A stretch of 36,207 nt of DNA from IMG/VR virus record IMGVR_UViG_3300009788_000210, positions 1 through 36,207 of that record; one strand, 5' to 3'. The DNA comes from a virus. This document shows positions 1-36,207 of the stretch, one piece after another. The notes below the pieces were generated by a model. The model was not told the DNA's origin and made no database searches. It saw only the letters and a program-made list of their open reading frames with translations. A program made the translations under genes and the position numbers. Numbering within the stretch: the first letter of the stretch is position 1; each line of letters starts with the position of its first letter.

Positions 1-8
1 CGTTCTTC

Positions 9-479
9 ATGGGTCAGACGCTCACGTTTACCAGCTTCATCTACGAAGAGGCGATCCAGACCACGGGGTTCGCCGTTCGTGCGGCACTCGACGCCGGCGA
101 CTGTTCGATCTCGCTGGAGACAGTCCGGGTGTACGCCGACACCATGAGCAGCGCCCAAGGATTCCAGCAAACCTACGGTAAATTCGCATTCTGGAGCCAC
201 GGAGCCTACTACAGCTACTTCCATCTAGCAGCACCGTCACAGCTCGCCAGCTACTACGCGCGGGGCGTGTTCCAAGGATGCTGGGACGAAGACGTGAACC
301 GATGGATAGTAGTGAACACCGGTGGTGAGCTGAGCGAATTCCAAGACACGTGGAAAGGCAGAGCAGTCAACAAGGCGAACGGCAGAGTGGGACTGTCACA
401 ACGCGAACTTGACAACGAGCGCGGCTTCGACACGTGGTTGAAGACGAGACCAGGAGACAACCCAGGAGAAGATCCATAA
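9..479 (+). CDS. Hypothetical protein, left-edge gene
   Basis: I do not recognise this 156-residue protein. It is soluble-looking, rich in aromatic residues in the middle (the stretch SHGAYYSYFHL around residues 63-73), and has a charged C-terminus ending in PGEDP. No signal peptide, membrane segment or catalytic motif is evident. The ATG at 9 has only eight bases in front of it, with no ribosome-binding site visible. The frame is open to the left edge, so the true start may lie outside the window. The stop overlaps the next start as TAATG, which argues for a translated gene in a polycistronic unit. If the molecule is circular the frame stays open back to a stop at 36108-36110, but I see no ATG there. 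Confidence 0.6.
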   Translation: MGQTLTFTSFIYEEAIQTTGFAVRAALDAGDCSISLETVRVYADTMSSAQGFQQTYGKFAFWSHGAYYSYFHLAAPSQLASYYARGVFQGCWDEDVNRWIVVNTGGELSEFQDTWKGRAVNKANGRVGLSQRELDNERGFDTWLKTRPGDNPGEDP

Positions 480-718
480 TGAAAAAAGGAATGACGAATC
501 GTTGGCAGAAACGAAGGACACCAGAACAGATACGACAAGGAATCATAGATGGCCTACTACTGCTGTTACTAGACAGCATTGCAGACAGAAGTGAACGCGA
601 GATCAGAGAAACGGCAGAAGAAATATCGACGTGGGTTGGATCAGCAAAAATACTTCCACGATTCAAGGAAACACTGAAGACGTGGTTGGCTTCACACGAA
701 GAAAAAGGAGGTAGTTAA
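479..718 (+). CDS. Small hypothetical protein, 79 aa
   Basis: The ATG at 479 overlaps the previous stop (TAATG) and follows a purine-rich AGGAGA ribosome-binding site at about 464-469, so it is preferred to an in-frame start 45 bases upstream. The protein has a basic N-terminus (MKKGMTNRWQKRR), a leucine run around residues 26-31 (LLLLLL) and a charged amphipathic remainder. The leucine run is too short for a normal transmembrane segment and is probably part of a helix. The gene ends with an AAGGAGGT ribosome-binding site for the following GTG-started gene, so the two are translationally linked. Function unknown. Confidence 0.6.
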   Translation: MKKGMTNRWQKRRTPEQIRQGIIDGLLLLLLDSIADRSEREIRETAEEISTWVGSAKILPRFKETLKTWLASHEEKGGS

Positions 719-722
719 TCAC

Positions 723-893
723 GTGAACAAACGACACGAAGCACCGAACGCAACCCTTGCACCAAGCAAGGCAGGAAGAGGAAGTGGTCGAGACCGATTC
801 AACGCGATGGGTGAGCAGGCGAACAAGCGCCCGGCACGACGATTCGATCGTCAACAACTGACGGCATTGAACAGAGAAAGGATCGACGAATGA
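723..893 (+). CDS. Very small basic hypothetical protein, 56 aa
   Basis: This short gene starts with GTG at 723, about ten bases after a near-consensus AAGGAGGT, and ends in an ATGA overlap with the gene at 890. It encodes a polar, strongly basic peptide with many Arg, Lys, Gln and Asn residues, no cysteines and no hydrophobic segment. The ribosome-binding site, overlap and lack of any competing frame make it credible despite its length. A nucleic-acid-binding role is possible from composition alone, but there is no motif to support it. Confidence 0.55.
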   Translation: MNKRHEAPNATLAPSKAGRGSGRDRFNAMGEQANKRPARRFDRQQLTALNRERIDE

Positions 894-1210
894 GAATATC
901 ACCAGCAGACCGCCGACAATTCATCGACAAAGTGTCGGCTGAATTTACACACGAGTACCGACGAAGTTTTGCAAGACGACTGCTCTCACTAGGTACAACG
1001 AGTTGCAGACTTGCAGAAAACGAATGCAACTTAGAGATGAACGAAGACGAACAACGCAAGCATGATGCAAAAGTGGAAACGACCGACCGAAACATACGAG
1101 TAACAGCATCACAACTAGGCACGACAGCAGTACTGCAAGGAGACCCACGAGGACACACTGCAAAAATACTGCTACCAAACGGATACGCGTTGCCAGTTCC
1201 AACCAGCTAG
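890..1210 (+). CDS. Hypothetical protein, 106 aa
   Basis: Not recognised. The ATG at 890 overlaps the previous TGA and lies about eight bases after GAAAGGA. The N-terminal 60 residues are charged and probably helical (DRRQFIDKVSAEFTHEYRRSF), the centre is acidic, and the last 40 look like a small beta-rich region ending in NGYALPVPTS. There are no cysteine clusters or membrane segments. It sits immediately upstream of the clamp-loader-like gene with a nine-base gap, so it belongs to the early/replication unit, but nothing in the sequence links it to a biochemical step. Confidence 0.6.
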   Translation: MRISPADRRQFIDKVSAEFTHEYRRSFARRLLSLGTTSCRLAENECNLEMNEDEQRKHDAKVETTDRNIRVTASQLGTTAVLQGDPRGHTAKILLPNGYALPVPTS

Positions 1211-1219
1211 GAGCGAACG

Positions 1220-1840
1220 ATGTTATACGAGAGAGTGAGACCCACAACGCTTGACAGGATCATCGGGCAGAACGGTGCGATAACATCATTGAAGCACCTG
1301 ATTGCACCCGAGACCACGGATCCACTGGCAATCCTGATACGAGGCAGATCAGGATGGGGAAAAACGACAGCGGCACTCGCATGCGCTCGACAACTCAACG
1401 CTTCCGAAGATTGGGGTACGACCTTCCTAGACTCACGAACGACGGACCTTGCAGCGCTGCGAGAAGTAGAATCCAACATGAGCACCATGCCACCAGTCGG
1501 CAGATGGAAAACGTACATCATCGATGAAGCACACAGCATGTCATCGGCAGCGCAGAACTTTCTGCTCGGGCTCCTGGAGCGACTGCCGGATCACAGGGCG
1601 ATCATCGCCACGACAACAGAAGACAAGCCTTTCAAGTCCGACGCCCTGTTATCCAGATGGATCAAGATCACACTCAGGCAACCGGACCCGGCCGAGGCCA
1701 CGACACTGATACGAGACCTCATAGCCCAGGTAAACGGCGTTGAGGCCAGCGACAGCACCATATGCAGACTTCTGAAGGATAGGAACTTCAACATGAGGGA
1801 GGCGATTACCGACATAGTCCAAATGGGGGCGAGATTTTAA
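1220..1840 (+). CDS. DnaX/RFC-like AAA+ clamp-loader ATPase
   Basis: A 206-residue AAA+ ATPase with the layout of a clamp-loader motor subunit. The N-terminus YERVRPTTLDRIIGQ matches the usual start of DnaX and RFC proteins. Walker A is GRSGWGKT at residues 42-49, Walker B is YIIDEAH at about 99-105, sensor 1 is ATTTEDK near 130-136, and LLSRW at 143-147 corresponds to the SRC box whose arginine reaches into the neighbouring subunit. The C-terminal collar and the zinc module of bacterial DnaX are missing, so this is a minimal form. The start follows GGAGCG by seven bases. Clamp loaders open sliding clamps onto primed DNA, yet no clamp or polymerase gene is visible here, so it may act with host proteins or as a general AAA+ remodeller. 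The family is clear; the exact role is inferred. Confidence 0.85.
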   Translation: MLYERVRPTTLDRIIGQNGAITSLKHLIAPETTDPLAILIRGRSGWGKTTAALACARQLNASEDWGTTFLDSRTTDLAALREVESNMSTMPPVGRWKTYIIDEAHSMSSAAQNFLLGLLERLPDHRAIIATTTEDKPFKSDALLSRWIKITLRQPDPAEATTLIRDLIAQVNGVEASDSTICRLLKDRNFNMREAITDIVQMGARF

Positions 1841-1843
1841 CGC

Positions 1844-1872
1844 TTGACACAGTATACACGAAACCGCACAAT
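1844..1872 (+). promoter_or_regulatory. Candidate sigma70-like promoter before the SMC-like gene
   Basis: A perfect TTGACA at 1844-1849 is followed after 17 bases by CACAAT (1867-1872, four of six matches to TATAAT). It lies in one of the few real gaps of the early block (1841-1908), just ahead of the SMC-like ATPase. This is a consensus match only; no start site is known. Confidence 0.35.
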
Positions 1873-1908
1873 ACCCGAAAACGCGGACAGCGCAGGAAGG
1901 ATAAAACA

Positions 1909-3312
1909 ATGGCCGAGGTAGAGAGATCATACAGAGACGTAACAGGACTACGAATATCAAGGCTGCACGTCGTGGACACGATGAAGCTGGTAGAAGCGGT
2001 AGTAATACCAGACCAACGGACGCTGACGATAGTCGAGGGACCGAACGCAGCGGGGAAAACCACACTGCTGAGGTGCATCCAAATGGGGTTGGGTGGGAAG
2101 CGCGTCGATCCGGACACACCAATACGAAACGGTGCAACAGAATCAGAGATCGAACTAATACTAGCAGACGACCTACGAGACAGATACAAGCTGACGCTGC
2201 GCCACAAGGGTGACCGTCGATACTTCGAAGTGAGATGGATAAACAAGGACGGAAGCACCAGCAAAATCCAAAAGCCACAGTCAGTAATAGATGCGCTGAC
2301 GGCAGAGGCATGTTGGGACATAAGAAAATTCCACACTGCGAAGCCCGCAGAACAACTTGAGATGTTGATCTCGGCACTAGGACTGAGAGACCAATTCAAC
2401 GTACTAGCGAAGAGAAAGAGAGACGCGCTAGACGCGAAAAACGAGAACGATGCAACCAAGAAATCACTCGAAACCAGAATCTCAAACACTCCCGATCCGT
2501 CACCGAACAAAGAACTGACGCAGCCGGAAACCATTGACATAACTGCGCAAATCGCAGCAGCAACAAAGACGAACCAAGAACACGACAAGCTAGAAGGACT
2601 GATAGCACAAACTGCAACAGACGTCGGAGAAACAATACGAAAAATCGCCGAGCTGAACGACAGACTAACACAACTAAAATCCGAAGGGAAAGTACACGTC
2701 GAAAGAACTAATCAAATCCCACCAAGAGTCAATGCAGACGAACTGACGGCTCAGCTTGAAGACATTGAGAACAAACGAGAGGCAGCACGACTACAAAAAC
2801 AGGCGCGGGAATGGGCAACAGAACTGACGGCAACAAAAGCAACGGCCGAAGAAATCGATGAAGAACTGGACGCAATCAAAGACAGGCAGAAGACGATTAT
2901 CACGGAAACGGACATCGGAGAAACCGTCCGCGGGCTGTCGTCAGATGGTATTCAGCTTATGCACGACAACCTACCGCTAACACAAGCGTCAGGATCGCAA
3001 AAGCTGACGATAGCAGCCCTTGTTGGAATGTCTCAAAAGACACCGCTAAACGTAATATGTGCAGATGAAGCGGACGGGCTCGACAGCAATGCGATAGCAA
3101 TGCTGCGAACGCTTGCGAAAGAGCGGGGCTACCAACTTTGGATGACAGGAACAAGGATCGGATGCGAGGCTGACGACGACACGACGCTGGTCGAATTGCG
3201 AGATGGACGACAACAGAACCCACCAACACAGAAGGACATAAACCTTGCTACAGAAGTGATGACACAACGGAAAGACGAAACGATAGTAGATGAAGACGGT
3301 TTCGATCTATGA
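1909..3312 (+). CDS. SMC/Rad50-like ATPase (SbcC/RecF type), DNA repair
   Basis: A 467-residue ABC-type ATPase of the SMC/Rad50 class. Walker A is GPNAAGKT at about residues 44-51. A central region of roughly 200 residues (about 150-350) is rich in Lys, Glu, Gln and Ala and should form a short coiled coil. The C-terminal lobe carries a signature-like stretch (TQASGSQ, near 358) followed by Walker B, CADEADGLD, near 384-392. The coiled coil is far shorter than in SbcC, so this is a compact phage form. Such proteins usually partner a nuclease to process ends or branched DNA; no Mre11-type nuclease lies beside it, though an exonuclease is two genes downstream. The start is supported by AGGAAGGA. 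It overlaps the next gene by four bases. Confidence 0.8.
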   Translation: MAEVERSYRDVTGLRISRLHVVDTMKLVEAVVIPDQRTLTIVEGPNAAGKTTLLRCIQMGLGGKRVDPDTPIRNGATESEIELILADDLRDRYKLTLRHKGDRRYFEVRWINKDGSTSKIQKPQSVIDALTAEACWDIRKFHTAKPAEQLEMLISALGLRDQFNVLAKRKRDALDAKNENDATKKSLETRISNTPDPSPNKELTQPETIDITAQIAAATKTNQEHDKLEGLIAQTATDVGETIRKIAELNDRLTQLKSEGKVHVERTNQIPPRVNADELTAQLEDIENKREAARLQKQAREWATELTATKATAEEIDEELDAIKDRQKTIITETDIGETVRGLSSDGIQLMHDNLPLTQASGSQKLTIAALVGMSQKTPLNVICADEADGLDSNAIAMLRTLAKERGYQLWMTGTRIGCEADDDTTLVELRDGRQQNPPTQKDINLATEVMTQRKDETIVDEDGFDL

Positions 3313-3719
3313 GCCAACGCAAGTCAGTCACATTCAGAGACTCGAACATGGGGGAGTGCGACATAGTAGCGTTCGCAATCCACCTGTCGGAAGTTTTTGG
3401 AACAACGCAACGAGGGATCGCAGCAATAGTGCGGCTAACAAAACCGTACAGCGAATGGAGGCGCAGAGTAGAATGGTGTCAACACTGTCAACGATACGTG
3501 CCCGTACAGTTCATGGACACAACGGCGATCGACGAACACGCAGCCCGCCGAATAAAGTTCAAGGATCATCCAGACAGAGACGATCCTAGAGAAGCATGCA
3601 GAGGAAGTAACACCGACTCCGTGTGGAACGGGGCAGTACCACAACAATGCGAGCTAGCGCCCGACGCACTCGTGAGACTCCTGTCAACCGCAGGACTAGC
3701 TGGAGGACAATGCGCATGA
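3309..3719 (+). CDS. Hypothetical protein with CxxC, 136 aa
   Basis: Starts within the stop of the SMC-like gene (ATGA) and ends in an ATGA overlap with the exonuclease, so it is translated with both. The N-terminal third could be helical (IVAFAIHLSEVFGTTQRGIAAIVRLT). A single CQHC at about residues 57-60 and isolated cysteines near 98 and 114 might form a zinc site, but spacing is irregular. A helix-turn-helix is conceivable around residues 18-45 but is not convincing. No family recognised. Confidence 0.6.
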   Translation: MSQRKSVTFRDSNMGECDIVAFAIHLSEVFGTTQRGIAAIVRLTKPYSEWRRRVEWCQHCQRYVPVQFMDTTAIDEHAARRIKFKDHPDRDDPREACRGSNTDSVWNGAVPQQCELAPDALVRLLSTAGLAGGQCA

Positions 3720-4483
3720 AGCCAATTGGATTAGCGTTCGACATCGAAACGGCGATAGACCCGCACGCAGCACTACCAGAAGCAACGATCAAGCCCGGCA
3801 ATACCAAAGACCCGGGGAAGCTGGCAATCAAACAAGACGAGGCCAACGAAGCCTTGATACGAAAAGCAGCACTCGACCCACACTTCTCGCGAGTGGTTGC
3901 AATTGGATACCTGTTAAAACCAGACAGCGACGATGACACTGAACAACACTACGTTGACGTGATCAACACCCCGGACGATTACCTGTTCGGACTGGACGGA
4001 GATGCAGCAGACCACAAAGAAGACCTGGACAAGCGAGAACTTGCACTGATCATCGACCTGTGGGCAACAATAACACGCACGATCGACACAGACAGAAGGT
4101 TCGCGACGTTCAACGGTACAGGGTTCGATCTCAAATTCCTGTACCGCAGGTCCCTGATACTCGGACTACCGGTGCCGGAACGAGTAATGGATCGAACATA
4201 CCATGTAGACGCACTGTTGGCACTGACCGAATCAGAGCCGGGAACCGGTAGAGGGATCATGTTCCAAGCACCAACACCAACACCGCGCAACCTGAGATTC
4301 TACTCCGCAACCCTGCTGAACCCGGACCCGCACGCGGGACTCGTTGACATCGACAAGTCACAAAACGCAACGGCCATAGGAATACCAGAACGAAGACAAG
4401 AGCTGGTAGACGACACGAACGCGGCAACGCTTGCAACATACCTGCTTGCCAACAAATGCGTGACAATCCTCGGCACCGCATAG
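3716..4483 (+). CDS. DnaQ-fold 3'-5' exonuclease (PolB-type proofreading domain)
   Basis: A 255-residue stand-alone exonuclease. Exo I is FDIET with Asp9 and Glu11; Exo II is FNGTGFD at residues 132-138 with Asp138; a C-terminal DDTNAATLATYLL near 231-245 fits the last helix with its metal-binding aspartate. This resembles the predicted 3'-5' exonuclease family related to family B polymerase proofreading domains. The ATG at 3716 is chosen over one six bases earlier because GGAGG at 3702-3706 is nine bases upstream of it. With no polymerase in the window, the enzyme may act with the neighbouring RecT-like protein by resecting 3' ends, or correct host polymerase in trans. The family is well supported; the partner is inferred. 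Confidence 0.8.
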   Translation: MKPIGLAFDIETAIDPHAALPEATIKPGNTKDPGKLAIKQDEANEALIRKAALDPHFSRVVAIGYLLKPDSDDDTEQHYVDVINTPDDYLFGLDGDAADHKEDLDKRELALIIDLWATITRTIDTDRRFATFNGTGFDLKFLYRRSLILGLPVPERVMDRTYHVDALLALTESEPGTGRGIMFQAPTPTPRNLRFYSATLLNPDPHAGLVDIDKSQNATAIGIPERRQELVDDTNAATLATYLLANKCVTILGTA

Positions 4484-4507
4484 AAACCAGAAAGGAACTG
4501 ATCAAAA

Positions 4508-5671
4508 ATGGAAACGAACGAAGACACAATACCAACGGAGGCCACAGAAGCAACGGAAGCAGAATCTACACTAGTGCCATCCAACTCGATGATCGACCGG
4601 CTAATGAGAATAGCAAACGCAGTAGCAGAGAGCGGATCGGCACTGCCAAAAGGGTGCAGAAATGCAGCGGGCGTATTCCGCAAAATGTTGACAGGCGTCG
4701 AGCTTGGACTGCCACCAATGACATCGCTCAACGAACTGGACAGCATAAACGGAAGAGAAACGCTAAGCGCACGAATGAAGGTTGCAATAATACGCAAGCG
4801 GAAAATCGGCAAGATCGAAGTTGTAGAAACTACGGCAGAGAGTGCGACTGTAGCGGTCTCGAAAGCGTGCTGGCCTGATGACCGCCAAGAACAAATTACC
4901 TTCACGATGGACGACGCCCGAACGGCGAAGATATCGGAGAAAGACAACTGGAAACACTGGCCAAAGGCGATGCTATTGAGCAAGGCATTGTCAATCGCGT
5001 GCGCGACACACTTCCAAGAAGTCTTCGAGGGAGTTGGATACACGGCAGACGACTTGGGGGCAGAAACAGACGAGGAAGGCCGAGTCCTTGAAAGGTTAGA
5101 ACCAACCACGGCAGAGACTCCACCGTGGCGAAAAAAAGCCGAGGACGAAACGGTGGAAAAGGAACAACCACCACAAGGCAAGGCCAAGCCTACGCAGGAA
5201 CCACCAGCACTGCCAAAAGCTGCACAGAAACCAGCCACATCGGACGTGCCGCCCGCTGCCGCCACCGCAGGTGAATCGAACTATCAGCCACACGACACAT
5301 CACCAGGCGGAATGAAAAGGGCAGTCAAAGAAGTTGGCCTTACGGCTGACCAATGGAGGGAATCATTAGCAAACCACTTCAACGGCGCGAAGAAATTGGC
5401 AGACCTGACCTTGGTAGACGCCGAACGATGCGCAATCTGGCTGAGACGGCTCAAGCAAATCACGCTGATGAGAGAGGACGCGGGGTACGGTGCAGCACAA
5501 TGGGCGTCGGTGCTGGCCAAGCGCCAAGTGGACCATGAGCACCAACTGTCACTAGATCAGGTTCACGAAATCTGGAGTAAGCTGTTCGAGAACACGACTC
5601 CTTTTAGACGAGGCAAGCTGGGGATTACGGAAGAGAACGCAAAACCAGACGGTGCAGACACGGGAAAATAA
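4508..5671 (+). CDS. RecT-like single-strand annealing protein
   Basis: A 387-residue protein whose residues 25-190 resemble phage RecT-type recombinases: an N-terminal helix pair, the conserved GVELGLPPMTSLNELDSING and LSARMKVAIIRK, a beta region, then NWKHWPKAMLLSKALSIAC and a VFEGVGYTADDL-type motif. Residues about 200-270 are a Pro/Ala/Gln/Lys-rich linker, and the C-terminal 110 residues form a separate helical domain that I do not recognise. RecT-like proteins anneal complementary single strands and usually sit beside an exonuclease, as here. The start follows GAAAGGAA by about twelve bases. A hairpin cluster lies just after the stop. An alternative is a more distant SSAP family with the same fold. 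Confidence 0.7.
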   Translation: METNEDTIPTEATEATEAESTLVPSNSMIDRLMRIANAVAESGSALPKGCRNAAGVFRKMLTGVELGLPPMTSLNELDSINGRETLSARMKVAIIRKRKIGKIEVVETTAESATVAVSKACWPDDRQEQITFTMDDARTAKISEKDNWKHWPKAMLLSKALSIACATHFQEVFEGVGYTADDLGAETDEEGRVLERLEPTTAETPPWRKKAEDETVEKEQPPQGKAKPTQEPPALPKAAQKPATSDVPPAAATAGESNYQPHDTSPGGMKRAVKEVGLTADQWRESLANHFNGAKKLADLTLVDAERCAIWLRRLKQITLMREDAGYGAAQWASVLAKRQVDHEHQLSLDQVHEIWSKLFENTTPFRRGKLGITEENAKPDGADTGK

Positions 5672-5673
5672 AG

Positions 5674-5724
5674 CCCCCCAAGTGGACCACCGCACCCCAC
5701 GGTGGCGCCAGATCAATCGGGGGG
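5674..5724 (+). promoter_or_regulatory. Nested hairpin after the RecT-like gene
   Basis: CCCCCC at 5674-5679 can pair with GGGGGG at 5719-5724. Inside it is a second perfect stem, CCACCG (5687-5692) with CGGTGG (5700-5705), loop seven bases. The G-run is also the only candidate ribosome-binding site for the 36-codon gene at 5737, so folding could hide it. No U-tract follows, so it is not a standard terminator. Pairing is seen; the regulatory role is inferred. Confidence 0.4.
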
Positions 5725-5736
5725 ATAATCGAAGAC

Positions 5737-5847
5737 ATGGTAATACGACACGGTGAGCAGTTGGGAATCAGCATACTAGGATACCCAACATCATGGTGTT
5801 TAACTCGAGGCGAGTTGGATAGACTATTGCAGGGAATGGGAATCTGA
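5737..5847 (+). CDS. Tiny hypothetical protein, 36 aa
   Basis: A 36-codon ATG frame fills most of the gap between the RecT-like and SSB-like genes. The peptide has mixed composition (ISILGYPTSWCLTRGELDRL) like a small folded or helical protein rather than random translation. The only ribosome-binding candidate is GGGGGGA at 5719-5725, twelve bases upstream and possibly sequestered in a hairpin. The stop is followed within 14 bases by the next ATG, with AAAAGGAGAG between. Function unknown. Confidence 0.4.
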   Translation: MVIRHGEQLGISILGYPTSWCLTRGELDRLLQGMGI

Positions 5848-5861
5848 AAAGGAGAGCAACA

Positions 5862-6437
5862 ATGCCAGAAGAAGGATTCGGACCACAAGACTCAGGTGAT
5901 TATAACTTTGGAGCAACAGCACCCCCGGAAGGATTTGATCCAAACACATCAGCACCAAAGAGACCAGACGCCGGTGAACACACGATGACAATCACGACGT
6001 TCACCATGCACCCGGACCACACGTTCAAGTGGAAAGGGGAGTCGTATGCACTTACGCAACTACGCCCAACGCTCGTTGTCACATCACCCGGCAGCAACGA
6101 AGGCAGAGAGTGCATCGACTTTTTGCCAATGCCAACCGAAGGGAGGGAAATGGGCCTGCTTGCAAATCGATGGGCAAATCTCCTGAAGGGGTTCGGCTTC
6201 AACGTAACAAAAGACTCGCTAGTGCCGGTAGGCTTCAAGCTAACCGACCTCATAGGAAGATCAGCAAACGTCACAATTCAAGAAGAAACAGACTCCGACA
6301 ACCAACCCAAGAAGTACCGAGGCGTCGTGCAGACAGGAGTCGCATTGTTTGGATACAGCCCGGTGGACGAAGCAACGAAAGGACCGGACGCAACGCCAAC
6401 GGCGGCCGAGGGCAAACCTAAGCCCTTTGACCTGTAA
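5862..6437 (+). CDS. Possible ssDNA-binding protein analogue
   Basis: A 191-residue protein with a strong AAAAGGAGAG ribosome-binding site. The first 40 residues are Gly/Pro/Asp-rich and probably disordered. Residues 40-165 look like a beta-rich domain, and the C-terminus is a flexible tail ending in KPKPFDL. Position between RecT-like and helicase genes, the compact beta domain and a tail tipped by Pro-Phe recall phage single-strand-binding proteins and DUF669-type proteins, but the tail is not strongly acidic and no OB-fold signature can be read by eye. I treat the SSB idea as inference from context. Confidence 0.5.
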   Translation: MPEEGFGPQDSGDYNFGATAPPEGFDPNTSAPKRPDAGEHTMTITTFTMHPDHTFKWKGESYALTQLRPTLVVTSPGSNEGRECIDFLPMPTEGREMGLLANRWANLLKGFGFNVTKDSLVPVGFKLTDLIGRSANVTIQEETDSDNQPKKYRGVVQTGVALFGYSPVDEATKGPDATPTAAEGKPKPFDL

Positions 6438-6455
6438 CCGGCCTAGAGACGAAAC

Positions 6456-6492
6456 GGGTGGGCGACACGAACAGCATGCCAGTCGCCCACCC
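6456..6492. promoter_or_regulatory. Perfect 11-bp inverted repeat inside the replication unit
   Basis: GGGTGGGCGAC at 6456-6466 pairs perfectly with GTCGCCCACCC at 6482-6492 around a 15-base loop. It occupies most of the 83-base gap between the SSB-like and RecD-like genes and ends 28 bases before the helicase start. No T-run follows on the plus strand, so an RNA processing or stabilising hairpin, or a dyad operator, is more likely than a terminator. Confidence 0.5.
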
Positions 6493-6520
6493 AACAGGCA
6501 CGCGCAGAAAGGACGCCCGA

Positions 6521-8785
6521 ATGAACACGACGCTGTTCGACACAGCACAAAACGAAGTAACAACGCGACTGATACTGGACCGAATCGTATTCAACGAGAA
6601 CGGACGGATCATCGCAAAGGCGCACATCCAAGCAACGTATCCACTGAAATCAGAAGCAGGAAAACCCGTAACCCACGTATCAATCCTTGGAGCAATGCCG
6701 AACGCATCGGCTGGCCAAGAGTACGAAGTAACCGGGAAACTGGAATACGATACCAAATGGCACCAATGGCAAATCAAATTCTCGACGCACAGAACAATCC
6801 TACCCAACGATGAAGACTCCATTCTCAGATACCTGATCGACGTTGCGCGATGGGTAGGTCCGGATATAGCCGCAAAGCTGGTAAAGGCATTCGGAAACCA
6901 CACGCTGACCACAATCAAAACCGATCCCGAGCACGTCGCAGAAACCATACCAGGAATAACGCTCACACGAGCGAAAGAGATGCAGTCAACGCTTGTAGAA
7001 AATGAAAAGTCAGAGCAAGCGATGATCGAGATCAACACGATGATCGGTGGAGTGCTACCGCCTTCAATAACACGAAAAGCTATCTCCACATGGGGATCGG
7101 ATGCAGCGTTAAAAATAAAAGACAACCCATTCATTCTAACCAGCCTCCCGGGCGTTGGGTTCATAATGGCGGACGCCATACACCGAAGAATGAAAGGCGC
7201 GGAGGACGATCAAAATCGACACAAATCCGCAATAGTTCACGTACTACAAGAGGCAGCACAGAACGATGGACACACGGTAATAACCACCAACCAAGCAGTG
7301 TTGAAAGCAAACATCCTCACGGGCGGGCTGCGAACAGACTCCATAGCAACGGCCGAAAAAAACGGACACATCAGAACAAGCGACATGGCAAGCGACATGA
7401 GCCTAGAAGACTTGGTTGCCGCCGAAGAGTACGTTGCAGGGAAAATATCAACCATGCTGTCGGAGGAAATGCCACCGACAAGAATAGAAACGACAGACAC
7501 GACACTGAACAACGAACAACGAGCAGCATTCCACGGAATCCAAAACAGCAACGTCTTCATCCTGACAGGAGCACCGGGAACCGGGAAAACATATACGCTA
7601 GCAAGAATTGTGAAGGCGCTTAGAGACACGAACGCCTCAACAGTGCTGGTGGCACCAACCGGAAAAGCAGCAAAGCAGATGGAACTAGCACTCCAAGATA
7701 CGTGCCCGACAACAGCCACAACGATCCATTCGGCACTCGGCCCAACCATCGATGAAGACGGGAACTTCTGCTTTGATCGAGATGAACACGACCCCATCCC
7801 CGCGGACGTGATAATTGCCGACGAATTCAGCATGGTTGACGTTAGGCTCGCAAGAAGTCTACTGAAGGCCATAAGCCCGACGACGAAACTAATCATCGTA
7901 GGGGATCACTACCAGCTACCGTCTATAGGCCCGGGCGCCGTACTCCGAGACCTGATTGCGGCCAAAGTGCCATGCCACGAACTGTCAAAAATACAACGCA
8001 ACGCGGGGCTGATCGTGAAAGCATGCCACGCGATCAAGGCAGGAAAAATCGTGCAACCGGCCGAAAAACTAGATGCCGACGCTGGACAAAACTGGCGACA
8101 CATCGAAACGGAAAGCACGGCACAAACCAAGCAGGTGATAGAAGCACTGCTGCGAGACAAGCTGCCGGGAATGGGCATCGACACATTATGGAACGTACAA
8201 CTGATCAGCCCAACAAACGAGAAGGGAGAACTATCGTGCCAACAACTGAACAAGCTAGCGAAGCAAATCATCAACCCAACACCACCACCATTCCCTCGAA
8301 TCCCGTTCGCACACGGAGACAAGGTAGTCCGACTAAGAAATGGCACCGCGAAAAGCGCCCGTGGCGCAGTCGCGGTGCGAGGTATCACTCGGAGAGAAAC
8401 GGGAGCAACGGCAAAAGAAGACGTAAGAATAGTAAACGGTGACGTCGGAATCGTTCACGACATCGACGACAAGCACGTCATCGTAGAATTCAGATACCCG
8501 GATCGAAAAGTAGAAATCAAAAAGGGCGACCACAAGCTGAAAATGGCATACGCAATGACCGGCCACAAGATGCAAGGAAGCGAAGTGCCGATCGTAGTCC
8601 TTCCACTGCACAAATCGTACTCGCGCATGCCGATGGTAAACCGCGAATGGTTGTACACGGCAATGAGCCGAGCGAAGCAAGCACTGATAACGGTTGGTGA
8701 CCTCGGCGTAATGCGACCGATCATTTCAAAAGTCGGAATGCAGGCGAGGCAGACGACACTAGCGTCCAAGGTGAAACTGCAATGA
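6521..8785 (+). CDS. RecD2-like SF1B DNA helicase
   Basis: A 754-residue helicase of the RecD2 type. An N-terminal OB-like region is followed by helix-hairpin-helix repeats (VARWVGPDIAAKLV, and LPGVGFIMADAI near 208-219). The motor has Walker A GAPGTGKT at 350-357, motif Ia VLVAPTGKAAKQM, Walker B IIADEFSM with Asp434/Glu435, motif III VGDHYQLPSIGPG, and at the C-terminus TGHKMQGSE and WLYTAMSRAK. RecD2 enzymes unwind DNA 5' to 3' without RecBC, so here it may drive recombination-dependent or fork unwinding. ATG at 6521 is preferred to an in-frame start 63 bases upstream because GAAAGGA stands eight bases before it. The stop overlaps the next gene. Confidence 0.9.
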   Translation: MNTTLFDTAQNEVTTRLILDRIVFNENGRIIAKAHIQATYPLKSEAGKPVTHVSILGAMPNASAGQEYEVTGKLEYDTKWHQWQIKFSTHRTILPNDEDSILRYLIDVARWVGPDIAAKLVKAFGNHTLTTIKTDPEHVAETIPGITLTRAKEMQSTLVENEKSEQAMIEINTMIGGVLPPSITRKAISTWGSDAALKIKDNPFILTSLPGVGFIMADAIHRRMKGAEDDQNRHKSAIVHVLQEAAQNDGHTVITTNQAVLKANILTGGLRTDSIATAEKNGHIRTSDMASDMSLEDLVAAEEYVAGKISTMLSEEMPPTRIETTDTTLNNEQRAAFHGIQNSNVFILTGAPGTGKTYTLARIVKALRDTNASTVLVAPTGKAAKQMELALQDTCPTTATTIHSALGPTIDEDGNFCFDRDEHDPIPADVIIADEFSMVDVRLARSLLKAISPTTKLIIVGDHYQLPSIGPGAVLRDLIAAKVPCHELSKIQRNAGLIVKACHAIKAGKIVQPAEKLDADAGQNWRHIETESTAQTKQVIEALLRDKLPGMGIDTLWNVQLISPTNEKGELSCQQLNKLAKQIINPTPPPFPRIPFAHGDKVVRLRNGTAKSARGAVAVRGITRRETGATAKEDVRIVNGDVGIVHDIDDKHVIVEFRYPDRKVEIKKGDHKLKMAYAMTGHKMQGSEVPIVVLPLHKSYSRMPMVNREWLYTAMSRAKQALITVGDLGVMRPIISKVGMQARQTTLASKVKLQ

Positions 8786-9048
8786 TAACACCTATAGTCG
8801 TCGGAGCGGAAAACGAAATCATGCAACCGGTAGAAATGCTGCCGAACGAATTGAGAAGCGCATTACAAGACATCCATGATGCACCAAGAATAATTTGCGA
8901 TCGACACAAGTCGCAAAGTTTCAATTGGGATTTTGTAGCAAGAAGAATCGGCGAACACATCGCGTGGATCGAGGAGCAACGGTGCAATGACGTAAAGAAA
9001 TGCGCCTTACTCCTACAGGCCAAAATTGTTAGGGCAATGAACGAATGA
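8782..9048 (+). CDS. Hypothetical protein, 88 aa
   Basis: Not recognised. It is coupled on both sides by ATGA overlaps, between the RecD-like helicase and the ERCC4 nuclease. The protein is mostly helical with a charged C-terminal half and two lone cysteines, and no membrane segment. Its conserved placement between two DNA-processing enzymes suggests an accessory role in the same process, which is inference only. Confidence 0.55.
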   Translation: MITPIVVGAENEIMQPVEMLPNELRSALQDIHDAPRIICDRHKSQSFNWDFVARRIGEHIAWIEEQRCNDVKKCALLLQAKIVRAMNE

Positions 9049-9587
9049 TAATCGCAGTAGATTCAAGAGAACAAAAACCGTACAAGTTCAAAGGGCTGTT
9101 TCCGGAAAGCGGTGACCTAGTAATTATGGAAACGGGAATACCAGAAGGAGACTACTTAACGATCGGGGGATCATGGGTCGATAATGGAGAGCGCAGCCTT
9201 TTGGCTCAAGACGAAACGGTTGTCCACGCACGATCGTTCAAGAAAGAAGAATGCGCACTGATAGAACGCAAGACGTTGGCAGATTTGTACGGAACCATCG
9301 GGCATGGTCGTGACAGATTTGTTAGAGAACTCGAACGAATGAAGGTGTACGGGTACGCAGCAATCCTGATCGAAGCGCAAATGTCACAGATAGCAGAGCC
9401 CAACGTACACCTGAAACACCCAACACAAATGAGTCCCAAGTCGGTAATCGCATCGCTCATTGCATGGTCGCAAAGATATGGAATCCACATTGTAATGTGC
9501 CCTGGGCGGGCGAATGCAGAGCGGATTTGCTTTAGGATACTAGAACGATGGCACCAGGACTCGATACCACTAAATCGCAAAAAATAA
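9045..9587 (+). CDS. ERCC4/XPF-type structure-specific nuclease
   Basis: A 180-residue stand-alone ERCC4-domain nuclease. The active-site pieces are in order: VDSREQ at residues 5-10, a short acidic GDY segment near 36-38, and the hallmark ERKTLAD at 74-80, followed by the basic GHGRDRFVRELERMK helix. The helix-hairpin-helix that XPF family members use to bind DNA is absent, so targeting must come from another protein. XPF-family nucleases cut branched and flap DNA, and a phage copy would resolve replication or recombination intermediates. It is coupled upstream by ATGA and its end overlaps the primase-helicase start by 40 bases. Confidence 0.85.
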   Translation: MIIAVDSREQKPYKFKGLFPESGDLVIMETGIPEGDYLTIGGSWVDNGERSLLAQDETVVHARSFKKEECALIERKTLADLYGTIGHGRDRFVRELERMKVYGYAAILIEAQMSQIAEPNVHLKHPTQMSPKSVIASLIAWSQRYGIHIVMCPGRANAERICFRILERWHQDSIPLNRKK

Positions 9588-12082
9588 GACAGGCTTGTGA
9601 CGCGCTCTTTTCTCCAGGACAGGTGGTCGAGCTGCGCGTGCTTGGAATCAACCATAAGGACGGAGCTAACGCTTCAGGGTGGTTCAACGACTTCGACAAA
9701 TTGACGGAGTGCGCAGTTAGATACGATGCCAAGAATCCTCTTGGAATCTACACAACATTGGGCGAAGTTCACGCGGGATGCATCGCAAGAAGCAATAACC
9801 AAATCCAAGAACGAACCAAGGTCACGACGTCGGACAAAGACATCCTGACTAGACACTGGTTTCCAGTTGACATCGATCCAACCAGACCATCAGGAGTCTC
9901 TAGCACCGACAACGAGTTGCGATTGGCGCAAGAAATGGCCGACGAAGTGCAACGCTGGCTGAAGGAAGAACATGGTTTCAACGACGCGCTTAGAGCCAAC
10001 AGCGGCAATGGTGTTCATCTGCTGTACAGGGTGCTGATGCCTAACGAAGATCGATACAAGCTACTATTCAGCAAGGCAATGGCAGCCGTCAGCAATCAAT
10101 TCACCAACGATCAAGTGGGGATAGACACCGGCAACTTCAACGCTGCGAGGATCTTCAGGCTGTACGGAACTACGGCAAGAAAGGGGTTGGACCTGGAGGG
10201 AGAGCGACCACACCGGCAATCAGAACTGGTGTTTGAAGGTGATCCGCCGACCTTCGATTCCATGAGAGCAACACCATTGGAAACTATCGCAAAGCTTGTC
10301 TCTGGACGCTCTGCTGCCGCCGCCGCATTGCCGAATTCCAAAAGAACAAGGAACCATGAAGATCCCGATAAGAAGCTGTTCGACCTGGATGCGTTTATCA
10401 AGAAGTACGGGATCACAGTTGTCAGGATTGAACCGATCGGATCGAAAGGCGCGAAATACATACTCGACCATTGCGTGTTCGATTCATCACACACCGGAAC
10501 TTCGGCAGCATTAGGACGGGGGGAAACCGGAGCGATATTCTACAAGTGTTTCCACAATTCTTGCACAGAGAAGGGATGGCAAGAGGTCAGGGACAAGTTC
10601 GGTGACAGCAAGAAGTCTCGCGCGGGCCGGCGCAAGAGATCAGACATTACGGAAAGAACCGACGACAGCAACCCGTGGACCTTGGCGCAACTGTTGATCG
10701 AAGAACTCTATACAGATGAGTGTACTGGACAGGTTCACATCCGAAGACAGGGAGAAGTGTTCTACACGTATCGACCCACCAAGCGATGCTATGTCGAGGT
10801 CAGCGATGACGAGATCAGGATGGGAATCACGCGCTGGTTGGGAGATATGACAGAAAAGCTGAGCCAACGACAGGTCAACGAAGTGTATCGCGCATTGTGC
10901 GCACGAGTAACCGTCACATCCGAAATCGAAATCCCGTTCATGTCGAGGGTTAACCAGGAAGAGGGATGTACAACGGGCGATCCGCGGCGAAGAAACTACG
11001 TGACGCTGAAGAACGGAATACTGGACTTGGATTTGGTAGTCGAGGATCGGCCACCGGACGAATGCCTGTTGACGCACACGGCCGAGTGGTTGACGTTGAA
11101 CGCCTTACCGTTTGGATACCCGACCACGGACAGAGATGCACAGTGTCCGAGTTGGCATAGATTCCTGAATCAGATCATGGAGGGTGATGCACAGAGAATC
11201 GACATCATTCAAGAGGCGTTCGGCTATTGCCTGATGCCCAGCACGTTCCTTGAAAAGTTCTTCGTTCTGTCGGGTGTCGGCCGCAATGGAAAATCAACCC
11301 TGCTGAATGTCTTGCGACACATGTTGGGACCGGACAATGTTGATTCATTGACACCTGAACAGCTTGGTGATCGGTATCTTGTAGCGCGACTTCAATCTAA
11401 GTTTGCAAATCTATGCGCGGACATGAGTGAGATTCAGAGAACCCAGGAAGGCATGCTGAAATCAATCGTTTCCGGTGAGCCGATCATCAGTGACAGAAAG
11501 TACAAAGACGCAGTCCAAATCCGGCCGAGGGCAAAGCTGTTTTTCGCCGCCAACCTACTGCCGAGGTTTGGAGACACGTCGCTGGGGATGTGGCGCAGGA
11601 TGATCTTGCTGCCGTTCAACTACATCGTTCCACTGGACAAGGTTGACGTGCATCTATTCGCCAAGCTGCAAAAAGAAATGCCCGGCATCCTGCTGTGGGC
11701 CATTGGCGGGATGGTCAGGTTGTGCAGTCAGAAACGATTCAGTGCTTCAGGCATCTGTGCGAAGGGTGTGAGGGACTATCGGATGCAGTGCTTCCCGATA
11801 CTCACTTTCCTAGAAGAATGCACTGACGGAGAAGGAGAGGCCACCACAAGAGAACTGTGGACAGCATACAAAAAGTGGTGCAAGGCCTGCGGGCTGATTA
11901 AGCCCAAGCCGATGCACGCATTTGCCCGAGACGTGGTGATGTTCCGCAGCGCAGTACAACGAAGGCAGACGGGCTCGGAGAACGCGGGGAATGTCAGATT
12001 TTTCGGGATAAGCCTGAAGCCGAACCTGGACATCGATGTGATCAGCGAGGGTGGCACGGCATCGGAAAGCTACGGATGGTAA
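9548..12082 (+). CDS. Archaeo-eukaryotic primase / SF3 helicase fusion (D5-like)
   Basis: An 844-residue bifunctional replication protein. The N-terminal AEP-type primase has the metal-binding DID at 108-110, the SGNGVHLLY nucleotide-binding segment and the ARIFRLYGTTARKG motif. A zinc-ribbon-like group follows: Cys309, His315, Cys334 and Cys339 (KCFHNSC). After a D5-type linker comes the superfamily 3 helicase with Walker A GVGRNGKS at 576-583, LCADMSE carrying Asp625, and the sensor FFAANLLPRFGD. The C-terminus resembles the winged-helix DNA-binding domain of such proteins. It should prime and unwind at the phage origin as a hexamer. The start overlaps the nuclease gene; a weak AGGAT precedes it. 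Family assignment is strong. Confidence 0.9.
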   Translation: MAPGLDTTKSQKIRQACDALFSPGQVVELRVLGINHKDGANASGWFNDFDKLTECAVRYDAKNPLGIYTTLGEVHAGCIARSNNQIQERTKVTTSDKDILTRHWFPVDIDPTRPSGVSSTDNELRLAQEMADEVQRWLKEEHGFNDALRANSGNGVHLLYRVLMPNEDRYKLLFSKAMAAVSNQFTNDQVGIDTGNFNAARIFRLYGTTARKGLDLEGERPHRQSELVFEGDPPTFDSMRATPLETIAKLVSGRSAAAAALPNSKRTRNHEDPDKKLFDLDAFIKKYGITVVRIEPIGSKGAKYILDHCVFDSSHTGTSAALGRGETGAIFYKCFHNSCTEKGWQEVRDKFGDSKKSRAGRRKRSDITERTDDSNPWTLAQLLIEELYTDECTGQVHIRRQGEVFYTYRPTKRCYVEVSDDEIRMGITRWLGDMTEKLSQRQVNEVYRALCARVTVTSEIEIPFMSRVNQEEGCTTGDPRRRNYVTLKNGILDLDLVVEDRPPDECLLTHTAEWLTLNALPFGYPTTDRDAQCPSWHRFLNQIMEGDAQRIDIIQEAFGYCLMPSTFLEKFFVLSGVGRNGKSTLLNVLRHMLGPDNVDSLTPEQLGDRYLVARLQSKFANLCADMSEIQRTQEGMLKSIVSGEPIISDRKYKDAVQIRPRAKLFFAANLLPRFGDTSLGMWRRMILLPFNYIVPLDKVDVHLFAKLQKEMPGILLWAIGGMVRLCSQKRFSASGICAKGVRDYRMQCFPILTFLEECTDGEGEATTRELWTAYKKWCKACGLIKPKPMHAFARDVVMFRSAVQRRQTGSENAGNVRFFGISLKPNLDIDVISEGGTASESYGW

Positions 12083-12342
12083 AGACTACAGATTGCTCCT
12101 ACTGCAGTGCGCCCAAACAAACCCCTAACGAATCGCGATCGCAGAAAAATCTATTAAGAGAGTGTATTGACGAGGGATGGCGACACGAAGCGTTCCAGCA
12201 TTATTCTGTTCGCGTGGGGATCGCACTGCTGGGAATGGTGCTTGCTGTGATCGTAGCGTCAATGATGTGGTGCAGTACGGCGGCCCTACTAAGACAACAC
12301 TCGTTGACCGATGTTCTGCAACCAATCAGATTGACGTGGTGA
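12076..12342 (+). CDS. Small single-pass membrane protein, 88 aa
   Basis: The ATG lies inside the end of the primase-helicase gene. The N-terminus has a CSYC pair, residues 20-45 are charged, and residues 47-65 form one clear transmembrane helix (VGIALLGMVLAVIVASMMW), followed by about 20 soluble residues. It is the last gene of the rightward block and its final 54 bases overlap the opposing gene at 12289-12459. One membrane span is compatible with many phage membrane proteins; there is nothing specific to call it a holin. Confidence 0.5.
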   Translation: MVKTTDCSYCSAPKQTPNESRSQKNLLRECIDEGWRHEAFQHYSVRVGIALLGMVLAVIVASMMWCSTAALLRQHSLTDVLQPIRLTW

Positions 12343-12459
12343 CAACGTCTTGCCTCTGTAGTTCTGATCAAGACTGTCTAGGAATTCCACCTCTCGACAA
12401 GACATTCCGTGATCAGAATTTAGCAAATCATCGACAAGCCGTTCTTCATCATAGGTCAT
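12289..12459 (-). CDS. Small acidic hypothetical protein, 56 aa
   Basis: The leftmost minus-strand gene. The preferred start is the ATG at 12459 (product MTYDEERLV...), since the longer frame to 12504 has no ribosome-binding site; a GGAAATGG lies before the chosen start. The peptide looks like a compact helical protein, with MSCREVEFLDSL and LSPRQSDWLQNI pieces often seen in small phage proteins. Its 3' end overlaps the opposing membrane-protein gene by 54 bases. Function unknown. Confidence 0.5.
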   Translation of the reverse strand: MTYDEERLVDDLLNSDHGMSCREVEFLDSLDQNYRGKTLSPRQSDWLQNIGQRVLS

Positions 12460-12504
12460 ATCGCCATTTCCAGTCCGGATCCGCGTACTATCGATAGAAC
12501 ACAT

Positions 12505-12735
12505 TTAAGAGAAGGGATACATTCCGCACTGAGCACAAGGCTTGGAGCCCGGACACCCAGTAAGTTGATCTAGTTTCTGTTGTACACACCTCATTTCAGA
12601 CTGAAGAATAGAGATCTGGTTAGAGTGTTGACCAATCGTCCAACTATCACCATTATCAGGAACATCACCACGAACGGCTTCTAGTGCATCATCCTGCCGT
12701 TGGTCTGCTTTCATGCACTGCTCTTCGTGTGTCAT
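12505..12735 (-). CDS. Small Cys-motif protein, 76 aa
   Basis: The start is supported by AAAGTAGGTG seven bases upstream. The N-terminal 60 residues are polar and helical, possibly a short coiled coil (SILQSEMRCVQQKLDQL). The C-terminus carries CPGSKPCAQCG, a closely spaced cysteine group that could bind a metal. It lies eight bases downstream of the XRE-type regulator in the same transcription unit. No family recognised. Confidence 0.55.
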   Translation of the reverse strand: MTHEEQCMKADQRQDDALEAVRGDVPDNGDSWTIGQHSNQISILQSEMRCVQQKLDQLTGCPGSKPCAQCGMYPFS

Positions 12736-12743
12736 AGCGGCAC

Positions 12744-13094
12744 CTACTTTCTACGGGCCTTGTTACCGAACCGATCGAATGGCCGAGGCTTAGATTCAGA
12801 CTTACCAGATGCGGGCCGAGTCACAATCTCAATGTCAAGGCCTAGCGCCTCGAGGATTTGAAGAAACGTGCTGAGCTGAACACCACCCCTTGATCGTACG
12901 CCTTCTCCGTGGACCAACCGGACAAGCGAGTCTCTTGTGAACGGCCGATCCTTAGCAACCCTGTAAAGGCTCAAGCTCAATCGACCCATCGTCTCTTCAA
13001 TTACTGTGGCGACGGACTCAACGGTCGATTGCTTTCCGGCCACTACCAGCATGTCGAGAGAGTCGTTCCACGTAGCGGTTTTTTTCTTTGACAT
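12744..13094 (-). CDS. XRE/Cro-like helix-turn-helix regulator
   Basis: A 116-residue protein with a Cro/CI-type DNA-binding domain at about residues 36-90: LSLYRVAKDRPFTRDSLVRL corresponds to helices 2 and 3, followed by LSTFLQILEALGLDIEIV, the usual closing helices. The C-terminus is basic (KPRPFDRFGNKARRK). It starts in an ATGA overlap with the 78-residue gene upstream, a pairing also seen in toxin-antitoxin loci, though the partner does not look like a known toxin. It could regulate the opposing early genes or its own cluster. The fold is well supported, the target is not. Confidence 0.7.
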   Translation of the reverse strand: MSKKKTATWNDSLDMLVVAGKQSTVESVATVIEETMGRLSLSLYRVAKDRPFTRDSLVRLVHGEGVRSRGGVQLSTFLQILEALGLDIEIVTRPASGKSESKPRPFDRFGNKARRK

Positions 13095-13330
13095 CAGATT
13101 ATCACCTTGCCAACAAGTTCAAGCCCAGGAAGCAACGCTTGATCACGACGCACGGCGCCGTTGGATAGAATATCACTAGCACGCTTGAGAACAAAAAGGT
13201 CTGTGTGAAAACGGATAGCAACAAACTCGCGAACCTCCTTCCTGGTAGCAGGCTTTGAAGGATGGCCGAAAACACGGCCGATGGCCAATCGTTGATCATC
13301 GTCTAATTCGAGATTCGTTATAACCTTCAT
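13094..13330 (-). CDS. Hypothetical protein, 78 aa, paired with XRE regulator
   Basis: Start at ATG 13330 (MKVITNLELDDDQRLAIGRV); a longer frame to 13411 exists but its extra residues look non-coding. The stop overlaps the regulator start as ATGA. The protein is small, mixed and probably helical, with no cysteines and no membrane segment. The two-gene overlap suggests joint expression and perhaps a complex. I cannot assign a family, and no strong ribosome-binding site is visible. Confidence 0.5.
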   Translation of the reverse strand: MKVITNLELDDDQRLAIGRVFGHPSKPATRKEVREFVAIRFHTDLFVLKRASDILSNGAVRRDQALLPGLELVGKVII

Positions 13331-13543
13331 GCGGCAATCGTCTTCATAGTTGTGTCGGTGGCCGGTCGGGCTTCCGGCGTCATGTTTTTTCAGCCAACAG
13401 ACTGCATTCATTCCTTCTGATGGCCGATGGAGCTGATGCTACTAGCGATACCAACAACGGTGGGGAACATCCACCTTGCTCACGTTTGTCATAATGACCA
13501 AAACCAAAAGGCGCTCTATCCATCCCTAACGCATCACCGACAC

Positions 13544-13616
13544 TAACGGAGACAGGACTTGAACCTGCGACCTTCGGATTATGAATCCGACGCGCTGCCA
13601 ACTGCGCTACTCCGCA
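13544..13616 (-). tRNA. tRNA with CAT anticodon (Met or lysidine-type Ile)
   Basis: A full cloverleaf can be drawn on the minus strand, 73 bases: acceptor stem with pairs 3-7 perfect, D-arm stem GCGC/GCGC, anticodon stem TCGGA/TCCGA with loop TTCATAA, and T-arm with loop TTCAAGT. The anticodon is CAT. Pair 2-71 is G-U and 1-72 is T-T, an end mismatch that recalls initiator tRNAs, but the three consecutive G-C pairs of initiators are absent (GGA/TCC), so elongator Met or an Ile tRNA needing lysidine is more likely. CCA is not encoded. The 213 bases to its left hold only weak hairpins (for example GCCGG/CCGGC at about 13361-13378). Confidence 0.9.
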
Positions 13617-13772
13617 CTAATGCCCGGACCGCTGGCAAAACAAATCTTCGGCCACTTTCTAGTAAGGCCGGGTTGGCGTCTCATTGCGCCCACCACCGAT
13701 CCGGGCTCAACGAGGGTTGGTAGAAACCCGCTCGCGTTACTCAATCAGCTCCTAGCTCCCAACACGAAACAG

Positions 13773-13799
13773 GGTATACACGATTCAAGGCAGTGTCAA
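13773..13799 (-). promoter_or_regulatory. Candidate leftward promoter for the tRNA and regulator cluster
   Basis: On the minus strand a perfect TTGACA (13799 to 13794) is followed after 15 bases by TATACC, or after 17 by TACCCT. The preceding CGTGTATA string is shared with the strong promoter at 34060-34088. It lies in the 13617-13811 gap, downstream of the late-operon terminator and upstream of the tRNA, where a promoter is expected. I see no gene in that gap. Confidence 0.35.
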
Positions 13800-13811
13800 C
13801 ATGTTTTCGCG

Positions 13812-13846
13812 CAAATAAATGGCCCCGAGAGAAGGATCCCGGGGCC
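13812..13846 (-). terminator. Leftward terminator of the virion operon
   Basis: On the minus strand GGCCCCG (13846-13840) pairs with CGGGGCC (13827-13821), followed by the T-rich ATTTATTTG (13820-13812). A second stem just upstream in the transcript, GGGC-TTCG-GCCC at 13883-13872 with a stable UUCG tetraloop, lies next to a run of nine G (plus strand). Together they close the leftward late transcription after the lipoprotein gene. Confidence 0.65.
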
Positions 13847-13911
13847 GGTAAAGAAACACCGTTGCGGGGGGGGGCCGAAGCCCGGCGCCCGGCGACGGAA
13901 GCAGCCAACGG

Positions 13912-14502
13912 TCAGGGTGGAACCGAAGAATTGCCCCCAGGAGGAGCCACAGGAAGCCGCTCAAGGGCCTCTAGTCTTCGGCCGAAGTCCTGGAGCATTT
14001 GATCCATAGAAGCGAGGAAGGCCCCCTGCTGTTCGTCTAGCGGAACGTCAGCCGGCTGCTGAGTACCCTGGATCATGGAAATCAGAGGAACAATGGCCGT
14101 CAGCCCCCTGATGATGTTGTCAGATTGCCGGTTTGAAGCACCAAAGGCGTCTTCCGATATGCCCTGTATGCCAGAAGACGTAGGAGTGTACATCGCGATC
14201 CGCTGGAGCGACGACGACTCCAGGTCCAGCCTTCCGGACTGATCAAAATGCAAGTCGCCCACGCCGAACAGAACGGCGGCCTCCTGGTTGCCCTCAGAAT
14301 CATAGGTGACGGTTCCCTCCTCTTCGTTCCATCCGAACTGAGTCCATTGGTCACTCGCGCCGAGGATCTTCTTGCCTTGTCCGCCCGGATCGAACAACTG
14401 GCATCCTGGCAACCATGCCAACAAGGCCAATACGAACATCACCACAACGAAGGGCTCTTCGCATACGAAGGATACAACACGCTTCCAGGATTGACTCTTC
14501 AT
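13912..14502 (-). CDS. Putative lipoprotein / membrane-anchored protein
   Basis: A 196-residue protein with a good AGAGGA ribosome-binding site. The N-terminus has basic residues, a hydrophobic stretch at 18-31 (FVVVMFVLALLAWL) and then LPGC with Cys34, a plausible lipobox followed by a Gly-rich linker. The mature part is soluble and ends in a Pro/Gly/Ser-rich tail. As the last gene of the late operon it is where lysis or virion-accessory genes often sit; an outer spanin is conceivable from the lipobox, but spanins are usually shorter and more proline-rich. Function remains open. It is followed by two hairpins. Confidence 0.6.
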   Translation of the reverse strand: MKSQSWKRVVSFVCEEPFVVVMFVLALLAWLPGCQLFDPGGQGKKILGASDQWTQFGWNEEEGTVTYDSEGNQEAAVLFGVGDLHFDQSGRLDLESSSLQRIAMYTPTSSGIQGISEDAFGASNRQSDNIIRGLTAIVPLISMIQGTQQPADVPLDEQQGAFLASMDQMLQDFGRRLEALERLPVAPPGGNSSVPP

Positions 14503-14521
14503 AGGATTCCTCTCTTGTTAT

Positions 14522-15403
14522 TCACACAGCACGAACGAAGTCTCCTGTAGAATTGTCGTGTACGTTGATATCTCCGTCCAGCTTCGATCGGTTCTGTGCG
14601 CCACCGTAGATGTTAACTTGCCCATCCAGTCCGTCAACGAGCCATGAGGACGTGTCAGGATCCCAAACGTTGAGTACACCAGTACGACTGGCACGGTGTC
14701 CATGTCCATTCGGATCAGGAGTAAACAACGGAATTGGCGCATGGCCAGCAGCAGCAGGCAAGGCAAACCCCCCGGGCGTAGCGCTGTTCCCGTTACCGCT
14801 GAAGTCTGGCTCAGGGTCGTCGGCCCCCAGGATTGGCAGATAAAAGTTTGGACCCACATTGTCAAGATGTGAGGTCCAGCGATGCAACAGAATTTGGCCA
14901 CCGTCACCAAGTCTCTGGTTATTCCAAATCTTGGCCTCTGCGATTCGGCCATTGAACCGGAACGATTCCTGGCCATCCTGAAACTGTCCGATAATCAGGT
15001 CAGTACTAGTACTATCGATGCCCCCAGAATGGCTCGCGGTGTAATCATTCGTCGTCTGTGCAACAGGATCCCAAACCTGCATGTCCAGTGTAGTTCCATC
15101 AAATCGGCATGTAACGTGATACCATTGGTTTAAGGTTGGCACAGAACCAACCTGCAAATGTACAGGCGTCGCAGTGTCAAATATGGTAAACAGAAATCCG
15201 AAGAACCCGCCACCACCCGTAGTGTTCGCGAGCCGAAACACATAGGATTGCCACTTACTCAAAATATGCTGTACGTCGCCCGATGTTGTTCCGGTCGGAT
15301 ACACCCAACACATCATAGAAAAGTCTTGGGCAGATACGTCGAGGATCGAATCATCCAAGACGCGCAACCGCTCACTGTTACTGTCTATCCATTCTCGTGC
15401 CAT
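14522..15403 (-). CDS. LamG/concanavalin A-like domain virion protein
   Basis: A 293-residue protein. Residues about 20-200 read as a laminin-G/concanavalin-like beta-sandwich: FSMMCWVYPTG early in the domain, LNQWYHVTCRFDG in the middle, and FNGRIAEAKIWNNQRL near the end are the typical landmarks of LamG_3-type domains. The C-terminal 90 residues form a separate Gly/Asp-rich region. Such domains bind glycans and are common in phage tail fibres and decoration proteins, so a host-binding or adhesive role is likely. The start overlaps the upstream gene by ATGA. Confidence 0.7.
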   Translation of the reverse strand: MAREWIDSNSERLRVLDDSILDVSAQDFSMMCWVYPTGTTSGDVQHILSKWQSYVFRLANTTGGGGFFGFLFTIFDTATPVHLQVGSVPTLNQWYHVTCRFDGTTLDMQVWDPVAQTTNDYTASHSGGIDSTSTDLIIGQFQDGQESFRFNGRIAEAKIWNNQRLGDGGQILLHRWTSHLDNVGPNFYLPILGADDPEPDFSGNGNSATPGGFALPAAAGHAPIPLFTPDPNGHGHRASRTGVLNVWDPDTSSWLVDGLDGQVNIYGGAQNRSKLDGDINVHDNSTGDFVRAV

Positions 15404-15894
15404 CAGACGTCGGAGTATTGAAACTTCAATCCAAACAAGAGCGCGGCCGCAGCCATCGTGTCGGTAACACTGTCACGGAAAATTTCTGCATTTACAAGAT
15501 CGCCAGCTTCATAATCACCGGCAGTAAGAGTAATGCTGTGCGATTGAAGTAAAAACGCTGTACCGCTCTTCGTCTCAGTTCCCGTTTCCGTCGTTCTGGT
15601 TGCAGCACCACCAACATCTTCGCCATCTTCGAGGGAAAGCAGGCTCCAATCCCAAGTCAAAGTTCCAGTAGTTGCGTCAGCAGTCCACTTGGGAATCAGC
15701 ACTGGGCTACCAACGTAGTTATCAGGCACGAAGAAAGACAACCGGGCTCCGTCTTTTGTTCCGGAGTTAGTGAAAACGAGAATCTGCGGATCAATGACGG
15801 CGCCGGAATCTGAAATGCTGTACGGTTGCCAGTAAACTTTTCCAGAAGAATCAGGAATAGCGTTTCCAAGGATAGGGATTGATCTAGTTGCCAT
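15403..15894 (-). CDS. Hypothetical virion protein, beta-rich, 163 aa
   Basis: Between a LamG protein and another small late gene, with ATGA overlaps at both ends. The sequence alternates hydrophobic and Ser/Thr/Gly residues in a way typical of beta-sandwich virion proteins, with no enzymatic motif. YWQPYSISDSGAVIDPQI and LTWDWSLLSLEDGED are its most distinctive stretches. It could be a fibre or spike component. No family recognised. Confidence 0.6.
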   Translation of the reverse strand: MATRSIPILGNAIPDSSGKVYWQPYSISDSGAVIDPQILVFTNSGTKDGARLSFFVPDNYVGSPVLIPKWTADATTGTLTWDWSLLSLEDGEDVGGAATRTTETGTETKSGTAFLLQSHSITLTAGDYEAGDLVNAEIFRDSVTDTMAAAALLFGLKFQYSDV

Positions 15895-16163
15895 CAGATG
15901 CCACCCCTTGTCACTTTGGTCTCAAGGAACCCGGTGATGATAGCGGTTTTGGCCGCATCACTGAATACGCCAGGAGCCACCCTCTCTATGGCATCACGAA
16001 ATCGTGACGCAATGGCATCCCACTCGTCTTCGCATGATTGAATGGCGACTGCCGACTGACTCTTGTCCCACGTAACAGACATTCGAGAAGCCTTCGACGG
16101 ACCACCTCCATCACTTACGCGGCGCTCAATCGCACGCAGCTCTTCGCTTATCATTTGAACCAT
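15894..16163 (-). CDS. Hypothetical late protein, 89 aa
   Basis: A small helical protein coupled to the downstream gene by ATGA. The N-terminal 30 residues are charged (ISEELRAIERRV), the middle contains a tryptophan-rich EDEWDAIASRF segment, and the C-terminus is amphipathic. It is too short to assign. Its position among structural genes suggests a minor virion or assembly protein. No alternative strand or frame competes. Confidence 0.55.
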   Translation of the reverse strand: MVQMISEELRAIERRVSDGGGPSKASRMSVTWDKSQSAVAIQSCEDEWDAIASRFRDAIERVAPGVFSDAAKTAIITGFLETKVTRGGI

Positions 16164-16948
16164 TATTTTTCCACCAAATACGCATCGAAACCAGCAGCAA
16201 CACGAACATTGATAGTATCCGTCTGAACCTGTATTTTCACGATGAGTGGACCAGAAAAACCCTTCGGAACCATGTACTCATGATTCAATGGAGAGATGTC
16301 GGTAAAATACCTAACCTCTTTAGCGATGAATGCGGAATCAGGTTGTCCTGCGTTCTCTTTGACAAAAAGAAACCAATCTACTTTGACGGACACGGCGCCA
16401 GCAACCCTCAGGGCAGCAGCAGTAACATGCCGAATCCTAAATTCTTGTGTCGATGGAACACCATAAATTGCCATCATCGTTTGACCTTGTCCGGCAGCAA
16501 TCATGGCAGTAATCGTTGCATCTATTTGCGCAGTTGCCGTGATAGTTCCTGCGCTAACGCCAAGAGAGCCAAAGGTGCGCCCGATCATCCGATGAATAAT
16601 TACATAAGAGTTTGCAGTCGGAACGCTCGATGTACCATTGAGCACTACAACCTCGCCGACTTCTGGAGAGTCCCAATCGATTAATCCAAAAACCTCGACG
16701 GTTCGTATTCCAGGCCCTACCGGATCACCGTCATCGTCGGCACTGGATGAAGCAATATCATGCATTCTTGCCTGGGTAGGCGCAACCCAAACCTTCGTAG
16801 ACGTAATGCCGTCGGCGCCATCCCATACGTCTGTATCTATGTTGGCGTCACAATCAGGCGCGCAACCGAACTTATTCAAAGTCAGGTAGCCAGTAGCACG
16901 ACCAAGCGATGCCTCAAGCCCAAAATCTTTTGCCCCCAAAAAGGTCAT
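16163..16948 (-). CDS. Structural protein, beta-rich, 261 aa
   Basis: The ATG at 16948 overlaps the upstream stop (TAATG) and has GGGA nine bases before it, so it is preferred to a TTG at 16963. The protein is rich in Ala, Val, Thr and Gly, with predicted beta strands throughout and two early cysteines (FGCAPDCDANI). There are no catalytic motifs. The neighbouring fibre-like genes and the beta content point to a tail or receptor-binding component. Not assigned to a family. Confidence 0.6.
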   Translation of the reverse strand: MTFLGAKDFGLEASLGRATGYLTLNKFGCAPDCDANIDTDVWDGADGITSTKVWVAPTQARMHDIASSSADDDGDPVGPGIRTVEVFGLIDWDSPEVGEVVVLNGTSSVPTANSYVIIHRMIGRTFGSLGVSAGTITATAQIDATITAMIAAGQGQTMMAIYGVPSTQEFRIRHVTAAALRVAGAVSVKVDWFLFVKENAGQPDSAFIAKEVRYFTDISPLNHEYMVPKGFSGPLIVKIQVQTDTINVRVAAGFDAYLVEK

Positions 16949-17850
16949 TACCAGATTTCCCAACTAGTATTATTGCTCAAAATTTCTATAGCTTCCTTGT
17001 CCGGCGAATCAACCAAAGTCACGGTGGACGCGCCTTCGATCAACTCGGAGCCAAACGGATCGACAGTTACATCGTTTCCCCCGGTTCCAACATTCTTGAT
17101 CTTGAATCTCCGACCCTCGTTGCCCGTCGCCGTTGGTAGATTGACTGTAATAGCAACCAGGGTTGTGTCACACCTAACAGCATGATTGGACTTCGTCAAC
17201 GTAACATCACCGGTAACCGTAGTGATCTTCAAAACAGCCTCACCACCCGGAGCGGCATCGGTATTCATCCACACGCGCGTCTTGGGAGGATCAGCGGGCG
17301 GAGACGTTCCAACATGAACATCGTCGTAGAAATCCGTAACGTCCGCACCATTGGTCTTGACCGATTGGCCATCCGTTCCATCGGCAATTGGAAGCGCAAA
17401 CTCATTATGGATAATCATCGCACCGTCGACATTGTGATCGACACGAAAAATCTCTACACCAGTAGTAAGATCACGCAAGAAAAACGCATCACCACCAGCG
17501 GAATTCTTGAACCCTATCCGCCAACGATCAGGGAATCCCCCGGCGTCAAGAAAATTGATACCGGCTTCAGCATCAATAGTACGATGAAGACAGATCAAGG
17601 TAAAATCGGCGTTAATCGTAAGGGCACCGGTCAAAGTGCCACCAACAAGAGGAAGAAAAAGCGCAAACGTCGCACGCGCCTCATCTAGCGCCTCTCTCAC
17701 GTTCTTGGGAAGAGAAGCCCAATCACCGGGAGTCGTTGGAATGTAAGGAATGCGAACAGCGCGAGCCCAATGGTCAAGATTGTCGACTATTAACCGTGGG
17801 GCGCCATCGAGCCCCAACGGAGAAAGATTGTCTTGGATCAACAACGGCAT
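16948..17850 (-). CDS. Tail fibre-like protein
   Basis: A 300-residue protein started at 17850, where TAATG overlaps the upstream gene; a 30-base longer frame is not needed. The N-terminus resembles virion-attachment segments (LIQDNLSPLGLDGAPRLIVD). LFLPLVGGTLTGALTI near 85-100 matches the PLVGGTLTGPL repeat of phage tail fibre shafts, where it is a common beta-helix entry motif. The C-terminal 80 residues (TGNEGRRFKIKNVGTGGNDVTV) match the small beta domain found at the end of many fibres. A host-recognition fibre is the best reading. Confidence 0.75.
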   Translation of the reverse strand: MPLLIQDNLSPLGLDGAPRLIVDNLDHWARAVRIPYIPTTPGDWASLPKNVREALDEARATFALFLPLVGGTLTGALTINADFTLICLHRTIDAEAGINFLDAGGFPDRWRIGFKNSAGGDAFFLRDLTTGVEIFRVDHNVDGAMIIHNEFALPIADGTDGQSVKTNGADVTDFYDDVHVGTSPPADPPKTRVWMNTDAAPGGEAVLKITTVTGDVTLTKSNHAVRCDTTLVAITVNLPTATGNEGRRFKIKNVGTGGNDVTVDPFGSELIEGASTVTLVDSPDKEAIEILSNNTSWEIW

Positions 17851-18221
17851 TAAATCTGATATCCAACCTCTACGCCCCAAGCAACGTCGTCAGTACCAGC
17901 ACGGACAAGCAGAAGCTTGTCACCCGTACGGAAAAACCACGGAGACGGATCAGATCGTTCATCCGCGGGGATAACCATGTTCATGTCAGAGCCAACACCG
18001 CGATCGTTAGCCTTATAAAGATCGACGTCGAACTCTTCTCCCTCTACGGAGTCTAGCGAAACCTGCAAATCAGCATTGGTGTTCGAGCCCTGCAACAATC
18101 GGAAATGTACACGAATGTACACCAGCTTAAAGGCGGCGCTACCCTCGGGTGGAGAAAACAAAACGGACATGTCACCACTGCCTTCTTCGAAAAATTGAGA
18201 CGTGGATTGTTCAATCGCCAT
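17850..18221 (-). CDS. Hypothetical virion protein, 123 aa
   Basis: A small, acidic, beta-rich protein immediately upstream of the fibre-like gene. Strand-like segments (FKLVYIRVHFRLL, LLLVRAGTDDVAWGVEVGY) suggest a jelly-roll or Ig-like fold. The gap to the next gene upstream is three bases. Likely a small tail or baseplate component by context, but no family is recognised. Confidence 0.6.
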   Translation of the reverse strand: MAIEQSTSQFFEEGSGDMSVLFSPPEGSAAFKLVYIRVHFRLLQGSNTNADLQVSLDSVEGEEFDVDLYKANDRGVGSDMNMVIPADERSDPSPWFFRTGDKLLLVRAGTDDVAWGVEVGYQI

Positions 18222-18223
18222 AA

Positions 18224-18715
18224 CTATGCATCCGGGTCATTGAAAATACGAACATTGTCACCAATCGGAAGGGCCCCATCCAACCGCAACAGAAACGGAA
18301 TTACCTGTACCTGAACACTACCATCATCGACAAGCGACTCATAAGTTGACAAACCACCACTCGGGAAAGCGGTGCCATCAGTACCGGTTATAACATTGAC
18401 AAACTGAATAATTTTGGGAGTAGAGCCTTCAGTGAAACGAAAAAACATGTCGTAGTCAGGCAGGTCGCCAGGAGTACCGGGAATCTCAAGGGGACCCCAC
18501 GGAGTAAGATCAAAAAGCTCAAGAGAAGAAGCCAGCTCAGTAAGTCCAATTTCGCCCGAAACGCGATGAACTCCAGGAATAGGAACGATGTCGTTACCTG
18601 AAAAACTAATGGTCCTGAAAATCTTCCAACGAACAAAGATGATTCCGGGAACATCTACACGCTTGTTTGTGTTTTCAAGAATGTAGTAGGCGCCACGAGT
18701 GGTACGAACGATCAT
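18224..18715 (-). CDS. Hypothetical virion protein, 163 aa
   Basis: Started at ATG 18715, which overlaps the upstream TGA (ATGA); an open frame reaches 18814 but is incompatible with the upstream gene. The protein begins MIVRTTRGAYYILENTNKRVDVPG, contains a central proline-rich loop (PWGPLEIPGTPGDLPDYD) and a beta-rich C-terminus. No enzymatic motif. Its place after the connector gene fits a neck or tail component; this is inferred. Confidence 0.6.
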   Translation of the reverse strand: MIVRTTRGAYYILENTNKRVDVPGIIFVRWKIFRTISFSGNDIVPIPGVHRVSGEIGLTELASSLELFDLTPWGPLEIPGTPGDLPDYDMFFRFTEGSTPKIIQFVNVITGTDGTAFPSGGLSTYESLVDDGSVQVQVIPFLLRLDGALPIGDNVRIFNDPDA

Positions 18716-19176
18716 CAGTTTCCACCACGTGCGACCATAACAGTGAAGTTGCGAATAGAATCGGCGACCACAATGTTTCCATGCGAGGCATCTGTACCAA
18801 ACGTAATCGACCACTCTCCGTTTTCCAGCCCAGCCATCCCCTTGGTCTTGGTGAACGCATCTATATTATCGTCCACCTGCGCCATTTTTGAAAGAATCTC
18901 GACAGTAGCGCCATCGGCAGTGCGAACCTCAGTGACAATGCTGATCTTTACTTGCACACTCCATTGCTTAGCCGTGTCCGCTCGCCCCGACGCAGTAGCA
19001 CCCAACAACTGCAAGGCGACATAAGCCGTTTGATGAGATCCAAGAAGATTCTCGCCCTCGACAACCTCACGAATTTTAACATTGCTATCGGCGCCGGAAG
19101 AACCAACCAACTCCTTCATATGACTGAACAACAAGCTGAAGACGCCCGTAATAGTACCCAGAAATCCATCAGCCAT
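18715..19176 (-). CDS. Hypothetical neck/tail protein, 153 aa
   Basis: First gene downstream of the connector, 13 bases away. A hydrophobic N-terminus (FLGTITGVFSLLFSHMKEL) leads into a mixed alpha/beta domain, with VKISIVTEVRTADGATVEILSKM in the middle. Genes in this position in HK97-like modules often encode head-closure or tail-terminator proteins of about this size. No signature is strong enough to name it. Confidence 0.55.
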   Translation of the reverse strand: MADGFLGTITGVFSLLFSHMKELVGSSGADSNVKIREVVEGENLLGSHQTAYVALQLLGATASGRADTAKQWSVQVKISIVTEVRTADGATVEILSKMAQVDDNIDAFTKTKGMAGLENGEWSITFGTDASHGNIVVADSIRNFTVMVARGGN

Positions 19177-19189
19177 AACAATTCAATCC

Positions 19190-20422
19190 TCAAAACAGGC
19201 GACGATAGCGCTTGGCAATAACTTCAACTTCAGGCAAGATTTCAGTAGGATTCTTGCTGACGGCTGCACCCGAAGCAACAGCAACCCCACGCTGAGAAGA
19301 AAATCTAACACCAACAGTTCTTCGTTGTTGAAACTCGTAAGACGCCTGCAACACATTGGCGTGCCGAAGATCACCAGGAACAGTATGCGGATCATCCAAA
19401 AGGCGATGATGCAAAATGGTTAGCTTGGGAGTTTGCCCCGATGTTCCTTCGGACGACGTAATGATAACACTGGACTGCGTCTCTTCGTCGTTCAATCGAA
19501 CACCAACACTAAGCTGACCAGTATTGACGGCAGCCAAAATCAACGTTTCCATGGCAACCAATCCGGTCGTATTACTCAGCGCAAACGTGTATTCTACCGG
19601 CCCGGGATCTACGCTCGTGGTCGCACCAAGCTGTAACGCTGAACCAGCAGTATTCATATCAGCCCAAAGATTCACAAGATTCGTCGCGCTGTTTCTCGCG
19701 GCATCCACCGACAAAACGTAAACTCTCAAGTTGGTCCCCGACGCCGCTGTAGCAAAAAGAGAAACTTCGAACGTAGAAATATTCCAAGTGGGCATAAACA
19801 CATCTTGAAGCGTAAAACGTAAAAACGCTCGAAGAATGGTGTCAAAAACGGTTCTAGATGCAAGAATCGTTGTGTCCGTCAACCCAGTCAACTGATAATC
19901 AATGCCTTCGTCATGTACAATGTTGTAGTCCAACGTATCAGTAACCGAATTCAGGGTAAGGGTGGAATCTTCTAGCGCAATCTCATCATCTGTCTTGTAT
20001 CCGCCGGTGTACGTCACCTGGATTTGGCCAGCATTATCCTGTTCGTTGCCTAGCCAATTACGGCCGAGCCGACGAAGAACACCATCTGACCCTGGGCGCC
20101 CGCCTGCGCCCGCTTCCAATATGTAGCCAGTTCCCTCGACCAGTTCGGTGTAATTGTCGGAGTCATCGAAGTCTCTGGTTGCAGACTCGCGAACGATGTG
20201 CACCTGTACGATCGGAGAAGAACGAAGCCGGATGGTTCGTTCACCTCCAGAAAGAGTTTCGACAAGAGCGTGGCGGCGGAGCAGCGGGCGTCCAGCAAGG
20301 TTTTCAATGGTTCCTGCGGTCGAGCGAACGATTTCTGTGATTATAGCGTCATCGGTCGAATCAACAATTCCCATGCGGCTTTTGACTTCGGCCACAGTGG
20401 CAAATCCCCTGTCGAAGAACAT
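19190..20422 (-). CDS. gp6-like head-tail connector with a DNRLRE-like insertion
   Basis: A 410-residue protein. Residues 1-142 match the HK97 gp6-like connector pattern: ATVAEVKSRMGIVDSTDDAI, a helical core with ENLAGRPLLRR, then SGGERTIRLRSSPIVQV and QIQVTYTGGY. The family's C-terminal helices and tail resume at about 347 (TVPGDLRHANVLQASYEFQQ and the ending EVIAKRYRRLF). Between them, about 200 residues (143-346) form an extra beta domain with DTILRAFLRFTLQD, W254 and a closing SSEGTSGQTPKLTILHH that recall DNRLRE/disaggregatase-type beta-sandwiches. Normal gp6-like connectors are only 100-200 residues, so this one carries a surface insertion. The connector joins portal to tail. The insertion assignment is by eye. 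Confidence 0.7.
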   Translation of the reverse strand: MFFDRGFATVAEVKSRMGIVDSTDDAIITEIVRSTAGTIENLAGRPLLRRHALVETLSGGERTIRLRSSPIVQVHIVRESATRDFDDSDNYTELVEGTGYILEAGAGGRPGSDGVLRRLGRNWLGNEQDNAGQIQVTYTGGYKTDDEIALEDSTLTLNSVTDTLDYNIVHDEGIDYQLTGLTDTTILASRTVFDTILRAFLRFTLQDVFMPTWNISTFEVSLFATAASGTNLRVYVLSVDAARNSATNLVNLWADMNTAGSALQLGATTSVDPGPVEYTFALSNTTGLVAMETLILAAVNTGQLSVGVRLNDEETQSSVIITSSEGTSGQTPKLTILHHRLLDDPHTVPGDLRHANVLQASYEFQQRRTVGVRFSSQRGVAVASGAAVSKNPTEILPEVEVIAKRYRRLF

Positions 20423-20439
20423 AATGCGCTCCGCCTATC

Positions 20440-21003
20440 TCAATTGTCTTCGTATTCCAGGTAGTACATAGGACCTGTGCCACCGGTCATGTCCGCGTTG
20501 TTGCTTGTGATCGTGATGACTATTTTGTCACCCTTGTCCAGCAACAGGTCTGCGCTAGTGCTCGTCAAAGTGTGGGCGGTCAGGGTGTCATCGGTAAGCC
20601 CTGTTTCGGTTTCGCTTCCACTTGCCAACAGCGCGTTTCCATCACCGGTAATTCCGACTACGACAGTGCCACCAGCCGACTCCGGTGCGTCGGTATACCT
20701 GCGCGTGACACCAGTGATCTTCATCTTGCGCACAGCATAGGTAATATAAGTGTTGGCAGAATTCTCCACCAAATCATCCAATCGGGCCTCCATAGCGTTT
20801 TGGCCGAATCCAAACTTTTCGGTAGCACTGTTGTGTAGAACCTCTGGTAGCGTATCGACATCAGATCGCAAATGAATAGACGAGTTCTGTCTGTTCGTTG
20901 TACTCATCGCGCCCGTTCCACCCGAAATGGCTGGAGGATTTGCTTCGTTTCCGACTTGCAACACGCCCGTAACCTTTTGGTCACCACTGACTGTACTGGC
21001 CAT
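20440..21003 (-). CDS. Hypothetical virion protein, 187 aa
   Basis: A Ser/Thr/Gly-rich protein with a low-complexity N-terminus (GDQKVTGVLQVGNEANPPAI), a short helical segment near 65-85, and a C-terminal beta domain of about 90 residues ending in PMYYLEYEDN. The C-terminal part looks like a small beta-sandwich used in decoration or spike proteins. It lies just upstream of the connector with an 18-base gap. The family is not recognised. Confidence 0.6.
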   Translation of the reverse strand: MASTVSGDQKVTGVLQVGNEANPPAISGGTGAMSTTNRQNSSIHLRSDVDTLPEVLHNSATEKFGFGQNAMEARLDDLVENSANTYITYAVRKMKITGVTRRYTDAPESAGGTVVVGITGDGNALLASGSETETGLTDDTLTAHTLTSTSADLLLDKGDKIVITITSNNADMTGGTGPMYYLEYEDN

Positions 21004-21012
21004 ATCAGACTC

Positions 21013-21246
21013 CTAGCTAAAGATCTTCTCTTCGATTCGCTCGACTCGCCCCTTGATGTTGCTGACGTCGGCCTTAATCTCGATGCACGCATCATGCACA
21101 TCGTCGAGCTTAGTTTTCTTGCTACTACCGTTGTCGTATTTCAACCACACGAGCCAAGCAAAGCAAGCGGCACCGACCAGAAGGCCGACGTACCCGAATT
21201 GGCTGAGGTCCATTTTCTCAAACGGAGCCTGTAGCAATAACAGCAT
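21013..21246 (-). CDS. Holin-like small membrane protein, 77 aa
   Basis: ATG at 21246 is chosen because AAGGAG lies eight bases upstream; later in-frame ATG 21213 has no clear site. The protein has one transmembrane helix at about residues 18-36 (YVGLLVGAACFAWLVWLKY), then a Lys-rich linker and a C-terminal amphipathic helix (DVSNIKGRVERIEEKIF) likely to form a coiled coil. This N-in/single-span plus coiled-coil layout is common among small phage holins and related membrane proteins, and no better holin candidate is present. The function is not proven. The start overlaps the glycosyltransferase gene by 29 bases. Confidence 0.55.
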   Translation of the reverse strand: MLLLLQAPFEKMDLSQFGYVGLLVGAACFAWLVWLKYDNGSSKKTKLDDVHDACIEIKADVSNIKGRVERIEEKIFS

Positions 21247-22063
21247 TTTCAGACTCCTTATTGTCGTCCGACACCGGGAAAAGTGAGGGGTCGTGTTCAT
21301 GTCCCCACGCAATACGACTATCGAAATCGAACACTCCGCAGTGCTTTACGTCTACGGCACGCGTTGCTCCGTAACTGACCCCAAGCTCATGTAACAATCG
21401 CGAGAAGAACCAGTCTTCCGGTTCGGTTCGAGCTACGCGCGAGATACCGGGTTCGGTTTGTTCACCTGTCGTAAGCGTACGGATTTCATCGTTGATCGTG
21501 AAGAGGTATTCGTGCACGGGCGCATGACGCAAGTCCATCACCAGAAGCCCACTGTTAACTAGAAGTGTCGCACAATCACCTTCCCATCCTTCCAATCGCC
21601 CAATGAGATCGGGACCGGTAAACGTCGTCGGCAACTTCATGGTTTCTTGCAGCGTAAGTCTCCGCACATCACCCTTGATCGCAGCATTGGGATCAGACAT
21701 GCAAACACCCGTGCTGGTCAGCCCGCGACCATCCTTGATCGGTACAACGGCAGAGAGCACATCGAGATCGTGTTTCTCCATCTCCGCAATCATAATATTC
21801 AACCAATTGGGTTGAACCGGAACGATGTCGGCGTGCAACAGGCAGAAGTGAGTAAGTGGCACCGCACCGCTCTCTTTCAAATTGAGCGCCGTGCAGAAGA
21901 TGGAGTTGAAGTTGTGAGCCAACAGTGAACAGCAATTCATGTGGACCACGCAGTCAGACAGCTTGGGCGCCTTCAAGATCGCCTGCACCGTACCAATGCC
22001 GATCTGCCCACTATGCGTAGGAACTCCGATGAACGTGAAGGATTTGTTTGTGTTCGATGCCAT
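21218..22063 (-). CDS. GT-A-fold glycosyltransferase
   Basis: A 281-residue protein resembling family 2-like glycosyltransferases. FTFIGVPTHSGQIGIGTVQAI starts the Rossmann-like nucleotide-sugar fold. HADIVPVQPNWLN, at about 76-88, is the metal-binding acidic motif region (His-Ala-Asp rather than a strict DxD). RTEPEDWFFSRLLHELG around 222-238 fits the ED-acceptor motif, and a late HCGVF-His pattern follows. It may glycosylate virion proteins or modify host surface sugars. It sits between the capsid and connector genes together with a methyltransferase, so virion decoration is the simplest idea. Substrate unknown. Confidence 0.65.
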   Translation of the reverse strand: MASNTNKSFTFIGVPTHSGQIGIGTVQAILKAPKLSDCVVHMNCCSLLAHNFNSIFCTALNLKESGAVPLTHFCLLHADIVPVQPNWLNIMIAEMEKHDLDVLSAVVPIKDGRGLTSTGVCMSDPNAAIKGDVRRLTLQETMKLPTTFTGPDLIGRLEGWEGDCATLLVNSGLLVMDLRHAPVHEYLFTINDEIRTLTTGEQTEPGISRVARTEPEDWFFSRLLHELGVSYGATRAVDVKHCGVFDFDSRIAWGHEHDPSLFPVSDDNKESENAVIATGSV

Positions 22064-22068
22064 GGGAA

Positions 22069-22404
22069 CTAGATTCCTTTCTTCTTTTTATTCTTGGGCT
22101 TGCTGTCCGTCTCTTCAACTGCCGGTTCAGGCTCTTGGCCGTCGTCCTGCGGAGGCTCTTGGCCGTCGTCCTCAATTGCCGCGGGAAGCGGACCCCAACC
22201 ATTCGCTTTCGCAACCTCTTCCCAATTGGCAGGGTGAACTTTAGCGCCCGCTAATTCCGCCTTTTGCCGAGTTGTATTAATCAACCCGGCAACGTAACAG
22301 TCGGCCTTCGGATCCCACACGCAGAACCTTGCCGGATTTTTCGGCATAGGTACAACAATGCAACCGTTAGGCAACTTCTTGAAATTTCCGCCCGCTATTC
22401 CCAT
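22069..22404 (-). CDS. Hypothetical late protein with acidic repeat tail, 111 aa
   Basis: ATG at 22404 has AAAGGAAG eight bases upstream and is preferred to the longer frame to 22461. The first 75 residues form a small folded domain (KLPNGCIVVPMPKNPARFCVWDP). The rest is disordered: a duplicated eight-residue DDGQEP unit from a 24-base tandem DNA repeat (about 22121-22170) and a lysine-rich end. It overlaps the methyltransferase gene by 38 bases. No family recognised. Confidence 0.55.
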   Translation of the reverse strand: MGIAGGNFKKLPNGCIVVPMPKNPARFCVWDPKADCYVAGLINTTRQKAELAGAKVHPANWEEVAKANGWGPLPAAIEDDGQEPPQDDGQEPEPAVEETDSKPKNKKKKGI

Positions 22405-23092
22405 AGCAATCTTCCTTTCTAACAATAGCCTCTTCGCAATCAGTTCCTTCGGACAACCCAACTATATGCTCACCTAAAAGGGGGTGGGTTGTCCAGCATC
22501 CACCAGAATTGATAGACGCCCAATAACCATTTTCTCCAAAGCACGCAACAAGAGCATCTCTAACACTATCCTGATACGCATCGTGGCCAGCGAGGATCCC
22601 GGTTCGGCCCTTCCACGCGTTGATGTCGCTTATGACGGCTTCGGTCGTATGGTCTCCGTCGATAAAAACAAAGTCAGCACCACGAATAACCGGCACCGCA
22701 CGAACGCTGTCCATACACAGGATTTCAATGTGATCTTCCAAGTCGAAAGCCTTGATATTCTCCCCAAACACATCCAGCAGCGTGCGATTGGCCGCCAGCA
22801 TCTCCTTGATCTGTAAGTTGTATTCATCTCCACCGTTGGTGCCATCCGCGAAGCTTATCTCAAACGTGTCAACGGCGTAAAGCTCGAAGTTGCAGCCCAT
22901 ACGATCCAGGAGTTGCTTACAAAGATGGATGATGCTTGTGCCCTTCCAGACACCAACTTCTACGAGTACAGGAGCGGTGACAACAGAAGTGCTTCCAGTG
23001 CCAACGTCGCATTTCTTTTCGGCCTCCGAAAAGTGATCGGCAACCCAATCATAAACAGGCCGAAAATTGAACCAACCTCTAAGATCGATCAT
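22367..23092 (-). CDS. Class I SAM-dependent methyltransferase (Methyltransf_24-like)
   Basis: A 241-residue protein started at ATG 23092, with AAGAAGG before it; the frame runs further up to 23269 but would cross a terminator. VLVEVGVWKGTSIIHLCKQL is motif I, binding S-adenosylmethionine, and FVFIDGDHTTEAVISDINAW is the motif typical of the CmcI/Methyltransf_24 family that methylates sugars and small molecules, followed by GILAGHDA. This is not a DNA methyltransferase. Its neighbour is a glycosyltransferase, so the pair may build a methylated sugar on the virion. Substrate is inferred. Confidence 0.7.
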   Translation of the reverse strand: MIDLRGWFNFRPVYDWVADHFSEAEKKCDVGTGSTSVVTAPVLVEVGVWKGTSIIHLCKQLLDRMGCNFELYAVDTFEISFADGTNGGDEYNLQIKEMLAANRTLLDVFGENIKAFDLEDHIEILCMDSVRAVPVIRGADFVFIDGDHTTEAVISDINAWKGRTGILAGHDAYQDSVRDALVACFGENGYWASINSGGCWTTHPLLGEHIVGLSEGTDCEEAIVRKEDCYGNSGRKFQEVA

Positions 23093-23117
23093 GGGAACCT
23101 TCTTAATGGGAACGAAG

Positions 23118-23157
23118 AAAAAAGGTGGATGGTGGCGTTCCCCAACCACCACCCACC
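23118..23157 (-). terminator. Intrinsic terminator after the capsid genes
   Basis: On the minus strand GGTGGGTGGTGG (23157-23146) pairs with CCACCATCCACC (23135-23124), one mismatch in 12, around a ten-base loop, followed directly by TTTTTT (23123-23118). This is a textbook intrinsic terminator between the small capsid-adjacent gene and the methyltransferase. It probably lets capsid genes be expressed more than the downstream genes. Confidence 0.8.
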
Positions 23158-23177
23158 CCGAACACAAACCACCACCA

Positions 23178-23609
23178 CTAAGTTGCGTCGACCTCCGCCG
23201 TGCTCGCGTCAGACGAGTCTTCGGGGCCAAACATGATAAGCGTTGCACCGTAGAGCGCCGAGTTGGCATTCAAGTTGTCAATCGGCTTGAAATACCGTTT
23301 CAGCGCAGTCAGGTCGAAGTAAGCAAACGACGAAGTGTTGTCGTCGGCATTCACGAACGTCAGTAGCCGAGGATTGATGTCAGTCACCACAGGGGCAGGA
23401 ACCGTTGCGAAATTGGCAGCGGCCTCATCCGATTGCTGAATATCGAAATTCAGAGTGACGTCATCGACAATACCCTTACTAATCACAAGAATGGCCTCGT
23501 TCCATCCTCGCGTGTCGATCGCAGTGTTGTTCCCATCTGTCGAAGTCAGAAAATCCGTGGGCGGAATTATCTGCTGAACGCTAATGCGTCGATTGATGAG
23601 TCGTCCCAT
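23178..23609 (-). CDS. Capsid-adjacent structural protein (possible decoration protein)
   Basis: A 143-residue protein directly downstream of the capsid gene. Two consecutive ATGs occur; the second (23609) is better spaced from AAGGAG. It is beta-rich: IDTRGWNEAILVISKGIVDDVTLNFDIQQSD is its most distinctive stretch. It ends before a strong terminator, so it is co-expressed with the capsid at high level. Decoration or head-stabilising proteins are often placed here. The role is inferred from position. Confidence 0.6.
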   Translation of the reverse strand: MGRLINRRISVQQIIPPTDFLTSTDGNNTAIDTRGWNEAILVISKGIVDDVTLNFDIQQSDEAAANFATVPAPVVTDINPRLLTFVNADDNTSSFAYFDLTALKRYFKPIDNLNANSALYGATLIMFGPEDSSDASTAEVDAT

Positions 23610-23679
23610 CATTTTCTCCTTTTGAATAAAACTGGTTTCCAGTTGCCAACAACGTTAATAACTCAGCAAGCTAAGCGCG

Positions 23680-25122
23680 TTACGTCGTAGACGTTCTTCC
23701 CTTCACCAGTTGAGTCCCGTCCATCGCCGAAATCGCCACACGCGCGGTGGAACGAATCCACGTTTGATCGGCGCTAAACCCGGCTTCTGCCGAATTCAGA
23801 ATCCGCAGGGCTCGACGCTCACCAAATCCATACGCCAGTCGCAGGTCACCATAGGCGAAGAAATCGGTCGTCACCGCATCATCAGCCGCATTGGGTAGTA
23901 CGTCGACCGGAACAACGGGATCACCAAGCAGTGACGTTATTCCGCCAAGGGCTGTGTCTCTATCCACAACAACCGGGTCTCCGGCCGATGTCACAATGCT
24001 CTTGATAATCGCAAGAATGTGGCGATGCATGTACCACTTGGCGTTTCGTTGCGACTTTGTCGGCACCAACCCCTGCATTAACGCCAGATCAGTGAAAGTA
24101 ATATCGCTGAAAGACGTTGACGTAGTATTTGTCAGCGCCCCACCAATGGCATTACCCAAAATGTGAGTAACGACGTCAGATTGGGCCAACACACCGGTAA
24201 CACGAGCCTGAGTAGACTGACCAGTCCCTGTAAACCCGTTGGTATCGCGTGCCAGCGCATGGGCATCCACAATCTCTTCACCCATCCAAACGCCGAAGTC
24301 GATCGCCGTATCTTCCAGCAGCTCATTCGACCACTTGGTCAGCGTAGCATACAGCCGAGCGGTCAACATCACGTCGTCCGTATTCGGATCGCTATCTGTG
24401 ATGTCAACGTTCTCGTCAGGATAGAAGATCGTCAGGCCAGAAGTCCGTCGCGGAATGATGAGAATACCGGCACCCATCGGCATGCGACGCGCATTCTGTT
24501 GAAACTCCCCGTGCTCTTCGATGTTCCTGATCAGCTCACTAAGCATCTCGTCGGGCACGGTCGCACCGGCACGCGCATGATCTCCAGCCTCCAAGGCCTT
24601 GAATACCGCGCCGAAAAATGGTTCGTCCTTGGCTTTCTCGACGAACGACTTCATGCGCTCACGAACGACAAGATCGTGAGCACAGTGCCCCATGACCAAC
24701 AAACCAAATGCCTTGCACGCCTGCTCAGATGCAAAGTTCACGGCATACTTGCTGTTGGCTGATGTTTTCCACGGACTGTTACCAATGAACCCACTGCTTT
24801 TGCCCGCGGGCAATTGCTTGAGCGCAGCGCGAGTTGCGTTGATGTGGGTCTCCAGAGACTTGTTCTGGTTTTCCAGCTGCAGCACGATCTTCTCAACAGA
24901 ATCGGCAACCACAACGATGCGAGCATCCTGCTTTTCAACATCACCGGTGATGGACTTTACCCTATCACCGACAGCCTTAATCGCGGTTCCTGTTTGGCCA
25001 ATCGACTCTTGAATTTCATCCAGCGTTGCAGCGTTCGCTTCAGGATCCACTTCATAGTGAATGCTGTTCAGGAACCCCACCCGACAACGATGCAAATGGC
25101 TCCACGGCCTCTTGCTTGACAT
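23680..25122 (-). CDS. HK97-fold major capsid protein
   Basis: A 480-residue protein that builds the icosahedral head. Residues about 25-105 are a coiled-coil delta domain (IKAVGDRVKSITGDVEKQ, KIVLQLENQNKSLETH) normally removed by the prohead protease. The remainder has HK97-fold hallmarks: IIPRRTSGLTIFYPDE, LYATLTKWSNELLEDTAID in the spine-helix region, FTGTGQSTQARVTGVLA, and a C-terminal AYGDLRLAYGFGERRALRI and DGTQLVKG. The ribosome-binding site is AAGGA. Position after the protease and before a terminator fits. Confidence is high although the sequence is divergent. Confidence 0.85.
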   Translation of the reverse strand: MSSKRPWSHLHRCRVGFLNSIHYEVDPEANAATLDEIQESIGQTGTAIKAVGDRVKSITGDVEKQDARIVVVADSVEKIVLQLENQNKSLETHINATRAALKQLPAGKSSGFIGNSPWKTSANSKYAVNFASEQACKAFGLLVMGHCAHDLVVRERMKSFVEKAKDEPFFGAVFKALEAGDHARAGATVPDEMLSELIRNIEEHGEFQQNARRMPMGAGILIIPRRTSGLTIFYPDENVDITDSDPNTDDVMLTARLYATLTKWSNELLEDTAIDFGVWMGEEIVDAHALARDTNGFTGTGQSTQARVTGVLAQSDVVTHILGNAIGGALTNTTSTSFSDITFTDLALMQGLVPTKSQRNAKWYMHRHILAIIKSIVTSAGDPVVVDRDTALGGITSLLGDPVVPVDVLPNAADDAVTTDFFAYGDLRLAYGFGERRALRILNSAEAGFSADQTWIRSTARVAISAMDGTQLVKGRTSTT

Positions 25123-25136
25123 AGAAAGTATCCTTC

Positions 25137-26198
25137 CTAATTACCGACATGAATGCCCACGGCATCAGCATGTCGGATTAGATGTATTTGTGCCTTAGCC
25201 CGAAAGGATTCAGCCGACTCTTTAACAGGCTTGACGTCCTTAACGCTTGCAAGAGCATTGCGCAGCAACGCCTTGTTTATGGCCGAGTTGGACACGGAGT
25301 TCTCAACTTCTCCCGTGTGATGGGGCAGATGGCGGTACTTACAGACAACCGTCCCATCCGGATTGTACTCAGCACCCTTCTCGATGATGAACGCCGAATC
25401 GGGAAGGGTGTCATGAGAGGGATTTGTCGCATCGACACAGAGCGTAGCTAGCGACTGGGCAATCTCATTCAATCCCGATGCCGTCGTGCAGTCTCGACCA
25501 TCTCTCTGCCTACCAACAGAGAGGTTGGCTACTTGATCGGACAGTTCGGCAATCTCCTGCGACAGTTTCCCCATGAATCCGTCAGCAATTCTCTTGGACA
25601 CCTCTTCCAAGAAATCATCAGAACCAACGTCTTTCAACCTCGACTCTAACACCGCAATCCGATCAATAGATTTTGCAGCAATGAGTGATTCACGGTTGAC
25701 CGGCTGGCTTGTCAACGCAACATGTATCAACTCGGACTCAGTAACGACGACGTGCTGCTCGCCACCGCGCTTCGATTGGCGCAATTCTGCTTTTCTACGA
25801 AGGAAACCAGCGGAAAGCGCCTTTATGAACTTCCTGTGAACCTTGCCCTTCCAATGCTCAGAAACCTCATCGGTGTCGAACTCACCCTTCTTGAGAATAA
25901 GCCCCTCTTTGGCCCTGACCACATCAGCACGACCAACAACATTAGAAAGCCCGCTGGAGGTAACGGGATCGAAATGTTGATTCACAACAGGACCACCAGC
26001 GGCCTTGAACGCCTTGAGGTCAACACCCATCGGCTCGAATCGTTCGCCATCCCGATCAACGGTATTGGCGTTCAGTATCCCCCTAAAAAACCGGCCAGGA
26101 TCATCGGGTGAATTAATCGACTTGATGGATAGCCTTGGATGGTAATGGATGCGACCGTCGTCACAATCAATCGTGTCAATAACTTCAAATTCGTCCAT
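25137..26198 (-). CDS. Prohead protease (S78/HK97 type) fused to scaffold region
   Basis: A 353-residue protein. The N-terminal half is an HK97-type serine protease: residues 37-60 (RFFRGILNANTVDRDGERF), catalytic-region VVNQHFD with His75, and ALSAGFL with Ser129, followed by VALTSQPVN. The C-terminal half (about 175-353) has a coiled coil (LSQEIAELSDQVANL) that probably acts as scaffold, then YRHLPHHTGEV and INKALLRNALASV, a small helical domain seen at the end of related phage proteases. It matures the capsid by cleaving the delta domain. It lies two bases from the portal gene. Confidence 0.85.
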   Translation of the reverse strand: MDEFEVIDTIDCDDGRIHYHPRLSIKSINSPDDPGRFFRGILNANTVDRDGERFEPMGVDLKAFKAAGGPVVNQHFDPVTSSGLSNVVGRADVVRAKEGLILKKGEFDTDEVSEHWKGKVHRKFIKALSAGFLRRKAELRQSKRGGEQHVVVTESELIHVALTSQPVNRESLIAAKSIDRIAVLESRLKDVGSDDFLEEVSKRIADGFMGKLSQEIAELSDQVANLSVGRQRDGRDCTTASGLNEIAQSLATLCVDATNPSHDTLPDSAFIIEKGAEYNPDGTVVCKYRHLPHHTGEVENSVSNSAINKALLRNALASVKDVKPVKESAESFRAKAQIHLIRHADAVGIHVGN

Positions 26199-26200
26199 AG

Positions 26201-27538
26201 TTACGCCACTCTCAATTCGGCTTCTATCTCAGCATCCTGTTTCCTGCGCATCTCGACACCGCGCTTAGCCGCCTCGGCGTCATCCAACGGTCCGTCCAGC
26301 AGCAATCGAGCAGGAACCATGTTATCACTCACCCAATACTCGTCACCATGAATCTGTTCGTCAAATCCAAGATCAAATACTCTATTCACTTCGTTGACCG
26401 GAACGCCAGTATTAACCCACTCCCTAGCCTCCTTCGCGCGATCTAGTTGACGATCTTGCAGAATGGGAACATTGGAAAAATCGAACTTGGCTCGAAATAC
26501 TCCAAAGCGTTCGTCAACCGCAATGTTCCAGAATTCCGCAGCCATCTCAGCCCACGGCATAACAGTGTTCAACCAGAAGTTCTCAGTATCCTTGTCGCGA
26601 CTGCCACCTCCGATTGAAACTCCGGACGACGGCGCTTGCGCCCCGAGAAGCGATTCGGGCACGTTGTAGATCGCCAGAATTTCTGCCCGGCTAAGATTCT
26701 TAAGCGTCGGAAACTCCATATCCTTGTGAGTGGATGACACGGGGAACGGTCTCAACCCATTGCCCATGAACGCCGGTTGATGTGCGCGCTTAGCACCTCC
26801 CCGTTTTAACGACCAACGTCTTTGCGCTTCTTCGGCCTGATCCTGTGTAAACCGATCGTCGTCGGTAGAAAACACAATCCCCGGATTCGCCCCGTTCTCG
26901 AAAAACGATCGGTTGTACACGCCGGTGGCAATGTCCGAATACACGGCAAGCCAGCCGGGCGACAAAGGTGACAAACCGTAGACATTACCAAACGGATTGT
27001 CCAACTTCCATTCGACGATCTCATCACCAGGAATCAACGGTTCATCGTTAGTACGACGGAGCCATCGCCAAGCAAAATCCTCGCCAGTCTTCGGATCTCG
27101 TTGAATATCCGGCTTCAGATCGCGGAGGCCCCAAACGCGCAACGATTTTGGCTTCATGCCCTGCTGATCAACGCGCTCGATAAACACATGTCCATCAGTC
27201 AGGATTCGATTCATAACGGCAAACATGAACTGCTTGCCGGATTGCTTCATGTTTGGGCGGCGGGCCAAACGAACTTCGGTCCCACTCTTGATTTCCTTCC
27301 CGTCCAACGTCCGGTGCCTGAACGGAGTGCGTGCAACATTCCGCGCAATTAGCGTGACCGCAGAGTACACCCATCCCGACTGAGCATAAGGCTTGTCAGT
27401 CTTGACCCCGGACCTGGAATCGCAATCAATTTCGTCACCGGCAGAAGCAAAATAAGCGGGGAATTCGGCAATCGACACGCAGGCTTTGTAGGCCGCACGA
27501 ATCAGAATCGGCGGAATGAAATCTCTGAATGTTGCCAA
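26201..27538 (-). CDS. HK97-family portal protein
   Basis: A 445-residue portal forming the dodecameric DNA gate at one head vertex. Typical landmarks are present: SGWVYSAVTLIARNVARTPF at about 54-73, the LARRPN segment, IPGDEIVEWKLDNPFGNVYGLSPL (the DNP...YG.SPL motif) near 168-191, and LSRAEILAIYNVPESLLGA before SGVSIGG. The C-terminal region is the usual helical crown. It reads leftward into the protease, the standard order of an HK97 head module. Assignment is firm. Confidence 0.9.
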   Translation of the reverse strand: MATFRDFIPPILIRAAYKACVSIAEFPAYFASAGDEIDCDSRSGVKTDKPYAQSGWVYSAVTLIARNVARTPFRHRTLDGKEIKSGTEVRLARRPNMKQSGKQFMFAVMNRILTDGHVFIERVDQQGMKPKSLRVWGLRDLKPDIQRDPKTGEDFAWRWLRRTNDEPLIPGDEIVEWKLDNPFGNVYGLSPLSPGWLAVYSDIATGVYNRSFFENGANPGIVFSTDDDRFTQDQAEEAQRRWSLKRGGAKRAHQPAFMGNGLRPFPVSSTHKDMEFPTLKNLSRAEILAIYNVPESLLGAQAPSSGVSIGGGSRDKDTENFWLNTVMPWAEMAAEFWNIAVDERFGVFRAKFDFSNVPILQDRQLDRAKEAREWVNTGVPVNEVNRVFDLGFDEQIHGDEYWVSDNMVPARLLLDGPLDDAEAAKRGVEMRRKQDAEIEAELRVA

Positions 27539-27603
27539 GGCGCCTCACCTTCCAGCAGGATCACACCGTTCAATCATGCCGGACAGCGAATCAAAGTCAA
27601 GCT

Positions 27604-28101
27604 CTACATGGCAAACAGCTGCCTCTGCCTGGAGCCCTCCAAGGCTTTGAACCAGCGATTATGCACTCTTTTCTTAGTTCGTGTGCCTATGTTGGTATAC
27701 CCCATCGCGGCCCAAAACTTATTCGCTTCCAAGCCCTGCGCGCACCACAGCGCTATCCGATCGAACCCCTGGACAACGGCCCGGACCTCCAACATCGTCA
27801 CCAACTGTGTCGCATGATCTATCCGTCTAGCATCATACTGAATGCACGCATGAACGATCTTCATCGTGCCGGCGTCAGTCCTTCTACCACATGGCACATC
27901 TCGTCGATTACCACCGAACAGCATATATCCACACGGCTCATCATTCTCGCGCGTTACCCAAATCTGGCCGCGCTGTTGGTACTCTTCAAACGCCTGCCGA
28001 GGAAGAAACCCGAGTGAATCCCAGTTGTCATCGTGAAGTTTGATGACATACTTCAGGTCGCCCGGCCGAGGAATGTGGATGGCGCTGGATTCAGACGGCA
28101 T
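27604..28101 (-). CDS. GNAT-family N-acetyltransferase
   Basis: A 165-residue protein started at ATG 28101, with AAGGAAG seven bases upstream and an 11-base overlap with the DNA methyltransferase gene. QIWVTRENDEPCGYMLFGG gives the GNAT beta strands 2-4, MKIVHACIQYDARRIDHATQLVTMLEVRA is motif A with an altered acetyl-CoA loop (usual Q/RxxGxG/A not strict), and ALWCAQGLEANKFWAAMGYT is motif B with the typical late GYT/F. Its substrate is unknown; phage GNATs sometimes modify host proteins or DNA-linked groups. Confidence 0.65.
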   Translation of the reverse strand: MPSESSAIHIPRPGDLKYVIKLHDDNWDSLGFLPRQAFEEYQQRGQIWVTRENDEPCGYMLFGGNRRDVPCGRRTDAGTMKIVHACIQYDARRIDHATQLVTMLEVRAVVQGFDRIALWCAQGLEANKFWAAMGYTNIGTRTKKRVHNRWFKALEGSRQRQLFAM

Positions 28102-28840
28102 CGAGTCGCTTCCTTGACAATCTACAAAACTTGGACTCTTGTTCAATGCCAACATAGTTTCTCTTCTGTTCGAGGCACGCAACACCAGTCGTCCCACTTC
28201 CAGAAAACGGATCGATGATCCAATCACCGACGTCGGAAGCACACCCAACAATCAATCGCAACAGCTCCAACGGAAGCTGAGTAGGAAAATCCTTCATCCT
28301 CTCACCGTATGTTCCGCAAACTCTCGGAATCGTCCAAACACTACCGCGTATTTTCCCTCCGCGCTGTGCGCGCTTATCGTTGTAGACGGTCTGGCGCGCG
28401 GACGGCACGGTTACGGCTTGGCGATTAAACACGTAATCCTTCTTGCTCTTAATCATGTAACAAAGGAACCGCGAACACTTTCCAAAGTTGTTCGTCCGAT
28501 AGACACCGAAGGTCTCATGCCAAACAACAATGCACCGATGATGTAACCCGGCCGCTTCCATGGCGCCCTGCACCAAGCCAATCCACTGATCAGGAACAAG
28601 CACCCACATGCTGCCGTCTTCAGTAAGCAGCTCCGATCCCAATGAAATCCAAGTACGACACCAGCTCTCGAACTCATCGCGAGGAAGATTGTCGACCGCG
28701 CGACCACGGCCGTAATTAACTTTCTGGTTGTACGGGGGATCGGCGAAGAACACTCGGTATCTCGTCTCGTAACCAACAAGCTCCCGCATCTGTTCAATGC
28801 AGTCTCCGCATCGCACTTCCCACCAGGACGCCTTGCTCAT
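28091..28840 (-). CDS. DNA N6-adenine/N4-cytosine methyltransferase
   Basis: A 249-residue beta-class DNA methyltransferase. The catalytic motif IV is FADPPYNQ with DPPY at residues 34-37, and the AdoMet-binding motif I is DPFSGSGTTG near 210-219, followed by RNYVGIE. A middle target-recognition region of about 150 residues separates them. No restriction enzyme gene adjoins it, so it is an orphan methyltransferase, most likely protecting phage DNA from host restriction or marking it for packaging or timing. GGAGG lies ten bases before the start. The modified base cannot be decided with certainty; DPPY favours adenine. Confidence 0.85.
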   Translation of the reverse strand: MSKASWWEVRCGDCIEQMRELVGYETRYRVFFADPPYNQKVNYGRGRAVDNLPRDEFESWCRTWISLGSELLTEDGSMWVLVPDQWIGLVQGAMEAAGLHHRCIVVWHETFGVYRTNNFGKCSRFLCYMIKSKKDYVFNRQAVTVPSARQTVYNDKRAQRGGKIRGSVWTIPRVCGTYGERMKDFPTQLPLELLRLIVGCASDVGDWIIDPFSGSGTTGVACLEQKRNYVGIEQESKFCRLSRKRLDAV

Positions 28841-28875
28841 CCGCCGCTGCCTCCACTATCGAAATTTGTTCGTTC

Positions 28876-28998
28876 CTAGATTCCGAAATCGTAAGTCTGC
28901 AAGCACCGCCTACAGACAACCGTTCGACGAGTTTGCCGATGCCAGTGAGAACCGACGTGAAACAACCGACACCAGAGTGTTTTAGTCCACCACCACAT
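28876..28998 (-). CDS. Tiny Trp/Cys-rich hypothetical protein, 40 aa
   Basis: GGAGG is exactly six bases upstream of ATG 28998, and the gene overlaps the end of the CxxC protein gene by 17 bases. The peptide begins MWWWTK and ends VVCRRCLQTYDFGI, with an HWH segment between, which could form a small metal site. An alternative frame over the same bases also looks protein-like but lacks a start and ribosome-binding site. Real but low-certainty. Confidence 0.4.
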   Translation of the reverse strand: MWWWTKTLWCRLFHVGSHWHRQTRRTVVCRRCLQTYDFGI

Positions 28999-29140
28999 CT
29001 GCATCCTCCATTTCTTCCATCGCCTGAATCGCAAGGTCCGCGCACCGATCGATCATCTCGCGGCACTCTGTACACAGCTCATCACCTGAATCAGCAGGCT
29101 TCTCGGCGCAACACAGGTGACACTCGTCAGGCAGGCTCAC
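28982..29140 (-). CDS. Small zinc-ribbon protein, 52 aa
   Basis: A GTG start at 29140 overlaps the upstream TGA as GTGA, with GAGGAG about ten bases upstream. CHLC near residues 7-10 and CTEC near 23-26 form two well-spaced cysteine pairs, a classic small zinc ribbon, followed by an acidic amphipathic helix ending in a valine run and Asp. Such mini zinc proteins are frequent in phages and often bind RNA polymerase or host enzymes; no partner is indicated here. Confidence 0.6.
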   Translation of the reverse strand: MSLPDECHLCCAEKPADSGDELCTECREMIDRCADLAIQAMEEMEDADVVVD

Positions 29141-29658
29141 TTCGGCCTACTCCTCTCATTCCAGTATCGGTAGTAACACACACTGCGTGCATGATAGATG
29201 ATCCCACCGAGAACCTTCTCTCCGTGAATCTTCGGCGCCGACCTCTTGATCTTCAGCTCCAGATAATTGCTGGCATCGTGCACATGAATGATCCCGGCCC
29301 ACGGTGGAACGGCGCCATCGTCCGCAAACATGTCGAACGGATACACATAGTAAAAACGCGCCGGGCCATCTATATCACCAGCTTCGATACGGCAATGTTT
29401 CGTTCGACCGTCACACGGCTCCCAAAAGTGTCGATCTTCGCGAGAACGAACGGGACCGCTAGCTCTCTTGTAGCGATCCTTCGCAAAGTCCGATCGCGTC
29501 AGCTTGATCTCGAACTCCATGAAGTAACCGGCGTTCGTCACACCAAAGACGCCGCATTCAAACCATCGCTCCGGAGTGTAGTTCGGAACCATGATCTTCA
29601 TCCCGGACAGCTGGGAACTGTATATGGCGTTCTGAATCGTGCGCTCAGTTAGTTCCAT
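29137..29658 (-). CDS. PD-(D/E)XK nuclease-fold protein (MmcB-like)
   Basis: A 173-residue protein. RWFECGVFGVTNAGYFMEFE followed by IKLTRSDF resembles the core of restriction-like nucleases: an acidic residue near 34, then Glu50-Ile-Lys52 as the ExK part, followed by SDFAKD. RFYYVYPFDMF and VPPWAGIIHVHD follow in the order seen in phage and bacterial proteins of this type. The first acidic residue of the motif is displaced (ECGV rather than ADV), so activity is uncertain. Its role could be DNA repair or degradation of host DNA. It couples to tiny membrane-protein genes upstream (14-base overlap) and the zinc-ribbon gene downstream. Confidence 0.55.
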   Translation of the reverse strand: MELTERTIQNAIYSSQLSGMKIMVPNYTPERWFECGVFGVTNAGYFMEFEIKLTRSDFAKDRYKRASGPVRSREDRHFWEPCDGRTKHCRIEAGDIDGPARFYYVYPFDMFADDGAVPPWAGIIHVHDASNYLELKIKRSAPKIHGEKVLGGIIYHARSVCYYRYWNERSRPK

Positions 29659-29740
29659 TCGTCACCGATAGCACAATGATCGCAAAGAACCCCGCGCAAA
29701 TGATCCAGACCAACGTCTTCACCATCAGATCGTTACTCAT
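29645..29740 (-). CDS. Tiny single-span membrane protein, 31 aa
   Basis: ATG 29740 overlaps the preceding stop as TGATG and has GAGGAA seven bases upstream. The peptide is almost one transmembrane helix (VKTLVWIICAGFFAIIVLSV) with a short polar end. Third of three consecutive micro-membrane proteins. No function assigned. Confidence 0.55.
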   Translation of the reverse strand: MSNDLMVKTLVWIICAGFFAIIVLSVTNGTN

Positions 29741-29811
29741 CACACGTTCCTCGTCACGTAGATCAACCCGGCAATACCAACCAGAATTAACGTAATACCA
29801 AGTGGGTCCAT
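29740..29811 (-). CDS. Tiny single-span membrane protein, 23 aa
   Basis: A 23-residue peptide (MDPLGITLILVGIAGLIYV then TRNV) with its own GGGAGACT ribosome-binding site and a TGATG overlap with the next gene. Nearly the whole product is a transmembrane helix. The signals on both sides and the repeated initiation cassette make translation credible despite the size. Confidence 0.5.
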   Translation of the reverse strand: MDPLGITLILVGIAGLIYVTRNV

Positions 29812-29814
29812 GAT

Positions 29815-29898
29815 CTAGTCTCCCAATATGATCCACGCAGCAGCAGCAAGCAGCACGATCAAAGCAGCAGCAAGCAGCACGATCAAAAGCGCTTCCAT
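29815..29898 (-). CDS. Tiny membrane peptide with internal duplication, 27 aa
   Basis: A 27-residue peptide in which the eight residues LIVLLAAA occur twice in tandem, encoded by a perfect 24-base repeat. It has a GGAGACT ribosome-binding site and ends just before the next tiny membrane gene. It is all hydrophobic except the ends (MEAL, LGD). Confidence 0.5.
   Translation of the reverse strand: MEALLIVLLAAALIVLLAAAAWIILGD
29840..29887. repeat. Perfect 24-bp tandem repeat in a tiny membrane gene
   Basis: Units 29840-29863 and 29864-29887 are identical. As coding sequence they give LIVLLAAA twice on the minus strand, so the hydrophobic span was lengthened by a duplication. Confidence 0.85.
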
Positions 29899-29911
29899 GA
29901 TTCAGTCTCCA

Positions 29912-30163
29912 TTACCAACGCAAGCTAGTTGCACGCACTCGGCCCTGAGTCTCATTCTTCCCGATCTTTAGAACCTTCAGGCCAAAGCACTTTAACGAAT
30001 GAACAACCTGATCGTAGTCGCCTTGAATGTCTTCCGTAATCTCCATCTCCAAGGAAGAGTCAAGGTATCCGATATATCTAAGCAACCGCTCCAAGTCGAA
30101 CAGCGCAGAGTCTTCTGTCGTGTACTCAACAAACCCACCGAAACCACCACCACCACCGCCCAT
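29912..30163 (-). CDS. Hypothetical protein with polyglycine start, 83 aa
   Basis: AGGAGACTGAATC precedes the ATG. The product begins with six consecutive glycines and GFGGF, then a soluble acidic domain (LFDLERLLRYIGYLDSSLEMEITEDI) and a basic C-terminus. It lies 11 bases downstream of the large terminase. The glycine run is probably a flexible arm. No family recognised. Confidence 0.6.
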   Translation of the reverse strand: MGGGGGGFGGFVEYTTEDSALFDLERLLRYIGYLDSSLEMEITEDIQGDYDQVVHSLKCFGLKVLKIGKNETQGRVRATSLRW

Positions 30164-30174
30164 GATTCAGTCTC

Positions 30175-31497
30175 CTAACAGGCCATCGTCAATTCGAACG
30201 GCTCGATCGTAGCAGCAGCATGAACTGCCAACGCCGCAGCCCAAAACCTATCACCATGTCCACCAGCACCGTGAGTCCTCGGCGCTGCAATCTGCACATT
30301 CCCCGCGACCGTCACGTTCTTCTGGATAGAAGCGAAGTCATCGACACAGTCCTCGTCATCTGGCATCCAGAACGCTTGACTCTGCATCGCGTTCTTGATG
30401 CGCGTAGCAACTTCGTTCTTGCTCGCGTTCGTAATGACGAACGGTACGACAACAGAAGGATAGTCAGCAGCCAAGTCCTCAGCCATCTGCATACCGATAC
30501 CATTCTGGTCGATCATCGCACCGGCAACGCATCCGGTATCGAGGATCGCCTTCATCGCTTGCATCTGGAAGCGGAACGGAGCGCCGTCCATAACGTGTAT
30601 CGCTTCGGTCGTGTACACATCACCGGTCTTCGACACTATCCAGATGACAGACAGATCGCGAACGCGACCGATGTCCATACCAACGTACACCTTGCGGCCG
30701 AGAGCAGCGAGCAGCTCTGGTGTGTTGGACAACCGAAGCTTGGCAGAGACACAGTCGAGCACCAACGCGTGCGGGATGAACGCCGTCAGCTTGTCAGAGA
30801 ACAGGCACATGTACTCTTGCAAGAACATGTCCAGACCCATGTCGTGAACCTCTTGGTGCTTGAACTCCTTGAACGATATCTTATTCCCGTGCTCATCAGT
30901 AGGATGGAAGCCATCGGCGATCGCATCCTCGATCGTCGTACGATGGAAGGACCATCCAGAACCACCGCGCTTGTACTTGTCGTAGAGATCGAAGAACTTC
31001 CCGGACCGAGAGCGAGGTGAAGAGATGACAACCATCCTCTTCCCGTGCATGATCGAGGGCTTGATCATCGCGAACACAACGTGCGATGACGGGAAGAGAT
31101 CGAACTCGTCGATCAACCAGTTGCACGTGTCACCAGTCGTGGTGTCGGGGTCACACGGCAGCGCTTCCAGCTCAGCATTGTTAGCGAGAACAATCTTCAG
31201 CGTACCAATGTCCTTGACAATGGAAGGGAGACCGAGCACACCAGTCACGTATCGATCTATCGCACGCACGTGGTCGGCTGCCTTACGCAACAACTTGGCA
31301 GCTTGTCGTTGCGTGCGAGACATGGTGTTCCAGTCTTGTCCAGTCTCCAGTGCGTGAAGCACCGTCTTCAGGGTGGCAGTCCACGACCCACCTATCTGAC
31401 GTGACTTAACCCAACCAATCAGGCGAGACTGATCCTCAAGTACTCGCCGTTGGTACAGGTACGCGGGGACAATGGGATTGCCAACGTTGCACACCAT
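30175..31497 (-). CDS. terL: Terminase large subunit (DNA packaging motor)
   Basis: A 440-residue packaging ATPase/nuclease. The N-terminus has PAYLYQRRVLEDQSR and a Walker A variant KSRQIGGSWT at residues 31-40. Walker B is WLIDE at 127-131, followed by a coupling motif VVISSPRS. The C-terminal RNase H-like nuclease starts at VYVGMDIGRVRDLSVIW with Asp275 and Asp281, and MIDQNGIG supplies another acidic residue. This resembles the Mu gp28-like/Terminase_6 group. ATG 31497 is my choice, because the upstream extension to GTG 31557 is hydrophobic and unlike the family; no clear ribosome-binding site precedes either start. It packages DNA through the portal. Confidence 0.85.
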   Translation of the reverse strand: MVCNVGNPIVPAYLYQRRVLEDQSRLIGWVKSRQIGGSWTATLKTVLHALETGQDWNTMSRTQRQAAKLLRKAADHVRAIDRYVTGVLGLPSIVKDIGTLKIVLANNAELEALPCDPDTTTGDTCNWLIDEFDLFPSSHVVFAMIKPSIMHGKRMVVISSPRSRSGKFFDLYDKYKRGGSGWSFHRTTIEDAIADGFHPTDEHGNKISFKEFKHQEVHDMGLDMFLQEYMCLFSDKLTAFIPHALVLDCVSAKLRLSNTPELLAALGRKVYVGMDIGRVRDLSVIWIVSKTGDVYTTEAIHVMDGAPFRFQMQAMKAILDTGCVAGAMIDQNGIGMQMAEDLAADYPSVVVPFVITNASKNEVATRIKNAMQSQAFWMPDDEDCVDDFASIQKNVTVAGNVQIAAPRTHGAGGHGDRFWAAALAVHAAATIEPFELTMAC

Positions 31498-31557
31498 GGT
31501 GAAGGAGCATATCCCCACCATCGTGGAGATGCAAACGAAAACGTGCAGGATCGGCAC

Positions 31558-31573
31558 GGTTTCACGTGAAACA
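31558..31573. promoter_or_regulatory. parS-like ParB-binding site
   Basis: A 16-base site containing the perfect palindrome GTTTCACGTGAAAC matches the canonical bacterial chromosomal parS (TGTTTCACGTGAAACA) at 15 of 16 positions, differing only in the first base. It is in the non-coding stretch (31498-31638) between the small and large terminase genes. No ParB or ParA gene is in the window, so host ParB would be the ligand. Confidence 0.7.
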
Positions 31574-31638
31574 GTGCGTATCGGGCAGGAATGGGCGATA
31601 ACAGGGAAGAACAGAACGAAACAGGGAGGAACGGTAGA

Positions 31639-32298
31639 TTACAGGTCGAAATCAAGGGGATCGTCAGTGACCGCGACATCCGAGCGCGTGTCTTCTATCG
31701 ACACCGAAGGGGCGGTGGGCACGACGTCCGAGGGTGGAGGCTCGACGTCTACCATCGGAAGATCACCGTTCAATCCATACATCCTTTGACGAATCTGTCT
31801 CATCACGTCGGTGGGATCAGTGTTGTCAACCTCAACCACCGTGCGCTCCTTGAACTCGGGTGCATGAGTAGACAGGTAGAACTTGACGGCGTTGAACGCA
31901 ACGGTGTCCCTCCCCGTCATCATGTTGCGAAGCAAGAGTGCGACGTGTGCTGTCGACAGTCCAGCAGCAGAGTCCATGTCCAACGCAAGCTTTGGAGTAC
32001 GCTTCAACCAGATCGAAAGCGTTGAAGGTGAGATACCACACGCACGTGCAGCAGAGGAGCGGGACAATCCGAGCAGCACCATACGACAGAGATCGGCGTG
32101 AATGAACGCATCGTAACCGGACAACACAGGTCCGGATGCGTGAGGTTGTGGTTCAACAGGCACAAGCAACTGAAGCGAGCGATCAATCAGGTCTCTCGTC
32201 TGTGCGTCGAGCGTCTCGAACGCGTGAAGCTCATCATCGCCTTCACTGTTCAAGGCGGTGAGGGTAGCATCATCAGGTTGAGACTTGCAATCGTGCAT
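31639..32298 (-). CDS. Probable terminase small subunit
   Basis: A 219-residue protein immediately upstream of the large terminase. GTG 32301 and ATG 32298 are adjacent; I use the ATG. Residues about 70-125 hold a helix-turn-helix (LCRMVLLGLSRSSAARACGI, PSTLSIWLKRTP), as small terminases use to bind the packaging site. The next segment (HVALLLRNMMTGRDTVAFNAVKFYL) is helical and could oligomerise, and the C-terminal 60 residues are acidic and proline-rich, the usual contact for the large subunit, ending in DFDL. Context and domain order support the call; a general HTH regulator is the alternative. Confidence 0.65.
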   Translation of the reverse strand: MHDCKSQPDDATLTALNSEGDDELHAFETLDAQTRDLIDRSLQLLVPVEPQPHASGPVLSGYDAFIHADLCRMVLLGLSRSSAARACGISPSTLSIWLKRTPKLALDMDSAAGLSTAHVALLLRNMMTGRDTVAFNAVKFYLSTHAPEFKERTVVEVDNTDPTDVMRQIRQRMYGLNGDLPMVDVEPPPSDVVPTAPSVSIEDTRSDVAVTDDPLDFDL

Positions 32299-32321
32299 CA
32301 CTTATTGTTATCATCCAACAC

Positions 32322-32522
32322 GTGACAAAGCAAGGATACATCCCGCCGAACGACGAATCCTACGAAGATTCACTCATGCGTGTCCCGACAGGATACACTG
32401 CACGCAGTTGGGCAACAAGACTATCGTCCTTCATCAGTACAGACGGACAGCATCCCAACGAGATAGCGATAGCTTCCGCCGTCAAACGATTGATCTCCAG
32501 TATCCCACCCACCCACCCCTAA
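32322..32522 (+). CDS. Possible small protein, 66 aa
   Basis: A GTG-started frame diverging from the small terminase with only about 20 bases between them. The product has ordinary protein composition (YIPPNDESYEDSLMRVPTGY, ISTDGQHPNEIAIASAVKRL), but no ribosome-binding site is visible; translation might be leaderless or begin at ATG 32376. The final codons run into the repeat region, where the CACCCACCC string is repetitive. A leftward promoter candidate lies inside it. Uncertain. Confidence 0.35.
   Translation: MTKQGYIPPNDESYEDSLMRVPTGYTARSWATRLSSFISTDGQHPNEIAIASAVKRLISSIPPTHP
32390..32418 (-). promoter_or_regulatory. Weak candidate leftward late promoter
   Basis: On the minus strand TTGTTG (32418-32413), a 17-base spacer, then TATCCT (32395-32390). 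It is the only sigma70-like pair I found ahead of the terminase-led late operon. TGTATCCT occurs again about 50 bases closer to the gene. Weak match. Confidence 0.25.
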
Positions 32523-32790
32523 GAACATCCATGTCACGGCAGTCCACAGTCGCAAGCGTACTCAAGCATCCAACATCTCATCTCTTCGCAGTCCAAGCGT
32601 CCAACATCTCTCCTCCTCGTGTGTTCAGCCGTTGAGACATTCAATCGGTCAGCTTATCACGCCCCCTTCGCAGTCAAGCTAACATCTCGCCGCTCGATCA
32701 CCCAATCCGTTGAGGTATTCGAAGCGTTGACTTGTCCACTTCATTCGAACGTCCTCTTGAAGTCCAAGCGTACAACATCCAATCACCCGT

Positions 32791-32897
32791 GTGTCTCGCC
32801 GTTGCGTTGTTCAAACGGTTGACTGAACAGCAACAACAACAACCATGTCACGGTAGTCCATAATCGCAAGCGTATCCGAGCACCCACCCACCCAGTT
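32791..32897. repeat. 107-bp direct repeat, copy 1
   Basis: Nearly identical (one difference seen, at the T/C in CCATGTC versus CCACGTC) to 33477-33583. It contains CGCCGTTGCG, the AACAACAACAAC run and CACCCACCCACCC, and leads straight into the folded element. Confidence 0.9.
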
Positions 32898-32912
32898 TTC
32901 TGACCTTCGAAC

Positions 32913-33031
32913 GTCTTATGAGACTTGTTGAGCAAGTTGCGGTCGCTTCGCTCCCGCGTCCTCGTTTCGTGGGTTGTCCCCTTGAGCGGTACAAGGAGGC
33001 GAAACTCGTCTGTACTCGCCGCTGGAGCGGC
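32913..33031. ncRNA. Folded element, copy A (candidate structured RNA or ssDNA)
   Basis: A 119-base segment with four consecutive stems shared with copy B: GTCT/AGAC (32913-32924); TGCGG/CCGCG (32938-32942 with 32954-32958) around an 11-base loop; GTTTCG/CGAAAC (32964-32969 with 33000-33005) enclosing about 30 bases; GCCGC/GCGGC (33018-33022 with 33027-33031) with loop TGGA. Stems are kept while bases change between copies, which points to structure rather than coding. The transcribed strand, if any, is unknown. Confidence 0.55.
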
Positions 33032-33476
33032 ATCGTGGAAGAACAGCAAACAGCAACACATCCGACGTCCTCTTGAAGTCCAAGCGTCCAACATCTCTCC
33101 TCTTGCATGTCTCACCGTTGCGCACTTCAAACGGTTGACTCAACAACAACATCCACGTCGCGTCAGTCCACAATTGCAATCATGTCCAAGCGTCCAACAT
33201 CCAACCACTTCGTAGTCCAAGCGTCTGCGTTGTTCACAAGGTTAGATTCGTCCACTTCATTCGATCATCTAATGACAATTCCAATCGTCCAACATCTATC
33301 CACTTCATTTGTTGAACCGTTGGTGCATGCAACCGGTCGGGTTGGAACGTCCTCTCGGCATCCAGACTAACAGCTCGCCACTCGATCACCTAATCCGTTG
33401 AGTTATTCACACGATTGACTTCGTCAGCTGCATTCCAATGTCCCCTTCGTATTCAAACTAACATCTCTCCTCTTGT

Positions 33477-33583
33477 GTGTCTCGCCGTTGCGTTGTTCAA
33501 ACGGTTGACTGAACAGCAACAACAACAACCACGTCACGGTAGTCCATAATCGCAAGCGTATCCGAGCACCCACCCACCCAGTT
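33477..33583. repeat. 107-bp direct repeat, copy 2
   Basis: Second copy of 32791-32897, offset 686 bases, with one difference seen. It too is followed by the folded element. Confidence 0.9.
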
Positions 33584-33598
33584 CACGTACGTTCGTAC

Positions 33599-33717
33599 GT
33601 CTTCTGAGACTTGTTGAGCAAATTCGGCGTTGCTTCGCTCCGCCGTCCTCGTTTCGTAGGTTTTCCCCCTGAAGGTTACCTAAAACGAAACTCGTCTCTA
33701 CTCGTCTCTGGAGAGAC
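33599..33717. ncRNA. Folded element, copy B (candidate structured RNA or ssDNA)
   Basis: Offset exactly 686 from copy A and the same length. Stems: GTCT/AGAC (33599-33610); CGGCG/CGCCG (33625-33629 with 33641-33645); GTTTCG/CGAAAC (33651-33656 with 33686-33691); GTCTC/GAGAC (33704-33708 with 33713-33717), loop TGGA. An additional perfect stem, ACGTAC/GTACGT at 33585-33600, precedes it and overlaps the first stem by two bases; copy A lacks it. Two stems differ from copy A by paired substitutions that keep base pairing. Confidence 0.55.
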
Positions 33718-33857
33718 TCGTAACAGCAAACAGCACGGCTCACGTTTCACCTTCTGATTCTTTAACCATTTCACCAACACATCTACGACATCTTCCCGTG
33801 GTCGGACGTACCACTCCATTCACACAGATTTCCTATCAACTGACGATCATTGAAGGA

Positions 33858-33956
33858 CACCGACCATGGTCGGTGAGTTTCTTCCTTAATCGTCCGGAAC
33901 GGACTCACTTTAGCGGAACTACGTTCCTTACTGGAACCAGAGCCCCCAGGTTCCAG
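33858..33956. promoter_or_regulatory. Cluster of inverted repeats upstream of the early promoter
   Basis: Four dyads in 100 bases: an 18-base perfect palindrome at 33858-33875 (half-site CACCGACCA); GTCCG-gaa-CGGAC at 33892-33904; GGAAC-tac-GTTCC at 33915-33927; CTGGAACC (33931-33938) with GGTTCCAG (33949-33956). The last three share a GGAAC/GTTCC core. CGTGC/GCACG follows near 33990-34005. Together with 33746-34059 I see no gene here; it is probably an operator array or folded leader. Confidence 0.55.
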
Positions 33957-34059
33957 ACCTCCTTCCCCACTCCCCGACCATCGGTTCCCCCGTGCGTGCG
34001 CACGAGGAAAAAGCAGAAAAAAGAGGAGAAAAATAAAGAGAATAAACTTTATTTTTCTC

Positions 34060-34088
34060 TTGACCTTGTACGCGTTATCGTGTATATT
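34060..34088 (+). promoter_or_regulatory. Strong sigma70-like early promoter
   Basis: TTGACC at 34060-34065, a 17-base spacer, then TATATT at 34083-34088: five of six matches at each hexamer with ideal spacing, in an AT-rich setting. The gene start is at 34113, 25 bases on, leaving a short leader with AAGGTGG. This is the best promoter match in the window. Confidence 0.7.
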
Positions 34089-34112
34089 GTAGGTAGTGAA
34101 AGGTGGTGTGTA

Positions 34113-34565
34113 ATGCGTGTTGGTGAGTTGGTCGTGATCGGGTCCAGGTCGTTTACGGATAGTCGATCGTTGTTCGCGTATTGTGACAAGGTCGGTAGTT
34201 CGTTCTCTAAGGTCTGGTCGGGTGGTGCGCGTGGTGCGGATCGGTTGGGTGAGTCGTGGGCTCGTAGTCGTAGCAAGAAGTTCCGATTGTTTCCTGCGGA
34301 TTGGGGTCGGTTTCGTAAGTCTGCGGGGTTTCGCCGTTCGGCTGAGATGATCGGGGCGTGTAGTTCCGAGGCGTTGGTCGTGTGTTTCGTTGACAAGTGT
34401 CTTAGTTCTTGTCCTGGTTCTCTCTTTACGGTGTCTCTTGCGCGTGACAAGGGTCTTAGCGTGTTAGTCGTTGGTCCTGGTGGTGAGGTAGACCAGACGT
34501 TCCAGGATCGCGACTTATTCAGTAAGGAGTCTGATCTAGTTTCCTTATGCGGAGTGACGCTGTGA
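34113..34565 (+). CDS. SLOG-fold protein (YspA/DUF2493 type)
   Basis: A 150-residue protein. LVVIGSRSFTD at residues 6-16 and SGGARGADRLGESWA at 36-50 are the two glycine-rich nucleotide-binding loops of the SLOG/YspA family; FPADWGRFRKSAGFRRSAEMI and the following ALVVCFVDKC complete the pattern. ATG 34113 has AAGGTGG upstream and lies just after a strong promoter; the frame extends left to 33798 but would include the promoter. SLOG domains bind nucleotides or their derivatives and some act in bacterial immunity. Its coding bases are unusually rich in G and T compared with neighbouring plus-strand genes, suggesting separate origin. Immune sensing or antagonism is inference. Confidence 0.8.
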   Translation: MRVGELVVIGSRSFTDSRSLFAYCDKVGSSFSKVWSGGARGADRLGESWARSRSKKFRLFPADWGRFRKSAGFRRSAEMIGACSSEALVVCFVDKCLSSCPGSLFTVSLARDKGLSVLVVGPGGEVDQTFQDRDLFSKESDLVSLCGVTL

Positions 34566-34924
34566 TCTCCGAGACGTGGTTCAACGAAGTCCTTCTCTTC
34601 TGCGCAAATCTCTTCTGGTTAACAACAGGATTCGGAGTATTCGTACGGACGTATCGTAATAAGATTCGGTGGATTCATCTACGGATTGCGAAGCTCCATC
34701 GTATCTTTCAGATTGCGATGTTGATCTCGGTCGGCGTCCCCGTCTGCACCCTCTTTGTATCATGCACAGCAGACATCAGCGGTTGCACGTTCTCATACCT
34801 ATACCATCACCACTATCTACACGACGATCCGAACGACCGTCCCTACTACGTGTCATCCTGGAGAGACCATCGAGACTGGTGGCAGAATGGCAAGTACAGT
34901 GTTCCTATTGATTGGAGAGATTGA
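34562..34924 (+). CDS. Two-span membrane protein, 120 aa
   Basis: A GTG start at 34562 overlaps the SLOG stop (GTGA), with GGAG eight bases upstream; an ATG at 34547 is poorly spaced. Two transmembrane helices are visible, at about residues 9-28 (EVLLFCANLFWLTTGFGVFV) and 47-66 (HRIFQIAMLISVGVPVCTLF), separated by a basic loop. The C-terminal half is His/Tyr/Trp/Asp-rich (YLYHHHYLHDDPNDRPYYV). Coupled to the SLOG gene, so possibly its functional partner at the membrane, but no family is recognised. Confidence 0.6.
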   Translation: MISETWFNEVLLFCANLFWLTTGFGVFVRTYRNKIRWIHLRIAKLHRIFQIAMLISVGVPVCTLFVSCTADISGCTFSYLYHHHYLHDDPNDRPYYVSSWRDHRDWWQNGKYSVPIDWRD

Positions 34925-34927
34925 ACG

Positions 34928-35181
34928 ATGGCACGTTTCGTACGCAATTTCTGGATCGAAGAACGGTAGATGGAAGACATGAGAAGATCGCAGCGGGTCC
35001 ACGCGACAAGGGTGGTGGTTTCGATCTCGTGATTAAGCAACGACACGAGAAAGGAATAACGACCGCGTTAAAGATAACGGGTCACGCTGACGGTGATCGA
35101 CTGACACTGCACGTAGCACGTCAAGATCATGAGGACTACATAGGTTACCCGAACGGATTCCAGATTACGACACAGAGGTAA
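34928..35181 (+). CDS. Small phage protein with apparent frameshift
   Basis: GGAGAGA stands seven bases before ATG 34928, which opens a sensible N-terminus, MARFVRNFWIEER, ending at TAG after 13 codons (34967-34969). In the -1 frame the sequence continues at once as TVDGRHEKIAAGPRDKGGGF to a stop at 35181, and that frame has no good start of its own, only TTG codons. The two parts together read like one small phage protein of about 85 residues of a kind I recall beginning with a similar NFW motif and followed by VDGR. Either a sequencing error, a real one-base change, or programmed frameshifting; the site has no obvious slippery heptamer. No function known. Confidence 0.5.
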
Positions 35182-35185
35182 CACA

Positions 35186-35398
35186 ATGGCGACACTGACG
35201 GACTACTATAACCTGATCAGTCAGAAGTCCACAGTCAAAGGACGATGCGACCACTGTCATTCAGTCAATGTCAACCTATGGCACTATCCAGTTAAGACAG
35301 GACCAAAACCGTTTGGTTACTGTATCAGTTGTTGGATTAGAATCATAAACCATCTACCACCGAAGGGACCCAAAACATGCGCAATCTCACGATCGTAG
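35186..35398 (+). CDS. Zinc-ribbon protein, 70 aa
   Basis: AGAGGT precedes ATG 35186. The peptide has CDHC near residues 21-24 and CISC near 46-49, a well-spaced pair of CxxC motifs typical of a small zinc ribbon, with aromatic residues between (NLWHYPV, FGYC). The C-terminus is short and basic. It overlaps the next gene by 22 bases. Such proteins often contact transcription machinery, but there is nothing specific here. Confidence 0.6.
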   Translation: MATLTDYYNLISQKSTVKGRCDHCHSVNVNLWHYPVKTGPKPFGYCISCWIRIINHLPPKGPKTCAISRS

Positions 35399-35829
35399 CC
35401 ACCATCATCACCATCGTACTAACCGGTCTAGTTATCGAAGCGACAGGTCAGCAACCGCAGCAGGTCATACCACCACACATAGTCAGCGTCACGCACCTGC
35501 ACTGGTCGATAACAGCATGGAGCGACGGGACCATTGATGTCGGTGTACCGATGGAGATGACAGCGTCATCAGCTCGACGGCTCTCCGTCAGGCTTGGAGA
35601 CATCGAGGACGAACGACGGATGATCCAACGAGAACGTCGACGGGCTCAGCTTCAGCAACAGCAGCCCCGGGTACAGCTTGTTCCGGCTCTTGATCCGAGT
35701 GATACCCAGTGCAACGCCATAGCGACGTCGACCGGCAACCGTTGTCGTAACAACGTGCCGACAGATGCAAGTGGCACACCAAAAGCCCGTTTTTGCCACG
35801 TGCACAAGGGTCAATCGAAAGCTAATTGA
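35377..35829 (+). CDS. Exported/anchored protein with C-terminal Cys-His motif, 150 aa
   Basis: The N-terminus MRNLTIVATIITIVLTGLVI is a signal peptide or membrane anchor. A middle beta-rich segment (HLHWSITAWSDGTIDVGVPM) is followed by a Gln/Arg-rich helix (ERRMIQRERRRAQLQQQQP). The C-terminus, residues about 111-147, carries QCNAIATSTGNRCRNN and ARFCHVHKG, the Cys-Cys-Cys-His pattern of small zinc modules of the DUF5763 type. A protein with both an export signal and a zinc module of this type is unusual in a phage. AAGGGA precedes the start. Function unknown. Confidence 0.65.
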   Translation: MRNLTIVATIITIVLTGLVIEATGQQPQQVIPPHIVSVTHLHWSITAWSDGTIDVGVPMEMTASSARRLSVRLGDIEDERRMIQRERRRAQLQQQQPRVQLVPALDPSDTQCNAIATSTGNRCRNNVPTDASGTPKARFCHVHKGQSKAN

Positions 35830-35862
35830 CGTAACCCTTGACGGAATCAGGAGTTAGGGAAA

Positions 35863-36012
35863 ATGCGTAGTCTTGGCCAGAAGTTTTCTCTACACAGGGT
35901 GTTTAGAGTGCTATCCGACACGTTAGTGGGTAATTGTGCAACTGTGCCACACGTTAGCGTGTCGGATATGGTGATTTATGGTACTTTACACGATTGTTTT
36001 TACGTGTTCTGA
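35863..36012 (+). CDS. Possible 49-aa protein over a long hairpin
   Basis: ATG 35863 follows AGGAG and AGGG purine stretches. The 49-residue product is mixed (MRSLGQKFSLHRVFRVLSDT) with no motif. The same bases form a long inverted repeat, so part of this sequence is constrained as structure and the frame may be accidental. Confidence 0.3.
   Translation: MRSLGQKFSLHRVFRVLSDTLVGNCATVPHVSVSDMVIYGTLHDCFYVF
35912..35968. promoter_or_regulatory. Perfect 11-bp long-range inverted repeat
   Basis: TATCCGACACG at 35912-35922 pairs perfectly with CGTGTCGGATA at 35958-35968. ACACGTTAG occurs in direct orientation near both arms (35918 and 35949). Not followed by a T-run. Confidence 0.65.
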
Positions 36013-36017
36013 AGAAA

Positions 36018-36056
36018 AACGTCATAACTGCCGTAGTAGTAAGGAGTTACGACGTT
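36018..36056. promoter_or_regulatory. Second hairpin at the right end
   Basis: AACGTCATAACT at 36018-36029 pairs with AGTTACGACGTT at 36045-36056 with a single A-C mismatch in 12, loop 15 bases. Together with 35912-35968 it makes the 35830-36123 interval a structured, probably regulatory stretch. Confidence 0.55.
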
Positions 36057-36123
36057 CGAAAGTGGATTATCCGGGTGGATTCTCGGCAAATACGACACGA
36101 AATCAGGTAACGAAGGCGAGAGC

Positions 36124-36207
36124 ATGAACATCATACCACGCTGTACAGGTTCAACAAGCGAGCCAACGACGATCGCGAAGCGACTCGGGGCGCTGTTGAA
36201 TGCAGCC
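36124..36207 (+). CDS. Partial gene running off the right edge
   Basis: ATG 36124 follows GAAGGCGAGAG and opens 28 codons (MNIIPRCTGSTSEPTTIAKR...) to the end of the window without a stop. The composition looks coding. If the sequence closes on itself, this frame continues to a TGA at about 145 but is a shadow of the left-edge gene there. Function unknown. Confidence 0.4.
   Translation, partial: MNIIPRCTGSTSEPTTIAKRLGALLNAA

Follow-up and report, generated by a model that had tools for sequence, protein, structure and literature searches.

A duplicated, probably folded element in an origin-like control region of an unclassified phage

Between the late and the early genes of the virus record IMGVR_UViG_3300009788_000210 lie two copies of a hairpin-rich element, here called A and B, in which stems persist although their bases differ. 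The question raised by this locus is whether such an element is a noncoding RNA, a structure formed by single-stranded DNA, or a product of mutation alone. The window that we analyzed is the whole record, which is 36207 bp long and linear and in which no end repeats were found. Leftward-oriented late genes (terS, terL, portal, capsid, connector) extend from about 32.3 to 12.5 kb, with early genes in the rightward orientation starting at about 34.1 kb and again at the left end; A and B occupy the noncoding gap separating the two sets (Table 1). The early set comprises a SLOG-family protein, a pol III delta-like AAA protein, an SbcC-like protein, RecT, a RecD-like helicase, an ERCC4 nuclease and a primase-helicase, whose helicase core matches a protein deposited in the PDB as a DNA primase (7ola), which we take to be the SaPI5 enzyme. 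The large terminase (30175-31557, - strand) has its nearest counterparts in B3/Mu-like phages at about 24-30% identity, and the replication genes are not Mu-like. A single tRNA-Met(CAT) gene (13544-13616, - strand) lies roughly 1 kb away from where the early and late operons converge. Over positions 1-9600, spanning early genes, the AT skew of the + strand is very strong (A over T, +0.2 to +0.56) and fades from about 10 kb.

Table 1. Coordinates of elements A and B and of the features discussed with them.
Feature	Position	Strand	Remarks
Primase-helicase, DUF5906/D5-like	9548-12082	+	SaPI5-primase-like helicase core; candidate initiator
Small terminase subunit gene (terS)	31639-32301	-	phrog_309 (weak), HTH_23; leads leftward late operon
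Repeat array	32520-33760	+	About eight modules of ~80-110 nt; dyad CCGTTG...CAAACGG in about five; iteron GTCCAAGCGT
Duplication, copy 1	32578-33055	+	Holds element A; 79% identity, E 3e-107
109-bp block adjoining A	32789-32897	+	One base differs from block adjoining B
Element A	32918-33037		P1 32920-32924/33008-33012; P1a 32930-32932/32961-32963; P2 32938-32942/32954-32958; P3 32964-32970/32999-33005; P4 33013-33015+33018-33022/33027-33031+33035-33037
Duplication, copy 2	33265-33741	+	Holds element B; partner of copy 1
109-bp block adjoining B	33475-33583	+	Near-identical partner (99%) of block adjoining A
Element B	33604-33722		P1 33606-33610/33694-33698; P1a 33616-33618/33648-33650; P2 33625-33629/33641-33645; P3 33651-33657/33685-33691; P4 33699-33701+33704-33708/33713-33717+33720-33722
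Cluster of perfect short hairpins	33780-34060		7 within 260 bp vs a mean of 1.3; highest density in window, tied with two further places
Most AT-rich 60 bp of window	34008-34067		75% AT; 13-bp AT-rich palindrome at 34026-34059
Early promoter, sigma-70-like	34060-34088	+	TTGACC-17-TATATT, 10/12 matches; upstream of SLOG-family gene

The two copies, reported in a preliminary description of this DNA as lying exactly 686 bases apart, were located at the positions given in Table 1, about 686 bp apart, and align at 77% identity with three single-base indels. They have a common layout, a three-way junction plus hairpin, in which P1 encloses P2 and P3 and the hairpin P4 comes next. Besides P2 and P4, the shared stems are P1 (GAGAC/GTCTC, with one outer mismatch in A), P1a (GAG/CTC) and P3 (GTTTCGT/RCGAAAC). 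As first described, the AGAC/GTCT pairing of P1, the GTTTCG/CGAAAC pairing of P3 and the loops are unchanged between copies, and reading frames are not kept, the three indels breaking the shared frame mid-element. The arms of P2 and P4 in A, and those of P1 and P4 in B, are able to swap partners. Other potential structures of the window include a long stem-loop around CACCGACCATGGTCGGTG at 33836-33891, with several short hairpins after it as far as 34010, and a long intergenic hairpin, TATCCGACACG...CGTGTCGGATA, at 35911-35969 (+ strand; folding z -2.9). The sole G-quadruplex motif of the window, GGGGTGGGTGGGTGGG with one-base loops (32504-32519, - strand; about one is expected in shuffles), lies where a plausible ORF of 66 aa (32322-32522) has its 3' end, and shorter runs, GGGTGGGTGGGTG, adjoin both elements.

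The double-sided changes between the copies fall within two stems. P2 reads TGCGG/CCGCG in copy A but CGGCG/CGCCG in copy B, which amounts to two double-sided changes and a U-G to C-G change of the outer pair (given a gap shifted by one column), while P4 reads GCCGC-TGGA-GCGGC in A and GTCTC-TGGA-GAGAC in B, with two further double-sided changes. Among the 30 pairs, four are changed on both sides, two on one side to give G-U, and one is broken in A. Two helices with two or more double changes each arose in 14 of 3000 column-shuffling trials; shuffled columns equalled the fold energy in 1/500 on the + strand and 0/500 on the - strand (RNAalifold z = -3.5 and -4.4, respectively); a shuffle of the 3' letters, which is a weak test with two sequences, gave 31/500. 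Simulating 11 random substitutions on the stems of A yielded at least four kept double changes in 19 of 200000 runs, a figure that overstates the significance because the stems were picked with both copies in view. The changes are real and non-random, and the fold shared by A and B is probably real; to call them strong evidence of selection on that fold, as had been done, is too strong for two paralogues, and we put the chance that the fold is functional at about two in three.

Paired changes do not by themselves demand selection. Template switching within hairpins can generate multi-base compensatory changes from one event, and in rRNA such events are enriched for 4-nt loops (PMC8794818), a length that the P4 loop also has. 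The hairpins of A and B might have been made and kept perfect by this quasipalindrome-correcting mutation, with no selection on pairing, in a region that is rich in repeats and hairpins: the P4 arms of B are identical to its P1 arms and lie inside an exact 10-base tandem, ACTCGTCTCT, and those of A have GCGG/CCGC in common with P2. We nevertheless find this origin unlikely, as P1 and P3 are conserved as well, no other helix with two double changes was found in the duplication, and, apart from the P3 apex, loops and junctions are better conserved than the stems. Changed positions amount to 3/33 of the unpaired positions outside the P3 apex, the best-conserved part of the element, 11/60 in stems and 10/28 in the P3 apex. 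The conserved loops, and a duplication that is otherwise quiet, favor selection acting on the whole element, although the double changes themselves may still stem from template switching.

The exact 686-base spacing, singled out in the preliminary description, turns out not to be special, as each element belongs to a segment of about 450 bp that recurs in tandem at a period of about 687 bp (~686-687 bp). The duplicated segment is itself built of modules of ~80-110 nt, and the iteron GTCCAAGCGT is present in five copies (~32591-33225) and absent from the rest of the window. That the 109-bp blocks are near-identical while the elements have diverged would point either to a recent conversion stopping at the element or to strong constraint on the block. 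The duplication might also be decaying coding sequence on the - strand, where ORFs at 32848-33108 and 33534-33743 terminate at one duplicated stop codon and have LQRRV.TSF and LGGWVLGYACDYGLP in common. Their shared 3' end, however, is merely the 99%-identical block, and single-base indels shift the middle into different frames, by which a coding remnant appears largely refuted; we consider it very improbable.

Relatives of the elements were sought in several collections. Neither element matched Rfam at the gathering score or a relaxed E-value, and phage records gave no DNA match and only distantly similar proteins. Pattern searches of IMG/VR (with the conserved 5' part, the P2-P3 core, P3, P1 and the iteron) and of GTDB genomes (with P3) returned nothing or chance matches, which on inspection lacked the shared fold and were rejected as homologues. 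The preliminary description had proposed a covariance model as a check; the one built from both copies (R1) matched only those two copies, its best other match reaching 17 bits in a locus chosen by its anchors. Searches with TerL, capsid and primase found no relative extending to the element region. The record IMGVR_UViG_3300024265_000187 is 100% identical over 13683-27743, and the phage has therefore been assembled at least twice; judged from its length and its matched ends, that record covers only ~1518-27743, short of the elements. These searches required exact short patterns or near identity, so that distant relatives could escape them. Since no homologue was found, the covariation rests on two paralogues. 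As judged from these searches, A and B are an orphan element in a phage without a close sequenced relative.

We then considered on which strand the elements may fold. For B, the shared fold is the RNA minimum free energy (MFE) structure on both strands, and with DNA parameters its - strand is also predicted near the shared structure (z -2.6). For A, the best + strand structure with the shared pairs has -33.0 kcal/mol vs an MFE of -44.8, 11.8 kcal/mol off, and shared-fold pair probabilities are near 0; on the - strand it has -36.3 vs -41.0, 4.7 kcal/mol off, and the fold is only partial, with pair probabilities of about 0.67-0.94 for P1 and P4. Folding z-scores are -2.2 and -2.6 on the - strand vs -0.7 and -1.7 on the + strand. 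On the - strand, the internal loops of P2 and P4 are GA/GA (GA/AA in P2 of B) and the tip of P2 is GCGAAGC, a motif very stable in DNA; both the loops and the tip are stabilising. Three G-U pairs of A, all at helix ends, exist on the + strand only and are A-C mismatches on the - strand. Overall, these predictions lean toward the - strand as the acting one. Promoter hairpins of an N4-type virion polymerase were considered for GCGAAGC and rejected, no annotated gene being such a polymerase.

These data bear on two RNA readings. The new phage noncoding RNA first suggested in the preliminary description would be a discrete + strand transcript, on which the three one-sided changes give G-U pairs, the MFE structure of B is exactly the shared fold, and the P4 loop TGGA offers a GGA core that presumably resembles CsrA-type sites. 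It loses ground in that copy A is predicted to miss the shared fold on this strand, neither copy is framed by a promoter or terminator, and no homologue was found; like the phage-linked RNAs of Rfam (pRNA, GOLLD, c4), A and B are folded phage noncoding elements, yet they match none of these. We regard such a transcript as improbable.

The better folding z-scores on the - strand, and the smaller departure of A from the shared fold there, would instead suit a structured - strand RNA, a long leader of the late operon exerting put-like antitermination or control before 20 kb of genes. The elements do lie upstream of terS on that strand, and the regional GC skew agrees with the late-gene strand. 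We found no convincing - strand promoter upstream, however, and a terminator-like hairpin is present at 34059-34026 on that strand; the leader would exceed 1.4 kb, HK022 put being smaller, and would carry the A-C mismatches of A. HK022 carries two put copies. Its put RNA is likewise a folded phage element that acts in cis close to a control region, but consists of two simple stem-loops (PMC9378689), in contrast to the three-way junction plus hairpin predicted for A and B. A late leader therefore strikes us as unlikely, although less so than a + strand transcript.

The surroundings of the elements resemble a replication origin. Short direct repeats are restricted to one noncoding region and an AT-rich region is adjacent, as expected of an iteron origin; the AT-rich tract also overlaps the start of the early promoter. 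The cumulative GC skew has its minimum near 33.6-34.2 kb, which would also be expected from divergent gene orientation. Replication of the phage satellite PLE requires a repeat-rich noncoding region with iterons, together with RepA (PMC7145576). Like PLE and plasmid iteron origins, the present region combines such a repeat-rich noncoding stretch, iterons, dyads and an AT-rich tract, and the genome encodes an initiator-type primase-helicase as the candidate initiator; it differs in that the iteron sequence is not shared and that two 120-nt multi-stem elements with compensatory changes are present. The origins of P4 and SaPI are further iteron-type origins of satellites. We consider 32520-34090 most likely to be the replication origin and early/late control region of the phage. 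A packaging site (cos/pac) near terS was also considered and gained no support from anything tested.

Our favored reading, to which we assign a probability of roughly 0.4, is that A and B are folded cis-acting elements of this origin-like control region and function either as single-stranded DNA or on a short local transcript. They would fold once the DNA is single-stranded, or within such a transcript, and the phage primase-helicase, for example, may use them to land or to prime. In being multi-hairpin, 100-200 nt long and active as single-stranded DNA, they would resemble what we assume for single-strand initiation sites (G4-type ssi, plasmid sso). This reading is supported by stems kept despite sequence change, fixed loops and four double-sided changes, and further by the iterons, dyads, AT-rich tract, hairpin cluster, skew minimum and early D5-like primase-helicase gene, as well as by the stabilising loops and P2 tip of the - strand and the DNA-parameter fold of B on that strand. 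Counting against it are the absence of homologues from the collections searched, the predicted fold of A, which differs from the shared structure on either strand and strongly so on the + strand, and the three +-only G-U pairs of A, which would fit RNA. Of the two possibilities raised in the preliminary description, a single-stranded DNA structure used in replication suits the surroundings better than a noncoding RNA, in view of the origin-like repeats, AT-rich tract, hairpin cluster and skew minimum; the identity of the origin, the single-stranded action of the elements and their binding partner are what we infer from this.

Nothing at present demands a new kind of system. In its broadest form, the proposal that A and B are two diverged copies of a previously unrecognised structured element, RNA or single-stranded DNA, serving as a switch of replication or of late transcription in an unclassified phage lineage, is tentative and somewhat doubtful. 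Because two paralogues in one genome can covary without homologues, the locus provides a clean case for telling template-switch mutation apart from selection on pairing. Should the fold prove functional, A and B would constitute a structured element that acts in cis within the control region of a phage without a close sequenced relative, and would offer a small, testable target for how replication starts in phages with D5-like primase-helicases.
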